The notes beneath the pieces were generated by a model. The model did no database searches, was not told where the DNA came from, and saw only the letters and a program-made list of their open reading frames with translations. A DNA stretch of 64,000 nt from a virus, in IMG/VR virus record IMGVR_UViG_3300042905_003268, positions 1-64,000 of that record; one strand, given 5' to 3'. Both the position numbers and the translations under genes were made by a program. Of the stretch, positions 1-64,000 are shown in pieces. The stretch's first letter is position 1. Each line of letters opens with the position of its first letter.

Positions 1-2
1 AC

Positions 3-131
3 TGGTTCCGCAAGGGCCGTGGTGAGCGGGGTGCTGAGAATGTTGCAGCAGCCGCTAGCGGTTTCGATCCTGTCACCAATGCGGAGAAGGGTCGCATCCT
101 GAAGGCGGTCAAGGAGATCGCTTTCGCGTAA
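3..131 (+). CDS. C-terminal end of an unknown gene (partial)
   Basis: An open frame enters from the left edge and ends at TAA 129-131, giving 42 residues that begin WFRKGRGERG and end KAVKEIAFA. The start lies outside the window. The stretch is basic and then Ala-rich; I do not recognise it. Its bases look more GC-rich than the rest of the window. The tRNA-like element and tRNA-Asp follow it on the same strand. Confidence 0.5.
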   Translation, partial: WFRKGRGERGAENVAAAASGFDPVTNAEKGRILKAVKEIAFA

Positions 132-167
132 TCAAGCATCCTGGGCATGATGTAAAACTGCCTGCAC

Positions 168-235
168 GCCACCCGCGCTGGGCGCAGACGAGATTCCAAC
201 CCTTGTCGTGCAGAGTTCGATTCTTTGGGGTGGTG
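168..235 (+). tRNA. tRNA-like element, possible tRNA-Trp(CCA) with a shortened D-arm
   Basis: A 7-bp acceptor stem (GCCACCC at 168-174 with GGGTGGT at 228-234), a 5-bp T-stem (211-215/223-227) around a TTCGATT loop, and an anticodon stem (187-192/202-207) are visible. The anticodon loop 194-200 would place CCA at 196-198. The D-arm is very short (GCG/CGC around a 5-nt loop) and the loop-closing pair A193/C201 is mismatched, so total length is only 68 nt. It lies 4 nt before tRNA-Asp, as in a tRNA pair. It may be a real but odd tRNA-Trp or a decayed tRNA. Confidence 0.45.
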
Positions 236-239
236 CTTG

Positions 240-312
240 GCACTTGTAGAGTAGCGGTTATCTCGCCACCCTGTCACGGTGGAGATCGTGGGTTCGAATC
301 CCATCAGGTGCG
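240..312 (+). tRNA. tRNA-Asp (anticodon GTC)
   Basis: A complete cloverleaf: acceptor GCACTTG (240-246) pairs with CAGGTGC (305-311), discriminator G312. The anticodon stem CCACC/GGTGG encloses CTGTCAC, giving anticodon GTC. The T-loop is TTCGAAT. No CCA is encoded. It is the only clearly canonical + strand tRNA in the window. Confidence 0.95.
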
Positions 313-328
313 CTTGACAAATTTTTTT

Positions 329-362
329 GCGCGGACAAGATCTTGGTCGCGGTATAAAAATA
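329..362 (+). repeat. Direct repeat, left copy (flanks the early gene cluster)
   Basis: Positions 329-344 (GCGCGGACAAGATCTT) match 3686-3701 at 15 of 16 bases, and the following A-rich segment ending in TAAAAATA is also alike. The copy contains the 10-bp palindrome CAAGATCTTG (336-345). This copy lies before the first small + strand gene and the second lies after the last one, so the pair brackets the early cluster. Function is not known. Confidence 0.5.
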
Positions 363-413
363 AGTCAATTACGACGGTTACGAAATTTCCCCAGAATTCC
401 TGGAATTTTCCGC

Positions 414-447
414 TTGACATATCCTCTCTCATACGCTTTACTAGATA
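414..447 (+). promoter_or_regulatory. Likely promoter of the early + strand operon
   Basis: A perfect TTGACA box at 414-419 is followed at 17 bp by TTTACT (437-442), with alternative -10 boxes TACTAG (439-444) and TAGATA (442-447). A strong ribosome binding site (AAGGAGAG, 457-463) and ATG 467 follow. The position, directly before a run of overlapping small genes, fits an early promoter. The exact -10 is uncertain. Confidence 0.55.
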
Positions 448-466
448 TACCTAGAAAGGAGAGAAT

Positions 467-637
467 ATGGACCCGAATGAAACCCTTGCATCCCTCCGCA
501 TCACCTTTGCGCGTTGGGAGGAGTGGGGGACTTTGGAAGTTGATGCAGAAGAGGCTATGGATTCCTTGACAGACCTGTTCTTTGCATTGGATAATTGGCT
601 TACATCAGGCGGTTTTCGCCCAGACGACTGGAGTTAG
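467..637 (+). CDS. Small acidic protein, first gene of the early operon
   Basis: ATG 467 is preceded by AAGGAGAG at a good distance; 56 codons end in TAG. The product begins MDPNETLASL and is acidic and Trp-containing (WEEWGTLEV, DDWS). No family is recognised. The next gene starts one base after its stop, so the two are probably co-translated. Small early phage proteins of this kind often act on host functions, but nothing here shows which. Confidence 0.75.
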   Translation: MDPNETLASLRITFARWEEWGTLEVDAEEAMDSLTDLFFALDNWLTSGGFRPDDWS

Positions 638-638
638 T

Positions 639-863
639 ATGGCAACCATCACATTCTCAGTAGAACTTATCTACGAGGGAACTGGTCACTTTATGGATTT
701 TGAGTATGAGTATGAGACTTGGGATGATATGACCCGCGAGGAGTTGGAGCAATTGGCTGACGATCTTTCTAGTGGTCGTGATCCTGAGTTGTATAACGAG
801 ATCATGGCTAACCTTTCTATCGTCCCCACCGTTGAGAATGTGAGTGCTGATGAACCTGAGTGA
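639..863 (+). CDS. Small acidic hypothetical protein
   Basis: The start at ATG 639, one base after the upstream stop, gives 74 residues beginning MATITFSVEL. It has a beta-rich start, then an acidic helix (EELEQLADDL) and an acidic tail. A longer in-frame reading to 582 would overlap the upstream gene and is less likely. The family is unknown. Its 3' end overlaps the next gene by 14 nt. Confidence 0.75.
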   Translation: MATITFSVELIYEGTGHFMDFEYEYETWDDMTREELEQLADDLSSGRDPELYNEIMANLSIVPTVENVSADEPE

Positions 864-1170
864 TGCTGAGACTGGTTGCTACATTGACGGCAGCCGTCGT
901 GATGTTGTTGAGTTCTCTCTATTAGTTATCGAACTGGCTCATGATTATGGCTTTGAGTTGGATTGGGATAGATTCGTCAAAGATGCCGCCAACTTGCGTG
1001 AGCCTGGGTATGTGATGGACGATGATGAGATACAAGAAATTTTTGATGCTATTGACTGGACCTATGAGGATGCGCTAGAATATCTCAATGACAATACCCG
1101 CGAGGGATTGTATTGGGAAGTAATAGATCAGAGTCTCTATCTAACGGAGGATGCAGATGCTAGCCAGTAA
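850..1170 (+). CDS. Acidic hypothetical protein
   Basis: 106 residues beginning MNLSDAETGC; a GTG at 844 is an alternative start. The product is mostly helical by appearance and very acidic (MDDDEIQEIFDAIDW), with several aromatic residues. It overlaps both neighbours, as is usual in this operon. Function not recognised. Confidence 0.75.
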   Translation: MNLSDAETGCYIDGSRRDVVEFSLLVIELAHDYGFELDWDRFVKDAANLREPGYVMDDDEIQEIFDAIDWTYEDALEYLNDNTREGLYWEVIDQSLYLTEDADASQ

Positions 1171-1363
1171 TATGCTTACCAAGGATCAGATGCTAGAGCA
1201 GTATGAGGTTCTAGGATTTGCTTATGGCATGTGTGTAGTCAAGCGTATGTCTGATGGTGTGAAGGGTACATTGGATTTTGGAGATCATCCTATCCTCCGT
1301 CCCGAGGATTCTTCCAACCCGCTTGGATATACTCGTTACTACTACAACTTTGTGGAGGCATGA
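1157..1363 (+). CDS. Small hypothetical protein
   Basis: ATG 1157 lies 6 nt after GGAGG (1146-1150), which favours it over the ATG at 1151 that abuts the ribosome binding site. The 68-residue product begins MLASNMLTKD and ends GYTRYYYNFVEA. It reads like a small beta/alpha domain with no recognised family. Its stop overlaps the next start region. Confidence 0.75.
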   Translation: MLASNMLTKDQMLEQYEVLGFAYGMCVVKRMSDGVKGTLDFGDHPILRPEDSSNPLGYTRYYYNFVEA

Positions 1364-1491
1364 TGGATATTTCAGTAGAGGTTCAGAATGTTAGTTTCAT
1401 CATTGACGCAGAGGATGAGAGCGAGGCTATCGCTAAGGTAGAGGACTTTCTGCAAGAGTATGCTTGGGACTGGACCCAACCCTATGCCTGA
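1363..1491 (+). CDS. Very small hypothetical protein (42 aa)
   Basis: ATG 1363 follows GGAGG (1353-1357) at about 5 nt and touches the upstream stop. The product begins MDISVEVQNV and has one beta hairpin-like segment and one helix (EAIAKVEDFLQEY). Short spacing, the ribosome binding site and the next gene starting inside its end all support expression. Confidence 0.65.
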   Translation: MDISVEVQNVSFIIDAEDESEAIAKVEDFLQEYAWDWTQPYA

Positions 1492-1675
1492 GTATATCAA
1501 CGCTATCAAGACTGTTACTTATGATGTTCCCGCCATTGTTGAGAGCCTAGAGCAGATGGGCATGGAGGATATTGACTTAGACGTTGTGATGGAGTATATT
1601 CAGGAGTGGGTCTTTGAGGACTTTGGCGATTCCTATGGTATTGTCTATCAGGATGAGAATGGGGATGAACTGTGA
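1484..1675 (+). CDS. Small acidic hypothetical protein
   Basis: ATG 1484 overlaps the upstream stop (ATGCCTGA); an upstream ATG at 1460 is possible but overlaps more. The 63-residue product begins MPEYINAIKT and is rich in Asp/Glu (EQMGMEDIDLDVVMEYI). No family is recognised. It is coupled to the following GTG start. Confidence 0.7.
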   Translation: MPEYINAIKTVTYDVPAIVESLEQMGMEDIDLDVVMEYIQEWVFEDFGDSYGIVYQDENGDEL

Positions 1676-1845
1676 AACAATATCGCATTGTCCTGCCCCT
1701 GGAAGTGTGGGGAGAGTTTGAAGATGACGAGGATCATGAGTTTATCAAGGAAGTCCTAGGAGATAAGTTGGACGGACTCTTGATTTCTACCGACTACCTG
1801 TGGGATTATTGGAAAGACGCCAAAGTCGAACCTATGGAGGGATAA
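1672..1845 (+). CDS. Small hypothetical protein (57 aa)
   Basis: GTG 1672 overlaps the upstream TGA in the sequence GTGA, the usual coupling seen in this phage. The product begins MKQYRIVLPL and ends DAKVEPMEG. It is acidic with aromatic clusters (DYLWDYWKD). Its last base is the first base of the next gene's ATG. Confidence 0.65.
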   Translation: MKQYRIVLPLEVWGEFEDDEDHEFIKEVLGDKLDGLLISTDYLWDYWKDAKVEPMEG

Positions 1846-2210
1846 TGCCTAATATCACCATGCACCTTACTGCTAACTTTTACCCGCCCATTCCTGCTGA
1901 CATTCAGTTGCGCGTGCAGGAGATTTTTGATGAGTTGCAGGCTGACTCATATCCATTTATCTCAGGTTGGGCAGATATTCCCGAGGACTGGTGCTATGAG
2001 TATGAGGACTGGTCTGTATTCGACCGCGAGTATAAGTTGCCTAATGGTGCGGTGGTGACAGGTCGCTCTCTGTGTGATGATCTGCGTCTTTGGGATGCGC
2101 TCTTCTGGGATTGCGATGAACCTATGGATACATGGGAAGATCATGAGCGTGAGGCAATAGAGTTGGCTAATCAGGTCCCTGGCCAACTATCATTTTGGAC
2201 GGTGGAGTAA
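1845..2210 (+). CDS. Hypothetical protein (121 aa)
   Basis: ATG 1845 lies directly behind GGAGGG (1837-1842) and overlaps the upstream TAA. The product begins MPNITMHLTA and carries a Trp/Tyr/Asp-rich middle (DWCYEYEDW). It looks like a folded alpha/beta protein without a recognised family. It overlaps the next start by one base. Confidence 0.75.
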   Translation: MPNITMHLTANFYPPIPADIQLRVQEIFDELQADSYPFISGWADIPEDWCYEYEDWSVFDREYKLPNGAVVTGRSLCDDLRLWDALFWDCDEPMDTWEDHEREAIELANQVPGQLSFWTVE

Positions 2211-2434
2211 TGCTAAAGTTTATAGAGATTGACTGTGGCCCAGGCGGGTATGTGTGGGAACTACACTCACAACATCATGACCATCTTAGGACATATGAGA
2301 GCGAGGCGGCTATGCTGAATGATGCTGCCCTACTGAAGATGGTAGATGTATCTTATAGATTCTACACTCAGGCTGAATACAACCTAGAGATGCAAGTAGA
2401 GATCATGACAGAGAATGGGGCATGGAATGGATAA
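2210..2434 (+). CDS. Small hypothetical protein (74 aa)
   Basis: ATG 2210 follows GGTGGAG at a good spacing and overlaps the upstream stop (TAATG). The product begins MLKFIEIDCG. No family is recognised. The next gene starts inside its end. Confidence 0.7.
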   Translation: MLKFIEIDCGPGGYVWELHSQHHDHLRTYESEAAMLNDAALLKMVDVSYRFYTQAEYNLEMQVEIMTENGAWNG

Positions 2435-2789
2435 GCGTGAGTATCTGCGTAGTCTGGGATTCACAGTAGGAGAGCGTGGTCGCTTTACTGCTGAGATGAT
2501 GACTGCTCTGAAGGACTATCAAGAAGAAGGCGGGAAACTAGAAGGTCGTACAGGTAAGAGAGATGATGGTCTACCTGAATCTGAGCCTGTAGTTATTCGT
2601 CCCCACGTTCCTCCTATGACCCAGGTTCGTCAGCCTAAGAAACTCAGGGGGCGTAGTAAAGAGGGATACATTGTAGAGTTTGTTACTTGTTTTGACTGTC
2701 ATTATCACATGATGTATTGCTCATGCGAGGGGGGAGTAAAGGCTCCATCTTCCATATCCACTAGCAAAGACCCGCTCGTTCGTGTATAA
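2427..2789 (+). CDS. Lsr2-like DNA-binding domain protein with Cys/His-rich tail
   Basis: 120 residues. Residues 4-31 (REYLRSLGFTVGERGRF, then an AEMM...ALKDY helix) match the layout of the Lsr2 C-terminal DNA-binding domain, in which an RGR motif inserts into the AT-rich minor groove. Here RGRF is at 17-20. The tail carries a Cys/His cluster (CFDCHYHMMYCSC) that could bind zinc. The Lsr2 dimerisation domain is absent. Actinophages carry such proteins as possible silencing or anti-silencing factors; that role is inference. ATG 2427 was preferred over ATG 2415. Confidence 0.65.
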   Translation: MDKREYLRSLGFTVGERGRFTAEMMTALKDYQEEGGKLEGRTGKRDDGLPESEPVVIRPHVPPMTQVRQPKKLRGRSKEGYIVEFVTCFDCHYHMMYCSCEGGVKAPSSISTSKDPLVRV

Positions 2790-2790
2790 T
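2785..2790 (+). promoter_or_regulatory. Promoter -10 box (TATAAT)
   Basis: A consensus TATAAT in the context GTGTATAAT lies 20 nt after the start of the last codons of the upstream gene and 25 nt before ATG 2816. There is no convincing -35 box. The same GTGTATAAT string precedes the gene at 5878. Confidence 0.5.
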
Positions 2791-2815
2791 GTAGGTTCCC
2801 CATCGAAAGGATATC

Positions 2816-3175
2816 ATGACACAGGACAAGGCTGAAAAGGCGTTCATCGACGCCTCGCATAATGTATTGTTCAGCGCTTATGGATTTGCTGATGCCGTCA
2901 GGCTTGCGGGTGCTATCCCTGCCTCTGCTCTGAATAAAGTGGCTATCGGATGGTTTAGGCTAATGGAGGTCGAACATCGCTATGGCATTGGTGATCCCGT
3001 AATTGGCGAACTTGGTTCGCGTATCGTAAACGAGGTGCTGAGTGACTATGAAGAACTACCCGACTACAACCCTGGTCGTGGATTTGAGGGTGGAGGTGGA
3101 GATAATAGAGGAACTTGGGAAGACTATGAGAGCCGATATTCTCCGTCGTTCATTCGAAGAGGCTTTGACTCTTAG
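2816..3175 (+). CDS. Hypothetical protein (119 aa), C-terminus overlapped by another gene
   Basis: ATG 2816 follows AAAGGATATC. The first 80 residues (MTQDKAEKAF onwards) read as an ordinary helical protein. From about residue 85 the product becomes Gly-rich and irregular (RGFEGGGGDN), exactly where a second frame starting at 3048 reads as a well-formed protein. This may be a long natural overlap or a frameshift. No family recognised. Confidence 0.6.
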   Translation: MTQDKAEKAFIDASHNVLFSAYGFADAVRLAGAIPASALNKVAIGWFRLMEVEHRYGIGDPVIGELGSRIVNEVLSDYEELPDYNPGRGFEGGGGDNRGTWEDYESRYSPSFIRRGFDS

Positions 3176-3236
3176 GAACATCAAGCCTGGGCTTGACGTA
3201 CAAAAAGTCGAAGTGATACAATATTCAAATATGTAG
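3048..3236 (+). CDS. Small hypothetical protein (62 aa)
   Basis: ATG 3048 (GTG 3042 also possible). The product begins MKNYPTTTLV, with a clear beta strand (LVVDLRVEVEII), a helix and a final strand (VQKVEVIQYSNM), a typical small phage protein layout. It overlaps the 3' end of the 2816 gene by 128 nt in another frame. Its last codons contain the promoter of the small RNA at 3238. Confidence 0.6.
   Translation: MKNYPTTTLVVDLRVEVEIIEELGKTMRADILRRSFEEALTLRNIKPGLDVQKVEVIQYSNM
3193..3222 (+). promoter_or_regulatory. Promoter of the 3238 small RNA
   Basis: TTGACG (3193-3198) and TACAAT (3217-3222) are each one mismatch from consensus, 18 bp apart, inside the end of the upstream coding region. 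The expected start of transcription is near 3229, nine bases before a large base-paired structure. Confidence 0.65.
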
Positions 3237-3237
3237 T

Positions 3238-3324
3238 ATGGTGGTGCGGCTATCAGGGGACGCCCTAGTCGTTAACTAAAGCAGGAGCCTCGAAAACTCC
3301 TAGCAGCCACCATCTTTTTCTTTA
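3238..3324 (+). ncRNA. Structured small RNA with terminator-like 3' end
   Basis: The outer stem ATGGTGG (3238-3244) pairs with CCACCAT (3307-3313) and is followed by CTTTTTCTTT. Inside are three short hairpins: AGGG/CCCT, TAGT/ACTA and AGGAG/CTCCT, the last with a TCGAAA-containing loop like a T-arm. The layout is a multi-branched, roughly cloverleaf RNA of about 76 nt ended by a T-run. It has its own promoter (3193-3222). It is not a normal tRNA: the arms have wrong sizes and no clear anticodon. It could also be only an elaborate terminator. Confidence 0.55.
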
Positions 3325-3349
3325 CAATGTCAGAGGGCGGGTGTATAGT
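3321..3349 (+). promoter_or_regulatory. Promoter producing a leaderless mRNA
   Basis: TTTACA (3321-3326) and TATAGT (3344-3349) are 17 bp apart. The -10 box ends six bases before ATG 3356, so transcription should begin at or next to the start codon. The -35 box overlaps the T-run that ends the small RNA. Confidence 0.65.
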
Positions 3350-3355
3350 AGAGAT

Positions 3356-3673
3356 ATGACATGGACACAGATTGACCCAGATAACTTCTCTCAGTATGAG
3401 GGTATGACTCCTGCTGAGATTGGCAGAAGCATTCTCAAGTCCCGCCCACATGATCTGCATTTGCTGCGTGAGCAGCAGAAGGTTCTAGTATACACAGAAT
3501 CATATTCTGGCAGGCCGTGGGAGTATAAGGTGGATAACCCAGAGTGGGCAAACTTCTGGAAGCCAGTCTATGATCTTAAGGATAAGCCAGAGTCAGAATG
3601 GGTAGAGGATGATTATTTCTCATATCGCGCAATGAAGGCACTTCTTCCCGCATCTGCCGTCAGGGTGGCTTGA
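3356..3673 (+). CDS. Hypothetical protein (105 aa), last early gene
   Basis: The product begins MTWTQIDPDN and is rich in Trp, Asp and Pro (NPEWANFWKPVYDLKDKPE). No family is recognised. ATG 3356 was chosen over GTG 3341 because the -10 box occupies the space between them. A GC-rich hairpin pair follows the stop. Confidence 0.75.
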   Translation: MTWTQIDPDNFSQYEGMTPAEIGRSILKSRPHDLHLLREQQKVLVYTESYSGRPWEYKVDNPEWANFWKPVYDLKDKPESEWVEDDYFSYRAMKALLPASAVRVA

Positions 3674-3675
3674 CA

Positions 3676-3696
3676 GCCGCGCTTGGCGCGGCCAAG
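3676..3696 (+). terminator. GC-rich alternative hairpins after the early gene cluster
   Basis: GCCGCGC (3676-3682) pairs with GCGCGGC (3686-3692) around TTG, and the overlapping CTTGGC (3682-3687) pairs with GCCAAG (3691-3696) around GCG. The two hairpins exclude each other. There is no long T-run, so a terminator role is only likely by position. The right half belongs to the direct repeat also found at 329. Confidence 0.4.
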
Positions 3697-3720
3697 ATCT
3701 TACCCGCGTAGTAAAAAATA
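3686..3720 (+). repeat. Direct repeat, right copy
   Basis: GCGCGGCCAAGATCTT (3686-3701) repeats 329-344 with one mismatch, followed by a similar CGCG...TAAAAAATA segment. It marks the end of the early gene cluster and the start of the origin-like region. Confidence 0.5.
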
Positions 3721-3838
3721 CCCCTTTACGAAGAACTTAAAAATTTCGCAGAATTTTTGACAGTTATCCACAATTTTATCCACAGCGGGTATGGGCGCTT
3801 ATATTTTACAAATTAGACATTACGACGGACATGAAAAA

Positions 3839-3864
3839 ATCGCAGAATTTTACGATTCTGCGAT
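3839..3864 (+). repeat. 10-bp perfect inverted repeat in the origin region
   Basis: ATCGCAGAAT (3839-3848) and ATTCTGCGAT (3855-3864) enclose a 6-base loop, followed by ATATATTTTTATA. It could act as a terminator on the + strand or as a structural element next to the DnaA boxes at 3871 and 3882. A related TCGCAGAAT string occurs at about 3745. Confidence 0.6.
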
Positions 3865-4098
3865 ATATTTTTATACACATGTTATCCACAGGTGGGGTAT
3901 ATGATGTATCCCCCTATACTATACATACTATACTAGGATACATATACACATCCCGCCCACATATTATCCACAGGTTGTGGATAACTTTGGGCATATTACG
4001 AAGGACCCCAAAATTTGCTGGAATTTTTTAGAATTAAACAGAATTAAATAATATGTGGTCATATTTGGTAAATATATTATAAAAATGCCCCATTTTTC

Positions 4099-4125
4099 TT
4101 GACATTACGAGGGAGGGGGTATAGT
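4099..4125 (+). promoter_or_regulatory. Candidate promoter inside the origin region
   Basis: TTGACA (4099-4104) and TATAGT (4120-4125) are present with a short 15-bp spacer. The spacer holds one copy of the recurring ATTACGANGG motif. There is no + strand gene downstream before the convergent - strand genes, so a transcript from here could be regulatory or a primer; this is inference. Confidence 0.4.
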
Positions 4126-4221
4126 GCCCCATTACACCTAATATATTTTTCAAATAGTTATATACTCTTATCCACATTTTGTATCATATTGTCCACAACT
4201 TATCCACAAGCAATTGTGTAT

Positions 4222-4317
4222 TTAGTAGACAAATCGCAGCAATTCTCCTAGACAAACAGCAGCAATAATGCAGCCTAGTGAATAGATAGCAATACCTATT
4301 GTTTCTTTATGACTCAT
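4222..4317 (-). CDS. Tiny membrane protein (31 aa)
   Basis: The frame begins MSHKETIGIA and consists almost wholly of one hydrophobic helix (IAIYSLGCIIAAVCL) with a short charged end. Its ATG overlaps the stop of the upstream 38-aa gene (ATGA), so the two look translationally coupled. Both lie beside the origin. Function unknown; small paired membrane proteins in phages can be holin-like or superinfection-exclusion factors. Confidence 0.55.
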   Translation of the reverse strand: MSHKETIGIAIYSLGCIIAAVCLGELLRFVY

Positions 4318-4430
4318 GTGAAGATCCATCCTAGTATAAGTGTACCTATAGTGAAAAGAAAGATCATTGTGAGGCACCCGCCCAGGAATGTGGTCAGACA
4401 ACCTTCGGTTGTCGCATTATTTTGATTCAT
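4314..4430 (-). CDS. Tiny membrane protein (38 aa)
   Basis: The frame begins MNQNNATTEG and then has one long hydrophobic segment (MIFLFTIGTLILGWIF) at the C-terminus. There is no strong ribosome binding site. A 7-bp hairpin (GACAACC/GGTTGTC, 4396-4412) lies within the coding sequence. The gene is coupled to the 31-aa gene by an ATGA overlap. Confidence 0.55.
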   Translation of the reverse strand: MNQNNATTEGCLTTFLGGCLTMIFLFTIGTLILGWIFT

Positions 4431-4575
4431 ACATTTATCGCATTCTGTGGATAGTAGTGTGTAATGTTATATTGTTTCTTATTTAATCTTAGTACTCTTC
4501 TTGTCACGACAAAGATTATGCCGTACAGACCGATAAGAAATATCGTGTATTTTATCAGACACTTCACATAACATA

Positions 4576-5493
4576 TTATACTTGCATATTATTATAAAAA
4601 GATATGACATGAATCTTTAGGTTGTACGGCTTAATAAATTCATAGATCATCTCTATTGCTGTACTAAGATCATATACATGCATGTGTACGGCACAAATAT
4701 CAGGACCGCCGCTGACAATTAAATCTGTGGATAAGTGAGATATTTTCTTCTTCATGGCAATCAAATTATCATCAGCCATACAGTTAAACATTATCTCATA
4801 TTGATATGGCTGAGATGCTATCTCTTTGTCTGTCAATAATGACTTCTTTAAAGATGTAGGATACTCCCATTTAAACCCGCCCGTTTTTATTCCCGTTATT
4901 GTATCAATTAAAGCATCATAAATTAATACAAGTCCCCAAGCCCCAGAATCTACTACCTGCGTCGCGCTCAATGCGGGGATCTGATTCTGTGTCTCTAATA
5001 GGGAGGAATATAGATCAAATCTTAATGATTCTAGGTCAATATCATTATTTAATTTATTACTTAATGACTTCCATGCAGCATCAGATACCGTCAACATGGT
5101 GCCCTCCATAGGGTGTGAAATGGAGGCTCTAGCCCTCTGAGAAGCAAATAAAAATGCATTGTGTAAAGTATTAGCACTTATCATTTTATCTTCTATTAGT
5201 TGTGAGCATAGAGATGAAATTACTTCTGAAAGTATGATTCCAGAGTTTCCTCTAGCACTTATAAGACAACTGACAGATACCCTTTTAGATATATCTAAAT
5301 CTTCAAATGGGGAGTCCTCCCCGCGCAACCTTGAGAGTGTTCCTTCTAGAGTCATAGAAATATTATTTCCCGTATCACAATCGGGCACGGGAAAAACATT
5401 GATAGAGTTAAGGGTCTTCTTATTCTTATTTACATAAGAAAAAGACAGATCCAACCAGTCGATAATAAAATTACTATCTACTACCAGCCTCAT
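4576..5493 (-). CDS. FakA/DhaL-like (DAK2 domain) kinase, shortened
   Basis: 305 residues. The DAK2 nucleotide-binding signature is present: NVFPVPDCDTGNN (32-44), SARGNSGIILSE (79-90), HPMEGT (127-132) and VVDSGAWG (180-187). This is the pattern of FakA/YloV, the kinase that phosphorylates fatty acids held by FakB, and of DhaL. The AVHMHVYD segment (268-275) matches the middle FakA domain (usual form VHVHT). Bacterial FakA has about 550 residues; the C-terminal FakB-binding half is absent here, and no FakB-like gene is in the window. The Asp pair that coordinates Mg-ATP is kept. The 34-aa gene upstream overlaps its start by 4 nt. Confidence 0.8.
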   Translation of the reverse strand: MRLVVDSNFIIDWLDLSFSYVNKNKKTLNSINVFPVPDCDTGNNISMTLEGTLSRLRGEDSPFEDLDISKRVSVSCLISARGNSGIILSEVISSLCSQLIEDKMISANTLHNAFLFASQRARASISHPMEGTMLTVSDAAWKSLSNKLNNDIDLESLRFDLYSSLLETQNQIPALSATQVVDSGAWGLVLIYDALIDTITGIKTGGFKWEYPTSLKKSLLTDKEIASQPYQYEIMFNCMADDNLIAMKKKISHLSTDLIVSGGPDICAVHMHVYDLSTAIEMIYEFIKPYNLKIHVISFYNNMQV

Positions 5494-5594
5494 TCTTCTA
5501 CATCTACCTCAAAATTAAATGTTTCTAGGGGTACTGCCCAGTCTACAATCTTATCAATTACATTATTTACTGCCGCACCTACAAAACTAAACAT
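5490..5594 (-). CDS. Very small hypothetical protein (34 aa)
   Basis: The frame begins MFSFVGAAVN and ends FEVDVEE. Its stop overlaps the FakA-like gene start (ATGA) and its start overlaps the 80-aa gene end by 8 nt, so it fits between two coupled genes. No family recognised. Confidence 0.55.
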   Translation of the reverse strand: MFSFVGAAVNNVIDKIVDWAVPLETFNFEVDVEE

Positions 5595-5829
5595 CTACCT
5601 TCTCCAATTTAAATGTCGATTCATCATATGCATAAATGAATGCCTGCTTATTCTCTATGGGGGAGGTAAGCCTTCTGATGTATCTTCTGGCCTTTCTCAT
5701 TGCCCCGCGCTTGCTAAGTGCATTAAATGATGTGTATGGCACATCGTCTGACTCATGCATTACATCAGCATACCAGACCCATGCCCATACGCCATGCCAT
5801 CTTCCAATTACTATACTAAAGTTTCTCAT
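5587..5829 (-). CDS. Small hypothetical protein (80 aa)
   Basis: The product begins MRNFSIVIGR and has a basic helical centre (KRGAMRKARRYIRRL) and Trp-rich N-terminus (WHGVWAWVWY). No family recognised. It is the first gene of the leftward unit, transcribed from the divergent region at 5852-5890. Confidence 0.7.
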   Translation of the reverse strand: MRNFSIVIGRWHGVWAWVWYADVMHESDDVPYTSFNALSKRGAMRKARRYIRRLTSPIENKQAFIYAYDESTFKLEKVDV

Positions 5830-5851
5830 GTGCGTCCTTTTCTCTCTTGTG

Positions 5852-5890
5852 TATAATATATATTATAGGAGGAATAAATGTCAAAGAATA
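5852..5890. promoter_or_regulatory. Divergent promoter region
   Basis: Rightward: TATAAT at 5852-5857 in the string GTGTATAAT, then AGGAGG and ATG 5878. Leftward: TTGACA (5885 to 5880) and TATTAT 17 bases further left, ahead of the gene ending at 5587. The leftward -35 lies inside the first codons of the rightward gene, so the two promoters probably interfere. Confidence 0.5.
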
Positions 5891-6597
5891 TATACGATAT
5901 CCCCATAAATTCATGGGACGGGCAAGAGAATATCTTAGAGAAATATAAAGGTAAGGTTACTCTCATAACTAATGTCATAACAGATTGTGGTAATGCTCCA
6001 GAGTATGGAATATTACAAGATATATATGAAAAGTACAGGGATCAGGGGTTTGAAATCTTAGCCGTCCCTACAAACGAATACTGCGGGGAGTTTATTGTTT
6101 ATGATGAATTTGTAGATGGAATCAACTGTGCATTAGACGCTAAGAAATTTGCAGAAGAAACATATAATGTTACATATAATTTTTCTGAGTTAGTTAAATC
6201 TAATCCTGGAGTAGTAGAAGATAGAGTATCAGAAATATTATATCCTAGTAGGCCAAACGAATTTCCCAGACAACTTCCTGAAGGAGAATCCCCTCACGAA
6301 CTATTTAAAACTTTATGTTGTGATACTTCTCCAGAAGATCCAAATAAAGGTAAGATGCTAGGGAACTTTGAAAAATTTTTAATTGACAGAGAGGGAAACT
6401 TCTTCTCCCGCCATCATAATGGTAGTTTAATGCCTCGTTATGATGAGAATGAATATGCTGATAAATACGGAATAGCACTAAATAATAGAAGAACTCATGA
6501 TCATGTGGAAAGAAGTGAAGTTTCCGATGACCACTTCTCTGGAGTAAAAAATTATGAAAAACTTTGTAGAGATATAGAACAATTATTAAATAATTAA
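5878..6597 (+). CDS. Glutathione-peroxidase-like thioredoxin-fold protein
   Basis: 239 residues. GKVTLITNVITDCGNAPEY (25-43) and FEILAVPTNEY (58-68) follow the glutathione peroxidase pattern, with Cys37 at the catalytic Cys/Sec position. NFEKFLIDREG (163-173) matches the C-terminal active-site block and keeps its Asn. The family's Gln is replaced around NEYCG (66-70) and its Trp is Gly162, so the tetrad is incomplete. About 90 extra residues lie between the blocks; normal members have about 160-180 aa. It stands alone on the + strand with its own promoter and an AGGAGG site. Peroxide defence or another thiol function is possible. Confidence 0.75.
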   Translation: MSKNIYDIPINSWDGQENILEKYKGKVTLITNVITDCGNAPEYGILQDIYEKYRDQGFEILAVPTNEYCGEFIVYDEFVDGINCALDAKKFAEETYNVTYNFSELVKSNPGVVEDRVSEILYPSRPNEFPRQLPEGESPHELFKTLCCDTSPEDPNKGKMLGNFEKFLIDREGNFFSRHHNGSLMPRYDENEYADKYGIALNNRRTHDHVERSEVSDDHFSGVKNYEKLCRDIEQLLNN

Positions 6598-6598
6598 A

Positions 6599-6760
6599 TT
6601 ACTCGTCTAAGTATTTTCTTACTACATTCGTATCTTTATATTTATTTACACATTCCTTGCACCATTTCTCTACCTTAAACTTCCTACTGCTCACCCCCCA
6701 TTTTGTTAGGCATGTGTATTCAGAATGTTTATTACTAGTGCAGGGGCTTTTCATAGACAT
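6599..6760 (-). CDS. Small Cys-containing protein (53 aa)
   Basis: The frame begins MSMKSPCTSN and is basic, with four Cys including WCKEC. Two pairs of Cys could bind a metal. It is convergent with the peroxidase-like gene, with only one base between the stops. No family recognised. Confidence 0.55.
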   Translation of the reverse strand: MSMKSPCTSNKHSEYTCLTKWGVSSRKFKVEKWCKECVNKYKDTNVVRKYLDE

Positions 6761-6790
6761 AACTTTCTTTTAAGTGTCGATGGAACAGAC

Positions 6791-7198
6791 CTAGATGGGC
6801 CGTCTTTCATCTTCTGGATGGAATAGAGGTTCCAGTAATGATCTGTAGTCCTTTATTAGTGATTCTAAAGTTGTGCAATCAGAGTGTTCCAGATTATCGC
6901 ACTTAAAGTTATTAACTTTTGCTTGTTGACACATCATGTCTTCCATCTTACGAATTATATTTCGATAGATGTATTTTTCTGATGAACTAGGATCTACTTC
7001 TTCTCCACATTTCCAACAGTTAACTCTAGCCCAGCAAGGCATACCCTCCTGAATTGCTTGAATTGCTATAATAGCCTCTTCATTAGCAGTATTTACAAAC
7101 TTAGTACCATCATCGGTAGCGAGCCATGATTCATCGTTGTGAGTTTCGGGAAATCGTAATTTAAGTAGTTCTAGCGCTACATGATTATGTAATGTCAT
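6791..7198 (-). CDS. Two-domain hypothetical protein (fusion of two local small-protein families)
   Basis: 135 residues from ATG 7198, which follows GAAGGG; a longer reading to TTG 7249 is unlikely. The N-terminal half (RFPETHNDESWLATDDG) resembles the separate 61-aa protein at 8438-8623 (WFPKRHSDKEWLNSDDG). The C-terminal half (NCWKCGEEVD, later QQAK and EHSDC) resembles the 65-aa protein at 7674-7871 (KCWQCSEQID, QAK, HEDC). Both halves keep the spacing of the key residues. Function unknown; the CxxC and later Cys suggest zinc binding. Confidence 0.7.
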   Translation of the reverse strand: MTLHNHVALELLKLRFPETHNDESWLATDDGTKFVNTANEEAIIAIQAIQEGMPCWARVNCWKCGEEVDPSSSEKYIYRNIIRKMEDMMCQQAKVNNFKCDNLEHSDCTTLESLIKDYRSLLEPLFHPEDERRPI

Positions 7199-7322
7199 AA
7201 TTATTTTACCCTTCTGATCTAATGCCCTGGTATAAGTTTTTATGGGCAATGGTCACTATTCTAGTATACCAAGGAAGCGATGTATCACTTGTAAAAAATT
7301 TTTATGACTTTATTTTCATCGG

Positions 7323-7496
7323 CTAGCGGTACTTACGCTTGAGTGCTGGCTTAATACCCGCCTTAACACAGGCTGCGTAAGCCTGACCATACTTCTTTTC
7401 CGCTCCCTCGCCAGACTTTCCTGCGATATTCTTCTTAACATCCTGACTTGCAATATTAAGATCTCTGAGCAGGGCATCCTTCTCATCGTTAGTCAT
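7323..7496 (-). CDS. Small basic hypothetical protein (57 aa)
   Basis: ATG 7496 (MTNDEKDALL) gives a compact helical basic protein ending KPALKRKYR; the longer reading overlaps the upstream gene. The GKSGEGAEKKYGQAYA segment is glycine- and lysine-rich. No family recognised with confidence. Confidence 0.65.
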   Translation of the reverse strand: MTNDEKDALLRDLNIASQDVKKNIAGKSGEGAEKKYGQAYAACVKAGIKPALKRKYR

Positions 7497-7677
7497 CTGA
7501 TTGCTCCTCTGCCAACTCGTTGAAATATTTAATAAATCTATTAATAATAAATGCTGTATCATCAATGCAAGTGTGTACGGTATTAGGGTTCTCTGCAGCA
7601 GAGAATCCTGGATTCTTATACTGGAAATACTCTAAAGATACTCTACTTACAATATCTTCTAGGTCATTTACGCTCAT
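7489..7677 (-). CDS. Small hypothetical protein (62 aa)
   Basis: The product begins MSVNDLEDIV and ends FNELAEEQSDD; two helices flank a loop (NPGFSAAENPN). It overlaps both neighbours by 4-8 nt. No family recognised. Confidence 0.6.
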   Translation of the reverse strand: MSVNDLEDIVSRVSLEYFQYKNPGFSAAENPNTVHTCIDDTAFIINRFIKYFNELAEEQSDD

Positions 7678-7871
7678 AATTTTTCCTTATAGTGTTTTAT
7701 TAACTCTGATATAACTCTACAATCTTCATGCCGCCAATCAAGGAAGCATGAGTCGTCTTTTGCCTGACTGCATAGCATTCCGCGTAACTCGCTGATAACA
7801 TTCTTGTAGATTTGATTCTCTACTGAAAGTGTATCAATTTGCTCTGAGCATTGCCAGCATTTAACGTACAT
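7674..7871 (-). CDS. Small CxxC protein, paralog of the 6791 gene C-terminal half
   Basis: The product begins MYVKCWQCSEQ and is 65 residues. Cys5/Cys8 and further Cys around CSQAK and HEDC match the C-terminal half of the 6791-7198 product in order and spacing. A zinc-bound fold is plausible. The role is unknown. Confidence 0.65.
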   Translation of the reverse strand: MYVKCWQCSEQIDTLSVENQIYKNVISELRGMLCSQAKDDSCFLDWRHEDCRVISELIKHYKEKL

Positions 7872-7872
7872 C

Positions 7873-8451
7873 TTAATTCTTTTCTAAATTCAATATAGCA
7901 GGATTTTTTTCATCACCTTCAATAAATGAAGTTATCATGTATCTTGTGCCACTTGTTACTTCTTTTATTCCATGTCTTAGTCCACCTAGATGTATTACTA
8001 ATGAACCTGGGCGTGGAGCATAAGAAATTCCAAGACCCCAATAGTCTAACTCACCACCAGAAAAATCATTATTTAAATATAAAACTATTCCATAAACTAT
8101 ATTTTCTGTTCTTTCATTAGATGAACCATTGTCACTATGATACGGAAGATCCTGTCCTTCACGAACACGATGTATGCTGTGAAGAGGGTGGATCTTTGAA
8201 TAAGAACAAAATAGTCCCGAAACTCTTTCATCTACTTCTTTAAAGATATCCATTATTGGCGTTGGCATAAGAATATTTCCATACCAAGTGCTTCCCTCGC
8301 CCCAAACAGACCAATCTTCTTCATTACTAGTCTTACATATAGAAATAAATTCATTTACCTCATCCTGAGAGATAAAATTCTTTATTTCAAATATTCCTGG
8401 ACTAAGTACTCTTGTTTCCATATTATTTATTTTCATGTTATTTAAGATCAT
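7873..8451 (-). CDS. 2-oxoglutarate/Fe(II) oxygenase, prolyl 4-hydroxylase-like
   Basis: 192 residues from ATG 8451, which lies 7 nt after AGGA; ATG 8457 and 8436 are alternatives. YHSDNG supplies the HxD iron ligands, RHGIKEVTSGTRY the distal His and the Arg that binds 2-oxoglutarate, and YLNNDFSGGEL the conserved strand. These are the marks of the double-stranded beta-helix oxygenases of the prolyl hydroxylase type. The substrate is not known. One of five such genes in the window. Confidence 0.8.
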   Translation of the reverse strand: MILNNMKINNMETRVLSPGIFEIKNFISQDEVNEFISICKTSNEEDWSVWGEGSTWYGNILMPTPIMDIFKEVDERVSGLFCSYSKIHPLHSIHRVREGQDLPYHSDNGSSNERTENIVYGIVLYLNNDFSGGELDYWGLGISYAPRPGSLVIHLGGLRHGIKEVTSGTRYMITSFIEGDEKNPAILNLEKN

Positions 8452-8623
8452 CTCCATTCATTTCCTGCCATTTTAAATGGGCTTCTATGGCTATTGTAGC
8501 ATCTAGGATGGCTATCTCCTGCCAGTTTTGACCATCATCACTATTAAGCCATTCTTTATCTGAGTGACGCTTGGGGAACCATGACTCTAAAAGAGCATTT
8601 GCTACATACTGCACTTCTGTCAT
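8438..8623 (-). CDS. Small hypothetical protein, paralog of the 6791 gene N-terminal half
   Basis: 61 residues beginning MTEVQYVANA. WFPKRHSDKEWLNSDDG followed by an Ala/Ile-rich helix (ATIAIEAHL) matches the first half of the 6791-7198 product. It overlaps its neighbours at both ends. Function unknown. Confidence 0.65.
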   Translation of the reverse strand: MTEVQYVANALLESWFPKRHSDKEWLNSDDGQNWQEIAILDATIAIEAHLKWQEMNGDDLK

Positions 8624-8880
8624 GACTCTTTAATTCCCCTCAACGGCTTTCCGCTGCGAATTCGCGACATGTTAGACAGGGTATTTGTTAATGTCTCAAG
8701 AACTGTTGAAACATTGACGTACATATCCTCTGGATGCCATACACCAGTATCTTTGCCATAAGAATCTTCATACGCCACTCGCAAAATTTCAAAGAACTCA
8801 TCTGATGTGACGTAAAAAGGTAGCCATGGTTTATCTACTGGCTCTGTAAACTTTGTGAAATTAAGATTATTGGTGTTCAC
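8620..8880 (-). CDS. Hypothetical protein (86 aa)
   Basis: GTG 8880 overlaps the upstream stop as GTGA; a longer frame to 8961 would overlap the upstream gene by 85 nt and is unlikely. The product begins MNTNNLNFTK and has a basic C-terminus (RIRSGKPLRGIKES). No family recognised. Confidence 0.65.
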   Translation of the reverse strand: MNTNNLNFTKFTEPVDKPWLPFYVTSDEFFEILRVAYEDSYGKDTGVWHPEDMYVNVSTVLETLTNTLSNMSRIRSGKPLRGIKES

Positions 8881-9410
8881 GCGCTCTGAGCCTTCAACGA
8901 CTCTGACGTTATTAAACAATTCCGATCCTCCTTGGGGTGGGTAGGCCAGTAGTAATTGCACCTATCACAGCAAACATACTGGCGGTAAATAGTAGACTCA
9001 TATTGATACTGTGGATACAGTTCTGGCGCTTTCTCATATAGTCTACCACGATGTGTAATAATAAGTCTAAGGTTATCTGGATGCCCTGGCTTCAAATAGT
9101 CCGGCAGTTCGATGGCTGCCCCATGCTTGGGCTTAAAGTATTTGGTCCATGTATCAGTAATGGTGTCCCAGTTATTTTCCCACTTATACCCACGCTGCTC
9201 CATTTCGATCTTGATTTGCAATAGGTAGGATACAAGTTCCCCCTCGTATCCATTAAACATACGAGTGGCGGGGTGGTTTACCCAACCCCTAGTTTGACCA
9301 GCAAGGGCTGCAAGAATCTGCCTGCCCTCAAGCAATTGCTTGACCAGACGCTTTTGGTCTAATGCCTGGGCACAATCTCGATAGGTATGTTCTGGTAGAA
9401 AAACTTGCAT
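8877..9410 (-). CDS. Pyrimidine-dimer DNA glycosylase-like protein (MSMEG_6728 type)
   Basis: 177 residues. MQVFLPEHTY, then ALDQKRLVKQLLEGRQIL, TRGWVNHPATRMFNGYE and LVSYLLQI follow the MSMEG_6728/pyrimidine-dimer glycosylase family, which is distantly related to T4 DenV. Such enzymes cut DNA at UV dimers. The C-terminal third carries a Cys pair (CCDRC) and is less conserved. The role in repair of phage DNA is inferred from family. Confidence 0.75.
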   Translation of the reverse strand: MQVFLPEHTYRDCAQALDQKRLVKQLLEGRQILAALAGQTRGWVNHPATRMFNGYEGELVSYLLQIKIEMEQRGYKWENNWDTITDTWTKYFKPKHGAAIELPDYLKPGHPDNLRLIITHRGRLYEKAPELYPQYQYESTIYRQYVCCDRCNYYWPTHPKEDRNCLITSESLKAQSA

Positions 9411-9411
9411 G

Positions 9412-9543
9412 TTATGAATTACTTTCTCTAGTTGCGGCTGCGAGGGCTAGTGTAGCAAACACCTGGGCGGCTGTATACATGCCAATGTCGGCAAAATGCA
9501 GAGCCTTTCTTTCATATTCAGTACTGAGAATCATTACACTCAT
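9412..9543 (-). CDS. Small Ala-rich hypothetical protein (43 aa)
   Basis: The frame begins MSVMILSTEY and has an amphipathic, Ala-rich end (AAQVFATLALAAATRE). ATG 9543 follows GTAAGG. Its TAA is one base before the next gene's ATG. No family recognised. Confidence 0.6.
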   Translation of the reverse strand: MSVMILSTEYERKALHFADIGMYTAAQVFATLALAAATRESNS

Positions 9544-9545
9544 CC

Positions 9546-10139
9546 TTACTTATAAGATATGTTTATTACTATTCTATCGTCACTTTGTTTAGGAACTCCA
9601 GCAGAATGATAAGTATCTCCATTAAAAGATATTGCTCTTCCCATTTTAGGAGATACTCTTTTAGAAATTTTAAGTTCTAAGTTTGTAGCCGTACCTTGAT
9701 TATCAAACAACAGGGTGTCTCCATCTGAATCATTTATATAATATAAAAATATTTTATGATCAGATCCGTAAAAGTCTTTGTGAGGCGGGGAGATAGTTTG
9801 ATTTACATTTTGAAAAAATATATTAGATCTTACTATCAGAGTGTCTTCATAATCTAAGTTATTTGTATGCAAAAATTTTTCTAATAGATTTTTACAAACT
9901 TCGTAGTACTCTTCATGATCAACCTCATGAAACCTTTTGATGAAAGTTGTCATGTAGGGCGCAGTCTGCACCTTTTCTAAATCAGGTACATTATCAATGT
10001 AGTTAAATTTCAAATATTTAATTTCATCTATCTGGGATCTACTATATGTCCACGGAAAGTCTGAAGAAGTGAAAGTATCTTTTATCTTCTTCATTTCGCT
10101 TTCTGATATAAAATCATCAGAGATATAAAAATCTTTCAT
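9546..10139 (-). CDS. 2-oxoglutarate/Fe(II) oxygenase
   Basis: 197 residues. PPHKDFYG gives HxD, and DTYHSAGVPKQSDDRIVIN gives the distal His and the Arg; LFDNQGT sits in between as a strand. This is the pattern of small phage-type oxygenases related to prolyl hydroxylases. It lacks a recognisable substrate domain. The TGATG overlap with the upstream 15-codon frame suggests coupling. Confidence 0.75.
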   Translation of the reverse strand: MKDFYISDDFISESEMKKIKDTFTSSDFPWTYSRSQIDEIKYLKFNYIDNVPDLEKVQTAPYMTTFIKRFHEVDHEEYYEVCKNLLEKFLHTNNLDYEDTLIVRSNIFFQNVNQTISPPHKDFYGSDHKIFLYYINDSDGDTLLFDNQGTATNLELKISKRVSPKMGRAISFNGDTYHSAGVPKQSDDRIVINISYK

Positions 10140-10186
10140 CAGATATCTTTAAATCTCATCTCAAAGTAGTCATCAATACCGTCCAT
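10139..10186 (-). CDS. 15-codon micro-ORF
   Basis: ATG 10186 follows GGGAG at a good distance, encodes MDGIDDYFEMRFKDI, and ends with TGA overlapping the start of the oxygenase gene (TGATG). It may be a real peptide or only a coupling device that carries ribosomes from the upstream gene. Confidence 0.4.
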   Translation of the reverse strand: MDGIDDYFEMRFKDI

Positions 10187-10188
10187 AA

Positions 10189-10644
10189 TCACTCCCATCC
10201 TGGAACTTCTGTAGTTGGTATATTATTTTCTTTCCATAGTTTGATAATACTTGGATTATCGTCCCATGCATGAATTATATCGTATGCCTTACGGAGCGTG
10301 TCAAGCATATCTTTCTTGACTTCATAGTCTTTACGATTGTCTTCATCCCCGCGCATCATTAGCATATCGCTAGGAACATCATGCATGGCTAGCCACCATG
10401 CCGTATGGTTTCTCCACATATGCTTTCTTGCAGTAACAACTAGCACCGCATGTCCTAGCATGTGTCCAATCTGAGCAGCATTTACTACATGACTATGCGG
10501 AGGAACATTAACTGATTCAGCATGGAAATTATCAAAATGTTTTATGACTCTACGTTTACCCTCATCATATTTAGTCAGATGATGACGAATAGACGACACA
10601 TCTGCAAGTGTGCCGTCCATGTCGAATATGACTGCTGTTTTCAC
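10189..10644 (-). CDS. HAD-type polynucleotide 3'-phosphatase (PNK phosphatase-like)
   Basis: 151 residues. DMDGT (8-12) is the HAD nucleophile motif; VVTAR, a conserved Lys in the NRKDYEVKKDM stretch, and WDDN complete the HAD set. The layout is that of the phosphatase domain of T4-type polynucleotide kinase, which removes 3' phosphates from DNA or RNA ends. The kinase domain is absent. With nine tRNAs nearby, repair of cleaved tRNAs is a fair but unproven role. Confidence 0.75.
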   Translation of the reverse strand: MKTAVIFDMDGTLADVSSIRHHLTKYDEGKRRVIKHFDNFHAESVNVPPHSHVVNAAQIGHMLGHAVLVVTARKHMWRNHTAWWLAMHDVPSDMLMMRGDEDNRKDYEVKKDMLDTLRKAYDIIHAWDDNPSIIKLWKENNIPTTEVPGWE

Positions 10645-10832
10645 AACATCTCCTCATAGTCTGGATGATCTAGTGGGGTGGGTACAGTAAGAAGTGTACC
10701 ACACATGGCACACTCTCCTTCAAGCAAATACGAGCATATGTTATATTCTTCATCAAAATTAAGGGTTACTTTAAGCAACCAACTACCACAACTAGGACAC
10801 TCTGGGGTCGGAAGACCTCTGGCATCTAGCAT
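10641..10832 (-). CDS. Zinc-ribbon protein (63 aa)
   Basis: CPSC near the N-terminus and CAMC about 28 residues later form a zinc-ribbon pattern. ATG 10832 overlaps the stop of the upstream gene. Binding partner unknown. Confidence 0.65.
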   Translation of the reverse strand: MLDARGLPTPECPSCGSWLLKVTLNFDEEYNICSYLLEGECAMCGTLLTVPTPLDHPDYEEML

Positions 10833-11365
10833 TACAACTCCAATATAGTGAATGGACCTCTTACAGATGGAGAAAATCTCTCCGCAGATTCAAGCGCCAT
10901 TTGTATTCTAGCAGTCGGAGACTTGATTCGTCTAGTAGAATATAAAGATCCTAATGCAAACTTTGTTCCTGATCCAATAGCATTAAAATTATTAGTATCC
11001 TCGCCAAAGTGCCAGTCATTGCAAAATTCAAACACCCTGCCTGCCACTCCTACAAGCATTTCTGATGAGTCTTCTTCTGATCCAGGGTCTACTTTATTTA
11101 ACTCACAGCACTCTCTTAGAGCGTTTACAAATGTAGTATTTAAGAACTTATCTATATCATCATCAGAAAGTTTTGGAGGACTAAATATGTGCTGAAGAAC
11201 TTTTCCAAATCTGAAACTTCCAGCGTATCCTAGCAAATATCCATTCTTTATGAATACTTTTGGTTCTTTTCTAGAAGATACTAAAGAAGAATCTTCATCT
11301 ACTGAAGCAGAATCTCCACCCATACAAACTTTACCGTTGTATGATAGTGCAGAAATACATGTCAT
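10832..11365 (-). CDS. Proteasome/HslV-like Ntn hydrolase
   Basis: 177 residues. Thr2 directly follows Met1, as needed for an N-terminal nucleophile after Met removal. ALSYNGKVCMGGDSAS matches the family's N-terminal strands with the conserved Asp (GGDS). A Lys follows in KEPKVF before GYLLGYAGS, and AIGSG is the later glycine motif. HslV and proteasome beta subunits share this order. The protein is about HslV-sized. No ATPase partner gene is seen nearby. Self-assembly and proteolysis are inferred. Confidence 0.7.
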   Translation of the reverse strand: MTCISALSYNGKVCMGGDSASVDEDSSLVSSRKEPKVFIKNGYLLGYAGSFRFGKVLQHIFSPPKLSDDDIDKFLNTTFVNALRECCELNKVDPGSEEDSSEMLVGVAGRVFEFCNDWHFGEDTNNFNAIGSGTKFALGSLYSTRRIKSPTARIQMALESAERFSPSVRGPFTILEL

Positions 11366-11366
11366 A

Positions 11367-11600
11367 TTAGTTCCAGGTATGTAGATTAGTCGTTGTTGTT
11401 TTTGTGCTATTACTAGTATATCTTATCAAAATGTCCTTGGCAAACATTTGTACTAGTTGTACTAGGTATCCTAAAATAACTAATTGGCTAAGGAGTAGTA
11501 ATGGAATAATAAAATCCCCCTCCATCACACCTAGACCTCTTAACAAAGAAACTGTTAGACATGCTAGTAATACTAATAAACCAACAATTCTAGTTACCAT
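11367..11600 (-). CDS. Small membrane protein, two predicted membrane segments
   Basis: 77 residues. Two hydrophobic segments (IVGLLVLLACLTVSLL and FIIPLLLLSQLVILGYL) with a short basic tail. ATG 11600 follows AGGGG. It lies next to another membrane/coiled-coil gene. Size and layout are compatible with a holin, but no lysin is adjacent. Confidence 0.6.
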   Translation of the reverse strand: MVTRIVGLLVLLACLTVSLLRGLGVMEGDFIIPLLLLSQLVILGYLVQLVQMFAKDILIRYTSNSTKTTTTNLHTWN

Positions 11601-11895
11601 TTAATTTTCCCCTAAGTTCAATAAGGTGTTCAAGTATCTCATAATATCTACCCTTCCACTCATCTAATTCATTCTCAAGTATTCTAATTTCTTCTTTTCT
11701 TTTCTCTAACTCATGTTTTAGAATATTTAAATCTTCTACATTCTCAGACCGTATTTGGACACGTTCATCAAAATCGTGTCTTATTCTATTTAATCTGTAG
11801 TCAAAGTATTTTACTATAGCCCCAGTAAATATAGTTCCTACAAGACCTATGACGGCTATTATCACAGCATCAGATAAAATGAGTACCCACCCCAA
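11590..11895 (-). CDS. Membrane-anchored coiled-coil protein
   Basis: 101 residues: an N-terminal membrane segment (AVIIAVIGLVGTIFTGAIV) then a charged coiled coil (LNILKHELEKRKEEIRILE). The start is TTG 11895 or a nearby alternative. Its 3' end overlaps the next gene. Function unknown. Confidence 0.6.
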   Translation of the reverse strand: MGWVLILSDAVIIAVIGLVGTIFTGAIVKYFDYRLNRIRHDFDERVQIRSENVEDLNILKHELEKRKEEIRILENELDEWKGRYYEILEHLIELRGKLNGN

Positions 11896-11907
11896 TAAAT
11901 GTTATAT

Positions 11908-12186
11908 CTATATTTTATCATTCATAGAGAGATGGCCATATTTTTTACATGTATAACGAGACATTTCTATTGTTTCTTTAGCAACCCATGCATCAAAGGA
12001 GTCTATGTCTGTAAAAGTTTTTAGTACATTCTGCAATACATCTGTAAGTTTTTCACAAATTTGTAAATCTTTTACACTAGCAGTACCGGATTTTATTTTT
12101 TTTACTAAATTATTTATCTCAGATACTATATCTTCGCATTTTATGCTAGGAGATGAGTTCACTCGCTGATATTTCTTTTCCGACAT
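11908..12186 (-). CDS. Hypothetical helical protein (92 aa)
   Basis: The product begins MSEKKYQRVN and is helical with a Lys-rich segment (INNLVKKIKSG). No family recognised. It overlaps the upstream Cys-rich gene by 41 nt, longer than usual here. Confidence 0.6.
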   Translation of the reverse strand: MSEKKYQRVNSSPSIKCEDIVSEINNLVKKIKSGTASVKDLQICEKLTDVLQNVLKTFTDIDSFDAWVAKETIEMSRYTCKKYGHLSMNDKI

Positions 12187-12373
12187 ATCTATGTTTAACT
12201 ACATAATCCCTTACTGAATCTGAACCAAACTTTCTGCCAGCCAAAATTATGATCCAGCGAGGCTCGTATTTCAATTCTATACATTTTTTACAAAGAAGCA
12301 AATTAAGTCCAAGTAGCGCTGACTTCTTAGGATTTAATTCATTTTTCGGCTGATCGCACGAATAACATCTCAT
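12146..12373 (-). CDS. Small CxxC zinc-finger-type protein (75 aa)
   Basis: CYSC (3-6) and CKKC about 24 residues later form a four-Cys zinc site. The basic body (GRKFGSDSVRDYVVKHRY) follows. TAATGA overlap with the upstream gene supports ATG 12373. Confidence 0.65.
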   Translation of the reverse strand: MRCYSCDQPKNELNPKKSALLGLNLLLCKKCIELKYEPRWIIILAGRKFGSDSVRDYVVKHRYVGKEISASELIS

Positions 12374-12570
12374 TAAATATCTTCTTCCTCTATACCAATA
12401 GAAAATTCATCTACAAATAACAGGTCTTCATTTAACATTAAAACGTCATAATGTATTCCATCTTTTTCATATTTTACACGGCTAGCATGTGCCCCAAGGC
12501 TGGACACAGTACCGTGGACCCGCTCATCTATAACATAAACATAAAAATGTTTTATAGATTTATTTGTCAT
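12373..12570 (-). CDS. Small hypothetical protein (65 aa)
   Basis: The product begins MTNKSIKHFY and has a strand-rich, SH3-like appearance (HVHGTVSS region, then DVLMLNEDLL) with an acidic tail. No secure family. It overlaps both neighbours. Confidence 0.6.
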   Translation of the reverse strand: MTNKSIKHFYVYVIDERVHGTVSSLGAHASRVKYEKDGIHYDVLMLNEDLLFVDEFSIGIEEEDI

Positions 12571-12808
12571 ACTTTATGCCTTCTATTTCACATCTGACCC
12601 CGAATGATTGAATCATGGATCTTACTTTCAATAAATATTCCATGATATTCATCCTTTGCTCCTGACCAAACTCCATGATGTTGTTCTCATGAATGACAAG
12701 CGCTATATAGTTGGGCCTTTTCATAATGTCTAGCCTAACATTTTTATAGGGAGCCTTGATTTCTCTGACAGCCTTAGCCATCTCTTTTGTGTAGAATACC
12801 TGACCCAT
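12560..12808 (-). CDS. Small hypothetical protein (82 aa)
   Basis: The product begins MGQVFYTKEM, a mixed alpha/beta protein (VRLDIMKRPNYIALVIHE). ATG 12781 is an alternative start that would reduce the 35-nt overlap with the WhiB gene. No family recognised. Confidence 0.6.
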   Translation of the reverse strand: MGQVFYTKEMAKAVREIKAPYKNVRLDIMKRPNYIALVIHENNIMEFGQEQRMNIMEYLLKVRSMIQSFGVRCEIEGIKYDK

Positions 12809-13109
12809 GATTATTCTTTAACCTGTCCCAAACTTCTTTAGTTTTATGTAAGTTATTTTCTCTGTCTACTCTTCCAAGGTCCAGGTAGATACCTCCCCAG
12901 ACTCCCTTTTCTTTATTACTTATACCTTCATTATAGCATTGTGATATAACTGGACAATGTAGACACATCTCATCTACCTGTGTTGCTAAGAATTTATCTG
13001 TCTCATAGTCATCATAAAACATATTAATATCAGCACCAGAACAGGCTGCTAATTGATACCACTTTACATTATCTGGATCTAGTCCTAGTTTTTTAATTAT
13101 ATTTGACAT
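12774..13109 (-). CDS. WhiB-family iron-sulfur transcription factor
   Basis: 111 residues. Four Cys at 23, 49, 52 and 58 (AAC, then CLHCPVISQC) hold the [4Fe-4S] cluster, and GVWGG (69-73) is the family's glycine motif, followed by a basic tail for DNA binding. WhiB proteins are confined to Actinobacteria and their phages, so this is the strongest host clue. Phage copies such as TM4 WhiB can repress host WhiB genes; the same here is inference. Confidence 0.92.
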   Translation of the reverse strand: MSNIIKKLGLDPDNVKWYQLAACSGADINMFYDDYETDKFLATQVDEMCLHCPVISQCYNEGISNKEKGVWGGIYLDLGRVDRENNLHKTKEVWDRLKNNHGSGILHKRDG

Positions 13110-13326
13110 TTGCTGGGACCTTTACCTTCCATGTCCCATCACTTGATACTGGGTATCTATAAGACATTCCCCATCTTCCATTTTTAAATTGGCCCTCCCT
13201 TGAGGAGTACCCTAGTGGATTTGGAACCCATCTCACAATATCCCAGCCCTCCCAGAAATATCCACGGTGAGAACTTGATGAAACAAAATCGTGTGCGCTG
13301 TTATAATCTAAAACAAGTGTGTTCAT
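13093..13326 (-). CDS. Hypothetical protein (77 aa)
   Basis: The product begins MNTLVLDYNS and is aromatic- and Gly-rich (FWEGWDIVRWVPNPLGY). Its start overlaps the upstream stop (ATGA) and its end overlaps the WhiB gene. No family recognised. Confidence 0.65.
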   Translation of the reverse strand: MNTLVLDYNSAHDFVSSSSHRGYFWEGWDIVRWVPNPLGYSSREGQFKNGRWGMSYRYPVSSDGTWKVKVPANVKYN

Positions 13327-13499
13327 CGGAGTCCCATCCTCTGAGGCTTATTAGAATTCATTTGATTCTCCCACTTTTGCATAACCAGATCTTGTTTAGC
13401 AGCCATAGCCTCTTCATGATCCTGGCGTTTTTGCATTATAATTCTAATCTGACTTAATTCATCTTTAATTCCATCTAGAATTGCTTGTAGATCATTCAT
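13323..13499 (-). CDS. Small coiled-coil protein (58 aa)
   Basis: The frame begins MNDLQAILDG and is one continuous charged helix (IKDELSQIRIIMQKRQ). Coupled at both ends: ATGA with the 77-aa gene and a 4-nt overlap with the deaminase gene. Function unknown. Confidence 0.65.
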   Translation of the reverse strand: MNDLQAILDGIKDELSQIRIIMQKRQDHEEAMAAKQDLVMQKWENQMNSNKPQRMGLR

Positions 13500-13804
13500 G
13501 TATAAACAACCTTTCTGATTCCTGCACTTTTAATTGCCTGGTGGCATCTATCGCATGGCCTGGACAATCTATCCTGACCTTTTCTATTAACTCTTGCCAC
13601 ATAAATTGTGGCACCCTTGGGATTTCTTACCTTACGCAATGCATCAATTTCTGCATGTATAGAACAATGCGTCTTAATATGTTCCGATGAAACCACGGTT
13701 GGGTGGTTGCGATTCTTATTAATACCAATACTAATAACTCTTCCACCTTTAACAATAACTGCACCGTGCTTCATTCTACAATCCGATGATTGCGCGGCAT
13801 TCAA
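13496..13804 (-). CDS. dCMP/cytidine deaminase-like protein, N-terminus shifted by a frame break
   Basis: The zinc and catalytic motifs HAE (50-52, in CSIHAEIDAL) and PCDRC (83-87) identify the cytidine/deoxycytidylate deaminase superfamily. The listed frame opens at TTG 13804 without a ribosome binding site. The upstream codons in the same frame read SRRDQNYLDLAL, which fits the family, but have no start. A neighbouring frame starts ATG 13871 (TGATG after the previous gene). Removing one base in the T-run at 13857-13860 joins the two into one gene of about 125 residues. This may be a sequence error, a decayed start or programmed shifting. Confidence 0.75.
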   Translation of the reverse strand: MNAAQSSDCRMKHGAVIVKGGRVISIGINKNRNHPTVVSSEHIKTHCSIHAEIDALRKVRNPKGATIYVARVNRKGQDRLSRPCDRCHQAIKSAGIRKVVYT

Positions 13805-13870
13805 CGCTAGATCAAGGTAGTTCTGATCACGGCGCGACAGACGAGAAAAGATCTCCTTTTGGCATCATCA

Positions 13871-14263
13871 TCACCCTTTCACAATATCCGTAGGAATACC
13901 CATTGCAATACTAATATTAGCAATATTCTCTGTTTTTTTGCAAGAGTCTCTGATGAACATTATTGATTTATCAACATTAAGTTTAGATATCTCATCTACT
14001 GATATCCTTCCTTGCCATTGCTCCCCGCGCTTTGGCCTAACCAGATGCTCATCGATATCGTAACCCTTTTGTCTAACTAATTTTTCTACTTTACCGATAT
14101 ATTCGGTAATCATATTTTCGGCAGGAGATGATGCGGTATGGACAAAGGTTATCCTCCTGTTTTCTGGACCAGAGGCAACCCACTCATCCAGAGTTACAGT
14201 CATTTTACGCATTATCTCGTTGTAATCAACCCAATTACGGCTGCCAGCAATAAGAACTCTCAT
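13871..14263 (-). CDS. SLOG/YspA-like nucleotide-binding protein
   Basis: 130 residues. MRVLIAGSRNW is the nucleotide-binding start of the SLOG superfamily (DUF2493, YspA group), followed by a conserved central region (TFVHTASSPAEN) and a final alternating alpha/beta part. Ligand unknown; SLOG proteins bind or process nucleotide signals. AAGGAG precedes ATG 14263. It is coupled to the deaminase by TGATG. Confidence 0.7.
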   Translation of the reverse strand: MRVLIAGSRNWVDYNEIMRKMTVTLDEWVASGPENRRITFVHTASSPAENMITEYIGKVEKLVRQKGYDIDEHLVRPKRGEQWQGRISVDEISKLNVDKSIMFIRDSCKKTENIANISIAMGIPTDIVKG

Positions 14264-14280
14264 TGTGGCTCCTTAATTGT

Positions 14281-14919
14281 CTATTGTTCGTTTACTTCAG
14301 GTTGCTCAATTACTGGATCTGAATCAATTGCATCATCAGACAACTCAAGCGTATCTGATGTTCCAGTATCCACATTTTGAATCTGTGTGTTAGATTCATC
14401 ATTAATGTTAGGTGTTTCTGTTACCTCGTTTGTAATAGAATCATTCTCTGTAATAGATTCGCGCTCTACCTGAAAATTAGTATCTACTACTTCTACATCT
14501 AATGGTGCGTCCTCTGGGTCCTCTGCAATTAAAGCCATCTCTTGTGGCTCATTTGTTGGAAAGAAAACACCAGACCAGATTGACTTATTCATTCTATCGT
14601 TCATTATTTGATCTCTTTTCTGTTTAGACCAGGATGCTCCTGAGTCACCGCCCCATAAATCCCAGGCAACTCTACCAGGGCTGGGAAAACCTTCTTCTCC
14701 TGAATTAAAGCCAGTAGCCTTCTTATCAACTTCATGTCTTGAAAAGAAACTATGCATTCTCAAAACGGTGCTTTGTGATAAGGACTCTTTCTTTACTAAT
14801 TGATTTGCTCTGGCAAGTCCTACGGTTGTTCCACCGCGCTTGCCCTCTTCTTTCCACTTTAAGGCTCTGCGTGCTGCAGAGGCCATACCATCTGTTGGTG
14901 TGTATGTTTTTTCAGCCAC
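14281..14919 (-). CDS. Protein with the phage RMHSFFSRHEVD domain and acidic tail
   Basis: 212 residues. The N-terminal 90 (TPTDGMASAARRALKWK, then RMHSFFSRHEVDKKATGF and GRVAWDLWGGDSG) are a domain that recurs in many phage head-gene products, often fused to portal or protease proteins, with no settled function. The rest is an acidic Glu/Asp/Asn/Thr-rich tail. GTG 14919 starts 5 bases after a TATAAT box. Confidence 0.6.
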   Translation of the reverse strand: MAEKTYTPTDGMASAARRALKWKEEGKRGGTTVGLARANQLVKKESLSQSTVLRMHSFFSRHEVDKKATGFNSGEEGFPSPGRVAWDLWGGDSGASWSKQKRDQIMNDRMNKSIWSGVFFPTNEPQEMALIAEDPEDAPLDVEVVDTNFQVERESITENDSITNEVTETPNINDESNTQIQNVDTGTSDTLELSDDAIDSDPVIEQPEVNEQ

Positions 14920-14924
14920 AATTA

Positions 14925-14930
14925 ATTATA
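14925..14930 (-). promoter_or_regulatory. Promoter -10 box (TATAAT) for a leaderless gene
   Basis: TATAAT (read on the - strand, 14930 to 14925) ends 5 bases before GTG 14919, so the mRNA should begin at or beside the start codon. No good -35 box at the usual spacing. Confidence 0.55.
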
Positions 14931-15450
14931 CCATGCCCAATTTTGTCACATAGTCATACATGACAATGCCGCTTGCAGTCCCAACATTTAGACTGCGAAC
15001 ACTTCCAAGTTGGGGGATATAGACAATATCGTCAGCCATACCTAATGCCATCGGGCTTAGGCCACGCTGCTCTTCTCCAAAGATCATAAACGTGTCGGCC
15101 TTCCATTCATATGAAGTGATTGGAATAGCACCTGGAACATTATCAATAGCCACCCATCTGGCACCACGAACTTGTGGTTCATGAAGATAGATATTATCTA
15201 GACTTGGCGAATACTTTAAATGATTATAGTGTTGAGTTCCTACAGCGCCACGCTTATCCCATTTCTTGGCTCCAATAATCCAACATTCTTTAGACATAAA
15301 AGCATTGGCATTACGAATACCAGTAGCCTTGTTAAAATCTCCAGAAAGATTTTCAAAACCCACAACGAAAGGAAGGCGACGGGTATCTAAATCAGCCTTA
15401 ATCTGATCAGTTTCCCACTCTTTGTAGTAATCAATTACATTCTTATTCAT
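14926..15450 (-). CDS. TrmH/SpoU-family RNA methyltransferase
   Basis: 174 residues of the SPOUT trefoil-knot class. The knot is covered by FGEEQRGLSP, YIPQLGSVRSLNV and ASGIVMYDY, where FGxExxG, IPxxG and SLNVxxA are the three SpoU motifs. These enzymes methylate the 2'-OH of riboses in tRNA or rRNA. RNA target not evident; the phage tRNAs are obvious candidates. Its start overlaps the oxygenase gene end by 8 nt. Confidence 0.8.
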   Translation of the reverse strand: MNKNVIDYYKEWETDQIKADLDTRRLPFVVGFENLSGDFNKATGIRNANAFMSKECWIIGAKKWDKRGAVGTQHYNHLKYSPSLDNIYLHEPQVRGARWVAIDNVPGAIPITSYEWKADTFMIFGEEQRGLSPMALGMADDIVYIPQLGSVRSLNVGTASGIVMYDYVTKLGMV

Positions 15451-16144
15451 TATCTACCCTTTTTATTTTTTCTAGGTCGTATTTGTTTTCTTTATGGTCT
15501 TCCCAAAAGTTTTTAATTCCAGTAAAACATGGGACAACATATCTAGTTGGGCCATCTAAAACTTCTCTCACGCCATGTCTCCATCCAGAACTTGTTGGAA
15601 AAATTAACAAAGAGCCTGGGTCGGGAATCATTTCGATGTTCTGATTAACAAAATATATCTGACCACCATTATAGTCATTATTTAAATAAAAAACAAGGGC
15701 ATACTCTAATGAATTATCTGTATCATTATCTACATGATCAACCAATGGTGTTCCTGAGTACTGCCTTTGTATGGTAGAGAATCCTTTAAATTCTAAACTT
15801 TCATCGAATTCAAAAATTTTGCTAACTCTTTTTTCTATATTTGAATTAAATTCCCTGTTTTGTATTGGGAGTGATTTGTCTATCCAATTAGTGGTTATTT
15901 CAAATACCCCCTCTTTTACAAGGTTATCTATGTCTTCCCGTCCGAACTTTAACTTTGCTATTGCTTTAGCACCTTCTAAATAATAGCCTTCCCAATCAGA
16001 CTGTGATGCAGACCTAGCAACTTCAAGGATATAATTTACCTCATCCTTAGACAAGAAATTTTTTATAAGAAATATTCTATTAGATACTTCTTCTGATTCA
16101 TATCCTAGCCAGTCTAAGTATTCTTTGCTAAGATTTTTTTTCAT
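15443..16144 (-). CDS. 2-oxoglutarate/Fe(II) oxygenase, prolyl 4-hydroxylase-like
   Basis: 233 residues from ATG 16144, two bases after the upstream stop. DHVDND carries the HxD ligands; GWRHGVREVLDGPTRY carries the distal His and the Arg; YLNNDYNGGQI is the conserved strand, almost the same as in the gene at 7873. The two are clear paralogs by motif order. Substrate unknown. Confidence 0.8.
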   Translation of the reverse strand: MKKNLSKEYLDWLGYESEEVSNRIFLIKNFLSKDEVNYILEVARSASQSDWEGYYLEGAKAIAKLKFGREDIDNLVKEGVFEITTNWIDKSLPIQNREFNSNIEKRVSKIFEFDESLEFKGFSTIQRQYSGTPLVDHVDNDTDNSLEYALVFYLNNDYNGGQIYFVNQNIEMIPDPGSLLIFPTSSGWRHGVREVLDGPTRYVVPCFTGIKNFWEDHKENKYDLEKIKRVDNE

Positions 16145-16145
16145 G

Positions 16146-16451
16146 CTATTCCCAATCTTCTGGGATAGGAATGCCATTATCTATCAAGTATTGTTTGCCA
16201 TCTTGAGTAATCTTAAATCCTGGGTTTAGATTTTCATCATACTCTACTTCTACAAATCCCAACTTATATAAAACTACCAACTCTTCGTTTAATTCTTGCA
16301 TCATTGCATCGTACAACTCTGGAAAGGACTCTGCTAATTTGTCTATATTAAATACAAACGTTCTTTCTCCTGAGCCGTCCATTCCGACCCATTCGATAAT
16401 ACCGTCCTCTTCCATGAATTTAATAAATTCATCAATTTCATTATCTTCCAT
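16146..16451 (-). CDS. Small acidic winged-helix-like protein
   Basis: 101 residues. Helix-rich start (NEIDEFIKFM), LVVLYKLGFVEVEYDE and GKQYLIDNGI resemble the end of a winged-helix domain; not secure. ATG 16451 lies one base after the 3' end of tRNA-Thr, so cutting the tRNA free would leave an almost leaderless mRNA. Confidence 0.6.
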   Translation of the reverse strand: MEDNEIDEFIKFMEEDGIIEWVGMDGSGERTFVFNIDKLAESFPELYDAMMQELNEELVVLYKLGFVEVEYDENLNPGFKITQDGKQYLIDNGIPIPEDWE

Positions 16452-16452
16452 G

Positions 16453-16526
16453 AGCCTCAGATCGGATTCGAACCGATGACTTTCCGCTTACAAGGCGGAT
16501 ACTCTGGCCAACTGAGTTACTGAGGC
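16453..16526 (-). tRNA. tRNA-Thr (anticodon TGT)
   Basis: Acceptor GCCTCAG/CTGAGGC, discriminator at 16453, anticodon stem TCCGC/GCGGA around CTTGTAA, T-loop TTCGAAT. No CCA is encoded. The ATG of the next gene is one base past the 3' end. Confidence 0.95.
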
Positions 16527-16530
16527 TATC

Positions 16531-16576
16531 CTAGGCTGTTGCCGCAATTTTATTTGCGCCTAGAATATCATTCTAG
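16531..16576 (-). terminator. Hairpins after the secreted lysozyme-like gene
   Basis: CTAGAAT/ATTCTAG (16560-16566/16570-16576) lies four bases after the stop at 16580. It competes with a larger pairing, CTAGGC (16531-16536) with GCCTAG (16558-16563), that encloses GCAA/TTGC. There is no strong T-run. It could end transcription or shape the tRNA-Thr 5' leader. Confidence 0.35.
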
Positions 16577-16579
16577 CAT

Positions 16580-17194
16580 TTAAATCTTTTCTGGGGTACA
16601 TTTTTTGGGGAATAAAGACCACCCAGTATTGAATGGTGCAATCACCCAGGAATATGTTAGTCCAGATCCCCAGAGTGAATAATACATTCCTGCATCCTCG
16701 TACCATGAATCATTCTTAAATGAATATCCATAGCCCCAATTATGCATTCCATCATTAAGGAAGTGCTTCCTTACAATTTCTGATTGCTTTTCCTTATCTA
16801 ACATGTTATCTCTGGACCACCAGGGTTTTCCTGACCAAGCACTTGTTTGAATTTGCCAAGTACCCAGAGCACCTGTGAACCATCTGCTAGATTCATCTAA
16901 TGATTCATGCTTAGATTCGCGCCAGGTAATTGCCCAGGCTCCTCTTAACATTCCAGGTCTATTAAAACCTGACTTAAACAGCATCTTTGCTTGCTTATCA
17001 TTACAATTAGATGGCAATGTCCAATTTCTATCTGTTATTGCCCTTCTTTCTAATGTATCAGCGGTGGCAAAGTTACCTGTACCTTCCGCCAAAGGCGTAG
17101 ACTTAGCATACGCCAGGTTTGGAGAGATTAGTACCATTGATAATACTACTGTCGTTGATACTAATGCAGCACCAAATCGGTTTATTGTCGTCAT
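16580..17194 (-). CDS. Secreted lysozyme/transglycosylase-like protein
   Basis: 204 residues. A Sec-type signal peptide (MTTINRFG, hydrophobic core to about residue 28, cut near AYA|KS) precedes a lysozyme-like domain. GMLRGAWAITWRESKHES places a candidate catalytic Glu, and GALGTWQIQTSAW is the family's glycine/Gln motif, as in resuscitation-promoting-factor and goose-lysozyme folds. It acts outside the membrane, probably on host peptidoglycan at lysis or on the wall. AAGGAGG precedes ATG 17194 and a strong promoter lies upstream. Confidence 0.7.
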   Translation of the reverse strand: MTTINRFGAALVSTTVVLSMVLISPNLAYAKSTPLAEGTGNFATADTLERRAITDRNWTLPSNCNDKQAKMLFKSGFNRPGMLRGAWAITWRESKHESLDESSRWFTGALGTWQIQTSAWSGKPWWSRDNMLDKEKQSEIVRKHFLNDGMHNWGYGYSFKNDSWYEDAGMYYSLWGSGLTYSWVIAPFNTGWSLFPKKCTPEKI

Positions 17195-17226
17195 ATTGAC
17201 CTCCTTGTGGCGGCAACATGAATTCT

Positions 17227-17255
17227 ATTATACGGGAATATTACGATATGGTCAA
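17227..17255 (-). promoter_or_regulatory. Strong promoter of the lysozyme-like gene
   Basis: On the - strand TTGACC (17255 to 17250) and TATAAT (17232 to 17227) are exactly 17 bp apart. ATG 17194 follows 32 bases later with an AAGGAGG site. This is the best-matched promoter in the accessory region. The spacer contains an ATTACG string like that repeated in the origin. Confidence 0.75.
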
Positions 17256-17359
17256 CGATTTTGGATAATTTACTATTTCAATCATATTATTATACAAAGT
17301 AACGTAAGGTCTGAGGTAGTAGTTACCATTGTGCTTAACGAGACAATAAAATGTAAACA

Positions 17360-17485
17360 TTACTTCTTGCCACGACGGACTTTAAGTGGAGACTTACCAA
17401 TATTTATTTTGCCATCTTTATGTTCTGGATTAGTAATTCCTCCGCCACCTTGTTTAATAGTTTCGGTAGTTATTACATTATTCAT
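17360..17485 (-). CDS. Small basic Gly-rich protein (41 aa)
   Basis: The frame begins MNNVITTETI, contains GGGGITNPEHKDGK and ends VRRGKK. It overlaps the upstream Cys-rich gene by 4 nt (ATGA). No family recognised. Confidence 0.55.
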   Translation of the reverse strand: MNNVITTETIKQGGGGITNPEHKDGKINIGKSPLKVRRGKK

Positions 17486-17829
17486 TTAAGAAATGATCCT
17501 CCCCAGAACTTACCCATCATATCATCATCTTCATCATACATAGATGCGTTTACATAACCGTCTGGGATGGCTGCAAGTCGGCACTTTCCTTCTGGATGAA
17601 CTAGATAAGAAAGAATAGCACAACCTAATTGCCCATCTTCTCTCTCAATGTGTAGAGAACAATTAGAGCATTTAACTCCAATTTGTGCATCTTCGTTTTC
17701 TCCTGGGCCTTCGTATCCTACCCAGATACTTGATGTTCCTTGATCAAATGGGCCAAATCTCTCAGCAATTGAAACCATTGCATCGTGATAGGCTTTTTCT
17801 TCTTCTGTTAATTCATCGTATAGTTCCAT
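17482..17829 (-). CDS. Cys-containing hypothetical protein (115 aa)
   Basis: CSNC (about 54-57), GCAIL and KCRL give four Cys spaced as in a small metal site, within an acidic protein ending GKFWGGSFLK. A similar CxxC...C...C arrangement occurs in phage-associated proteins of unknown role. ATG 17829 follows a TATAAT box by 6 bases. Confidence 0.6.
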   Translation of the reverse strand: MELYDELTEEEKAYHDAMVSIAERFGPFDQGTSSIWVGYEGPGENEDAQIGVKCSNCSLHIEREDGQLGCAILSYLVHPEGKCRLAAIPDGYVNASMYDEDDDMMGKFWGGSFLK

Positions 17830-17835
17830 ATTATT

Positions 17836-17841
17836 ATTATA
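17836..17841 (-). promoter_or_regulatory. Promoter -10 box (TATAAT) for a leaderless gene
   Basis: TATAAT on the - strand ends 6 bases before ATG 17829, so the transcript should start at the ATG. No -35 box is evident. Confidence 0.55.
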
Positions 17842-17857
17842 TCACCGTGCGGTTGTG

Positions 17858-18481
17858 TTACCTGGAATATCCTGGGTGAAAAGATCCTATAGAATATAGA
17901 CACCAGTAATTTTCCTGAGGGACGTTTCTTTTATCCACCCAAAAATCTTCTGAGTCTCCATTTATTACTAGTTCGTAATCTAAAGAACTTAGTATAAATC
18001 TCTGAACATCTCTCATTTTTTCTAATGTATAATCTCTAACAAAGTCATGCTCAATAGTTATTACACTAAACCTATAATCCTGCAATGGTAATTGTATTAG
18101 TGCAAGTAGGTTGGCGTTTCTTGGAGTATCATCAACATCTATTTGTAGATAATCAATCTGCTTAGGGAAATCATTATTAACAAAATAGTCTGTGTAATTA
18201 AAATTTAATGCGTTCTGTTTTAAACAGGTTGACTTCCTTTTTTGGTTATATAAATTTACTAAATTCTCATCAGTATCTAGCGCTAGTCCCCGCCAATTAA
18301 ATTTATTTTCTAAAAGATTAGTATTGTTAGATATTTCTGGGTGACCAGATCCTATTTCTAAAAAGAATCCATTAGTTTTTTCTTTCAATACATTTAAAAC
18401 AAAACTCTCCTGATTGCATGAAGAACTTGAATCGGGATAATTCTTAATATTTAAATCTGGATATGAAATATGCATATTCAT
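17858..18481 (-). CDS. FkbM-type methyltransferase-like protein
   Basis: 207 residues. FLEIGSGHPEISNN is the SAM-binding glycine motif of FkbM-like enzymes, followed by NWRGLALDTDE (acidic ligand after strand 2) and DYLQIDVDDTP. FkbM enzymes methylate hydroxyl groups of sugars and natural products. It is related to the gene at 24519 (FVEFGAMDGIELSN) and may act on a phage or cell-surface glycan. Confidence 0.7.
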   Translation of the reverse strand: MNMHISYPDLNIKNYPDSSSSCNQESFVLNVLKEKTNGFFLEIGSGHPEISNNTNLLENKFNWRGLALDTDENLVNLYNQKRKSTCLKQNALNFNYTDYFVNNDFPKQIDYLQIDVDDTPRNANLLALIQLPLQDYRFSVITIEHDFVRDYTLEKMRDVQRFILSSLDYELVINGDSEDFWVDKRNVPQENYWCLYSIGSFHPGYSR

Positions 18482-18510
18482 TTATACTGACTCCTAATGT
18501 ATTATTTTGG

Positions 18511-18582
18511 CTGGCGTGGAAGGATTCGAACCTTCAACCGATCGGTTAACAGCCGATTGCGCTGCCATTGCGCCACACGCCA
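18511..18582 (-). tRNA. tRNA-Asn (anticodon GTT)
   Basis: Acceptor TGGCGTG/CACGCCA, discriminator G (complement of c18511), anticodon stem ATCGG/CCGAT with CTGTTAA, T-loop TTCGAAT. No CCA encoded. It lies 4 nt after tRNA-Tyr. Confidence 0.95.
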
Positions 18583-18586
18583 TAAG

Positions 18587-18666
18587 TGCCAGATGTTGGA
18601 ATCGAACCAACCATGCCTGAGGCGACGGTTTTACAGACCGCTTCCCCACCTTGGGGACTATCTGGC
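18587..18666 (-). tRNA. tRNA-Tyr (anticodon GTA)
   Basis: Acceptor GCCAGAT/ATCTGGC, anticodon stem GCGGT/ACCGT with CTGTAAA, a long variable arm typical of tRNA-Tyr, T-loop TTCGATT. Its 5' end overlaps the last codons of the small zinc protein at 18658. Confidence 0.95.
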
Positions 18667-18774
18667 TCTAAGGCAATCAGAGCATACTCCTCTAGTCCCC
18701 ACCCTTTGACCAGGAACTAGTAAAAACTGCTCTAAATCTTTTTCAGTTTTACAATTGTGACATATCTTTTTCAT
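18658..18774 (-). CDS. Tiny zinc-finger protein (38 aa) between two tRNAs
   Basis: The frame begins MKKICHNCKTEK and ends VCSDCLRAR: two CxxC pairs in the layout of the small zinc fingers often next to HNH proteins. Its ATG follows the tRNA-Arg 3' end by two bases, and its stop lies inside the 5' acceptor of tRNA-Tyr, so tRNA maturation and this mRNA compete. Confidence 0.6.
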   Translation of the reverse strand: MKKICHNCKTEKDLEQFLLVPGQRVGTRGVCSDCLRAR

Positions 18775-18776
18775 TG

Positions 18777-18849
18777 TGTGCCTGGAGGGATTCGAACCCC
18801 CAACCTAATGGGTAGAAACCATTTGCGCTGTCCGTTGCGCCACAGGCAC
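18777..18849 (-). tRNA. tRNA-Arg (anticodon TCT)
   Basis: Acceptor GTGCCTG/CAGGCAC, discriminator at 18777, anticodon stem AATGG/CCATT with TTTCTAC, T-loop TTCGAAT. Reads AGA, a codon used heavily in this AT-rich phage. No CCA encoded. Confidence 0.95.
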
Positions 18850-18856
18850 CTGTCAT

Positions 18857-19585
18857 TTAAAACAATGATAATTGATTATTACATATAATATCTAATAGGT
18901 CAAGTGGTCTTCTATCTGACTGACGCCACCATCTAGGAGATTCTAAATCTACTGAATCTTTATTCAGCCTAGAAATTTCATACTTAACACCATTATGACC
19001 AAAGTGTAGGAAATTATCTGGTATCTGTACAGCAATTTTTGGATCTACTTTAACTAAATATTTACTATAATCAAATTCTTTATCTCTGGTGTTTTGTTTT
19101 ATTCTTTCTGGCGCGGGACCTAGACCAGTTTTATGAAATCTATTTATAAGTGGCATTACTGCACTAGATAAAGACGAGTCTACAACAGTTTTAGAACCAA
19201 ATCTATATATCATGTCTAGGTATGTAATTCCAATCATACACGCTACATACCTTCGATAATCATTTTGTGTATGTACATTTCTCCATACAGAATAATTCTG
19301 GAATAGATTAAATAATATTAATTGATTGTTTTCTACCCCAACACCATTGCACTTGCCGTATCCATTATTAAATTGTGCGGAATTAAATAATTTATCCCAC
19401 CCATAATCCCCGACTTTATAATCATTTGCATAAATATATGATGAAGTTGGGTGATTTATTGTTACTTCTATTCCTGGGCCATATAAAAAATCTTCGTCAT
19501 TATTTTCTGGCTTAAATATTACATACTGTGTATAAGTCTCATATATAGATTTATATGCCACTTCTCCATCAAATAAAAATTTCAT
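18857..19585 (-). CDS. Unknown protein (242 aa)
   Basis: The product begins MKFLFDGEVA and contains aromatic-rich blocks (YGPGIEVTINHPTSSYIYAND, FQNYSVWRN) and a SPRWWRQSDRRP segment near the end. It looks like a folded enzyme-sized protein, but I recognise no motif or family. ATG 19585 lies three bases after the tRNA-Gly 3' end. It ends just before tRNA-Arg. Confidence 0.65.
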   Translation of the reverse strand: MKFLFDGEVAYKSIYETYTQYVIFKPENNDEDFLYGPGIEVTINHPTSSYIYANDYKVGDYGWDKLFNSAQFNNGYGKCNGVGVENNQLILFNLFQNYSVWRNVHTQNDYRRYVACMIGITYLDMIYRFGSKTVVDSSLSSAVMPLINRFHKTGLGPAPERIKQNTRDKEFDYSKYLVKVDPKIAVQIPDNFLHFGHNGVKYEISRLNKDSVDLESPRWWRQSDRRPLDLLDIICNNQLSLF

Positions 19586-19588
19586 AGG

Positions 19589-19659
19589 AGCGAGTGACCA
19601 GAATCGAACTGGCGATAACTGCTTGGAAGGCAGATGTGTTACCTCTACACCACACTCGC
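19589..19659 (-). tRNA. tRNA-Gly (anticodon TCC)
   Basis: Acceptor GCGAGTG/CACTCGC, anticodon stem TCTGC/GCAGT with CTTCCAA, T-loop TTCGATT. No CCA encoded. Start codon of the next gene is three bases past the 3' end. Confidence 0.95.
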
Positions 19660-19665
19660 GGGAGA

Positions 19666-19803
19666 TTAATCTTTTTCTAAAAGATCAATCGCCTCTTTAA
19701 TTGCCTGATTCCATCCTGCAATAAAAGAACTAATCTCAGTAGAAGATGCTGAGTTTTTCATCTTCTTTGCCTTAAGTTTTTCAATTACCTTATCGCGTGT
19801 CAA
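19666..19803 (-). CDS. Small hypothetical protein (45 aa), TTG start
   Basis: TTG 19803 overlaps the upstream TGA as TTGA, like the ATGA overlaps elsewhere. The product begins MTRDKVIEKL and ends KEAIDLLEKD, two helices joined by a Ser/Thr-rich loop. No family recognised. Confidence 0.55.
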   Translation of the reverse strand: MTRDKVIEKLKAKKMKNSASSTEISSFIAGWNQAIKEAIDLLEKD

Positions 19804-20009
19804 TTGTATCCCTTTTCAATAAATGTCCCGTCCCAAATTGAAGCGGGATTCTCTGATACATTTTTCTTAGATTCAGATGCATATAGCGCACGTTGCTGTG
19901 CTACTGCTTCTGCGCGAGTTGCATGGCAACCCTCAATTTCATTTGTTCCTTCTTTGACTACTGCATATCCATTGCAATCGCCAAAGTTTCTTTGTACTTT
20001 CCAAGGCAT
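19800..20009 (-). CDS. Small phage domain protein (PWKV...GCHATRAEA type, 69 aa)
   Basis: MPWKVQRNFG, then YAVVKEGT and GCHATRAEAVAQQRALYAS match a short domain common in phage genomes, often fused to portal or protease proteins, where it is about 50 residues. Its function is not established. GGGAGG precedes ATG 20009, 12 bases after tRNA-Gln. Confidence 0.65.
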   Translation of the reverse strand: MPWKVQRNFGDCNGYAVVKEGTNEIEGCHATRAEAVAQQRALYASESKKNVSENPASIWDGTFIEKGYN

Positions 20010-20021
20010 TTTAACCTCCCG

Positions 20022-20092
20022 CTCCCCGATCTAGATTCGAACTAAAACTAAATGATCCAAAGTCATTTGTGCTACCATTACACCATCAGGGA
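20022..20092 (-). tRNA. tRNA-Gln (anticodon TTG)
   Basis: Acceptor TCCCTGA/TCGGGGA with one T-G pair, anticodon stem AATGA/TCATT with CTTTGGA, T-loop TTCGAAT. No CCA encoded. It sits 4 nt after the HNH gene stop. Confidence 0.9.
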
Positions 20093-20096
20093 ATAT

Positions 20097-20609
20097 CTAC
20101 TTACCTTCTAATAGTACCAGAAATACTGGTTTTCGGTCAACTATTCCTATAGAACACGCCCAACACCATTCTGGCGGGGTATGATCACACTTATTTGCTG
20201 GCTTCTTTGCCCAATGGGGCCAATCTTCTGGACCCGCTAAAGATCCACAGTACGGACATGTTTCTTCCTGTAATAAAAGTCTACCGTCATAGCAATCCGT
20301 ACAAAAACTTTCTAATATCTCCTGCTTTCTCCGCCTTCGATCTTGATAATTAGCCCTTGGAGGGCGCGGAGGAATCGATCCATCTTCATTAGGTATCCTA
20401 TCACTTTTCCATGCGTTACATTTTTTATGAGCAAGTCTTAAATTAGATACATCTTCTGATCCTCCCGCTGAACGGGGAATCCAATGATCTAATGTTACGT
20501 CAGAATTTGCCTTAAAATCTTTTAGGCAGATGGCGCATGTAAATCCATCACGCTCTCTAACAAGTTTTATTTTATCCCTTTTACTAAGCAGAAGATTCTG
20601 ATTTAGCAT
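20097..20609 (-). CDS. HNH endonuclease
   Basis: 170 residues from ATG 20609 (20627 also possible). CAIC (about 29-32), LDHWIPRSAGG, SNLRLAHKKCN and CNAWKS are the HNH core with its zinc pair. A Cys-rich C-terminus (CTDC, CPYCG, CWAC) could hold two more metals. HNH proteins near tRNAs and terminase are often homing or packaging nucleases. Confidence 0.85.
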   Translation of the reverse strand: MLNQNLLLSKRDKIKLVRERDGFTCAICLKDFKANSDVTLDHWIPRSAGGSEDVSNLRLAHKKCNAWKSDRIPNEDGSIPPRPPRANYQDRRRRKQEILESFCTDCYDGRLLLQEETCPYCGSLAGPEDWPHWAKKPANKCDHTPPEWCWACSIGIVDRKPVFLVLLEGK

Positions 20610-20820
20610 TGATAAATTCTCTTTCATCTACAATATCGTATGCATCACGAATGATGCTAACCTCGTACTTGTCAAAGTGGTGGCCACAGAAATACAACTC
20701 GCCAGTTACAAACTTAGCGATAACCCACGCCTGCGCGGGACATTTAGGTGCATCACACCTATCGCTTCTGGTAAGAACTCTTACTTCTTCCTGAACTTCA
20801 GTTTCCATGGAGTCCTCCAT
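20584..20820 (-). CDS. DUF7455-like actinobacterial small zinc protein
   Basis: 78 residues. LTRSDRCDAPKCPAQAWV and LYFCGHHFDKYE follow the DUF7455 pattern (Cys pair, then CGHH), found in actinobacteria and their phages. ATG 20820 lies 6 bases after a TATAAT box. A second ATG (20808) follows GGAGG, so two starts are possible. It overlaps the HNH gene. Confidence 0.65.
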   Translation of the reverse strand: MEDSMETEVQEEVRVLTRSDRCDAPKCPAQAWVIAKFVTGELYFCGHHFDKYEVSIIRDAYDIVDEREFINAKSESSA

Positions 20821-20826
20821 ATATTA

Positions 20827-20832
20827 ATTATA
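20827..20832 (-). promoter_or_regulatory. Promoter -10 box (TATAAT)
   Basis: TATAAT on the - strand ends 6 bases before ATG 20820, giving a leaderless transcript. No clear -35 box. Confidence 0.5.
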
Positions 20833-21120
20833 TCAGTTTGGTTTAAAATGATCGCTAATTTGTTTCATTTGTTTATTTATTTTACTTATCTTTTCCTGAA
20901 GTAGTTTATTCTCTAACTCTAATTTTTTATTTATATCTTCTAATTCAATTACTTTTTCTTGGTAAATAGTTATTCTATCTTCTACTTCAGATTGCTTTAT
21001 ATTAGAATCATTATGTTCCGAAAGAACTGTTGTTATTCTTTTTACATAAAGCATTAAAATAACGAACATGACTACTTCTATCGCTAGAAGTATTGATCCT
21101 ACTACAATTAATGTTTCCAT
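20833..21120 (-). CDS. Membrane-anchored coiled-coil protein (95 aa)
   Basis: The product begins METLIVVGSI, has one membrane segment (ILLAIEVVMFVILMLYV), then a long coiled coil (VEDRITIYQEKVIELEDI). ATG 21120 lies one base past the tRNA-Pro 3' end; the reading upstream of it is only translated tRNA sequence. The layout resembles spanin or membrane-adaptor proteins, without proof. Confidence 0.65.
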   Translation of the reverse strand: METLIVVGSILLAIEVVMFVILMLYVKRITTVLSEHNDSNIKQSEVEDRITIYQEKVIELEDINKKLELENKLLQEKISKINKQMKQISDHFKPN

Positions 21121-21121
21121 G

Positions 21122-21195
21122 TCGGGATGAAAGGATTTGAACCTTCGGCCCCCTGTTCCCAAAACAGGTGCGCTACCAAACTGCGCCACATCCCG
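21122..21195 (-). tRNA. tRNA-Pro (anticodon TGG)
   Basis: Acceptor CGGGATG/CATCCCG, anticodon stem CCTGT/ACAGG with TTTGGGA, T-loop TTCAAAT. No CCA encoded. ATG 21120 follows the discriminator by one base. Confidence 0.95.
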
Positions 21196-21198
21196 CAA

Positions 21199-21332
21199 GT
21201 TGCAGACGGCTAGGAACCCTCTTACGCACGAAAGACGCTAGAAACGAATTCAACGCTTTCAACTCGCACAGACTCGCTATAACGGGATATTTGTATGTAA
21301 CTACACCATCCTAAGATATTGCCATCTGCAAC
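21199..21332 (-). ncRNA. Structured RNA closed by a 12-bp stem, inside the tRNA array
   Basis: GTTGCAGACGGC (21199-21210) and GCCATCTGCAAC (21321-21332) form a 12-bp stem with one mismatch or wobble, joining both ends of a 134-nt stretch. It lies 2 nt after tRNA-Ile and 3 nt before tRNA-Pro, so tRNA end-processing enzymes would cut it out precisely. Internal repeats (GCTAG, ACTCGC) suggest more pairing. There is no convincing open frame and no fit to a tRNA, tmRNA or other known class that I can name. The strand is inferred from the flanking tRNAs. Confidence 0.6.
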
Positions 21333-21334
21333 CG

Positions 21335-21408
21335 TAGGGCGGGTGAGACTTGAACTCACGATCTTCACCTTATAAGAGTGACGCCTTCACCAACTTGGCC
21401 ACCGCCCC
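21335..21408 (-). tRNA. tRNA-Ile (anticodon TAT)
   Basis: Acceptor GGGGCGG/CCGCCCT with one G-T pair, D-arm GCC/GGC, anticodon stem TCACT/GGTGA with loop CTTATAA (anticodon TAT), T-loop TTCAAGT. It reads AUA directly, instead of the usual CAT anticodon that needs lysidine. No CCA encoded. The 134-nt structured RNA starts 2 nt after it. Confidence 0.85.
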
Positions 21409-21423
21409 GTAACAACTACTATA

Positions 21424-23214
21424 TTAAATTATTTCCATGCTGTCAATAGCATTTTGTAGAGCGGGTGGGATGATAAGTTCGCTATTTTGTTTCCTACCCA
21501 TCCTTAATTTTAACTCTTCTTCGCTATCTTGTTCAAGCATATCGTACGAATAGATTTCGATTTCTTGTAGCGAATCTCTTCTAGAGCGAGCAATCGCATT
21601 ATAAACCGCGCCACATACGGCATCAGCCAAGTCCTTGCTTCCCTTTCTAGGGTGGTCAACTTTATCACCGCGTATCCTTAATTGCAATAATTCATCTATC
21701 AATAATTTAAGTTCTGGCCCATAAACTCTTTCTTCTGTAATAAGTAGGGCCATATCTTCATAATGCTTCTTTGCGACAGATAATAATTCAGTATTAATAC
21801 CATAATGTTTTAACTGCTGCATCATGTCATGAGAATTCCATCTGTCGAACGTGACTACTCCTAGACTAAATCCGCGCTCGCGCAATTCAATAATGTAATC
21901 TTTTACTTCAGATAAATCTACGCTATTGGTAGATGTTGGTTGCCAATATCTTACGGCGTCTACGATTACCCTGGGGGCCGCTTCTGTCATTGTGCCAGCA
22001 ATCTTCATCTGCACCCAGCCTTCAATATGAGCCATAGCCACAGCACAATTATCATGCTTTTGGGCTAAGTCAACATGAACAAAATACTGGCGTCCTTCCT
22101 CTGGTTTAAACCATTCTGAGAATCTTCCACCATTATCTACTGCAAACTTAGGATTACTAAAAGCCCTTTCGATCTTCTCGCGTGACTTAAAGAATGCATC
22201 TGTTGCTTCTGGTGGCATACATGCAAAACGCATAAGAGAATCTAATGGGTCATCATAGAAAGCAATGGTAAAGTCTTGAATCTTTCTAGTTGGATTAAAT
22301 TCCCAGGTGGGTCTTTTCAAGGCAAATATGTGTGGAAGGGAATAGGAAATAATATGATCCTCTTCCCACTCAATAGTAAATTCATTACCGTCGTGTCCAT
22401 CTGGTAGATCTGGATCAATTTTAAAACTATGAGACTTAACTATAGTTTCTTTCTCTGCTACTGCGTCATTGTATTTTTGTTGAATAAAGTCATTCTTAAA
22501 TCTTGGGAAGGAAAGCATGATAACTTTCCCAAAGTCTGGAAAGCGAGAGTTGACAGATGCTCTATACATCTTATAGATAGCCGCAGAGGTTTTTGGGCTC
22601 TGCCTTCCTGTGGTATTCTCTAGTTCAAAGCCTGATATTTCGTCAAGGATGGCAAGCAGGACATTGTAGCCCTCCCACGACTCTGCTTCTGAATGTCCTG
22701 AGTGAACAGTTATTTCTTTGTCAAATTCAATACTGTTAGCCTTGGGTATATATCTTCCCTGGAACCAGGCTGACTTTTCAATAATGCGCTTGAATCCTTT
22801 AAAGAACACTCTGTTTGCCTGGACAGCATTGATAGCAATGTTAATAATGTCAATTGAATCTCCTGGCGGTTTGCCATAATACTTTGCTGGATCATTAAGG
22901 CACAATAAGAGGTGGACAACATAGGCACACCCGATAGTAGAGATAAAGTCCTTCCCCCCGCCCTTCCCTATCTGAAGAATCACTTCCTTACATGTCTGGT
23001 TCCATCTTTTTATTCCTTCTTCTTCTCCAAGCCATTTATTTAGGGTGTCTTTATCATAAATTTGCGTCATAGACTTAATGGCTTTGTATTGATATTCTGA
23101 AAGAGGAGGTAAGTCTAGGTACTTCTTGTCAGTAACAAACTCCTCTATCGTGGCTGGAGTTTCCTCAAACTTGTCATCGTCAAGTGCTTCTATAAAGTCA
23201 CTAAAATCAATCAA
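21424..23214 (-). CDS. terL: Terminase large subunit
   Basis: 596 residues. Walker A-like GKGGGKD (about 83-89) with Walker B LLAILDEISG (near 190) form the packaging ATPase, and HVDLAQKHD, VTFDRWNSHD and DLADAVCGAV mark the RNase-H-like nuclease. It threads DNA into the procapsid. It overlaps the small-subunit candidate by 8 nt. The head genes that usually follow are not in the window; the tail genes are 20 kb to the right. Confidence 0.92.
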   Translation of the reverse strand: MIDFSDFIEALDDDKFEETPATIEEFVTDKKYLDLPPLSEYQYKAIKSMTQIYDKDTLNKWLGEEEGIKRWNQTCKEVILQIGKGGGKDFISTIGCAYVVHLLLCLNDPAKYYGKPPGDSIDIINIAINAVQANRVFFKGFKRIIEKSAWFQGRYIPKANSIEFDKEITVHSGHSEAESWEGYNVLLAILDEISGFELENTTGRQSPKTSAAIYKMYRASVNSRFPDFGKVIMLSFPRFKNDFIQQKYNDAVAEKETIVKSHSFKIDPDLPDGHDGNEFTIEWEEDHIISYSLPHIFALKRPTWEFNPTRKIQDFTIAFYDDPLDSLMRFACMPPEATDAFFKSREKIERAFSNPKFAVDNGGRFSEWFKPEEGRQYFVHVDLAQKHDNCAVAMAHIEGWVQMKIAGTMTEAAPRVIVDAVRYWQPTSTNSVDLSEVKDYIIELRERGFSLGVVTFDRWNSHDMMQQLKHYGINTELLSVAKKHYEDMALLITEERVYGPELKLLIDELLQLRIRGDKVDHPRKGSKDLADAVCGAVYNAIARSRRDSLQEIEIYSYDMLEQDSEEELKLRMGRKQNSELIIPPALQNAIDSMEII

Positions 23215-23722
23215 TTGGTTCTACCTTACCCGTGACCTCTGATAATCTTTTAGCGACCTCCATCTTGCAATGATTACATTCGGAAGTTACTTCCTTTAGA
23301 ATACTCATGAGGATTTCTTGCTTACGCTCTGTCTCTAGAAGTTGGGCAGACATTTCATTATTCTCTAGAAGACCCGCCTTCTGGAGCATGTCAATTCTTT
23401 TTTGCTCAACATCAGCGATCATTTTTAGAGCGCTGGCCTTTGTGTTGTACTGTTGATTTGCATCTGCCTGGTCTACAGTCTCCCATGCACGCTGAATTAT
23501 CATAGAGTAATGCTGATCAGCACCAGCCAAGGCTTCCTTGGCTCGCTCTCTAATTCTACTATCTCCAGATACTAGTTCACGCCAGGTATCGATATGCTCT
23601 AAAACTTGTGATCTTTTAATTCCAAGAAACTTAGATATGTCCGTTGGGTTCTTACCCTTGAGTAATTCTTCTACTACTAGATTCATTTGATCAAATGAAC
23701 TAGTTAGTTCAATCTCTGACAA
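23207..23722 (-). CDS. terS: Probable terminase small subunit
   Basis: 171 residues. A helix-turn-helix (ISKFLGIKRSQVLEHIDTW) near the N-terminus, then long helices and a final CNHCK stretch. Directly upstream of the large terminase with an 8-nt overlap. Position and HTH fit DNA recognition by the small subunit, but identity is by inference. Confidence 0.65.
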   Translation of the reverse strand: MSEIELTSSFDQMNLVVEELLKGKNPTDISKFLGIKRSQVLEHIDTWRELVSGDSRIRERAKEALAGADQHYSMIIQRAWETVDQADANQQYNTKASALKMIADVEQKRIDMLQKAGLLENNEMSAQLLETERKQEILMSILKEVTSECNHCKMEVAKRLSEVTGKVEPID

Positions 23723-24008
23723 GTTGCTTCTTCCTTCTGCTCTTCTTAGCCCTAACTACAGTTTTTAGACGGTCTACATAAAATGATCTATACTCTCCAG
23801 TAGCGCTATCCCGACAATCAATCCAAGTAACATCTAACTTTTCATTGTGTGCCATATGTATAAAGGTATATATCGACTTAATATTTTTAAACTTAATCTG
23901 GTCACCTGGCTTAATTACATCTTTCATGAAAGGCAGTTCATAATATACTGTGATATCTGGATTCATGCTGTAAGGAATGTATTCATAAACTTTTTTCTGA
24001 CGAGGCAT
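23709..24008 (-). CDS. Small beta-rich protein (99 aa)
   Basis: The product begins MPRQKKVYEY; VIKPGDQIKFKNIKSIYTF looks like a KOW/SH3-type strand pair, and the C-terminus is strongly basic (RAKKSRRKKQ). It overlaps the terminase small subunit by 14 nt. Function unknown. Confidence 0.6.
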   Translation of the reverse strand: MPRQKKVYEYIPYSMNPDITVYYELPFMKDVIKPGDQIKFKNIKSIYTFIHMAHNEKLDVTWIDCRDSATGEYRSFYVDRLKTVVRAKKSRRKKQLVRD

Positions 24009-24017
24009 TATATCTCC

Positions 24018-24191
24018 TTAGAGTGAATATCCACCGTTGCGGGTAGGGCTCCATACCATACCTGGACGGTCAATAGATCTAATTAAACTATAGCCACATC
24101 CCGCACACTTTTGCTCGTCCCGCGCTGAGATGCTTGCTAGTCTTTCTTCGTCACTATCACAGTTAATACATGAATAGGTGTAAAGAGGCAT
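24018..24191 (-). CDS. FmdB-like zinc-ribbon protein (57 aa)
   Basis: MPLYTYSCINCDSDEE and CAGCGYSLIRSI make the CxxC...CxxC ribbon of FmdB/regulatory zinc-ribbon proteins. The next gene starts one base before. Partner unknown. Confidence 0.65.
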   Translation of the reverse strand: MPLYTYSCINCDSDEERLASISARDEQKCAGCGYSLIRSIDRPGMVWSPTRNGGYSL

Positions 24192-24192
24192 T

Positions 24193-24465
24193 CTATCTCC
24201 AGTTATTCCTTAGTGCTACCTTTAATAATACCAGATAACCTATTAAGTCGTCAATGTCATTATCTCCAGGAAACTCCCCACCATTGGCAAATCTGCTAAG
24301 TTTATCATCTATACGAACTTTAATTTGCTCTGTGGCATCTGCTTGAGAAAATATTCTTACTGGGTCAAGCGCGGAGTTTCCATAGGCGCGATTCTTTTTA
24401 ATAAGTAATTCTTCTATTTCTTTGCAAACTATAGATATTTCTTTTTCAGTATTAATGTTTGGCAT
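24193..24465 (-). CDS. Nucleotide-modification-associated-domain-like protein (90 aa)
   Basis: LLIKKNRAYGNSALDPVRIF and KVRIDDKLSRFANG resemble the DUF1599 family (nucleotide-modification associated; short all-helical proteins related to MazG). Assignment is by motif only. Pairs with the zinc-ribbon gene by one-base spacing. Confidence 0.5.
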   Translation of the reverse strand: MPNINTEKEISIVCKEIEELLIKKNRAYGNSALDPVRIFSQADATEQIKVRIDDKLSRFANGGEFPGDNDIDDLIGYLVLLKVALRNNWR

Positions 24466-24518
24466 GTGTCCTACTTTCTCTGAGACTTGAATTAATCCTT
24501 ACATTAATATTTAATTTA

Positions 24519-25166
24519 TTAAATAAAATCTTCATGAACATACCAGTCTTCCCACGCTGATATCTCTGGATATATTCTTTTATATCCATGTGAAGTTAAT
24601 AATTTATATATTGGTTCTTGCATACTTGAATTATTATGCTCACATGTTATTATGTTAAATCTTGTAGAAAAGTCAAAGGCCGATAGAATATCAAATTCCG
24701 AACCCTCAGTATCTATTGATAAATAGTCAACAATACTTGGTGCGTTGTGCTTACTAAGCATGTCTTTCAAAGATATAGTTTCAATTTTATGAACTATATG
24801 ATCTTCTCTAGTTTTTCCCCAATGATCACTATATGCATAATCTGAAATTGTTGAAAGTGCTGGAAATGATGTTTCATAAAATTCTACAACGTCCCCGCTT
24901 TTATTTGATACACACTTATACTCAATACTACAAGACCTGTTTTTAGATATTTCATCAGAGAATATTGGTAATGGCTCTGCTACTATACCAGTCCATCCAT
25001 AATATTTTTCTAAAAGTAAAGTATTGCTTAATTCTATACCATCCATAGCACCAAACTCTACAAAAAATCCTGGACGATCACCATAATAGTAAGTTACTAA
25101 TAAATCTTGGTTATTTTGTGAGTAAGATAATCTTCCAGATTGCAGATATTCTTTTAACGATTTCAT
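24519..25166 (-). CDS. FkbM-family methyltransferase
   Basis: 215 residues. SQNNQDLLVTYYYG, then FVEFGAMDGIELSN (SAM-binding), GIVAEPLP and DYLSIDTEGSEFDIL are the FkbM signatures. It probably methylates a sugar hydroxyl. Downstream partner of a nucleotidyltransferase and a glycosyltransferase with 4-nt overlaps. Confidence 0.85.
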   Translation of the reverse strand: MKSLKEYLQSGRLSYSQNNQDLLVTYYYGDRPGFFVEFGAMDGIELSNTLLLEKYYGWTGIVAEPLPIFSDEISKNRSCSIEYKCVSNKSGDVVEFYETSFPALSTISDYAYSDHWGKTREDHIVHKIETISLKDMLSKHNAPSIVDYLSIDTEGSEFDILSAFDFSTRFNIITCEHNNSSMQEPIYKLLTSHGYKRIYPEISAWEDWYVHEDFI

Positions 25167-25813
25167 AATTCAGAGTACATCCTTTTCAGTCCACTAAAAG
25201 TACCAGCATCAATATAACTACCAGAACATGGAGCATGGGTAGTTACTACCCCATCTTTTATCCAAGAATTGAACTGATCACCTATAACATCTTCCTTAGG
25301 GTCTAGCAATTCTACAGTTTCATTTAAGTATATCGCTCCCCACATTCTTTCAAACGGGCAACTTGAATCCTTATCGATAATGCTTAATACTTTATCTCCC
25401 AATGATTCTATTTGTCCTACTTTACCCTTTAAAAATTCATCACATTCCCATGATGCCAGAACTACTTGAGAATCATTTTCTATCATTCTTCCGTAAAAAT
25501 TATCCTTACTTCCTGATATAAAGGTATCTGGCATCCCAATTACAACCTTATCCGATTTATTATCACAAGTTTTCAATATGGCATCAGCCATACTTGATGG
25601 CTCAACAATGAATATTTCTACATCAAGGTCGAACCTCTCAACTATTGGTAGCCACATTTCTCTAGTAGAAATTCTAATATCATCGCATACTTCTTTCATT
25701 CTATCTACATGCCACTCAAGAAGTGTTTGATTGTCATTTATGGGCAGACAAAATTTTGGTATTCCTCCTAGTCTTGATGCCTTTCCAGAAGCGGGAAGTA
25801 CTCCTAGTATCAT
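25163..25813 (-). CDS. Sugar nucleotidyltransferase-like protein
   Basis: 216 residues. LPASGKASRLGGIPKFCLP is the nucleotide-binding start of the NTP-transferase family (GalU/RmlA/MobA type), followed by LLEWHVDRM and GMPDTF. It would charge a sugar phosphate. Short for RmlA but of the right fold. It sits between FkbM and the glycosyltransferase with 4-nt overlaps, so the three likely work together. Confidence 0.75.
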   Translation of the reverse strand: MILGVLPASGKASRLGGIPKFCLPINDNQTLLEWHVDRMKEVCDDIRISTREMWLPIVERFDLDVEIFIVEPSSMADAILKTCDNKSDKVVIGMPDTFISGSKDNFYGRMIENDSQVVLASWECDEFLKGKVGQIESLGDKVLSIIDKDSSCPFERMWGAIYLNETVELLDPKEDVIGDQFNSWIKDGVVTTHAPCSGSYIDAGTFSGLKRMYSEL

Positions 25814-27222
25814 ATTTTCTCTGTATTCTGAACTAAGGATGGCTGACTTTCATCAATACATACTGGCAAATTACATTCTGGATGTAATGTAAATACATTA
25901 AAATTATGTTCATCTGCATGACGGAATATAAACCAATCTGTTGGATAGTCCATTCCATTTTTACAAACGTAGTCATATAATTTTCTAGCCCCAGACTTTG
26001 ATACAACATAACATAGTGTTGACCAGTCCTGATAAGCCTTAACAACATCTCCAGAATCATTACCATTATACCTATCGTATTGATTAGGATGAACAAAAAT
26101 ACTAAAGATATCCCAATCTGAAGGAAGTTTTTCCATCATACTAGAAACTCTTTCAATAAAATCATCGCTAACTACCGCGTCGTCCTCAAAAACTAAAATT
26201 CTATTCATTGATGAATTGATAAGGTACTTCCATGCAATAAAATGACTAGCAAAATTACCAATCTCTCCTGCCTTAAATCCTTCCCAAGATATCTTAAAAT
26301 CTGGGTTGTCTGCAAAAAACTTATCGCGTGATGATTTATCATTGCCATTTAAGCAGGCTAGGCCAAGGTAGTCTCCATTATGCATTATATTGTGAATATT
26401 TTGTTTATTTTTAATCCTATCATCATTAATACTAATTAAATGATAGGGCCAGTTGTGTGCGGGTACATATAGTTCATTAATGTCCACACTACCTCCGTCA
26501 CGACGATGATTTATTAATTTGAATATTCTATCTACTTCTGGTTTAGAAATTCCATTATTTTCATAGAAGTCACTAAAGCATTTTAAAAATTTATTCATTT
26601 CTGAAGTGGCTTGTCCGTGATCATAACTACTTCCTACTGGATGCGTAATAACAAATCTCTTATCTCTACAAATATATAAACCCTTAGATATAGCCATTAT
26701 GTTATACACATAGTCTACTCCCCAGCCAGACTTCATATCAGATAGTTCTACTTCTTTAGATAGATAATCAAAAAAATTAAGCATCTCCTTAGCCAATTCT
26801 TTATTAAGAATTGTGAATACTCCATCTGTTTGTGTTGATATAACTAGATTACCATCTAGTTCTTTTATAGAAGTGGAACCCTCTCCCCATGCCTCATGAG
26901 TAAAATATGGTGCATAGACCCCAATTTTTTCATTTTTTAATTCTTCCTGGGCAGTTTTTATTACCTCTGCAAAGTCTCCCACCAGATCTCCTGCGATAAA
27001 GCAGAATAATTCATCATCAGTATCTGAAAAATCTTTTAGGGCAGCGTAAAATTGACGATAGTACCAGACATTGCCTGTATCCATCCATTGATTATTTAAC
27101 GATGAGTGACTTGAGGAGTTAATTATTTTATAATTTAAATTACTAGATTTTAAGTTATCCTCTATTTTAAGACAGTTATCATACACCGAATCCCAACAAA
27201 CTACATAGGACATTGTATTCAT
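25810..27222 (-). CDS. Two-domain glycosyltransferase
   Basis: 470 residues. The first about 250 residues look like a GT-A glycosyltransferase (CFIAGDLVGDF acidic site). The second part (LACLNGNDKSSRDKFF, GEIGNFASHFIAWKYL, VFEDDAVVSDDF) matches the LPS glycosyltransferase family 25, with the EDDA catalytic acidic motif. It probably builds a glycan on a virion or host-surface protein with the neighbours. Confidence 0.8.
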   Translation of the reverse strand: MNTMSYVVCWDSVYDNCLKIEDNLKSSNLNYKIINSSSHSSLNNQWMDTGNVWYYRQFYAALKDFSDTDDELFCFIAGDLVGDFAEVIKTAQEELKNEKIGVYAPYFTHEAWGEGSTSIKELDGNLVISTQTDGVFTILNKELAKEMLNFFDYLSKEVELSDMKSGWGVDYVYNIMAISKGLYICRDKRFVITHPVGSSYDHGQATSEMNKFLKCFSDFYENNGISKPEVDRIFKLINHRRDGGSVDINELYVPAHNWPYHLISINDDRIKNKQNIHNIMHNGDYLGLACLNGNDKSSRDKFFADNPDFKISWEGFKAGEIGNFASHFIAWKYLINSSMNRILVFEDDAVVSDDFIERVSSMMEKLPSDWDIFSIFVHPNQYDRYNGNDSGDVVKAYQDWSTLCYVVSKSGARKLYDYVCKNGMDYPTDWFIFRHADEHNFNVFTLHPECNLPVCIDESQPSLVQNTEKI

Positions 27223-27380
27223 TTAGTCCACCTTCTTTGATTCTTTATCAACCCATATTTTTCTAAGGCTCTTTGTATAGTCATGTGAGAACAACCCGCT
27301 TCTTTAGCCATTTGCTGAGTAGTCTTTTTTTCTATTACATATCTTTTTCTAAGCCAATTTATATCTTCATATAGTTTCAT
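27219..27380 (-). CDS. Small helix-turn-helix protein (53 aa)
   Basis: The frame begins MKLYEDINWL; KTTQQMAKEAGCSHMTIQRAL is a typical helix-turn-helix, like the DNA-binding add-on of homing nucleases. Its TGA overlaps the glycosyltransferase ATG. It may control the operon or be a free-standing remnant. Confidence 0.65.
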   Translation of the reverse strand: MKLYEDINWLRKRYVIEKKTTQQMAKEAGCSHMTIQRALEKYGLIKNQRRWTK

Positions 27381-27940
27381 TATCTCACCATATTATTAGT
27401 AGCATACCATCCAATGCCGCAGGCATCTGCAACATTATCACTTTCAACTACGATTCCCAATTCTTTGCAGAAGTCTATAGTCTTTTGTTTTCTTATCTCT
27501 CTGACCTTGGCTTTATACCAATTTGCTGTTTTACCTGGATATTTTTTTTGTATCTCTAACTTTTCAGCCTTAGTAAAATTTTTGTTTCCTATAAAAGACT
27601 GCCACGTTATTGGATGAACCTCAACAACCTTTCTTCCATCATCGATCAATTCACCCATTATAGCACCAAAAATATACGCCATCTTTAATCCAGTATTAGC
27701 GCTTCTTACCATTACGGCTGCTTCAATGGCTACAAAGTCGGAGGGGAAAGTCTTAGCAATTGATCTTACTTTCTTTTTAGCATCTAGTATTCTTTCATAA
27801 ACATCCCCGCCCTCAAAAAACACCTCGCCCCATTTAATTGGAGTTTTATTTTCAAAAAGGCAGAACGCCACAGACCTAGTACTTGCATCTATGCCCAAAA
27901 CTTTTTTATCTGGGGACTTAGCCAATTTAGCGAGAGACAT
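27380..27940 (-). CDS. ruvC: RuvC-like Holliday junction resolvase
   Basis: 186 residues. Asp18 in GIDAST, Glu73 in AIEAAV and the Asp pair in SDNVADACG (near 168 and 172) are the RuvC metal ligands; the order and distance fit. It resolves recombination or replication junctions before packaging. It overlaps the zinc-finger protein by 14 nt. Confidence 0.85.
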   Translation of the reverse strand: MSLAKLAKSPDKKVLGIDASTRSVAFCLFENKTPIKWGEVFFEGGDVYERILDAKKKVRSIAKTFPSDFVAIEAAVMVRSANTGLKMAYIFGAIMGELIDDGRKVVEVHPITWQSFIGNKNFTKAEKLEIQKKYPGKTANWYKAKVREIRKQKTIDFCKELGIVVESDNVADACGIGWYATNNMVR

Positions 27941-28211
27941 TAAATATCCTTAATAAACTATCTCTATTATTTTTATTTTCTTTAGCAACACACTCGCTAC
28001 ATATATCTAATTCATTATATCTGCTTAGGGTATTCTTGCACCCGCGATTTTTACAAATTCTTTTTTTACCAGAAAGTCTTTCTTTTTCTGCGTAATACTT
28101 TTCTCTAATTTTTTTATTGGTGGCTTCCCTGCAGCATTCATCAGAACAATATTTTTGATTATGGGTAGTTTTTGAGAATTCTTTATCACATCCGTCGTTG
28201 GCACAAATCAT
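27927..28211 (-). CDS. Small double zinc-finger protein (94 aa)
   Basis: CANDGCDKEF with YCSDECC, and CKNRGCKN with CSEC, make two Cys4 sites. The body is basic. It lies between the RuvC and Cas4-like genes with short overlaps. Function unknown. Confidence 0.65.
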   Translation of the reverse strand: MICANDGCDKEFSKTTHNQKYCSDECCREATNKKIREKYYAEKERLSGKKRICKNRGCKNTLSRYNELDICSECVAKENKNNRDSLLRIFNVSR

Positions 28212-28993
28212 TTGGGTGGCACCAATACCTTTATTACTTCTTCACCATCGCCGTATTTATTATTTTTAACAGACCAACAATGTTTCTTAACAGGGCAATT
28301 TGCACATGTGTAAGAAGTTTTAGCGAAACCTCTAGATGGAATAATGTTTTCAGTATAAGTCTTATATACTTCTCTCATCCACTCAAAGGTGTCACTAATT
28401 ATTTTTTCGTTTCGTTCGTTCATGCTAATTGGGATGATACAGATTTCTTGAGTATTCTTATTCTCATACAACAAGAATCCTTCTGTCGCGCCCTCTACCT
28501 TCATGTAAGTAAGTATCTGTAGAAGGTGGTTAGACGATGGTTTCATAGAAGACTGACGATGAATAAACTGCTCTTCTTTAGTAGTCTTTATTTCACCAAT
28601 GATCTCTGTATCATTCCAATCCAGCACAACATCAGCAAATCCTCTAATTGGTGGATCTTCTGAAATAATTTCCCGCTCTGTTTCCTTTAATACGCCAGTC
28701 TCTTCAATAATCTTCTGCAATCTTTCATGTGCGTATGTTCCGTTAAGCATATTTGCAATCGCGGTAGCGTCGAACTTTTCATCGAACTCTTCTCCACTAA
28801 AAGCAATAAACCAATATCTGGGGCAATTTCCATGTCCATAACCTACTGTACTAGGACTAAATGTTTTTTTCTGAGTGTTCTTTTTACCGCGACGGCGAGC
28901 ATTATATGCATCATCAATTAATTTAGAAAACTCTCCATAATCAAACCCGTCCACTTTTTTAAACTTAAGACTTTTTACAACATTCTTACTCAT
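28208..28993 (-). CDS. Cas4-like PD-(D/E)XK exonuclease
   Basis: 261 residues. GNCPRYWF at about 70, then GFADVVLDWNDTEIIGEIKTT (Asp and ExK nuclease core), and CANCPVKKHC near the C-terminus, where four Cys in total can hold an iron-sulfur cluster. This is the AddB/Cas4 arrangement. Phage Cas4-like enzymes process ends for recombination. Next to RuvC and RecA. Confidence 0.85.
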   Translation of the reverse strand: MSKNVVKSLKFKKVDGFDYGEFSKLIDDAYNARRRGKKNTQKKTFSPSTVGYGHGNCPRYWFIAFSGEEFDEKFDATAIANMLNGTYAHERLQKIIEETGVLKETEREIISEDPPIRGFADVVLDWNDTEIIGEIKTTKEEQFIHRQSSMKPSSNHLLQILTYMKVEGATEGFLLYENKNTQEICIIPISMNERNEKIISDTFEWMREVYKTYTENIIPSRGFAKTSYTCANCPVKKHCWSVKNNKYGDGEEVIKVLVPPK

Positions 28994-29307
28994 AAGCCAA
29001 ACCTCGCATTGTATTTTAGAGCATCTACTAGTTTATTTACTGCTTCTGCTGTAGTATAATAGACATTCTTTTTCTTAGAGGCTTCCGGCCCCTTCTCAAA
29101 AGTGGTGTAGTATCTTGACATTATCTGCAACTTCGCGGCTATTGCCTGAAGTCTTGTAATTATTTCTGGTGCCTTGGCAGCAGGAACATCAGGCTTTGCA
29201 ATAAGTTTAATTATTAATTCCATAGCCGCATCTAAATCAGGGTCTTTCATAAACTCTGATATTTCATTTAACTCTGTTATTTCACTAATTGTTTCTATCA
29301 CGTTCAT
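28990..29307 (-). CDS. Helical hypothetical protein (105 aa)
   Basis: The product begins MNVIETISEI and is helical (IITRLQAIAAKLQIMSRYY). No recognised family. It lies between the Cas4-like and the possible Hjc-like gene and likely supports recombination by position only. Confidence 0.6.
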   Translation of the reverse strand: MNVIETISEITELNEISEFMKDPDLDAAMELIIKLIAKPDVPAAKAPEIITRLQAIAAKLQIMSRYYTTFEKGPEASKKKNVYYTTAEAVNKLVDALKYNARFGL

Positions 29308-29596
29308 AAGCCTCTACCAATTCTTCTAGAACATCCCATTCTACTACTGCCAGACGAACCTTGGATGCGCCCTCACCAATAATTAACTTTAGCAGAGGGT
29401 GCATACTTCTATCTACACGAAATGTATCTGTGCATATCTTTGCCCACATTTCTTTATTAACTGTTACTGACTTAGCAGTCTCTTTATAATCAACTACAAA
29501 GTTGTGCCACTTTGCATCACCCTTTTGATACTGCCCTCGTCCAGAATTTTTCTGTCCCTTAGCACCATCTCTTTTTATTTCATTAGCCTCAGACAT
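29285..29596 (-). CDS. Possible Hjc-like PD-(D/E)XK nuclease
   Basis: 103 residues. SGRGQYQKGDAKW and VVDYKETAKS follow the Gly-Asp...(Asp/Glu)-x-Lys order of archaeal-type Holliday junction resolvases, and KVRLAVVEW matches the last strand. The match is by motif only. Its TAATG start overlap with the zinc protein and position beside RecA support a recombination role. Confidence 0.5.
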   Translation of the reverse strand: MSEANEIKRDGAKGQKNSGRGQYQKGDAKWHNFVVDYKETAKSVTVNKEMWAKICTDTFRVDRSMHPLLKLIIGEGASKVRLAVVEWDVLEELVEAYERDRNN

Positions 29597-29775
29597 TAAA
29601 TTTTTACCTTTGATTGATGATTATTGGAGCATCTATAAGTTAATATCATTTTTTCTTCATCTAGCCATCCTACAGAGGCACGCTCTTCGCACTCCTGACA
29701 GGAAAGAGATCCATTAACCTCAGTTAGATTTTCTTTTTTTACTGAACCAAGGAAGTCCTCTAACGACTCAGCCAT
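29596..29775 (-). CDS. Small zinc-ribbon-like protein (59 aa)
   Basis: The frame begins MAESLEDFLG; CQEC and one further Cys (RCSNNH) suggest a metal site. Its TAA overlaps the start of the next gene (TAATG). Function unknown. Confidence 0.6.
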   Translation of the reverse strand: MAESLEDFLGSVKKENLTEVNGSLSCQECEERASVGWLDEEKMILTYRCSNNHQSKVKI

Positions 29776-30766
29776 AGATCATCGATTCTAATGTATCTAC
29801 TACCTCTGGATTTTCCCTGAGATATTGAACAGCCTTAGCCCTACCCTGGAGCCTTTCTCCAAGTACTGTATACCAGGCTCCACCGCGTTCTACTTTACCC
29901 ATCATTTCGGCTACGTCTAATACTTCTGCTACACGATCTACTCCAACATGAGATCCCTGGTAATAAAAATCATATTGTCCAGAAAGATTTGGTGGGCCAA
30001 GTTTATTATAGTCAATTATCCAGTTTACTGGACGACCTACTTTTTGCTGTATAAACTTATCTCCTACCTGAACATCATCCTTAATTTGATTAGCCTCTGC
30101 CTCTGATGACCATAATTTAATTACAGTACTAGAAAAAAACTTTACAGCCATTCCACCTGTTGGAATATGAGAGGCGTGCATACTTCCAAACTGGTTTCTT
30201 TGTTGGCTAATCAATACGAGCAGAGTGTTCTTATTGGCGTAGTTAAGCATCTTAACCGCATGTGTCATATCCTTGGCTTCTGCACCGATCTGCTTGGTAT
30301 CTTGAAGTTGTTTAAGATCGTCGCCATCTTTGTCAAAGTATATGGCTGGGAGTAGTGCTGAAATAGAATCTACTACAATAATATCTACTCCTGCCTCCAT
30401 CAATCCTGTCCCAACATCTACCATATCATTTATAGTTTTTGCAGGAGAGTAAATAATATTAGAAGAATCTACACCTAATTTAGATGCCCAGTCTGCTGAA
30501 TAAGAAGATTCAGAATCAATCCAAGCACAGGTCTTTCCCTCTTTCTGGGCCATTCCAAGCATCTGTAGACAGAAGGATGATTTACCAGCACTTTTATTTC
30601 CCCATACTAAGACTTGCCTTCCAAATCCTAGACCGCCCTTTAGTGCTTCATTAAGTCCTATGCTGGGTGTTGGCTGCTTTTGTACGTCTACTTCTGTTGC
30701 TAGTTGAATTCTTTGTCTTGTTTTTGGATCTAGTTTCGCCAGAATTTCTTCTGCGACCATCATCAT
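29768..30766 (-). CDS. recA: RecA-like recombinase
   Basis: 332 residues. Walker A WGNKSAGKSS (55-64), Walker B DIIVVDSISAL and QQRNQFGSM loop are RecA/UvsX features. Forms filaments on single-strand DNA for recombination-dependent replication. The C-terminus is truncated against bacterial RecA (about 350). Three ATGs in a row at 30766-30758. The upstream gene overlaps its start by 116 nt. Confidence 0.92.
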   Translation of the reverse strand: MMMVAEEILAKLDPKTRQRIQLATEVDVQKQPTPSIGLNEALKGGLGFGRQVLVWGNKSAGKSSFCLQMLGMAQKEGKTCAWIDSESSYSADWASKLGVDSSNIIYSPAKTINDMVDVGTGLMEAGVDIIVVDSISALLPAIYFDKDGDDLKQLQDTKQIGAEAKDMTHAVKMLNYANKNTLLVLISQQRNQFGSMHASHIPTGGMAVKFFSSTVIKLWSSEAEANQIKDDVQVGDKFIQQKVGRPVNWIIDYNKLGPPNLSGQYDFYYQGSHVGVDRVAEVLDVAEMMGKVERGGAWYTVLGERLQGRAKAVQYLRENPEVVDTLESMIYG

Positions 30767-30920
30767 TTAAACTCTTTTCTAATTCTAGAGCGAACTCTTT
30801 AAAATCTTTTCTTCTGCTCGCGGCTATTCTATCTATGATTTGTAATATTACTTCATAGTCTTCTGACCTTATTACTAAAAGATATTCATCTTCTACACTA
30901 GTCAGGACATAGCCTTCCAT
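30651..30920 (-). CDS. Small hypothetical protein with anomalous 3' overlap
   Basis: Starts ATG 30920 (MEGYVLTSVE). The first about 50 residues are a normal alpha/beta protein; the last 40 are strongly basic and read over the recA start. A one-base change in the A-run near 30779 would end it near TAAATG, just before recA. Either a real long overlap or a sequence break. Preceded by a TATAAT box. Confidence 0.5.
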   Translation of the reverse strand: MEGYVLTSVEDEYLLVIRSEDYEVILQIIDRIAASRRKDFKEFALELEKSLNDDGRRRNSGETRSKNKTKNSTSNRSRRTKAANTQHRT

Positions 30921-30929
30921 TATATATCT

Positions 30930-30935
30930 ATTATA
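30930..30935 (-). promoter_or_regulatory. Promoter -10 box (TATAAT) ahead of the recA unit
   Basis: TATAAT on the - strand ends 9 bases before ATG 30920, for a transcript with only two or three leader bases. No clear -35. Confidence 0.5.
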
Positions 30936-31277
30936 TCATCCACGGGTGCCGTGAAGTTTTTCCCTACTTTTATTTATTAAAGCCTTATCCCTCAATGTAT
31001 TATGAATTGATGGTAGTTCTCTAACTCTCATCTTGTTCATTCCCGCCCAAAGATCTAGGACACGAATAATAATATCTGCAAGTTCTTCAACAAACTTGTC
31101 GTCGCCCTGATTCTTTCGTAGTGCTTCTAGTGCTTCAGTAACTTCAGAATGAATCATTGCAAGTTGCTTTGCATAAAAAATAAAGTCGTCTTCTGATTCC
31201 ATACGGCTCAGGGGACTCCAAAAACCTTTTTCAATTGCTGTCTCGTTAAGGCTTTTTGCTAAATCATCAAGATGCAT
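30936..31277 (-). CDS. MazG-like nucleotide pyrophosphohydrolase
   Basis: 113 residues. HSEVTEALEAL (ExxE pattern) and EELADIIIRVLDL (ELAD) are MazG metal-binding helices. Removes pyrophosphate from NTPs, possibly (p)ppGpp or damaged dNTPs. It sits next to DnaE. It overlaps the 62-aa gene by 11 nt. Confidence 0.8.
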   Translation of the reverse strand: MHLDDLAKSLNETAIEKGFWSPLSRMESEDDFIFYAKQLAMIHSEVTEALEALRKNQGDDKFVEELADIIIRVLDLWAGMNKMRVRELPSIHNTLRDKALINKSREKLHGTRG

Positions 31278-31455
31278 CTGGCTCCTCCAGAGTTATCTCA
31301 AACATCTCTGTTTCGTCATTGAAATCAATTCTTAATTGATAACTTTCATCTACTTCTTCTAGCAATGCCTGTGGACTTACTTCTACCTTTTCGTATCTTT
31401 TAAGGATAGCCATAAGTACTTTTCCTAGATTAAGTTCTACTGATTGCTCACTCAT
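31267..31455 (-). CDS. Small acidic hypothetical protein (62 aa)
   Basis: The product begins MSEQSVELNL; a helix (GKVLMAILKRYEKV) then a strand-rich acidic end. No family recognised. It overlaps the polymerase gene end by 4 nt. Confidence 0.65.
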   Translation of the reverse strand: MSEQSVELNLGKVLMAILKRYEKVEVSPQALLEEVDESYQLRIDFNDETEMFEITLEEPDAS

Positions 31456-34400
31456 CCTACATTCCTAACTGTTAGTGTTCCATCTTCCATTTTTCCAATT
31501 TGTAAATCAACAATTGTTCCCGCCTTCATTTTACCTAATGCTTGTGCATATAATTTCGGGAACACAATAAGCCTTTGCATTTCTTTATCCTTATTGGACA
31601 CAATAACATGTGCCATCATCTTGCCAGCCTTAGTCTTGTAGTTAGTAAAATCTACTACAAACTTTTCTCCTTCTCCAGCAAGAACTTCTTCCATGTAAAG
31701 AAACTCAACAAAAGGGTCTGGTCTACGATCAACTACGTCCTCTATAGTAACATATCGATGAATTCGATTGTCTCCCACTAGAAAGAAGTACATGTTTCCT
31801 GTTTCGATCTGTGTATTTTCGGAATGAAAGATTCCGATTGCTCCAGTATCGTCTACCAATTCTACTCTTGACCATCCCTGCCCCTTCTTAATTGATTTAA
31901 CCATAGCCAGGAGAACATAGCATCCATCTTCCGTAAAATCTTCTAGAGGAGATACCTGTGATCTGACAAATGGGGTGATTCCCTTAACATCGAACTTAGG
32001 GATATTTAGATACTCATAGTAATTCTCAGATTCATTACCAGTACGGGGATTATCATCGAATGCTGCTCCGCCAATTGCATTAAGTGCAGAAATGGCACGG
32101 CTATTTACACCACTACCTTTCTTCTGAGAAAATTCTAGCAATTCTTCATAGTTTTTAAATGGCCTAGCAGCGATCAACTTGTTGCTAATGCTTTCACTAA
32201 TAAACTTAATATCAGCAAGGCCGAATCTAATACTGTCTCCCTGCAGACTAAAATCTATCTCAGATTCATTAACGTGTGGAAGAAGAACCTTTAGACTAAG
32301 CCGCTTTGCTTCTAGTAAATATTCAGTTCTTGCGTCCTTATCTCCCTCGTTTTTTAGAATGGCAAAGATGAATTCTAGAGGATAGTAGTGCTTTAGCCAC
32401 GCCGTCCAATACGAGAGCATAGAGTACGCAACAGCGTGAGAACGATTAAAGGAATAGCCAGCATGAGCCTCAAAGTCATGCCAAAGATGCTCTGCCTCCT
32501 CCTGGCTAATGTGACTTGAAGCCCCAGAAATAAATTTTTCTTTGAATTGATCGAATTCCTTTGCATCCTTCTTCTTTCCAATAATCTTACGAACCTTATC
32601 TGCCTCTGCCCAAGTCATTCCACCAAGATGTACGCAAGCCTGCATTACCTGTTCCTGATAAATAATAACGCCATATGTACGCTCAGTAAATGGCTTCATT
32701 ATCTCATGGACGTATTTAATTTGTTCCCGCCCCTGCTTGCGTGCAATGTACGCTGCGCCTACAGTATTCATAGCGCCAGGACGCACTAGAGCATTAGAAG
32801 CAACCAGATCCTCAAATCTTTCTACACCCATCTTAATTAGCAGATTGGTATAAGGAGTTGCTTCTGCCTGGAACACACCCTTGGTAAATCCATTAGATAG
32901 ATCTTGATAAACTAATTCATCTTCTAGTGAAATAGAGTGTAAATCAATATTCTTACCATGACGATCCTTGATGATATCTAGCGTATCTTTTACGACAGAA
33001 AGAGTCTTAAGTCCTAGAGCATCTAATTTAATCAGTCCAATATCTGCTGCCTGCTCCATGTCATAGGCTACAACTGGAACTCTACCACTAACCTTATCGT
33101 TAGCATCACTCCTAGTTTCCATTGGAGCGTACTTTGAAATAGGCTCCTTTGCAACAACTACTCCTGCCGCGTGAACACCTACTGCACGGATACGACCGCG
33201 CAACTTACTAGCCAAGTCTGTAACTTCTGGATACTTGTCACGGAACCAGCGAGTATTCTGATTAGACTCAAAATCTTCCCAAGTCTCAATGCCCTTGAGA
33301 GCCTTGTTTACATCTCCTAGAGGTACTGCAAACACGCGGGAGGCGTCACGAACGACTCCTTTATCCTTAAAATACTGAAAGGTAGAAATGCTGGCAACGT
33401 TCTTAAACTTTTTTCGTAGGTATTCCTTGACCTCGTTACGACGCCTGTCCATAAAGTCTGTATCAATATCTGGGAAGTCGTTTCGTTCTGGATTAATAAA
33501 TCTGAAGAACAGTAGATCATATTCAATAGGATCTACTTCTGTAATTCCTAGAAGGAAGCAAACTAGAGAGCCTGCTGCTGATCCTCTTCCTGGACCTACT
33601 AAAATATCCGCACCCTTGGCGTACTGAATCATATCAGCAACAACTAGAAAGTATGAAGCAAAGTCCTTATCTTCAATTACTCCAAGTTCCTCGTCTAACC
33701 TGGCACGGTACTCATCATTTTCTAATCCTCTTTCTGAGAGAGACTTTTCGCAGAGTTCCCGCAACTGTGTGTTTGGATTCTTCTTTGGCTTAGGAAGAAG
33801 GGATAGATTCTCATAATACTCATATTCTCCAATCTTATCTGCAATCTCTAAAGTGCTTTCATAGATATCTGTGCGATCAATCCCAGACTTCTTGTACCAA
33901 CTATCAATATCTAGTCGGCTCTGAATGAATAGGTCCCATCCCTCAAAGGAGATAGGACGTTCTGGGTACAGATGATTAAGCCTTTCGAATACATCCTTGA
34001 TCTGCTTGCCAGATGCGTAAGATGCATCCTTATTCATATTAGGCTTAGTGGACAGGATAAGTAGTGCTTCCTCTACCGCCCTTTGATCCTCACGGGCAAA
34101 ATGGCAGTCGGATGTAGTGACTGGCTTTACCTTGTACTCATCTGCTAGATTAAGTAGTGAATGATTAACCTCTGGTGGGTTGTGTGGCTGAACCTCCATG
34201 TAAAAGTCATCTTCAAAGCGGTTCTTAAACCACTTTAGCATATTGCGAGCCTTCTCCTCGTCCCCGCGCTGAATTGCCTTAGTGATAAGACCATTAAGGC
34301 ATCCTGAGAGAACAATAAGGCCATCTCCATAATCACTCAACACTTCAAAGTCGATTCGTGGCTTACGGTAGAAACCTTCATTCCAGGCCAACTCAGATAA

Positions 34401-34727
34401 CTTCTGAAGATTCTGTAGCCCATCCTGATTCTTGGCAAGTAAGATGATGTGATTGAATACCTGAGTATTGTCGTCACGACTCTTAATGTCTCGCTTGTCG
34501 AATCTATCTGTCTCTGAGATATAAGCCTCTACACCTAGGATTGGTTTTAGTCCCGCCTCGCGTGCTGACTTCTGCATATCGCGGTGGGAAGATAGTGTGC
34601 CGTGATCTGTCACAGCGAGAGCCGTCTGACCAAGATCCTTTGCGGCTGACAATAATTCTGCTGGTGAGGAAAGGCCATCCATTAGGCTATAATGGCTATG
34701 AACATGTAGATGTACTAAATCAGTCAC
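31452..34727 (-). CDS. dnaE: DNA polymerase III alpha subunit (DnaE type)
   Basis: 1091 residues. N-terminal PHP domain (HLHVHSHYSLMDG), palm with PDIDTDF, GPGRGSAAGSLVCFLLG, and later helix-hairpin and OB-fold parts. Catalytic Asp pairs are kept. Slightly shorter than bacterial DnaE. A phage-coded C-family polymerase, so the phage does not depend on the host enzyme. GTG 34727 follows GGAG at a good distance. Confidence 0.95.
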   Translation of the reverse strand: MTDLVHLHVHSHYSLMDGLSSPAELLSAAKDLGQTALAVTDHGTLSSHRDMQKSAREAGLKPILGVEAYISETDRFDKRDIKSRDDNTQVFNHIILLAKNQDGLQNLQKLSELAWNEGFYRKPRIDFEVLSDYGDGLIVLSGCLNGLITKAIQRGDEEKARNMLKWFKNRFEDDFYMEVQPHNPPEVNHSLLNLADEYKVKPVTTSDCHFAREDQRAVEEALLILSTKPNMNKDASYASGKQIKDVFERLNHLYPERPISFEGWDLFIQSRLDIDSWYKKSGIDRTDIYESTLEIADKIGEYEYYENLSLLPKPKKNPNTQLRELCEKSLSERGLENDEYRARLDEELGVIEDKDFASYFLVVADMIQYAKGADILVGPGRGSAAGSLVCFLLGITEVDPIEYDLLFFRFINPERNDFPDIDTDFMDRRRNEVKEYLRKKFKNVASISTFQYFKDKGVVRDASRVFAVPLGDVNKALKGIETWEDFESNQNTRWFRDKYPEVTDLASKLRGRIRAVGVHAAGVVVAKEPISKYAPMETRSDANDKVSGRVPVVAYDMEQAADIGLIKLDALGLKTLSVVKDTLDIIKDRHGKNIDLHSISLEDELVYQDLSNGFTKGVFQAEATPYTNLLIKMGVERFEDLVASNALVRPGAMNTVGAAYIARKQGREQIKYVHEIMKPFTERTYGVIIYQEQVMQACVHLGGMTWAEADKVRKIIGKKKDAKEFDQFKEKFISGASSHISQEEAEHLWHDFEAHAGYSFNRSHAVAYSMLSYWTAWLKHYYPLEFIFAILKNEGDKDARTEYLLEAKRLSLKVLLPHVNESEIDFSLQGDSIRFGLADIKFISESISNKLIAARPFKNYEELLEFSQKKGSGVNSRAISALNAIGGAAFDDNPRTGNESENYYEYLNIPKFDVKGITPFVRSQVSPLEDFTEDGCYVLLAMVKSIKKGQGWSRVELVDDTGAIGIFHSENTQIETGNMYFFLVGDNRIHRYVTIEDVVDRRPDPFVEFLYMEEVLAGEGEKFVVDFTNYKTKAGKMMAHVIVSNKDKEMQRLIVFPKLYAQALGKMKAGTIVDLQIGKMEDGTLTVRNVG

Positions 34728-34744
34728 TTGTCTCCTATAATGCT

Positions 34745-34772
34745 GCTAGGGCGGTATTTCTACCGCCCTAGC
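34745..34772 (-). terminator. 12-bp perfect hairpin between SSB-like and polymerase genes
   Basis: GCTAGGGCGGTA (34745-34756) and TACCGCCCTAGC (34761-34772) enclose a 4-base loop. Stable, but no T-run follows on the - strand. It lies 18 bases before GTG 34727, so it may lower read-through or shape polymerase translation. Confidence 0.5.
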
Positions 34773-34788
34773 GTAGCATGTCTTCTAT

Positions 34789-35454
34789 TTACCATTCAAC
34801 ATTTGATGATGATGAACCGCTCTCTTCTCCACCGGAAACACCTGTGTAGAAACCTTCTTGCTCATCGTAAGGAACATCACGAACTGCCAACTTCTCAAGA
34901 TCGAACAGTTCTAGTTCGTCAATATCTACTGGATCTGAATCAGTAGGAAGTGGAATGATGCTGTAGTTTGTATCAGTACGCTCTCCTGTGCGCTTCAATC
35001 GCCAGGTATTGGAAGTGATGCTTCCAGTCTCTCCAGCGTACTGGATAATCTCAGGAGTGGCTGACTTGGGACCAGTACCCTGAGAGAAAATTGCAACGTA
35101 TGGATCTTCATTGCCATCGTTTACAAGGATGTTGCAGTAGAGTCGGCTACGACCCTTCCACCCAGCCTTTGGGTCACGACGATGCATCTCGCATCCAAAG
35201 CATCGACCCTGATCTTCAATGCTGCAAAGAGCCTTGCGACGGTAGTCAGATGGATTGGTATGCTCAACAGCAATAAATGCTAGTCCAGCCTTATCGCTAT
35301 AATTTGGTGAATCAGGATCTAGTTCCTGAAGAAATTTAATCTTAACACTCTGGCCATCGTTCAACTTTAGCCAGCGACCGCGAGGACCGTCTGAAGAAGC
35401 AGCGGGGCGATCAATTGTTTGGTTCATGGCCTTAAGACCTTTTACTAATCCCAT
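34789..35454 (-). CDS. Single-stranded DNA-binding protein-like (gp32-like)
   Basis: 221 residues. VKIKFLQELD and CSIEDQGRCFGCEMH (zinc-type Cys), then GRSRLYCNILVND, recall T4 gp32-like proteins. The end is acidic and Ser-rich (GGEESGSSSSNVEW), typical of SSB tails that bind partners. Lies between primase and polymerase. Identity by motif, tail and context. Confidence 0.6.
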   Translation of the reverse strand: MGLVKGLKAMNQTIDRPAASSDGPRGRWLKLNDGQSVKIKFLQELDPDSPNYSDKAGLAFIAVEHTNPSDYRRKALCSIEDQGRCFGCEMHRRDPKAGWKGRSRLYCNILVNDGNEDPYVAIFSQGTGPKSATPEIIQYAGETGSITSNTWRLKRTGERTDTNYSIIPLPTDSDPVDIDELELFDLEKLAVRDVPYDEQEGFYTGVSGGEESGSSSSNVEW

Positions 35455-35498
35455 TGTATATCTCCTATGTATATTGGGCTATATTGTGCCCTGTACTA

Positions 35499-36458
35499 CT
35501 ATTGTACCATTCTGTATTCGTAGTCTGCAAGGGAATTTTCTATACAAGTTTTAATCTCTTCTTCTGTCATGTCCCCTACGTCTTTAGCGTCATGTGGATA
35601 TAGAATATCATTTGAGTAGTGTGCCCACAAGACTTCTTTTGTCTTTAATGTATTTGCTACTAATTTTCCAAGGCTTCTTCCCGCCTCGTCAGCATCAGTC
35701 ATAATAATAATTTTACTGAAGTTTCTATTAAGATTATTAAGATTCATCTTTGACATGGAACCTCCTAGAGAGGCTACAACATTTGGATATCCAGACTGAT
35801 GTACTCTAATCGCATCAAAGGAGGACTCTACAATGATGGCAGTCCCGCCCATTCTTTTGGCACGATGAATATTAAACATAGTCTTATTTCTTGGCAGCCC
35901 TGTACTATTCTTAAAAGACTTACCCTCTATTGATCTACCTACAAGACCTACTGGAATTCCATCTGGTGAATGTACTGGAACAATTACCATATCTTGGCTT
36001 GCAGAATATCCAAGTTTAAAGTGATCTATTGATTCATCATTAATTCCACGACCATTTAGATATTCTCTAGATCTATCATTTATCTGAGAGTGTAGGCGAT
36101 CTAAGACATTCTGGTCAAAGTCGGCGTACTCAGGCTTATCATCTAATACTTCTGCCAACTCCTCCTCAAAGTTCTGCTCTGCTGTCTGTTGAGCAGACAT
36201 GATAAACCTTAAGGCTTCGAACTCGTTGCGGTGTGTAATATTTTTTACCAACTCAACAATAGTTCCGCTGACACCACACGATGGATTAAAACATAAATAC
36301 AACCCCTTCTGATGACTTACTGAAAATGATGGAGTATGCCTATTGCCGTGGAATGGGCATAGGCATAAAAAATCATTAGAGGTTTCACTTACAACGTGCA
36401 GGCCAAGCAGCCTTACTATCGCTCGCATATGCGAGGGGCTGTAAGTTTCCAATAGCAT
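35499..36458 (-). CDS. dnaG: DnaG-type primase
   Basis: 319 residues. Zinc-binding start (CLCPFHGNRHTPSFSV and CFNPSCG), then TOPRIM elements VESSFDAI and MTDADEAG. It is short for DnaG (about 580-600 aa) because the C-terminal helicase-binding domain is missing, normal for phage versions. Forms the primosome with DnaB (36764). Confidence 0.9.
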   Translation of the reverse strand: MLLETYSPSHMRAIVRLLGLHVVSETSNDFLCLCPFHGNRHTPSFSVSHQKGLYLCFNPSCGVSGTIVELVKNITHRNEFEALRFIMSAQQTAEQNFEEELAEVLDDKPEYADFDQNVLDRLHSQINDRSREYLNGRGINDESIDHFKLGYSASQDMVIVPVHSPDGIPVGLVGRSIEGKSFKNSTGLPRNKTMFNIHRAKRMGGTAIIVESSFDAIRVHQSGYPNVVASLGGSMSKMNLNNLNRNFSKIIIMTDADEAGRSLGKLVANTLKTKEVLWAHYSNDILYPHDAKDVGDMTEEEIKTCIENSLADYEYRMVQ

Positions 36459-36466
36459 TACTTTCC

Positions 36467-36745
36467 TTATTCTTTAGGAATTAAACTCTGTCCTGAAAAG
36501 CCTTCATATAGGTGTGCCTTTTTCTTACCAACATATACACCATACACTACTATATCAAATTCATATTTATCTTGCTCTTCATCATATAATAAAGAAAACT
36601 GAATGTCTAGGTCAAGTATGGGGACATATCCCTGTTCTCTCATATCAGATTCTATGAGTCTTTCATACTCTAATCTTAACCTTGGTATTGCAGCATCATC
36701 ATGAATTTGACCCTGCATACCAAAACTCTTCAGTTTTTTATTCAT
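36467..36745 (-). CDS. Hypothetical protein (92 aa)
   Basis: The product begins MNKKLKSFGM and is acidic with strands in the second half (FDIVVYGVYVGKKKAHLY). No family recognised. It lies between helicase and primase, and a TATAAT box lies 10 bases before its ATG. Confidence 0.6.
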   Translation of the reverse strand: MNKKLKSFGMQGQIHDDAAIPRLRLEYERLIESDMREQGYVPILDLDIQFSLLYDEEQDKYEFDIVVYGVYVGKKKAHLYEGFSGQSLIPKE

Positions 36746-36763
36746 GGTATATTTAATTATACA

Positions 36764-37990
36764 TTAGACTGGTATATCATCGTAAATCTCTTTTACAACT
36801 CCACGGTCAATGTCCCAGTCTAGATAGAACGCAAAATCGGTTCCATGTCGATTCTTGCGACTAACTACTTCAATGATATTAGTGTTAGGATGACGATGGA
36901 CAGCCATAGCCATATCAGCGTCATATTCGATAGCCTTTGACCATGCTACCTGTGATAGCAATGGAGGGGCATCTTGGTCAGATACGTCATCCATTGTGGC
37001 TGCTGTAATATCAATTACAGGAATATTGTTACGAACTGCTAGTAGTTTGAATTCCCGCGAGATATTGCGGTTCCTCTCAACTTCAGAATTAGATCGCTTA
37101 GTGTCATTAAACAACTGGTGATAATCCAAGATAACAAGGTCGGGGCGATGCTGATCGATCTTACCCTGGACCGTCTGCGGCGTAACTTCATTTGTTCCCT
37201 CGTTAGATACTAGAATAAAACTATTCTTGTCATCAAAGCGCTTCTTAGCCCAATTATGAAAGTCATCAATGTTAATATTTCCACGGGAGAAGTCTGAAGC
37301 CCTAAACATACCGCTACCAAGCATGGTGTAAATTCGGTCACGCATATTCTCTGGACTCATCTCTAGAGATACAATCATAGGCTTAAATCCCTGCTCCCAT
37401 GCCTTACATGCTAGATATGAAGTAAGCCATGTCTTGCCACGACCAGGCCAGCCAATAGCAACAATAAGATGGCCTGGAGCCATACCAGTAGGATAAGCAA
37501 GATCTAGAGCGGTGAAACCAGTTTTAATTCCTGGACTACCACCCATAATTGCTGACCGTTCCTGGACAGCGACAATGTGCTTCTCTGCCAACTCATAGTC
37601 TATTAGGTCAACATCTCTTACATTGTTAGTTAACCTTGATAGTGAAGCAATCTCTGACTGCATATCGGCAAGCACCCTGGCAGCAGCATTATCTTTAAGG
37701 GATGCGCCACTCTTCATAAGAAGACTACGCATACGAGAAGCAAGATACTCATTCTTTAATTGATCAAGATAGTACCCAGTCTCAGCAGTTACCTTAACAG
37801 GCTCAAAATCTCGAAACTTCTCCTGAAGCACATTGGCATCTGGAACAGACTTAAACTTGTAATAGTAAGACTTTAGACCTTCCCAAACGTCACGGTGTGA
37901 CTGGAAGATATCATCAACATTATCTGCCAGAATCGTAGCAATATCCTTATTCTGACATACTGATGTAATTACTGCTGCCTCTGTGTTCAT
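36764..37990 (-). CDS. dnaB: Replicative DNA helicase (DnaB-like)
   Basis: 408 residues. The N-terminal helical part, then Walker A GWPGRGKTW (180-188), Walker B LVILDYHQL and VSRKNRHGTDF near the end (arginine-finger region). Ring helicase at the fork. It overlaps the possible loader by 4 nt. Confidence 0.92.
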   Translation of the reverse strand: MNTEAAVITSVCQNKDIATILADNVDDIFQSHRDVWEGLKSYYYKFKSVPDANVLQEKFRDFEPVKVTAETGYYLDQLKNEYLASRMRSLLMKSGASLKDNAAARVLADMQSEIASLSRLTNNVRDVDLIDYELAEKHIVAVQERSAIMGGSPGIKTGFTALDLAYPTGMAPGHLIVAIGWPGRGKTWLTSYLACKAWEQGFKPMIVSLEMSPENMRDRIYTMLGSGMFRASDFSRGNINIDDFHNWAKKRFDDKNSFILVSNEGTNEVTPQTVQGKIDQHRPDLVILDYHQLFNDTKRSNSEVERNRNISREFKLLAVRNNIPVIDITAATMDDVSDQDAPPLLSQVAWSKAIEYDADMAMAVHRHPNTNIIEVVSRKNRHGTDFAFYLDWDIDRGVVKEIYDDIPV

Positions 37991-38310
37991 GACATTTCCT
38001 CCACCATTTTCTTAGTAGCCTCTCGCAACATCTGGCGACGACGGGAATCTTCATCTGATTGTATCAGCATGTCATCTAATCTATCGAAATTATAGAAGAA
38101 CCATTGAAGTGGATGCCCCTGCTTAGTAACACGAAAATAATACTCAAGCAGTTCTCTCGCCCTGTCATATCCGACTGATTCGATAACATCTTGCATTGCC
38201 CACTTTTCTTTAAACTTATTAAGTCGGGCAACCTTGCTATACTTTTCAGAGTACAATCTTTCATAGAGGCTTAGAAGTGCGTAGGGCTGCTTTGCATCAG
38301 CCTTAGCCAT
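37987..38310 (-). CDS. Possible helicase-loader-like protein (107 aa)
   Basis: All helical and basic: ARELLEYYFRVTKQGHPLQWFFYNFDRL. No firm family. Its coupling to dnaB (4-nt overlap) and size resemble phage helicase loaders; this rests on context. The N-terminus (MAKADAKQPY) overlaps the 72-aa gene by 8 nt. Confidence 0.55.
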   Translation of the reverse strand: MAKADAKQPYALLSLYERLYSEKYSKVARLNKFKEKWAMQDVIESVGYDRARELLEYYFRVTKQGHPLQWFFYNFDRLDDMLIQSDEDSRRRQMLREATKKMVEEMS

Positions 38311-38521
38311 TCTTTAACTCCTTCTCAATATCGGAGACCTTTTCTACGATTTTGCTTTCTACGAAATCATACACTCTATCGGTTGCTGCGTCAACAGTTT
38401 CTCCCTGCCGAACATAATCTTCTACTCCGATAGATACTCTAAGGCTTTCATAGTTTCCAAGATTTCTTACAAATTGCAGTTCAACCCTGACATTAGTTGA
38501 TTCATGGTTGTGAGTTGTCAT
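38303..38521 (-). CDS. Small hypothetical protein (72 aa)
   Basis: ATG 38521 (MTTHNHESTN). VRVELQFVRNLGNYESLRVS is a well-formed strand pair, then a helix (VYDFVESKIVEKV). The RNLGNYE motif recurs in small actinophage proteins next to replication genes. Function unknown. Confidence 0.65.
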   Translation of the reverse strand: MTTHNHESTNVRVELQFVRNLGNYESLRVSIGVEDYVRQGETVDAATDRVYDFVESKIVEKVSDIEKELKNG

Positions 38522-38741
38522 CAATAAATCCTAACTTTAGTTGTTCAGAACTTGCTTCTTCTTCAAAATGGGAAAGCATGGCATAAAGTCTAAGCCATCT
38601 GTCTGAAACTGCCAGCATGGAGTCAACGTCCCTATGCTCAATCGCAAAGTCAAATGCTGCCATTAAAGACGTAGCACATTCATTAAGTATCCCGTCTTGA
38701 TCTAAAACTAAAGGATCTTCTTCTTTTTTCTTTTTACCCAT
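38502..38741 (-). CDS. Small hypothetical protein (79 aa)
   Basis: ATG 38741 (MGKKKKEEDP) was chosen because the longer frame overlaps the upstream gene. A helical centre (ATSLMAAFDFAIEH) and acidic end. No family recognised. Confidence 0.6.
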   Translation of the reverse strand: MGKKKKEEDPLVLDQDGILNECATSLMAAFDFAIEHRDVDSMLAVSDRWLRLYAMLSHFEEEASSEQLKLGFIDDNSQP

Positions 38742-38743
38742 TA

Positions 38744-39256
38744 TCACCAATCTGGTTGTTTCCATACTGGCACAAACTCGCCAGATGAATCCTTAGTATA
38801 CAAAACTTTATCTTCATTCATAAGGGCTTCTAGTTCTGCTCTAGAAACTAAATTACTATTAGTTATTTCACCATCTTTTCTAGGGCGACCGCGATGGACA
38901 GTTAATAGATATTCGTGTAAGTCTCTCATATCATTTTTAGAAAATAAAAATCCAGAAGGTCTTCCAGTTTCAATAGAGTATATTTGCTTAGGTCTTTTTA
39001 TGTTTCCATTCTGTATATACCTATGAATTATTAATCTATTTCTATTAAAAATACTAGCAACACTTTTCATTGTAAAGCCTTTTTCTATGTCTCTTTTTGC
39101 CACAGACCATACATATGTAACTCGTTTTTTTTGATCATAATTCCATGATATAAGAAGATCCTCAGACCTTGATATTTTTATTGTTTTGTGCGGTTCTCCA
39201 TTTAAATAAAAATAATTTAGGCTAGTTCTTTTTGAGATTCTATTTGACTTAGCCAC
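38744..39256 (-). CDS. Probable DNA-binding protein (170 aa)
   Basis: GTG 39256 follows AAGGGAG. GFTMKSVASIFNRNRLIIHRY is a helix-turn-helix-like stretch, then basic segments (KRPKQIYS, RGRPRKDGE) as in MerR or DNA-hook proteins. Next to small replication genes; could regulate them. Identification is tentative. Confidence 0.55.
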   Translation of the reverse strand: MAKSNRISKRTSLNYFYLNGEPHKTIKISRSEDLLISWNYDQKKRVTYVWSVAKRDIEKGFTMKSVASIFNRNRLIIHRYIQNGNIKRPKQIYSIETGRPSGFLFSKNDMRDLHEYLLTVHRGRPRKDGEITNSNLVSRAELEALMNEDKVLYTKDSSGEFVPVWKQPDW

Positions 39257-39390
39257 GGTCCAAACGCTCCCTTGCTTCTTTGAATAAACCATCTCTTACC
39301 GCACCTAAGGCAGAATAAATCAAGTCTGAGAGGGCTGGAGAATACTCTATCAATGTAGACGCTACCCTTGCATTTCTTATGAGTCATCAT
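39217..39390 (-). CDS. Small Cys-containing protein (57 aa)
   Basis: ATG 39390 (MMTHKKCKGS) overlaps the upstream stop; CLRCGKRWF and an earlier Cys could bind metal. The end is read through the start of the next gene. No family recognised. Confidence 0.55.
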   Translation of the reverse strand: MMTHKKCKGSVYIDRVFSSPLRLDLFCLRCGKRWFIQRSKGAFGPWLSQIESQKELA

Positions 39391-40142
39391 GCCGTAAATA
39401 TCTTTCCATCCACTACGCATGTGTAATCATGAATTTGAATCAATTGCATATGAGGATAATCATTAACTACATGTGCGACGGCAAATCCTGCCTGCCAATT
39501 CTTTTGGATAGAGTAATCCATCTGATCTTCATCGCACAAGTGGCCTATTTCATATCCGCGTAATTCCTGACCACTTAGGTTATATGTTTGGAAATATGCA
39601 CCCATTCTATGTGAATGTCCACGCACTAGAGATACGCCCCAGTTATTTACGTCATTGCGGACTGACTCTCCGGCGTGCTTAGAGATAGACTCTCCATGGT
39701 GACCATAGATATCTCCAAAGCGCCGTACCGGAGGCTCGTTCCAATTGTGCCACTCAAACCCAGCATTGGAGTAATCATATAGTGTATCTGCTGTTATTAT
39801 TTCAAGGAACTGCGGCGCTTTCTTAGCAAGGTATTCGCCGTGGCGAGTCCAGCCATGATTCCCATCGTGAAAATGACAATCAGCATTGGGGACGATCTTT
39901 CTGATATCTTTAAGGAACTGCTTTGTCTCACGGACTCCTCCATCATCTATAGAAATTGACATTTCTAGTGGCTTATCTGCTGCCCACCTACTAGTGGAAT
40001 CTGCATCGTCAATGTCACCAAGCAGATCTACTGCGTCTGGCTTAAACCACTTCATAACTTTAAGAAATAGGTCTACCTTACGCGGGTCGTGCCTAGGGAA
40101 GTGAACGTCTGAAACCATCATCCACTTTAGGTCGTTATTCAT
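39387..40142 (-). CDS. Metallophosphoesterase
   Basis: 251 residues. MVSDVHFPRHD, LLGDIDDAD, DGNHGWT, GHHGES and RGHSHRMG are the five metal motifs of calcineurin-like phosphoesterases. Likely a phosphodiesterase on nucleotides or DNA. Coupled to a Cys-rich small gene downstream. Confidence 0.85.
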   Translation of the reverse strand: MNNDLKWMMVSDVHFPRHDPRKVDLFLKVMKWFKPDAVDLLGDIDDADSTSRWAADKPLEMSISIDDGGVRETKQFLKDIRKIVPNADCHFHDGNHGWTRHGEYLAKKAPQFLEIITADTLYDYSNAGFEWHNWNEPPVRRFGDIYGHHGESISKHAGESVRNDVNNWGVSLVRGHSHRMGAYFQTYNLSGQELRGYEIGHLCDEDQMDYSIQKNWQAGFAVAHVVNDYPHMQLIQIHDYTCVVDGKIFTA

Positions 40143-40153
40143 AAAATTCCTAT

Positions 40154-40414
40154 CTATTTATGCGCTTTCATATGTTGAGCGCGGGTACATACGAAAAGAT
40201 TATACTCCTCGTTGCATTGTTTGTCACCATTAATGTGATGTACGGTTTCCCAGTCTTTTAATATTCTACAATATTTTTTTTCCATGACCAGTCTATGCTC
40301 ATAGTACCAGCCGCCTCCGAAGCACTTGGGATGCTCTGGAACCCATATTAATACATACCCATCTCGTATTATTTTTTTCTTTTTATTCCATAAGGCAATA
40401 GGATTATATTTCAT
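40154..40414 (-). CDS. HNH homing-endonuclease-like protein (86 aa)
   Basis: ATG 40414 overlaps the upstream TAA (TAATG). DGYVLIWVPEHP, YEHRLVMEKK and ETVHHINGDKQCNEEYNLFVC with a final His are the HNH homing layout. Free-standing HNH genes are common movable genes in phages. Confidence 0.75.
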   Translation of the reverse strand: MKYNPIALWNKKKKIIRDGYVLIWVPEHPKCFGGGWYYEHRLVMEKKYCRILKDWETVHHINGDKQCNEEYNLFVCTRAQHMKAHK

Positions 40415-40803
40415 TAATCCGTTTCGCCCATTGCAATGCAATGAACTCTAGTTGATGGGGCAGAATTAATTATCTTAAACTTTACTCTGTCCTTAGTTAA
40501 TTCTATTATATAAACATATGGATTTTTATCAGTAGACTGAGACATATTTTCTGCAGTTAAAACTACTGCTGGTGGATTTTTATAATTAGATCCGAATGAA
40601 AATTCTAATTTATCATTCTTATTAAATAGTTTTCTATCAGCAAAAAACGCCAGATTCTCTAAATCTTTGAATGAACCCTGAATGGAACTAAAAGATTTTT
40701 TTAATTTAGTCAACTGTTCCTCAACAGAATTTATCTTTTCAGATAAATCTTTGAGCATCTTATAGTCTATTCTTGCGTATGCTTCATTAATGTCTACTGT
40801 CAT
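40414..40803 (-). CDS. Coiled-coil protein with a beta domain (129 aa)
   Basis: The first 50 residues are coiled coil (LSEKINSVEEQLTKLKKS), the rest is strand-rich (AVVLTAENMSQ, KFKIINSAPSTRVHCIAMG). This recalls short trimeric tail-tip or lectin-like phage proteins; not proven. TAATG coupling downstream. Confidence 0.55.
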   Translation of the reverse strand: MTVDINEAYARIDYKMLKDLSEKINSVEEQLTKLKKSFSSIQGSFKDLENLAFFADRKLFNKNDKLEFSFGSNYKNPPAVVLTAENMSQSTDKNPYVYIIELTKDRVKFKIINSAPSTRVHCIAMGETD

Positions 40804-40805
40804 TT

Positions 40806-40967
40806 TTATTCAGATTCTTTCATCAATTCTTTAATCTTTTCATCTCGTAATGATATTTCTTCTGTCGCCTGTGCTTTTAACATAGCCATCTGAATTTCGT
40901 AATTAGATGTAATTTGACCAATTCTATTCTGTAGTTCTTGTACTACTAATTCTATTGTACTGGACAT
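40806..40967 (-). CDS. Small coiled-coil protein (53 aa)
   Basis: The frame begins MSSTIELVVQ and is one charged helix (KAQATEEISLRDEKIKEL). Its ATG overlaps the upstream TAA (TAATG). Function unknown. Confidence 0.6.
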   Translation of the reverse strand: MSSTIELVVQELQNRIGQITSNYEIQMAMLKAQATEEISLRDEKIKELMKESE

Positions 40968-41215
40968 TAAACTACCTCTTCTATTTCTGGATACTCTAAT
41001 AATAATTCTTGCAACCTAGAAATTAATATTTCTTCTTTTATATCATACTTTGCTAATTCTGCTTCACAAGATAGAATTATTAACGAATTTGGATCGGGAA
41101 GTCCCTGCTCTTGTAAAATACTCAAATCGGCTATATACCTATTATATTGAACATTTTTTATTTGAGACCTTACGATTTGTTTTTTTTCTTCTCCTGATAA
41201 TTCACTATAAGACAT
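40967..41215 (-). CDS. Small acidic helical protein (82 aa)
   Basis: ATG 41215 (MSYSELSGEE) follows GGAGG; the longer frame overlaps this site. Helices with an Ile/Leu-rich acidic end (EILISRLQELLLEYPEIEE). No family recognised. Confidence 0.6.
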   Translation of the reverse strand: MSYSELSGEEKKQIVRSQIKNVQYNRYIADLSILQEQGLPDPNSLIILSCEAELAKYDIKEEILISRLQELLLEYPEIEEVV

Positions 41216-41245
41216 TGTTCCTCCATTCACTATTATACATCATAC

Positions 41246-41800
41246 TTATTCATTTACCGGACAATCATTTAACCATCCAACTATAACATATTTTTTACCT
41301 TCAGTAACGGGGAGGGCAGCATGATTGTAAATAAAGTTTGATGGGAAAATAACCAATTTTGGAGTCTTCGGCTTTACGTTTAGGTCAAAGAACTGGAAGT
41401 AGGTTTCTCCTCCAGAGTACTCACCTGGGTTTAAATATACTAAAATAGATATTGTTCTATAAAAAACATAATCACTATCAGAGTGTGGGAGGTACTGTCC
41501 TCCCTTAGAATATTTTAATATTCCTAAATCTACATTTTTTGTATAACTTGTTATGTATTTTTCACAGTAGTCGTCTATGCATTGATAAATATATAATTTT
41601 ATTTTTTCTACAACATCGCTACTTTGGTCTAATAAATAATTTTTACTGGATCTAATAGATGTATTTATTTGATCTACCCCAACTCCAGAATTAACCCAAC
41701 TATATATGTCGCTATTTATAATTTGATTATTTATCTCGTTGCATAGATTTTCTGGAAAATCATATTCTCTAATTCCTAAGGATAATTCTTTAGAATTCAT
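41246..41800 (-). CDS. 2-oxoglutarate/Fe(II) oxygenase
   Basis: 184 residues. LPHSDSD gives HxD, YNHAALPVTEGKKY gives the distal His and a Lys where Arg is usual, and YLNPGEYSGGETYF is the hydroxylase strand. Divergent from the next oxygenase with a shared promoter region. Substrate unknown. Confidence 0.75.
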   Translation of the reverse strand: MNSKELSLGIREYDFPENLCNEINNQIINSDIYSWVNSGVGVDQINTSIRSSKNYLLDQSSDVVEKIKLYIYQCIDDYCEKYITSYTKNVDLGILKYSKGGQYLPHSDSDYVFYRTISILVYLNPGEYSGGETYFQFFDLNVKPKTPKLVIFPSNFIYNHAALPVTEGKKYVIVGWLNDCPVNE

Positions 41801-41810
41801 ACTGACTCCG

Positions 41811-41833
41811 TACTATAATGGTTTTATTATACT
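41811..41833. promoter_or_regulatory. Divergent promoter region between two oxygenases
   Basis: Rightward TATACT at 41828-41833 lies 14 bases before ATG 41848. Leftward TATAGT and TATAAT strings lie 10-30 bases before ATG 41800. The -35 boxes are weak on both sides. Confidence 0.45.
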
Positions 41834-41847
41834 AGATTGGATTATAA

Positions 41848-42420
41848 ATGCCTCACGAAAATAAAAGTTTTTATATGGTTAAAAATGCCATTCCTGCAGA
41901 AATGTCAAAACTTATTTACCAGTATGCCATTTTTGATCAAATAAAAACTGGTAGAGTGGGGGATCATCAAGTTCCTACGGCTCATGGTAAGTATGCAGAT
42001 CCCCTAATGGAGTCTTTGCTTTTACTTGTTCAGCCTATTATTGAAAAAACAACAGGTCTTTCTCTATATCCAACATATGCTTATTATAGAATATATAGAA
42101 GAGGAGATATTCTAAAGCCACATTATGATCGTCCGTCCTGTGAAATATCTGCAAGTTTATGTATCGGACATAATTACGAAAATTATGAATGGCCCCTATT
42201 TGTTGATGACTCCAAAATAATATTAGAGCCTACAGATCTAGCAATTTATAAAGGTTTGGATTCGTTGCATTGGCGAGATGAATTTTTAGGACCGCATAAT
42301 GCTGTTCAAGTTCAAGCCTTTTTGCATTATGTGGACGAAAATGGTCCCTACCAGGAATACAAATACGATGGTCGTCCTGCGGTGGGATTTCCATCATCAT
42401 CTAAAAGAATTATTGACTAA
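41848..42420 (+). CDS. 2-oxoglutarate/Fe(II) oxygenase, + strand
   Basis: 190 residues. KPHYDRPS gives HxD, and LHWRDEF and [10 protein letters not shown] include the distal His and following strand. The fold is that of the other four oxygenases, but its 2-oxoglutarate-binding basic residue is not clear. One of two + strand genes right of the origin. It ends convergent with, and overlapping, the FN3 gene by 11 nt. Confidence 0.7.
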
Positions 42421-45208
42421 GCCATTCTTTTCTATTGTATACGAGAGCATTTTGTGTAAAGAATATATCGTACGGTTCGCAATCAACAACATATACGATT
42501 TCTTCTATGTCTGTAGCAATTTCTACTGAATCTATTTGTCTCCACCCCATTAAATTATAATCAAATATCTTATATGTTGTATCTAAAAATACTGACTGAG
42601 TAAACGAGTACACCCCGTCCTTTTCAACCAAAATATTATGATTATCGGTAAACCATTCATTGTTTATTTTAACCATAGTGCCAGTAACTCGTCTTGCATA
42701 AATATTAGTTACTTCTGTTGTTGTGTATCCATTATTTGTGAAGGTTTCAGAACTCCAATTATCTACATCGAAAGTCTCTCCTGCTAATGGCACTTCAGAA
42801 ATATCTAAGGACACAAGCATATCTCCTATAGACAAGTACTTTACTTCAACATATCCATAGTCTCTAGTAAGAACTTTTGTATCTGGTCCAAGGCTAGTTG
42901 CTGGTGGTGGTTTTGGTGCTGGTGTAGGCGTTGGTGTAGGCGTGGGTGTAGGCGTGGGTGTGGGTGTAGGCGTGGGTGTGGGTGTGGGTGTGGGTGTAGG
43001 CGTGGGTGTAGGCGTGGGTGTGGGTGTAGGCGTGGGTGTGGGTGTTGGTGTTGGTGTTGGGGCGGGACTTGGTGTTGTGAATGATGTGCTAGACGTTGAA
43101 CTACCTCCTGCACCAGTTGCCGTTAGAGTTGCAGTATAAGAAGTTCCCGTGGAAAGGTCACTATCGAATCCTACCCCAACAGAAAGACTGGTTGATGTTG
43201 TTGAATAACTAGTACTTCCTCCAAATGGGTTAGATATTACAATAGAATAAGAACTTGCATTAGTAGCAGACCATGACAGAGTAGCAGTTGTTGTTGTTGA
43301 GGAAGCACTAAAAGAAAAAATAGTGGGTGGAGGTGGTGGAGGACTTGTGGTTGTAAATGAAACGCCGTTTGAATTAGTCACTTGCATTGTGTCACCAGCA
43401 TAATTTATCGCTGCAACCTGAGCGTAGTAATTCCGTCCTGGTTCTAAACCTGTTGCAGTATATGGACTAGAAACATTAGAATATGTAAAGTCGAACTCTC
43501 CAATTACGTCTGTCACAAAAAGGGTGTACTCCGTGGCATAGGAGGAGTTGGTCCAACTAAATTTTGCAGAGTTTTGTCCTACATCACTTACAGATAGACT
43601 AAATGCTCCTGGATTTGGGGGATATGTATTTGCCGTAACGGATGCTGAATATGGACCAGTTCCAGTAGGATTAACTCCTGCTACTCTAAAGTAGTATAAA
43701 GTTCCCGCCGATAATCCTGTAACTGTAAAATTAGAACTAGAAGTTCCATTTACTGTAGTCCATGTTGAATTGTCAGTACTGTATTGTATACGATAATACG
43801 GAGATGATAAATTAAATCCATATATCTCATTCCAAACTAAATACACCTGACTCTGACTTAATGTGTATGCTTGCAGTCCTGTCGGCGCTGGGGGAGGTGA
43901 AATTAGTGTAGTAAAACTTACAAGATTAGAGTTAGTAACATCTACTTCATTGACAGCCGCTACCTGTACATCATATGAAACTCCTGGAGATAGTCCTGTT
44001 AAAGTATAGAAGGTTGATGTAATATTACTTACGGACTCACCATTTCCAAACTGGTCGGTATAAAATACAACATAATAACTAGCATTACTTGATGCCGTCC
44101 AAGTTAAATTAACGCTATTCTGACCAACACTATTATATGAAAGTGTAAATGGCCCAGGAGAACTAAAAATAATTCCGGGCGAATTAGCAAAAGCATAGGC
44201 CCAGTCAGAAAATGTTGAATCAACCAAAAGCCTAGCGCCTACTCTGCATGTAACATAATATCCTATATCAGAATTTGATAAAGTATAACTTGAAAAAAAT
44301 GCTCCTGGTATCTCTGACCATGTAGAATTATTTAAACTTCTTACCCATTGATATGCATAAAACAATGTTCCAGTACCAGTCCATGTGCCATTACTATTTA
44401 CCTGTTGAGTAGATCCTACAATTCTAAAGCCCGTAGTAGTTGGAAGAACAGTATTTACTGGTGCTGGAGGTGGGTCTGTTGTAAATGGCGTTCCTGTAAG
44501 AGATGCCGTATTTCCAGTAGAAGATTTTATTATTATCTGTGGAGTATATTCTGTACTCGGATCTAAGTTTGAAAAACTATAAGATCTAGCAGAAGTACTA
44601 GATATTTCTCCACTATTTACCTGACCAGTTCCATCTCCAAAGGGGTAGTACAGGATTATTCTATATGTAGATTGATTTGTAGATTGCCATGAAAGTGTGG
44701 CGGAATTAAAAGTCTTTGATACTAAAACAAAATTAGAAACTGTAGGAATAATAGGTATGGAAACATTTTCACTATCCTGAGCCATTGTATCTGTTTCTGA
44801 ATAAACTCTTAAAGTAAAAACATAATTACCTGGAGAAATATTATTTGTAATTGTATATGTCTTTAATTGAGTATATACTTCTGTTGTTGTAAATACCTGA
44901 GATGGATTATCTGTCCTGTAATAAGATATTACTATATATTCTTGATATTCTGAATCCCAATTTAAAGTAACAGACGATGGTGTTGTAGAATAATCTGTTA
45001 TAGATACTGTTGGAGTTAAGGTTCCAAAAAACACCGTCCATCCTGTCATTGTGCCGAATGATGGTTCATATACCCACCCAACATCAACAGATTTCCAAGA
45101 TAGGTTAGTACCATCACCCACCCATACTGCACTTACTAATTTATTTCCTGAGTCTCCCCAGGCTGGGCTAGCATTTGTACTATCATATAGTCTTATTTGC
45201 TTTGGCAT
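42410..45208 (-). CDS. FN3-rich adhesin with Pro-Thr repeat and C-terminal Hint domain
   Basis: 932 residues. A beta-rich N-terminus is followed by about six fibronectin-III-like repeats ([16 protein letters not shown] type), a (PT)n linker at about 711-768, and a Hint domain at about 770-932. Hint block A is [13 protein letters not shown] with Ser, not Cys, in front; block B is FTDNHNILV; the last block is [13 protein letters not shown] then ALVYN. The end keeps Asn but has Tyr where splicing inteins have His. So self-cutting may be altered. It should lie at the tail tip and touch the host; this is inference. Confidence 0.75.
42905..43075 (-). repeat. Simple repeat coding Pro-Thr
   Basis: About 170 bp of 6-base units (variants of GGTGTG and GGTGTA) encode a long run of Pro-Thr on the - strand within the adhesin gene. 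It separates the FN3 stalk from the Hint domain. Such tracts vary in length between isolates. Confidence 0.85.
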
Positions 45209-46521
45209 TACAAATACCTTAAGTGTATGTCTCCACGATTCGGAGTACCAGTCGGGCCGGAAGCACTAAATGTAATCTTATTTCCATCGGATGGAGAGTT
45301 AATTCCGTTCTTATACCTGTTTCTTATAGTTGCAGGAGTTTCAACAGTTTCACCATCAATTGTAAATGATCCACCATTATTGGTATCTATATTTACATCT
45401 TTTGATCTTAAAATAATGTTTCCCTGGGCACCAGCATCTATTAAAATTTTACCATCATTTCCCCCAAGAGCGCCTAAGGATCTAACCACAAAGTACTGGG
45501 GGAAATTAGATGAAGTCGGTTCCCATCCAACAGTAGCCCTTTGGTAATCTGTTTGATCTACCCATCTTATTTTTGCAGGATCTCCTCCACTTACTGCCTC
45601 TAATACAATATCTTTTCCATCCGTAGAAAGTAAAGAATAGGTCAAGGGGGCGCTTTCGGGCCAACCTGGAAGAACTTTTACAGTTGCGGCCCCACCCTCA
45701 ACAATAAGTCCAGTACTAGTTACTGTGCCCTTTATTGTTAATGATGTACTATCCCAATAAAATTTATCCTTTAATGAAAGTTTTCCAGTCGAATCGACAT
45801 AGAATGCTGTTTGAATATCACGATATCCACTACCTATTTCTCCTGTTGGGTTAACTCTCGTTCCAACATAAATCTGACCGCGTGGGGATGAATCATTAGA
45901 TTTAATAACTATTGGAACTAAAGTTCCTACACTAATTTGTTGATTAGCCTGCAGGGTTCCAGTTGTGATTTTATCTGCACTTAGATCAGAAATATATGCA
46001 TTAGCAAACATCGGAATGGCAGACGCCTGTGTAGTAGGTGAGGCAGAAGATCTTTGCCCACTCATATCTACTGCTATAACATAGAACCATCTACTGGCTG
46101 TTTCTCCTGGAGCATTTACTGAAAGAGTCCCTTCTGAATATGCTCCTAATCCTGGCCTAGTAGCCTTGACAGTACCTATTTGAGTACCACCAGAATTAGA
46201 ATCGGTGGTGCTTACATATACTTCAAAGTAGTCTATGTCTGCTTCTAGGTTTCCTCCGCCGTTTTTTGTTGCATCATGCCTAAATCTAACAGTTTGAGGA
46301 CCCATTGCTGATGCATTTCTAGAAGACTGTGTTGAAAGATCTGGAACAAATATCGTGGGCGCGGAGGGCTGAGATGGAGGATCTGTATCTCCTTTAACCT
46401 TTAATTTAAATAATTTAGACCAGTTACTATATGACCCATCTCTATATAATGCTCTTACTCTTATAGAATGATTGGAGTTAGGTTGTAACCCATCAATATT
46501 AAAAATTTTTTCCGTGGTCAT
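45208..46521 (-). CDS. Tail-tip/baseplate protein
   Basis: 437 residues. FN3-like N-terminus ([19 protein letters not shown]), a middle in the style of phage central-fibre proteins ([16 protein letters not shown]), and Gly-rich strand repeats ([17 protein letters not shown]). Such sequences occur at the C-terminal part of J-like tail-tip proteins. It overlaps the next gene by 1 nt and the 305-aa gene by 4 nt. Confidence 0.65.
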
Positions 46522-47435
46522 ACAATTCTTACCCTATATTCTATATCTACTTCTATCCCAGGATTTTTCACGATATAGTCAGAAGAGGAGTTTCCTGATA
46601 CAGATCCAATTAATGATCTACTTACTAAAGAAAATAAAGGATCTATCTCATCGGCATCATTAATTCTTATAGCGTCAAGGCTCGCTGCTGCGGTAGAACT
46701 TGTGGATGATGCTGAAATAATAATCTTTGATATAGTGTTATTAAAATTATTATTAGTAAGATTTCCTAATTGTGTTGTAAAAATTTTATAACCAGTAGTA
46801 TTTGTTGGAAGAGTTACATTTATACTTTTAGATCCTGGAGAGGGCAACTGATCGTCCTGGAAGGTAATGGTGATGACTCTATTAGAGCCAGTAGCAGTAA
46901 CATTATAAAGTATTGATAATGTATCTAAACTAGAATACCCAGATAAATCAACTGTAGAATTGGTTTGAGCATAGGCAGAAGCATTAGAAATATTTAAATT
47001 TCTTGATCCAACCCTAGATGTAGAAGAGAACAGGGAAGAAGATAGGATAGCACCATTTGAGTCTGCCCAAGTTTCATCAAAGTTAACTAAAACTCTATCA
47101 TCAAATCCTTCTGAAGAAATATTTACTACAGATGAATATAACCCAATTTCATAAATTCTGCCATTGAATTCTGTAGGTAGCGTTCCACTAAGTATTAATT
47201 CATTATCCTCTACACTCTTTAAAAGAACTGGGACGCGAATTGATTCAAACTCTAGGGACCTGTCTGTTGCTGATGGAGCGGACGAATTGCTGGCTCCTAT
47301 TGATAGCGCCCCAGCCCAGTCTGAGACTCCTCCAGCCATATATGTTCTAATAATATGCATACCATCATTAGTGATAATATTTTTGCATTCCCCAACAAGT
47401 TTTTTATTATTATAAATAAAATATTTACCCTGCAT
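46518..47435 (-). CDS. Minor tail protein (305 aa)
   Basis: ATG 47435 (MQGKYFIYNN). Strand-rich protein with motifs NDGMHIIRTYMAGGVSDWAG and RIYEIGLYSS found in tail-fibre connector proteins, and a long Ser/Asn-rich middle. Serves in the baseplate by position. Confidence 0.6.
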   Translation of the reverse strand: MQGKYFIYNNKKLVGECKNIITNDGMHIIRTYMAGGVSDWAGALSIGASNSSAPSATDRSLEFESIRVPVLLKSVEDNELILSGTLPTEFNGRIYEIGLYSSVVNISSEGFDDRVLVNFDETWADSNGAILSSSLFSSTSRVGSRNLNISNASAYAQTNSTVDLSGYSSLDTLSILYNVTATGSNRVITITFQDDQLPSPGSKSINVTLPTNTTGYKIFTTQLGNLTNNNFNNTISKIIISASSTSSTAAASLDAIRINDADEIDPLFSLVSRSLIGSVSGNSSSDYIVKNPGIEVDIEYRVRIV

Positions 47436-47826
47436 TATCAATCCTCGTTATCTGAACTTCTATACTAGACATTTCTTTATTAGTACTAATTGCCTTTGCA
47501 GTAACATCTACTACATACTCTCCATCAGAAGATATGTATAAATTTCCATATGCAAAATCTTCATCATAATCAAATTCTCCAGAGTCATTTAAAAATTTTA
47601 TAGATTCTATAGCCCCAGGATTTTTTGAACCATCTGGAGTAGGTATTAAGTCTTCTACATCAGGATCTACTTCAATTTCATCTGAATCACTAGATATCTG
47701 ATCTTTATCTAATAAAGATTCAATAGCGTCTTCTATTGAAGCATCTGTATACTGTCTCGCTTCTGCAAGAATTTGCTTTCTTAGTATTTCTAAATCTACT
47801 GGGTTTTTTCTTGTAAAATCACTCAT
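47425..47826 (-). CDS. Small tail-region protein (133 aa)
   Basis: The product begins MSDFTRKNPV; an acidic middle (SSDSDEIEVDPDVEDL) and a strand-rich end (GEYVVDVTAKAIS). No known family. It lies among tail genes. Confidence 0.6.
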   Translation of the reverse strand: MSDFTRKNPVDLEILRKQILAEARQYTDASIEDAIESLLDKDQISSDSDEIEVDPDVEDLIPTPDGSKNPGAIESIKFLNDSGEFDYDEDFAYGNLYISSDGEYVVDVTAKAISTNKEMSSIEVQITRIDNAG

Positions 47827-47854
47827 ATGGCACCAATACTATTCTATCATTAAA

Positions 47855-48418
47855 TTATATATTTAGATCAAAAACTTTCTTTACTGGTTTTAAAATTATT
47901 TCCGTACTCAAGCCTTTATCAAATTTTTGTTTTATTGATGATACTATCCAGTATTGTGTTTCTGGGAATTCTACCTTATATGTTTTTATTTTAATTTTTG
48001 CTAGATCTCCTACCTGTATCAATGGGTTTGGGGAGATTTTTAAAGATAAATTTTTGTAGTACATATCATAGTATGCACTTATTATATACAGACAATAATT
48101 TGCAATTTCTTCATTTTGTATCCAAACTGATTCTACATCCAGTTGGGCGTCAAAGGAGCCAAGTTCAAGGTCTTCTGAAACTTCATACGTTTCACCTTCA
48201 ATAATTGTAGAACCCTTAACTATCAGACCTCCTCCAGATATGTTATTTGAAGATCCGGCACTTAAATAAATAGTCTGATTGCTAGCATTTAATACTGCTA
48301 TTCTAGCATCTTGAGGAGTTCCGGCAACTATACTAGTGGCTATAGCGTCCTCTGGAACTTCTACAATTTCTTCTATCACAAGAATTTTATTGTATTTTTT
48401 ATTTTTAGTTTTAGCCAT
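47855..48418 (-). CDS. Tail-region protein (187 aa)
   Basis: The product begins MAKTKNKKYN; a basic start, then strand-rich with LIQVGDLAKIKIKTYKVEF. Ends next to the 1302-aa gene with a shared base. Likely baseplate; family unknown. Confidence 0.6.
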   Translation of the reverse strand: MAKTKNKKYNKILVIEEIVEVPEDAIATSIVAGTPQDARIAVLNASNQTIYLSAGSSNNISGGGLIVKGSTIIEGETYEVSEDLELGSFDAQLDVESVWIQNEEIANYCLYIISAYYDMYYKNLSLKISPNPLIQVGDLAKIKIKTYKVEFPETQYWIVSSIKQKFDKGLSTEIILKPVKKVFDLNI

Positions 48419-51400
48419 TAGAATTCGTCCTTGGTGTCAGAATTTCTCAAATCATTATTTATTTTAACTGAATTTGATTCATAACTGTACCCTAAAAATT
48501 TTGCAGTAGCATTTCCAGATATTGGAAAATCATTAAATTCTATATTTAGTATTTTAAGGCCACGGGCGACTGGGGCACCTGTCCAGATAAAGTTATCTTT
48601 ATTTAGTGGATTGTTTATAGAAAATTCTATATTCCTATTATATACAATTTGATTTAATAACGTATTCTTTCCTATGTAAAAAAGATTTCCGGCCTTTTCA
48701 TCATAAGAATAATCATTTTCTATATCATCAATATTATCATTATTTAGATTTCTTGGGTCTGATTTTGAAGTAAACGCAAAGTCATCCAGCCAGCCTCTTC
48801 CATATTCTAATGCCACAAAGCCAAAGGTGCTGTCCTTATCTATTTTTAATTTTACTTCGTGTCCCACATCTATTATTTTTTCTGTCTTTTTCTCTTCCTT
48901 ATCTTTCCCTTTTTTAATTTTTTGGAATATGCTGGTTGGACCGACATAAACTCTCATAGAATTTCTTGATGCATTAAAATTTACATACAATTCTATTTGT
49001 TCGTTTTCTTCGAATAGTGTTTCATCAAGTTCCATACGGCCCTTTGGAACTATATTGTTTATAGTTCCATTAACTATTTCTTGAATAAATAATTTTACCT
49101 CAGTTTTTTTATCTTTAGACTCTGTTCCAGTAAATATAAAAAGCCCATCTTTTATTTTTCCAGATTCTATATTTACACCTATTGCTGCACCTAAGTATCC
49201 ACTCTTATTTGCTGGTATATTACCTAATCCATACCTCATAAATAATTTTCTTTTACTTCCCACCGTATTATTTTTATTAGGAGTAATAATAATTCCACCA
49301 TTAGTTTTTTCAGAAATTAAACTTATTCTTCCATTAGATAATGAATACTTACCATCTGACTTATCCAAGGAACTTACATTATCGTACTTAGAGTCGAACT
49401 CTTTAGCGCTCCAGTCTTTTGGAGAATTAGCATTTACCGTAATATGTCTATCTGGGATAGTGCCAAATACCCCTCTCTCTACATTCATCAAATAGCCCGT
49501 GGGCTGGTAATAAATAGTTTTTGCTCCAAACCTGTCTGTGGCGTCAGAAATTATTGAAACTAGGTCTTCTCTATTCTTAATTATTGCTTTAAACGATTCT
49601 CCAGAATTATTAATTTCATTGTTAGATATATTTACTGGAGTGAATATATATTCTAATCCATCGTATTTAACAATTTCACTATCTATCAGAAGATACCCAT
49701 TAAAATCTATAGTTTTATTTATATACTTTAAATTATCTATATTAAATTTTATAAATTTTTGAGACTTAGATGTTATTCCTGGGGCCGATAGTTCAAAGTA
49801 GGGGAGTACCAGTCCTTCTTGTTCCGGCTCCCACACAATCTTACTAGTATTTTTTACCAAAGATCCGCTGCTGTCAGATAAAGTTTTTTTAACTTTCTTT
49901 CCTATTTTTGGCTGAGTGTAATATGGATATGGCTTTTTATATCTAAGAGTTATCTTTGAAGGTCTTTCATTTTCATCTATTAAGAATGATGCTAAATTGC
50001 TAGTAGAATTACTATCTGTAAAATCTTGAATATTAACTACATATTCATTTGACACATTATTTAATCTTCTATTTATATCGTATAAAGATGTAAAACGAAC
50101 TGCTCCAGTTTCATCTGCAAACATTGAAATTTGATAAACCTTGAATATATCATTCAAGGAGTCTGCTGCGGAATTATCTTTACTGCTCCAGTAATGATTT
50201 ATAGATTCTAGATTATTTACTAAATTGTTTTCAGAATTATCATTGCTAAAACTTTTTAATATTCTTAAATCTGATAATTCATTAGACATATAATCAGAAA
50301 AACCTATTGAATCTAAAATACTATATATCACTTCTTGTATTGTTTTCCCCTTTAGATATAGCGGTCTTGACAAGGTTGACTGCAGTCTTTTAATAATATC
50401 GTAGCATTCTACCTTTATAGTATTGTTAGATTCTGACCATAACTCAGAGTACATTACGAATGCCGGGACGGACGATTTAGTATTTGCTGGTCCAGAACCT
50501 GATAGGCTAGTATCTATATCGAAAAATCCGCGAAGTTTTACACCTCTTACTAGCATGTCTTTAAGTGGCGATCTTGACTGCTCACTACCAGATACATATA
50601 TAGATGCATAGTTGCTTATAGGAACAATATCATTAGTTTCGGATGTTTGTAAATCTGGATTAGATATTATTATTGGTATTTTACTAAAGTTTATTGTTGC
50701 TGAATTAGAAGATAAATTTCCTAGCGGTAGTGGAATAGAGTCGTCTGCTATTTCTTTATTTATAGAAAAATCTATTAAATAGTCTGATAAATCTAATGAT
50801 AGTCTAGGTGATATTTCTATAATATCTAGATAATTTAAATCAAATGCGGAGGTGCCACCCCTAATTTCATTATTACCAGATGAATAAGATAATGAATTTA
50901 TTTCAATCGCTATTGCTTTTATACTTACATATTTATCTATGTCTCCATTAGTTGAAGAAATTTTTGGATATGAATTATATGCCCATTGATTAGATGACCA
51001 TTGCGTTCCATTATAATATATTCTTAAAATTCCACTAGCATTAAATGATGCTGTTGCATGTGTTGCTATTTCTGTCCAGGCATTATTAATAAATGCTTTT
51101 ATAGAAAAATTAGATGGTTTATTTATGATAGAATTTACTTTTATCACAACGTTATTTGTTTTAAAATCTTTTTTATAAACACACCAAAATTTCTTACTGT
51201 CAGAGGAAGATCCAGACACATAGTAACTATTTGGGTTTCCTGCGTATGGAGCAACACTTCTTTGAATTCTAGAGAATCTTCTTGTGATAGCCCATCTCAT
51301 AGCCATATGAACATTAGTACATTGTTGAGGAAATGTTTCTGTTGAAGATAAATTAACATTTACTGGACCAGTTTCTAGCAGGAATTCTCCAGGTCTATCT

Positions 51401-52326
51401 GGCGAAAAGATATTTTTTACTGGCATTATATCTGAACAATAAATCTCATATGGAGATACTTTAAAAGCAAAAATTTGATCCACAAGAAGAGCGGCAACTT
51501 GTTCAGAATTAGTAGATATATCTATTCTTAATCTTACTTTATCTATATTAGAAGATAGTTTTGACTCATCTGGATTGGCAAAGTCTACAGATATAGTTTC
51601 CCAGTCTACTGCATTAACATTTATTCTTTTTGTAACTAGTTGAGTAAGAACTTCTTGATTATTCTTCATCCCGACCACAGTTAACACAACATCAAAATTT
51701 TCAGAATAACTACCTAATGGATTTTGTGATAATTGATAGTAGTAGTCAGACTTTAACATCATGTAAAATCTAACTCCATCAGAAGCATTTGCATTATAAT
51801 CTATATAATAAGAACTTTCTCCAACGGTTACAGATGCCCCTCTTACTGTTTTATCATTAATATTCTGTATAGAAGGATTATTTGTAGTATAAACAATTTT
51901 ACTTTTATCTGTTCCGGTTATAGTAGTAAACTTTCCATTAATATCATTAATATTTGTATCTACAAATATTTCTGATCCTATTCCTATGTTATTTTTAATA
52001 GGAGATTTTGTTTTTAATGTAACTACTCCAGATTGAATACTTATATTATTAATAGTTATTGATTGTTCATCATAATCTGAAATTAATAATTTACAGTTAG
52101 TATCGGACCCTATTGATGTAGATATTCCTCTATTTACTGATTGTGGTGCGGGGGTAGATCCTGACGAATTTATAGTTGTTATTTCACTAAATGTTGGAGG
52201 AGATGCAGTACCGTACATATATGGATTTGATATTGCATTAGCATTCCACTCTGCAAAAATTCGTGGCTTTATGTCCAAGGAGTTGGACTTTGCGATATGC
52301 TCTCTTAAAGTGCTGTCTCCAAGCAT
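48418..52326 (-). CDS. Large tail/baseplate protein (1302 aa)
   Basis: Long beta-rich protein with carbohydrate-binding-like jelly-roll parts (NLFYIGKN, GWLDDFAFTS near the end) and segments typical of large tail hub or fibre proteins of siphoviruses. Follows the 155-aa tail protein with a one-base overlap. Distal tail hub is the best guess. Confidence 0.65.
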   Translation of the reverse strand: MLGDSTLREHIAKSNSLDIKPRIFAEWNANAISNPYMYGTASPPTFSEITTINSSGSTPAPQSVNRGISTSIGSDTNCKLLISDYDEQSITINNISIQSGVVTLKTKSPIKNNIGIGSEIFVDTNINDINGKFTTITGTDKSKIVYTTNNPSIQNINDKTVRGASVTVGESSYYIDYNANASDGVRFYMMLKSDYYYQLSQNPLGSYSENFDVVLTVVGMKNNQEVLTQLVTKRINVNAVDWETISVDFANPDESKLSSNIDKVRLRIDISTNSEQVAALLVDQIFAFKVSPYEIYCSDIMPVKNIFSPDRPGEFLLETGPVNVNLSSTETFPQQCTNVHMAMRWAITRRFSRIQRSVAPYAGNPNSYYVSGSSSDSKKFWCVYKKDFKTNNVVIKVNSIINKPSNFSIKAFINNAWTEIATHATASFNASGILRIYYNGTQWSSNQWAYNSYPKISSTNGDIDKYVSIKAIAIEINSLSYSSGNNEIRGGTSAFDLNYLDIIEISPRLSLDLSDYLIDFSINKEIADDSIPLPLGNLSSNSATINFSKIPIIISNPDLQTSETNDIVPISNYASIYVSGSEQSRSPLKDMLVRGVKLRGFFDIDTSLSGSGPANTKSSVPAFVMYSELWSESNNTIKVECYDIIKRLQSTLSRPLYLKGKTIQEVIYSILDSIGFSDYMSNELSDLRILKSFSNDNSENNLVNNLESINHYWSSKDNSAADSLNDIFKVYQISMFADETGAVRFTSLYDINRRLNNVSNEYVVNIQDFTDSNSTSNLASFLIDENERPSKITLRYKKPYPYYTQPKIGKKVKKTLSDSSGSLVKNTSKIVWEPEQEGLVLPYFELSAPGITSKSQKFIKFNIDNLKYINKTIDFNGYLLIDSEIVKYDGLEYIFTPVNISNNEINNSGESFKAIIKNREDLVSIISDATDRFGAKTIYYQPTGYLMNVERGVFGTIPDRHITVNANSPKDWSAKEFDSKYDNVSSLDKSDGKYSLSNGRISLISEKTNGGIIITPNKNNTVGSKRKLFMRYGLGNIPANKSGYLGAAIGVNIESGKIKDGLFIFTGTESKDKKTEVKLFIQEIVNGTINNIVPKGRMELDETLFEENEQIELYVNFNASRNSMRVYVGPTSIFQKIKKGKDKEEKKTEKIIDVGHEVKLKIDKDSTFGFVALEYGRGWLDDFAFTSKSDPRNLNNDNIDDIENDYSYDEKAGNLFYIGKNTLLNQIVYNRNIEFSINNPLNKDNFIWTGAPVARGLKILNIEFNDFPISGNATAKFLGYSYESNSVKINNDLRNSDTKDEF

Positions 52327-52793
52327 CAGATCTCCGTAAATTCAGCAGATACGTTCCAGTAATCAAAGTTCCGGTATCTCTTGATGACATCAAAACCGAA
52401 GTCAGTCCAATACACTTGACATGTCTCATCTACTGGGGCTTCTGCATTATTTCTTTTATATCTTAAAGTTAAAGTAAGTGGACTATAACAATATAATTCA
52501 TAGTAAGCCTTCATTTTAGCAGCGTCAGCATTCCCGTCTGCCATCATTGTAGATACTGTAGGCATCATATCCCATGTACATGAAAAACCCTTTTTCTTAG
52601 AAATAATACTTTTTCTCATGGTTCCATCAGCCATTCTTTGAGAATTTTCTATTATTTCGTAGGAAACGCTAAGTGGCGATCTTGAATGATCGGATAAAGT
52701 TAGTTGACCATTATTTGGTGTTGATGTAGAGAATTCAGAGGCGGCCTTACCATTGGCTTGAAGTCTAATAATTGATGGAATTATAAATGTCAT
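52326..52793 (-). CDS. Distal-tail-type protein (155 aa)
   Basis: FIIPSIIRLQANGKAA start, then GTMRKSIISKKKGFSCTW and FGFDVIKRYRNFDYWNVS, a strand-rich form like small proteins between tape measure and hub. The position fits a distal tail protein; identity by context. Confidence 0.55.
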   Translation of the reverse strand: MTFIIPSIIRLQANGKAASEFSTSTPNNGQLTLSDHSRSPLSVSYEIIENSQRMADGTMRKSIISKKKGFSCTWDMMPTVSTMMADGNADAAKMKAYYELYCYSPLTLTLRYKRNNAEAPVDETCQVYWTDFGFDVIKRYRNFDYWNVSAEFTEI

Positions 52794-55700
52794 ACTCTAG
52801 TTACCGCCCCAACCATTCTTTCTTTTCTTTTAAGTGATTTCATTACGGCTTCTGCTATATCATCAGGAGATGAATTAGTCCCTGCTACGTTTACATTTAT
52901 ATTATACTCTACATTAGAAATTGGAGAGGAATCATTATTCATTCCAAACTTCCTGGAAAGCATTCCACCATCTCCCATTCTTTGGACATATCCAGGATAC
53001 TTAGAAGAGAACATTCCTCCCATGGCTGCCTCTGGAAGTATACCCTTATTTACAGCATCCATAAAGTCTTTACCATAATGACTTACAGCACTTGCATTCA
53101 TTACATATTCGCCGTTGCTTATTAGTGCAAGAATATCGTCTGACGTTGGCCCACCCTTACCGTACACCTTCCCGCCCATCTTAAATTTAGCAGTCGGTAT
53201 TCCCATCCCAGCAATTGTTTCTGGTAAATATCTCTTTATTGCAGATCCGCCAGCACGCTGTCTGGCTCTATCCATTCCAGCGCCGTCAATTCCAGTAATT
53301 TGAGTTCCTAATGCTTCACTTCTAGCATGGAACATGCTTCCATTTCCTAGCGCCATGCCAACGTGATTAATTGGATTTGATGTATTTACCCCATTTGGAT
53401 AGTAGAAGAATAACAAGTCCCCAGGAAGCATATCGTTAACTCTTGATCCAGAACCACTTGAATATTGTGATGCAGATAATGATGGGTGACCTGGGTCTAC
53501 TCCAGCATAGGAATCATAGAGCCACTTAGTGGCAGTAGCGCATCCCCACCCGTTTGCTGGTCCATCTGCCCATGCTGCCCCAGATGAATATGGTGTTCCA
53601 ACAAATCTTCTCGCATAGTCAGATATACCTTCTCCTAGTACAGTAAGATTTTCTTTACCTACTCTGACTAGTCCACCTTCAGCAAATTTAAATGGGGCAA
53701 GTCCTTCTCCAGTTTTTATAGAAACTAGATCCATTCCCAATGAGTCCTGAAGATACTTAAGTAATTGTTTATTCTCTGAAGACATAGAATCAATCTTAGA
53801 TAGATCAAGTTGCCAGTAAGGTCCAACTCTTCTAAATCCAGATCCACTAAGCAATCTAGTTGGAGAAAGACCAATACTTTTAGCGTATCCAACTATCGAG
53901 TCATGATTATTTACAAAATCGTCGTGCTTTATTCTTCTAGGCATAAGAACATTTTCTGGGTCAAATGCTCTGTATGGTCTATCTGGAGAAATCTTTGTGT
54001 TTACTCCATGCTCAGTAACTACTTCTGCCCAGGCTGATTCTGGAATAAATTGTGCAAATTCGTCAGCCCAGCCAGTAGTTCCAAGAATCTGTGGCAAGTC
54101 TCCTACTGATATGTCTGTTGCCCAAATTCCTCTGCCAGCCCATCTTGAGAAAGATTTAGCAACATTTGGATCTGTTGTAGAGTATCCTCTAAAAACACCA
54201 TGAACATTTGATTGTTCGCTTCTAGTTAATCCTCTATATAGTCTAATTAAATCTGTGTCTGAAAGTCCATAGTTTTGTCTTGCATATACAGAGTTTACTG
54301 ATCTAATAAAGTCATGATCTAATAATGCTGTAGCCTTATCTGCAGATGTGCTAGTATCTTGTGCAGATATAGATGAATTCCTAACCTTTGACATAAACTC
54401 ATCAAACGTCATGTCTCCGACTGCTGGGCTTCCAGATGCTGAAAGTTCATCGTAAATAGACTTAAATCTCTTTGCCTGATTTGTGTCTCTAAGAATGTCT
54501 AGAACGCTCAATCCATGTTGATGCATTCTTGCTCCTGGATTTCCACCCATTGATGAACTATATGGTGGAGCATTGATTACATCTAGTTTTCTTACATTTC
54601 CATTCTCGTCAAATATCTTTCCAATAAGGTCTGCTTTTTCTGCTGGAGTAATAGAAGGCCATGCAGTTTCTACATAATCCTCAAAGTCCTGTCTAGACAT
54701 GCCTAGCATGTCTTCATAGTCCTTTGCTACAATATCTCTACTTGCTCTAGTTCCTGTGGCTCCAGCCTTTACACCTACTGGAATAAAACCGCTGGCCATG
54801 CTGCTGCTTCCCTTTCCGCCACCTGGGGCAAAGTCTAGCATGGAAGCAAGTAGTTCTGATCCTGAAGTATTTAGATAGTTGTCTCCACCAATAAGCGATC
54901 CGATAGAGGTTCTATTCCAATTTATTCTGTCTAAGAATGAATCTCCAGATCTTTCTGATCTCATAAATGGAGGAACAAATCCCCCAAGTAGAAGGTCGGT
55001 TGTTGATGCTGCAATATTTCTTAATATTTGCCATATACCACCAACCTCTTCACCAATTCCTGGAGAGTAAAATGGTTGTCTAGTCATAGACATTATTGAA
55101 GCATTTCTTAATGCTTTATTGTATAGTCCCTTCATTACACCGCTGCCACCGCTCTGTCTTGTAGCCTGTGTATTTGAATTACTATATCCACTAGTATATG
55201 TAGGTGTTCCACCAGAATATTGTGGTTTAGGCTTGTATCCACCAAGATACTTGTTACCGCTTGCTGCTGTTTCTGCACGGTCGGCAGAAACATATCCGCC
55301 AGTATAAAACTTTCTAGCATTAATTTGATCTAATAATTCTGTGCCATACTGACTAACACTAGAAGCCTTGATTACATATTCTCCATCAGAAAGTAGAGCA
55401 GGAATTTTATCTTCTGTTGGACCGCCTGGACCGCTTACATATCCACCAGTAGCATACTGTGGCATAGTGGAGGTAAACATTCCATCTGGAATTCCATCAA
55501 ACACCCTCTGCCATAGTGATCTTGCCCCACCATCATAAATCTTTGGATTTCCAGTAATTTGGAAGGTATAGTTAGTTAAATTAGTTTTAAGTATGTTATT
55601 AATTTCATCTACAGTTTCCTGCATTCTTGTGGTCATAGTGTTGTAGAAATTATCTGCAGCAGTCTTTACTTCTGCATCTATTACACCACTTATTCCATTT

Positions 55701-58700
55701 GTTGGATCTGTAAATAATATTTTGTATGAATCTACTGCTGACTTAAATGTATCTGTTATTGTTGTAATAACGCCAGTTGCGGTGTCTGGAGGGATAACTA
55801 ATCCATTGATAAGTCCAGCAATCATATCTTTGCCTAATAACTTATATACTTCTGAGGGAGAATTAGTTTTTGTTTCATCTCTCATCCATATTTCAAGCCA
55901 CTTTATAGCCTGTCTAGTGGCAGCCTCTGTTGCCTGAACTCCATCAGTTAAACCTTTTTCTACTCCAAGCATCAGGTCAGATCCAATATTTTCTCCAGTA
56001 AGTTTTACTCCACCCGCATTAAATGTTGGACCAGTTTGTGCAGTACTTTGACCAGCAGCGGTTCTTGCCACCTCTTCTAATCTATCTGCAGAAAGACCTA
56101 AATCAGATATTGTTGCGCCCTCAGACAATTGTTTGTTTATTTTTCTTAGTCTATCCTGCGCCTTAAGAATAATATCATTCCACTCAACCCATCTAGCAAT
56201 TTCATCATCTATTCCCTTGCCATCAAAGTCCTCGCCGTACTGATCATATAGTTTCTTTGCTTTTCTATATGCTTCATCAGTTTCATATCCAAGATCATAC
56301 AAGGCTCCGGCTATAACATCTATTTTTTCTTTAGGATTAAGTTCTTTATCCAGAAGTGCCCCGAAAACATCTGGCATTACTTCTTTTAGATCTTCTCCTG
56401 CTACGCCCATCTTCTTCAATGAATCTTCTATAAACTTATAATCATCGGTTTGAGCAAACAGTTGATTATTGTTGTCTATCCATGAATCATATAATTCATT
56501 TAATATTTGATCTATATTTTCTGCGGGTATATTTAACTTCTCTAGTTCTTGTCTATAAGACTTTACTCTATCACTATCGAAGAAGGCTGTCCATGGCCCC
56601 ATTTGTGAAGTTCTTACTCTTAGTTCCGCACCCTCTGTCCAGTTAACAACTCCACTAGTTAGAACCTCTACCCTATTAGCAGTCCATTTCTGTTGTGCTG
56701 CTGAAGGACCAGTAGATCCCCCACCACCGCCGCCACCAGAAGAAGCATCTTGAAGTTTTTGAAGTCTTTCTTTTTCTTTTTCAGCGGCAGCAATTTTCTT
56801 ATCTTCTCTTTCCTGCCTTCTTCTTTCAATCTCTTCTGCTTGATATTTTTCTTTTTCTGCATTTAATTGTGCCTGTAAAAGAGCCGCTTCCGCAAAATTG
56901 CCTTCTGCTGTTGCTCTGGCTATTTGATTTTCTAAGTCTTGTCTGCGTAGTGCAAAATCCACTTGCTTTTCTTGTAATTCAAGTAGTTTTTGACGCTCCT
57001 CACGTTCCTTTTGAATACCTTCAATTATCTTATCTTGTGCTTCAATAAGTTTGTCGTAGTAGTCTGATCCAGATCCTCCAGATCCTCCTCCAGCGTCACC
57101 TGAGTAATCTATGGCTCCTAATGCTGATTGAATTGCATCTTCTGGATTCGTCGCAGCCTGGGCGGTAGGAGTTGTTCCAACTGGACTTCCTTGTATGAAA
57201 GAGGTCCAAACATTCGCTCTAAAGTTTGCAGGATTAGTTCTTGCCATATCAGCAAGTGCTGCCCAGTCTGTATTAACATCAGCAATAACCATTGATACAA
57301 TTCTTAATGCATCTTGAAGTTGAACTCCGCCTTCCATCATCATGGAGAATGCTCTACCAGCATCTGGAGACATTTCATTAATTTGTGTTTGTATTTCACC
57401 AATTAGTTGCTTATTACTATCTAAAGCATTTGCACTAGCGCCTAGTGAAGTTAAGAATTGATCAAATGTCTGCCCCCCAGAAGCCATGGCAGCAAATATT
57501 CCTTGAGCCATCATAGATGCTTCATTGCCAACAGCCCCCATAACGTCTTCTATTTCATATAAGTCTGGAGATATGGCAACGACTTCTTTTAATGCTGGCA
57601 AGATATCAAGTATGAATTGATTAAATTCTGGTCCATATTGCTGACCATCTACAGAAAGCCCTTTCATAGCAGCATCTACTGCTGGGTTACTTTCTGCTTC
57701 AGGATTAGTTATTCGTTCTTGAATTAATCCTAGCAGTTCTTCTAGAGTCATTCCAAATTGTTCTGCTATGCTATTGAGATATACTGCAGTATCTGCTAAA
57801 TTAGCCTGTTCACTTTCCCCAGTTTGAGGGTTAACTGCTAGTACTTCTTTCCCGCCTCTAGATTCTTCATACAACTGCTGTGCTTTTCTTAATCTATCTG
57901 CTTCTTTTTCAGTATAATCAGCACCCCTAATTACTCTATCAGCAATATCTTGTAATTGTGCTAGATACTTTGCTCCTATTTCTTCTGGCTTTGTGCCAAG
58001 TTTTCCTATTCGATCTAACTCAGCATTTACAATTGGAGCAAATATTTCTTTACCAGTAGCAGATAAATAACCACCTATCATGGTCTTAATGCTCTTTATA
58101 TCCATGCCACCTAGAAGTGCTTCTGAAACCATCTTACTAAACATTGGATCATTAATAAATTGCTCTGCAGATTCCATAGATGCAATTTGATCTCTTCTTC
58201 CAGCCTCAACACTTCCTGGCTCCGCGTTTGCTACAGCATTAGCAAACTCTCTTAACTTATTAGTAGCCTCTTGCGTTCTTAGATTAAATGCATTTAATGG
58301 TAAATCTTCTAATTGTTTTAACGGCTCTACATTAAAGAATTGTTTTTCTAGTTCTGTGAGTCCAGTCTTAGACGCTTCTATTCCAGCCTTTAGTTTTGCA
58401 AGTTCTGCTGCTGCTTCTTCAGACCTTCTGCCAAAGAATGAAATTCCTTCTACAGCGACACCTATAGCAGCACCTATAGCAAGTCCCTTGGGTCCAAACA
58501 TTGCGCCCATGCCAGTCATATTTGCTATATTTATTCCAGCATTCATTGCTTGCCCAGCCCCAGTATCTTCTCCAGGACGAGGTAGGAACATCGCAGCCAT
58601 ACTTGCAAGGCTTATTGCTCCTCCCAACTTGCCTCCCGCAAGCATTCCTCCTTTGTTAGAAGATATTGCTGCAGTTTGCCCTTCTCTTGCTACAGTTCCT

Positions 58701-61700
58701 TTATTAGTAGAATCACTATTTCTTTGGGTAGAAACAATATTTTCTGTAACTTCCAGAGATTGTCTTTCTCTTAATGCTGCTAATTGAATTTCTTCTTCAG
58801 AAAGTTCTTGACTAGCCCTATTACTTTGCAATATGGCTGTCTTTTTTCTTTCTGATGCGGCAACTAATTCTACATCTAACTGCATAAGTCTTTGTTGAGC
58901 CTGATATTCTGCTTGCTTTGCAGCCTTGTATTGAGGGCTATTAGGACCATATCTTAATAACGCCTGTGCGCTTTCTTTTTGTGCTTTAGCATATGCTGCC
59001 TGTGCCTCCGCTTGATTCTTTGCAGCAAGTTGGTACTGTTCTTCTGCTGCAACATTTTCTTCCGACGCCATGGCCTCACGCTGTCTGGCTTCTGCCAATC
59101 TTAATAATGCATCTACAAGTTTTTTATTTCCTGTTGCTAATGCAGCAGACATTTCTTGACTTATTTGAGCATCATTAAACATTCTATCTGTGTACATTTG
59201 AATGGCATGTAGTAATGGATTTCTTAACCCGCCTTCGCCCATTCCTTTAATTCCAGCAGCAGAAAGTGTTTGTGTAGGATCAATCTCGTATGGAGTTATT
59301 ATTCTCTCTTTAACTAGTTCTGCTGTACGAACTGCTCTTTCTCGTCCCGCTGGCATGGCAAGCAGTTCTTGTTCGATTTTATCGAACTCTGCCGCGATTT
59401 CTTTAACTTTTTTATCTACGGCCTGATCAGTACCATCTATAGCAGATCTTAATTCACTTAAAGATGCGATTGGATCTCTACCAGATTCTATATCCTGTGA
59501 ATATTTTTTAAACGCTGCAGCAACTTCTTGATTCCCTGCTTCTGCTTTTTCTGCAGCAACTGAAAGAATAGCAAAATACTCTGTAGACTGAGTTGTAAGT
59601 TTTTCCCATGTAGGAAGAATTTGCGCCAATTGCTCATCTGTTAATGCTCTAATTTGTGCTAGAGAGGCTTCTAATGCTGGTCCTGTGCCATGATAACCTC
59701 TAGATAAGTCTTCTAAGGCTTGTCTTCTAATTTCTGGAGTTATTGATTCTTCTCTTAATGAAACTAAATCTTGATAGAAATTTTTAAGATCTTTCTGAAC
59801 ATCAGATCCTGCCTGATCAACAAATGTACCAAGCCCTAGTACTCCTCTTCCCCCCAGCATAGACTCTGGTGTTAGGTGGGAATACGTTACTCCAGCCTCT
59901 GCCCTGCCTTTATATCTTTGTCTTCCTTGCTCCTTAGTCCATGGAATTTCAGGAGTAGTATATGGAGTTCCTGGACCCATTCTTACAATTGCTGCGGCTT
60001 CTGCATTGGCTAGAACACCCTGTGAAACCTGATCCAATCCTCCAGATGCACTCTTTGTATGATTTAATTGATTAACAAGTTCTTGAAGTTTTTTGACCAG
60101 GGTGTCCACAGCCTGGGCCATTGTATTCATAGCAGTACCTTGATCGTAAAGGCTTTCTGAGAGCAACTCTGAGGCATCTCTTGCAGCAATAGAGTCTAAT
60201 GTTAATAGATCAAAGGCTCCCCTGCCCTCTTTCTTAAATGCCATTAATGTTGATATGCCTTTAACTAGATAGCCAAAGAAGTTACCTAGTACACCAGTAA
60301 TCATAATAATTGGACCAAGTACCGCCGTGAATCCTAATAATCCATTAATAATATTTTTTATTGGGTCTGGTATAGCATTAAATATTTCTAATATTTTATT
60401 TCCAACATTTAGTAATATCGTGCCAATAGTTACAAATGTCTCACCGATTGGGATGAGGCTTGCCTTTAGTGATTCGAAAGCCCTTTGGAATTTACCAGTA
60501 ACTGACTCTGTTACTGCTTTTAATTCTGCGTCTGCATTTTTTGCAAGTTCCTCTATGCTCATTCCTGCTATAGCAAACACTTGTTCTGTCTGACTTCCCG
60601 CCCTGCCGAGGTTCGCTAGAAGAGCATTGATTCTTGAAAATTGGAACTTACCAAAGATCTGTTCGATAGATCTTTGTCTACTTAAATCATCAAGTCCTGC
60701 TAAAGCAGACTGTAGATCCATCAGGGTTCCAATAACATCTCCAGCATTTTTATCTACAATACTTTTAATGTCTATGCCAAATCCTGACAGGACTTCCGTT
60801 GTTTGTTTTGTAGGATTAATCAAGGATGCTAGAGATGACTTGATTGCGTTGGCTGCCTCAGATGCAGATACGCCACCTTCACGCATAGCAACCATCATTG
60901 CTGCGAGATCCTCAACATCTCCACCCAGACCTTGCACAACTGGTCCAGCCTTAACAATTCCAGTTACTAAATCATTAATTGTTGCAGAGGTTTGATTTTC
61001 TACAGCATTGAGTAAGTTAATGGATTGCGTTAGACCTTCTGTATCCTTTTTGAACACACTCTGAATTGAAAGAGTAGCCTTCATAGCCTCTTGTCTATCA
61101 ACTTCTCCGAGTACTGATAATCTCATTGCCTCGCTAGTAGCGGCAAGCAACTCGTTGCCCTGCACTCCAGTAGCAGCAATATCTGCAGCAATTCCTAGAG
61201 TTTCTTCAACTGAAACTCCCATAGTGCGAGCAATTTCTTGAGATAATGCTAGAGTTTCACTTCTTATTTTAGCCAACTCGCTAGAGTTAACCATACCCTT
61301 TGTTGCATCTCCATAAACCTTAGTAAGTCTTGTTAGTTGCTTATCAGCATCCATAAACGCTTTTCCAGCGGCTGCTCCAAAGATGGTGAGTGGTACGGTT
61401 AATCCTACTGTTAACTGCCTACCAGCCCATTGTGTATTCTTGCCCCAATTAATAATTTCAGTAGATCCATTAGCAACTACTTGTCTAAAGATTCTGTATT
61501 CTTGATTAAGAATTCTTTGCTTTTCAATTCCTTCATCAATTCCTCTAGGAACAATTACTTGAGTAGCACCATCAGCCATTCTCATGGTTGTGGAATTCAT
61601 AAGCCTTACTTGTTCTCTTGCAAGTTGTCTAATTTGACCTAACTCGCCTCTTCTATAGTCAGAGGCTGCTTTAAATAATTGACCAAGCCTAGCGCTACCA

Positions 61701-61954
61701 GACTCAAGGCTCCTGCCGAATCTAGTAGTTTCTGTTGTAAGGTTTACCATGTGTCGTTCAAACATGCCGCTACTATCAATGGCGTTGTTGAACTGATTTT
61801 GGAATGATGATACTGAATTAGATAATGCAGAATTAAACCCAATGCTCATCATAGAGGCATTGAGAGAATCTATTTGAGATCTTAATCTAGCAACTGAAGT
61901 TTCTACATTTCTAAAATTACCCGTAGCAACTATATTAAGTTCTATGCGACTCAT
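52790..61954 (-). CDS. Tape measure protein with ART-like and NlpC/P60-like domains
   Basis: 3054 residues. The N-terminal two-thirds are helical with a TP901-type tape-measure core and hydrophobic segments (IINGLLGFTAVLGPIIMITGVL). Two GGYVSGPGGPTEDKIPALL-type repeats occur near the end. Near 2572 LIRLYRGL, near 2593 YSTTD, and later Glu in ADEFAQFIPES follow the R-S-E order of ADP-ribosyltransferases. An NlpC/P60-type cysteine peptidase follows (FVGTPYSSGA, Cys near 2805 in GWGCATATKW, His near 2865 in INHVGMAL). At about 0.15 nm per residue the tail could reach roughly 400 nm or more, less the enzyme domains. Confidence 0.9.
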   Translation of the reverse strand: MSRIELNIVATGNFRNVETSVARLRSQIDSLNASMMSIGFNSALSNSVSSFQNQFNNAIDSSGMFERHMVNLTTETTRFGRSLESGSARLGQLFKAASDYRRGELGQIRQLAREQVRLMNSTTMRMADGATQVIVPRGIDEGIEKQRILNQEYRIFRQVVANGSTEIINWGKNTQWAGRQLTVGLTVPLTIFGAAAGKAFMDADKQLTRLTKVYGDATKGMVNSSELAKIRSETLALSQEIARTMGVSVEETLGIAADIAATGVQGNELLAATSEAMRLSVLGEVDRQEAMKATLSIQSVFKKDTEGLTQSINLLNAVENQTSATINDLVTGIVKAGPVVQGLGGDVEDLAAMMVAMREGGVSASEAANAIKSSLASLINPTKQTTEVLSGFGIDIKSIVDKNAGDVIGTLMDLQSALAGLDDLSRQRSIEQIFGKFQFSRINALLANLGRAGSQTEQVFAIAGMSIEELAKNADAELKAVTESVTGKFQRAFESLKASLIPIGETFVTIGTILLNVGNKILEIFNAIPDPIKNIINGLLGFTAVLGPIIMITGVLGNFFGYLVKGISTLMAFKKEGRGAFDLLTLDSIAARDASELLSESLYDQGTAMNTMAQAVDTLVKKLQELVNQLNHTKSASGGLDQVSQGVLANAEAAAIVRMGPGTPYTTPEIPWTKEQGRQRYKGRAEAGVTYSHLTPESMLGGRGVLGLGTFVDQAGSDVQKDLKNFYQDLVSLREESITPEIRRQALEDLSRGYHGTGPALEASLAQIRALTDEQLAQILPTWEKLTTQSTEYFAILSVAAEKAEAGNQEVAAAFKKYSQDIESGRDPIASLSELRSAIDGTDQAVDKKVKEIAAEFDKIEQELLAMPAGRERAVRTAELVKERIITPYEIDPTQTLSAAGIKGMGEGGLRNPLLHAIQMYTDRMFNDAQISQEMSAALATGNKKLVDALLRLAEARQREAMASEENVAAEEQYQLAAKNQAEAQAAYAKAQKESAQALLRYGPNSPQYKAAKQAEYQAQQRLMQLDVELVAASERKKTAILQSNRASQELSEEEIQLAALRERQSLEVTENIVSTQRNSDSTNKGTVAREGQTAAISSNKGGMLAGGKLGGAISLASMAAMFLPRPGEDTGAGQAMNAGINIANMTGMGAMFGPKGLAIGAAIGVAVEGISFFGRRSEEAAAELAKLKAGIEASKTGLTELEKQFFNVEPLKQLEDLPLNAFNLRTQEATNKLREFANAVANAEPGSVEAGRRDQIASMESAEQFINDPMFSKMVSEALLGGMDIKSIKTMIGGYLSATGKEIFAPIVNAELDRIGKLGTKPEEIGAKYLAQLQDIADRVIRGADYTEKEADRLRKAQQLYEESRGGKEVLAVNPQTGESEQANLADTAVYLNSIAEQFGMTLEELLGLIQERITNPEAESNPAVDAAMKGLSVDGQQYGPEFNQFILDILPALKEVVAISPDLYEIEDVMGAVGNEASMMAQGIFAAMASGGQTFDQFLTSLGASANALDSNKQLIGEIQTQINEMSPDAGRAFSMMMEGGVQLQDALRIVSMVIADVNTDWAALADMARTNPANFRANVWTSFIQGSPVGTTPTAQAATNPEDAIQSALGAIDYSGDAGGGSGGSGSDYYDKLIEAQDKIIEGIQKEREERQKLLELQEKQVDFALRRQDLENQIARATAEGNFAEAALLQAQLNAEKEKYQAEEIERRRQEREDKKIAAAEKEKERLQKLQDASSGGGGGGGSTGPSAAQQKWTANRVEVLTSGVVNWTEGAELRVRTSQMGPWTAFFDSDRVKSYRQELEKLNIPAENIDQILNELYDSWIDNNNQLFAQTDDYKFIEDSLKKMGVAGEDLKEVMPDVFGALLDKELNPKEKIDVIAGALYDLGYETDEAYRKAKKLYDQYGEDFDGKGIDDEIARWVEWNDIILKAQDRLRKINKQLSEGATISDLGLSADRLEEVARTAAGQSTAQTGPTFNAGGVKLTGENIGSDLMLGVEKGLTDGVQATEAATRQAIKWLEIWMRDETKTNSPSEVYKLLGKDMIAGLINGLVIPPDTATGVITTITDTFKSAVDSYKILFTDPTNGISGVIDAEVKTAADNFYNTMTTRMQETVDEINNILKTNLTNYTFQITGNPKIYDGGARSLWQRVFDGIPDGMFTSTMPQYATGGYVSGPGGPTEDKIPALLSDGEYVIKASSVSQYGTELLDQINARKFYTGGYVSADRAETAASGNKYLGGYKPKPQYSGGTPTYTSGYSNSNTQATRQSGGSGVMKGLYNKALRNASIMSMTRQPFYSPGIGEEVGGIWQILRNIAASTTDLLLGGFVPPFMRSERSGDSFLDRINWNRTSIGSLIGGDNYLNTSGSELLASMLDFAPGGGKGSSSMASGFIPVGVKAGATGTRASRDIVAKDYEDMLGMSRQDFEDYVETAWPSITPAEKADLIGKIFDENGNVRKLDVINAPPYSSSMGGNPGARMHQHGLSVLDILRDTNQAKRFKSIYDELSASGSPAVGDMTFDEFMSKVRNSSISAQDTSTSADKATALLDHDFIRSVNSVYARQNYGLSDTDLIRLYRGLTRSEQSNVHGVFRGYSTTDPNVAKSFSRWAGRGIWATDISVGDLPQILGTTGWADEFAQFIPESAWAEVVTEHGVNTKISPDRPYRAFDPENVLMPRRIKHDDFVNNHDSIVGYAKSIGLSPTRLLSGSGFRRVGPYWQLDLSKIDSMSSENKQLLKYLQDSLGMDLVSIKTGEGLAPFKFAEGGLVRVGKENLTVLGEGISDYARRFVGTPYSSGAAWADGPANGWGCATATKWLYDSYAGVDPGHPSLSASQYSSGSGSRVNDMLPGDLLFFYYPNGVNTSNPINHVGMALGNGSMFHARSEALGTQITGIDGAGMDRARQRAGGSAIKRYLPETIAGMGIPTAKFKMGGKVYGKGGPTSDDILALISNGEYVMNASAVSHYGKDFMDAVNKGILPEAAMGGMFSSKYPGYVQRMGDGGMLSRKFGMNNDSSPISNVEYNINVNVAGTNSSPDDIAEAVMKSLKRKERMVGAVTRV

Positions 61955-62259
61955 GGCTCAACTACCTCCATGATGGCATGGCCAAGTCCCACACCTACAC
62001 CAAATCCTTGCTGGACGGCTGTGGCACCCTTTAGGTCTGCGATATCTGAAACTTCATCACTATCAGATATATCAATGCCCTGGATCATTGCAAAGAATTT
62101 TTGATCTTCATATCTGCGCTTTCTTTGAGCATTTAGCGTTGCTAATAACTCATCTACAGACAATTGATCTTCTAGTTCTTCATAGTTTTTCCAGTTTCCC
62201 AAAAGGAAAACCTCCGATTCTAAAGAGGCTAGATCTAAGTCGTCCCAACTAGAGCCGCC
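61951..62259 (-). CDS. Tail assembly chaperone, -1 frameshift extension
   Basis: This reading follows from a -1 shift near 62259 in the upstream chaperone gene. It gives GSSWDDLDLASLESEV then LLGNWKNYEELEDQ, the usual sequence in the second half of frameshifted tail chaperones. The frame has no proper start of its own. The fused form helps load the tape measure. It overlaps the tape measure gene by 4 nt. Confidence 0.8.
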   Translation of the reverse strand, partial: GGSSWDDLDLASLESEVFLLGNWKNYEELEDQLSVDELLATLNAQRKRRYEDQKFFAMIQGIDISDSDEVSDIADLKGATAVQQGFGVGVGLGHAIMEVVEP

Positions 62260-62570
62260 CCTAGGAGATTTGGGTCATTCATCTTTAACCCTCCACAAAC
62301 CTCAAGAATCTTCATCATTGTAGGAATATTAACACTTTCCTCAAAGGCGTCCTTGTCTTCTGAAAGGTCTGGCCTAGTCTTTTCTAAACAAATCATAGAA
62401 GCCTGGATAAATATATCCATAGCATCTTCTTCACTCTTAACTTCTTCTGAGTCTAACTCTCTAATTACTTTCATAAATTTCTTTAACTGCTTAATTGGTA
62501 AAGGCTTGACAATGATCTTGTCTCCGTTTTCCAGTTCTAATTCAGCAGTATCATAAATTGTTGTTGCCAA
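62235..62570 (-). CDS. Tail assembly chaperone (frame-0 form)
   Basis: 111 residues from TTG 62570, which is preceded by AGGAGG at 6 nt. The product begins MATTIYDTAE, with LENGDKIIVKPLPIKQLKKFM and a helical acidic middle. It stops at 62235 in the unshifted frame. It lies between major tail protein and tape measure, as expected. Confidence 0.8.
   Translation of the reverse strand: MATTIYDTAELELENGDKIIVKPLPIKQLKKFMKVIRELDSEEVKSEEDAMDIFIQASMICLEKTRPDLSEDKDAFEESVNIPTMMKILEVCGGLKMNDPNLLGAALVGTT
62256..62264 (-). other. Probable -1 ribosomal frameshift site
   Basis: The run GGGG (62261 to 62258) in CCTAGGGGCGG lets the GGG codon slip one base back. The shifted reading continues into the 61951 frame for 103 codons without a stop. 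No X-XXY-YYZ heptamer is perfect; the G-run is the best candidate. Confidence 0.6.
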
Positions 62571-62595
62571 TTTTTTCCTCCTAAGTAGCAATATA

Positions 62596-62601
62596 ATTAT
62601 A
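62596..62601 (-). promoter_or_regulatory. Promoter -10 box (TATAAT) for the tail chaperone unit
   Basis: TATAAT on the - strand lies 25 bases before TTG 62570 and after a terminator hairpin, so the chaperone-tape-measure unit may have its own transcript. The -35 is weak. Confidence 0.5.
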
Positions 62602-62631
62602 TCAAAATGGCTGCTCAAAACATAAAGGATT

Positions 62632-62651
62632 GGCCCCGCATTTGCGGGGCC
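62632..62651 (-). terminator. Terminator hairpin after the major tail protein
   Basis: GGCCCCGCA and TGCGGGGCC pair perfectly (9 bp, 2-base loop). On the - strand it follows the major tail gene by about 33 bases and is followed by a partly T-rich stretch. A partial terminator fits strong major-tail and weaker chaperone expression. Confidence 0.75.
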
Positions 62652-62684
62652 GCACCTTTACTACTTATTAAGTTATAAATTTAA

Positions 62685-63395
62685 TTACTGTGTTGACCAA
62701 ACGCGATCAAGAACCTCACCGTATTCAGCGGTTGGGAACTGTGGGTCTGGCAGGCAACGGAATGTAACAGGGTAGACAGTTGACTCATTTCTGCGGAGAG
62801 CGTGTGAAACGGTCTCCATTGAAAGTACACGACGAGCGAGATAAACTCTCTCAGACTTGTCTGCTGACAAGGATGTTGGTGCAGCGCCAATAGCAACGAG
62901 TCCTCTTTCTACAGGAGCCTCACCAAGTGAGCCTCCTTCAAGATTCATTACTCTTGCTGCTCCTGATCCTGATGGAGTTGCTGTGTATGATGCAACTGGT
63001 GTAGTTGTTGGTGTACCAGCAGATCCTCCTGTAACGACTGCTGTTGTTACAGCGGCGTCTTTTTGTCCGAATGCTGTGTTGATATTCTCGAATGTTCCTT
63101 CATTGAAGGAAGTACGAAGCATGACTCTCAACTGTGTCTTGAAGATACGGGCGGAGTCAAGGAGTTGATCAACTTCAACCTCTCCGTACTGTGGTTCGTA
63201 AGAAACCTCAAGTCCTTCTGATGTGAAGCCAACATCTCTCCAGTCTGCTACTCCGTCGTTTAACAAGTATGCTGATGCCTTCTTGTTACCAAACGTCGGC
63301 ATAGCCTTTGGATAACCTGAAACGTCTGTGCTGTCATTCTTGCTCAAGAAGATCTGTGCAGCACCTACGAGAATATTGGAAATAGATCCAGCCAT
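62685..63395 (-). CDS. Major tail protein
   Basis: 236 residues beginning MAGSISNILV. The sheets (EVSYEPQYGEVEVDQL, RVMLRTSFNEG) follow the tail-tube layout, with an Ala/Thr/Gly-rich insertion (GGSAGTPTTTPVASYTATP). It forms the hexameric tube around the tape measure. Preceded by a long leader with a stem-loop and followed by a strong hairpin. Confidence 0.85.
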   Translation of the reverse strand: MAGSISNILVGAAQIFLSKNDSTDVSGYPKAMPTFGNKKASAYLLNDGVADWRDVGFTSEGLEVSYEPQYGEVEVDQLLDSARIFKTQLRVMLRTSFNEGTFENINTAFGQKDAAVTTAVVTGGSAGTPTTTPVASYTATPSGSGAARVMNLEGGSLGEAPVERGLVAIGAAPTSLSADKSERVYLARRVLSMETVSHALRRNESTVYPVTFRCLPDPQFPTAEYGEVLDRVWSTQ

Positions 63396-63416
63396 TTAAA
63401 TTTTCACCTACCTTTC

Positions 63417-63438
63417 GGATATTAATTTATTAATATCC
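63417..63438 (-). promoter_or_regulatory. 9-bp stem-loop in the leader of the major tail gene
   Basis: GGATATTAA (63417-63425) and TTAATATCC (63430-63438) flank TTTA. It lies just before the ribosome binding site of the major tail gene, and an AT-rich stretch upstream (TATTAT/TATATAA near 63460) may be the -10. A 5' stem-loop can protect an abundant mRNA; here that is inference. Confidence 0.5.
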
Positions 63439-63489
63439 AGATTGATCATTCCTCTTTTATATAATAACATTGTTAAGTCGGAAAGCAAA

Positions 63490-63999
63490 CTATGTAAATC
63501 TTCCAGTTGAATTGACTTCTCTAGAATACTTATATGTTATTTGTACTACTCCAACTATTCTTCCGCCCTCTGATTCCGCTGGGGAGGGGCTGCTGACATA
63601 ATCTAAACATGCAGAATAAAATTTTATTTTTGCCTGGTTGGTATTAAATGATTGTAAATCTTTACCAGATAAGTCTTTTCTTCTAAACAAATCAACCATG
63701 AGTTCTGTTATTTCCATTACTTTGCCGAATTTAGTTCCCACTATGGAATATGACATTGATTCTTCACAAATCCACCATTTATCCATATAATCATTTATTT
63801 CATAATCATAAATTATATATGTTTTATCTGGAAGAAGATTGTTGAATTCTGGAACCTCTTGTGCTGGTATTATTGGTACTAAAGTTTTTGTAAAGTTATC
63901 TGGCCTATAATCATCCTCATCTAATACTCCAGATTCTTTAATTTCATTCCATAAAAAAGAATTTATTATAGATCTAGCATTCTCTCTATATATTGTCAT
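63490..63999 (-). CDS. Tail completion/terminator-like protein (169 aa)
   Basis: The product begins MTIYRENARS and has IIYDYEINDYMDKWWICEE and VGVVQITYKYSREVNSTGRF, strands seen in small head-tail or tail-terminator proteins just upstream of the major tail gene. It starts at the last bases of the window, so its upstream neighbours are not visible. Confidence 0.6.
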   Translation of the reverse strand: MTIYRENARSIINSFLWNEIKESGVLDEDDYRPDNFTKTLVPIIPAQEVPEFNNLLPDKTYIIYDYEINDYMDKWWICEESMSYSIVGTKFGKVMEITELMVDLFRRKDLSGKDLQSFNTNQAKIKFYSACLDYVSSPSPAESEGGRIVGVVQITYKYSREVNSTGRFT

Positions 64000-64000
64000 A

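Follow-up and report, generated by a model that had tools for sequence, protein, structure and literature searches.

The window, a stretch of 64,000 nucleotides (IMG/VR record IMGVR_UViG_3300042905_003268, positions 1 to 64,000), belongs to a freshwater phage whose hosts are actinobacteria, to judge from a WhiB gene and from terminase kin in Streptomyces phages. Its TerL is 57–62% identical to those of Streptomyces phages of the Stanwilliamsviridae (cluster BE). A cluster of tRNA and protein genes on the minus strand contains four junctions at which a start codon follows almost directly on a tRNA (Table 1). Distances are expressed as k, the nucleotides counted from the discriminator to the start codon, one base lying between them at k = 1. 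The junctions, checked with ARAGORN and by direct reading of the minus strand, read as discriminator T, C, ATG 16451 behind tRNA-Thr; A, CA, ATG 18774 behind tRNA-Arg; T, CCT, ATG 19585 behind tRNA-Gly; and A, C, ATG 21120 behind tRNA-Pro. The gaps of 1, 2, 3 and 1 nt given in a preliminary description of this DNA proved exact, and its statement that none of the four tRNAs encodes CCA, as expected of RNase Z substrates, is right for all of them.

Table 1. tRNA and protein genes of the cluster discussed in the text, in window coordinates
Feature	Position	Strand	Remarks
101-aa gene	16146..16451	-	function unassigned; k = 1 behind tRNA-Thr
tRNA-Thr(TGT)	16452..16526	-	no encoded CCA; ARAGORN end takes in base +1 (C)
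207-aa gene	17858..18481	-	own Shine-Dalgarno, behind tRNA-Asn; contrast case
tRNA-Asn(GTT)	18508..18582	-	CCA encoded; 29-nt gap with AGGAG to next gene
tRNA-Tyr(GTA)	18586..18666	-	first 9 nt code for the end of the 38-aa gene
38-aa gene	18658..18774	-	Cys pairs (zinc-ribbon-like); k = 2 behind tRNA-Arg
tRNA-Arg(TCT)	18776..18849	-	no encoded CCA (ARAGORN)
242-aa gene	18857..19585	-	function unassigned; k = 3 behind tRNA-Gly
tRNA-Gly(TCC)	19587..19659	-	no encoded CCA (ARAGORN)
69-aa gene	19800..20009	-	12-nt gap with GGGAGG Shine-Dalgarno behind tRNA-Gln; contrast case
tRNA-Gln(TTG)	20021..20092	-	followed by gene with Shine-Dalgarno; contrast case
95-aa gene	20833..21120	-	hydrophobic N-terminus, then charged region; k = 1 behind tRNA-Pro
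tRNA-Pro(TGG)	21121..21195	-	no encoded CCA (ARAGORN)

The position of these starts recurs among relatives. Orthologues of the 101-aa gene keep k = 1 behind tRNA-Thr while their N-termini diverge; 13 members of the family lie at k = 1, and others are found behind tRNA-Met, mostly at k = 12. The 95-aa gene family is at k = 1 in all 18 of the 18 members found, relatives of the 242-aa gene start at k = 1, 2 or 4, and several unrelated gene families occur behind the same tRNA-Arg. Seven cultured Streptomyces phages together contain 23 genes at k = 1, with low counts in Gilson (2), Wakanda (1) and Faust (0), and junctions of the form tRNA, C, ATG/GTG were present in six of the seven genomes. For Paradiddles gp132, gp098 and gp070 the annotated CDS begins at the base after the tRNA, and one k = 1 site has GTG in Paradiddles and ATG in EGole. 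The tRNA sets of the Stanwilliamsviridae (BE) phages are much larger, 43 to 48 in BE1 (PMC5764925). No k = 1 genes were found in mycobacteriophage Myrna, which is the sole fair control phage, since nearly all tRNAs of KVP40 and XacN1 have an encoded CCA, and C followed by ATG/GTG is thereby excluded by definition.

The same layout is found in bacterial chromosomes. In the Nanopelagicales, tRNA-Leu(CAA), C and the ATG/GTG of an ANTAR regulator follow one another in about 50 of 61 genomes (29 genomes by pattern and 21 of the 28 other tRNA-bearing genomes, the remainder being at k ≥ 10); the 70-aa response-regulator query was a generic sequence, partly composed by hand. GlmU lies at k = 1 behind tRNA-Gln in two Microbacteriaceae of the sample. 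A pattern search across the Actinomycetota found 13 of 199 genomes, so the layout is not general in the phylum; the search at the level of the order was more informative.

Start positions of ATG/GTG ORFs of at least 50 aa were analyzed over a pooled set of tRNAs, 377 after removal of redundancy, in which the phage family of the window was combined with the Stanwilliamsviridae. There were no starts at k = 0, 34 at k = 1, six at k = 2–4 and three at k = 5–9; starts resume at k ≥ 10, now accompanied by Shine-Dalgarno sites and −10 boxes. Among the 179 tRNAs of the terminase-related family, 14 have C followed by ATG/GTG and an ORF of at least 50 aa at k = 1, where randomly chosen C positions would give 0.87; the test is naive, and its probabilities overstate significance because homologous cases are not independent. 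Eleven of the 31 gene families downstream of tRNAs in this set have a member at k ≤ 4, and at k = 5–9 there are just two genes, both singletons (42 and 48 aa). An ATG at k = 1 opens an ORF in 36 of 73 cases, compared with 10 of 73 in a control shifted to k = 7, and an IMG/VR-wide scan yielded 56 ORFs with ATG/GTG at k = 1, in 49 protein families. Chance placement is ruled out by the distribution over k, by the shifted control and by the contrast between start codons described below. Of the 179 tRNAs of the terminase-related family, 177 carry C at position +1. A bias of ARAGORN toward C at this position was rejected, since mutated windows gave all nine tRNAs, most of them with the mutated base at +1; nor is this C a special mark of these phages, being present in 54 of 60 non-CCA tRNA genes of other phyla.

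The identity of the start codon is restricted as well. In the pooled set, ATG or GTG at k = 1 opens an ORF of at least 50 aa in 34 of 37 cases (92%), TTG in 3 of 18 (17%; Fisher p = 4e-8); for GTG versus TTG alone, across IMG/VR, p = 0.012 at ≥50 aa and the difference is non-significant at ≥80 aa. Leaderless translation in mycobacteria requires ATG or GTG at +1, a position favored over +2 to +5, while leadered initiation uses TTG as well (PMC4633059). The preference observed here fits leaderless translation in actinobacteria, which accepts only ATG and GTG. It also makes it very unlikely that the true starts lie further inside the ORFs, with the tRNA-adjacent ATG a chance in-frame codon. Annotators did sometimes choose internal starts, for instance in the Paradiddles gene behind tRNA-Phe, but a chance codon would not be expected to hold a constant position while N-termini diverge and ATG and GTG are exchanged, and the starts of GlmU and of the ANTAR regulator are consistent with protein homology.

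Upstream of the starts at k ≤ 4, a Shine-Dalgarno core is present in 1 of 40 cases in the pooled set and in 0 of 19 in a further count. A −10 box (TANNNT) about 7–12 nt from the start is likewise not characteristic of them, occurring in 1 of 40, versus 30 of 73 non-Shine-Dalgarno starts at k ≥ 14. The latter figure, which suggests that leaderless genes with a −10 box shortly before the ATG are common in the family, would speak for primary leaderless transcripts, initiated at the ATG from a promoter within the tRNA gene and independent of any processing. For nearly all starts at k ≤ 4 such promoters are ruled out by the single box found at the right distance; moreover, the upstream bases are those of the acceptor and T-arm and are under tRNA constraint, so that this explanation has very little probability.

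A less improbable alternative, which we nevertheless regard as unlikely, is that the layout reflects compact packing only, the genes saving space on an uncut polycistronic RNA and being translated by internal initiation independent of a Shine-Dalgarno or by re-initiation, with tRNA cutting irrelevant. Upstream genes likewise end a few nucleotides before tRNAs (the gap from gene stop to tRNA 5′ end is mostly 3–11 nt, with a peak at 8 and a few overlaps), and some leadered genes of these phages lack a strict Shine-Dalgarno core. However, packing predicts starts spread over k = 0–9 rather than a spike at k = 1 with few at k = 5–9, it would not account for the avoidance of TTG, a codon accepted in leadered initiation, and a folded tRNA directly upstream would probably hinder re-initiation across it.

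The 38-aa gene between tRNA-Arg and tRNA-Tyr requires separate consideration. Its changes among relatives are mostly synonymous (for example, 9 synonymous and 1 non-synonymous, or 13 and 2), and it has weak PHROG matches to endonuclease VII and Lar-like families. Its stop codon, TAG, lies within tRNA-Tyr, with an overlap of 9 nt, so that cutting out both tRNAs, with RNase P acting at tRNA-Tyr, would give a nonstop mRNA. The overlap is a caveat and argues against full tRNA processing at that junction. Since it argues for the use of some RNAs, at least, in uncut form, it could also be taken to favor a role of the attached tRNA as a structured leader, a tRNA-like element aiding or regulating initiation on uncut RNA. 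This is the least probable of the explanations considered, because the junctions involve many different isoacceptors (Thr, Arg, Gly, Pro, Gln, Leu and others) and because one gene family is found behind different tRNAs or behind a leader of its own.

With a probability of roughly three in four, we conclude that leaderless mRNAs arise here by cutting at tRNA 3′ ends, in a bacterial counterpart of the tRNA punctuation of mitochondria; that tRNA processing sets the 5′ ends of these mRNAs is the best inference from the sequence. The genes and tRNAs of the cluster would be transcribed together, and each mRNA would owe its 5′ end to excision of the tRNA before it. The cut at the tRNA 3′ end would be made by an RNase Z-like endonuclease, either behind the discriminator or behind the encoded C74, the tRNA in the latter case being later completed to CCA. 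The resulting mRNA would start with AUG/GUG or 1–3 nt before it and be translated without a Shine-Dalgarno, a type of initiation at which actinobacterial ribosomes are good. From the junctions we infer the shared transcript, the cutting with its precise site and its enzyme, and the translation of the product. In S. coelicolor, dRNA-seq shows that tRNAs that encode CCA are mostly cut between the two Cs, and several CCA-less tRNAs a few nucleotides downstream (PMC4681348). Together with the C at +1 in nearly all tRNAs of the family, this suggests that the cut may fall after C74, in which case an mRNA with k = 1 would begin precisely with its AUG. The leaderless mRNAs proposed in the preliminary description therefore find strong support in the position of the starts, their codon type, the missing Shine-Dalgarno and −10 signals and their recurrence; its cut after the discriminator may need to be moved to C74, and full processing would deprive the gene starting at 18774 of its stop, which lies in the next tRNA. 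More tentatively, some actinobacteria and their phages could use tRNA punctuation as a standing mode of expression, in which maturation of a tRNA licenses translation of the next gene and protein output is tied to cutting; overlaps such as that of the 38-aa gene and tRNA-Tyr would then yield either the tRNA or a complete mRNA from each transcript.

The Stanwilliamsviridae genome papers that were checked, including PMC5764925, contain no comment on tRNA-gene junctions. A literature search, covering mostly papers outside subscription, returned no report of tRNA 3′ processing making mRNA starts in bacteria or phages. If confirmed, the reading put forward here would extend mitochondrial processing logic to both, with conserved bacterial cases (ANTAR regulator and GlmU) and with cultured phages in which the idea is testable. 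Genes of this kind will be missed or misplaced by gene finders that seek Shine-Dalgarno sites or penalize starts next to tRNAs, which may be what happened in Paradiddles.

Leaderless mRNAs have been described for primary transcription starts, and tRNA punctuation for mitochondria, the model for animal mitochondria reportedly being due to Ojala, Montoya and Attardi (1981). As in mitochondrial punctuation, tRNAs are found between genes, starts and stops lie a few nucleotides from tRNA ends, and the expected products of tRNA excision are leaderless mRNAs, mitochondrial examples of which are cited in PMC4633059. Unlike mitochondria, the dsDNA phages and bacteria have their own promoters, Shine-Dalgarno genes and leaderless promoters; only some junctions appear punctuated, many tRNA-adjacent genes carrying their own Shine-Dalgarno or −10 box, so that punctuation does not account for nearly all mRNAs, and the cutting is a prediction. 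The predicted mRNAs resemble known actinobacterial leaderless mRNAs in having ATG/GTG at or beside the 5′ end, no Shine-Dalgarno and no TTG, but the latter are defined by primary starts of transcription that have a −10 box (PMC4633059, PMC4681348, PMC3890552), whereas the phage junctions are without this box and the 5′ end would be a processed one, with a 5′ monophosphate. The accessible part of the S. coelicolor study describes tRNA 3′ processing with no link to mRNA starts (PMC4681348). A parallel in the cut itself is offered by the dicistronic tRNA-snoRNA of plants and the tRNA-C/D sRNA of Nanoarchaeum equitans, where an RNase Z cut at the tRNA 3′ end has been proposed to generate the 5′ end of the RNA that follows; there the product is a small non-coding RNA (PMC3491384), whereas here a leaderless mRNA is predicted.

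Eight tRNA genes were identified by ARAGORN on the minus strand of the window, from 16452 to 21408. The preliminary description had placed four start codons 1–3 nt behind tRNAs of this cluster; their coordinates and distances are correct, as is the statement that none of the four preceding tRNAs (0/4) encodes CCA. Ordinary leaders are found after tRNA-Gln (12-nt gap with GGGAGG) and after tRNA-Asn, which encodes CCA (29-nt gap with AGGAG). Distances are given below as k, the number of nucleotides between the tRNA discriminator and the start codon.

Features of the window discussed in the text
Feature	Position	Strand	Remark
tRNA-Asp	240-313		within 1-4000
ATG after tRNA-Thr	16451	minus	k=1
End of 38-aa gene/start of tRNA-Tyr	18658-18666	minus	final sense codons and stop codon coincide with the first nine bases of tRNA-Tyr
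ATG after tRNA-Arg	18774	minus	k=2
ATG after tRNA-Gly	19585	minus	k=3
ATG after tRNA-Pro	21120	minus	k=1
Tailed-phage terminase	21424-23214	minus	PHROG terminase match

The window covers bases 1–64000 of a 103,779-base IMG/VR virus record. The nearest cultured-phage records to its terminase are Streptomyces phages of the Stanwilliamsviridae (57–62% identity), and this kinship, together with a WhiB gene, indicates that the host is very probably an actinobacterium. The first 4000 bases differ from the remainder in GC content (0.47 vs about 0.38) and have the opposite GC skew, with several small ORFs on the plus strand.

Start positions were counted in terminase relatives from IMG/VR (179 non-redundant tRNAs), where 14 cases of a C followed by ATG or GTG opening an ORF of 50 aa or more at k=1 compare with an expectation of 0.87 from random C positions. 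The proteins downstream of tRNAs in these relatives cluster into 31 families, 11 of which have a member at k≤4; k=5–9 holds two short singletons. When seven Stanwilliamsviridae genomes were added (377 non-redundant tRNAs), the distribution became a spike: no start at k=0, 34 at k=1, then 1, 2 and 3 at k=2, 3 and 4, three at k=5–9, and numerous starts from k=10 onward. The codon at k=1 opens an ORF of at least 50 aa in 25/27 cases for ATG, 9/10 for GTG and 3/18 for TTG (Fisher p=4e-8). Across IMG/VR, a T-arm followed by C and ATG at k=1 opens such an ORF in 36 of the 73 distinct matches listed, compared with 10/73 for a control shifted to k=7. With the upstream frame required to be closed, the matches listed gave 32/62 for ATG, 24/58 for GTG, 14/69 for TTG and 10/59 for the control, and their 56 ATG/GTG ORFs at k=1 represent 49 protein families.

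Among the 40 starts at k≤4 in the 377-tRNA sample, one has a Shine-Dalgarno (SD) core and one a −10 box (TANNNT) at the right distance, a box found in 30/73 non-SD starts at k≥14. These counts point to three kinds of gene behind tRNAs in these phages: those with ATG or GTG directly after the tRNA, those with an SD from about k=12, and those with ATG just past a −10 box, predicted to be leaderless from a promoter. Leaderless initiation at the tRNA-adjacent codons is well supported by this sequence evidence. After tRNA-Asn in several relatives (L036, L037, L038, L049, L064, L069, L072 and others), a TATAAT ends about one base before the first ATG of a conserved small gene; a transcript from this promoter would begin within the ORF, so a later codon may be the true start.

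The base after the discriminator (+1) is C in 177/179 tRNAs of the phage family, including those not encoding CCA, so C74 is encoded. An ARAGORN artefact was ruled out as its source, and in other phyla, too, tRNA genes without CCA usually have C at +1 (54/60). C74 seems to be kept in the gene across the phage and bacterial tRNAs examined, even where CCA is not encoded. In S. coelicolor, dRNA-seq (PMC4681348) shows most CCA-encoding tRNAs to be cut between the two Cs. At k=1, a cut after C74 would put AUG exactly at the mRNA 5′ end, whereas the cut after the discriminator proposed in the preliminary description would leave a leader of one C. The encoded C74 offers a simple reading of why the spike lies at k=1 rather than at k=0. 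The best explanation, to which we give a probability of roughly three in four, is that tRNA 3′ processing generates these mRNA 5′ ends, a proposal that cultured phages allow to be tested directly.

Different proteins have converged on one slot: behind tRNA-Arg(TCT), the window and its close relatives have a 38-aa Cys-pair protein, the related phages L016 and L022 a GTG-started 243–254-aa protein, and L066, L069 and L072 a 151–173-aa protein, in every case at k=1 or 2. One family has GTG at k=1 behind tRNA-Arg in two phages, yet lies at k=27–28 behind tRNA-Tyr in three others; a 245-aa gene of the relative L006 (k=28 behind tRNA-Tyr, with a −10 box) probably belongs to it. L006 also carries a 2OG-Fe(II) oxygenase-like gene at k=1 in the tRNA-Gln slot, and the gene behind tRNA-Gly stands at k=3, 1, 4 or 2, depending on the relative. 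The 38-aa gene is constrained at the protein level (9 synonymous to 1 nonsynonymous and 13 to 2 differences between relatives). RNase P cutting at tRNA-Tyr would remove its stop codon and leave a nonstop mRNA; one RNA molecule therefore cannot yield both tRNA-Tyr and the complete mRNA, unless translation finishes before the cut.

In Streptomyces phage Paradiddles, the depositors themselves set the gp132, gp098 and gp070 CDS at the base after an annotated tRNA end. Paradiddles and EGole each have six genes of 50 aa or longer at k=1, LukeCage and IchabodCrane four each, Gilson two, Wakanda one and Faust none. Paradiddles uses GTG and EGole ATG as the start codon behind tRNA-Leu(GAG), at the same position and for a gene of the same protein family. 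No gene of that minimum length starts at k≤4 in Myrna, KVP40 or XacN1, as expected for the latter two because their tRNAs encode CCA. Genes are probably missed or misplaced behind the Paradiddles tRNAs ending at 22776, 25796 and 36485: for tRNA-Lys (50 aa) and tRNA-Leu(CAA) (74 aa) an ATG at k=1 has been left unannotated, and the annotated CDS behind tRNA-Phe begins at an internal ATG 9 nt further downstream.

A scan of GTDB genomes for this pattern gave a called tRNA with an ORF of at least 50 aa in 10/22 actinobacterial loci vs 8/58 others (p=0.005), loci being divided by record title. The order to which the freshwater bacterium Planktophila belongs is called Nanopelagicales here on the basis of the record title Candidatus Planktophila versatilis. 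By pattern, 29/61 Nanopelagicales genomes have tRNA-Leu(CAA), a single C and the ATG of an ANTAR-domain response regulator; in the other 28 bearing the tRNA, k=1 in 21 (18 ATG, 3 GTG) and k≥10 in seven. The regulator thus starts at k=1, with ATG or GTG, in about 50 genomes and in the bacterial locus L446, a position fixed despite widely divergent N-terminal sequences. In Microbacteriaceae, GlmU lies at k=1 after tRNA-Gln in two of the loci examined; elsewhere a leader is present or the tRNA is absent. Across the Actinomycetota as a whole, the pattern is uncommon, with 13/199 genomes showing it.

The window junctions are a local example of this wider arrangement. No description of it for bacteria or phages was found in the searchable literature; it would combine two already known kinds of organization, leaderless mRNAs and the tRNA punctuation of animal mitochondria, in which mRNA ends are made by tRNA excision.
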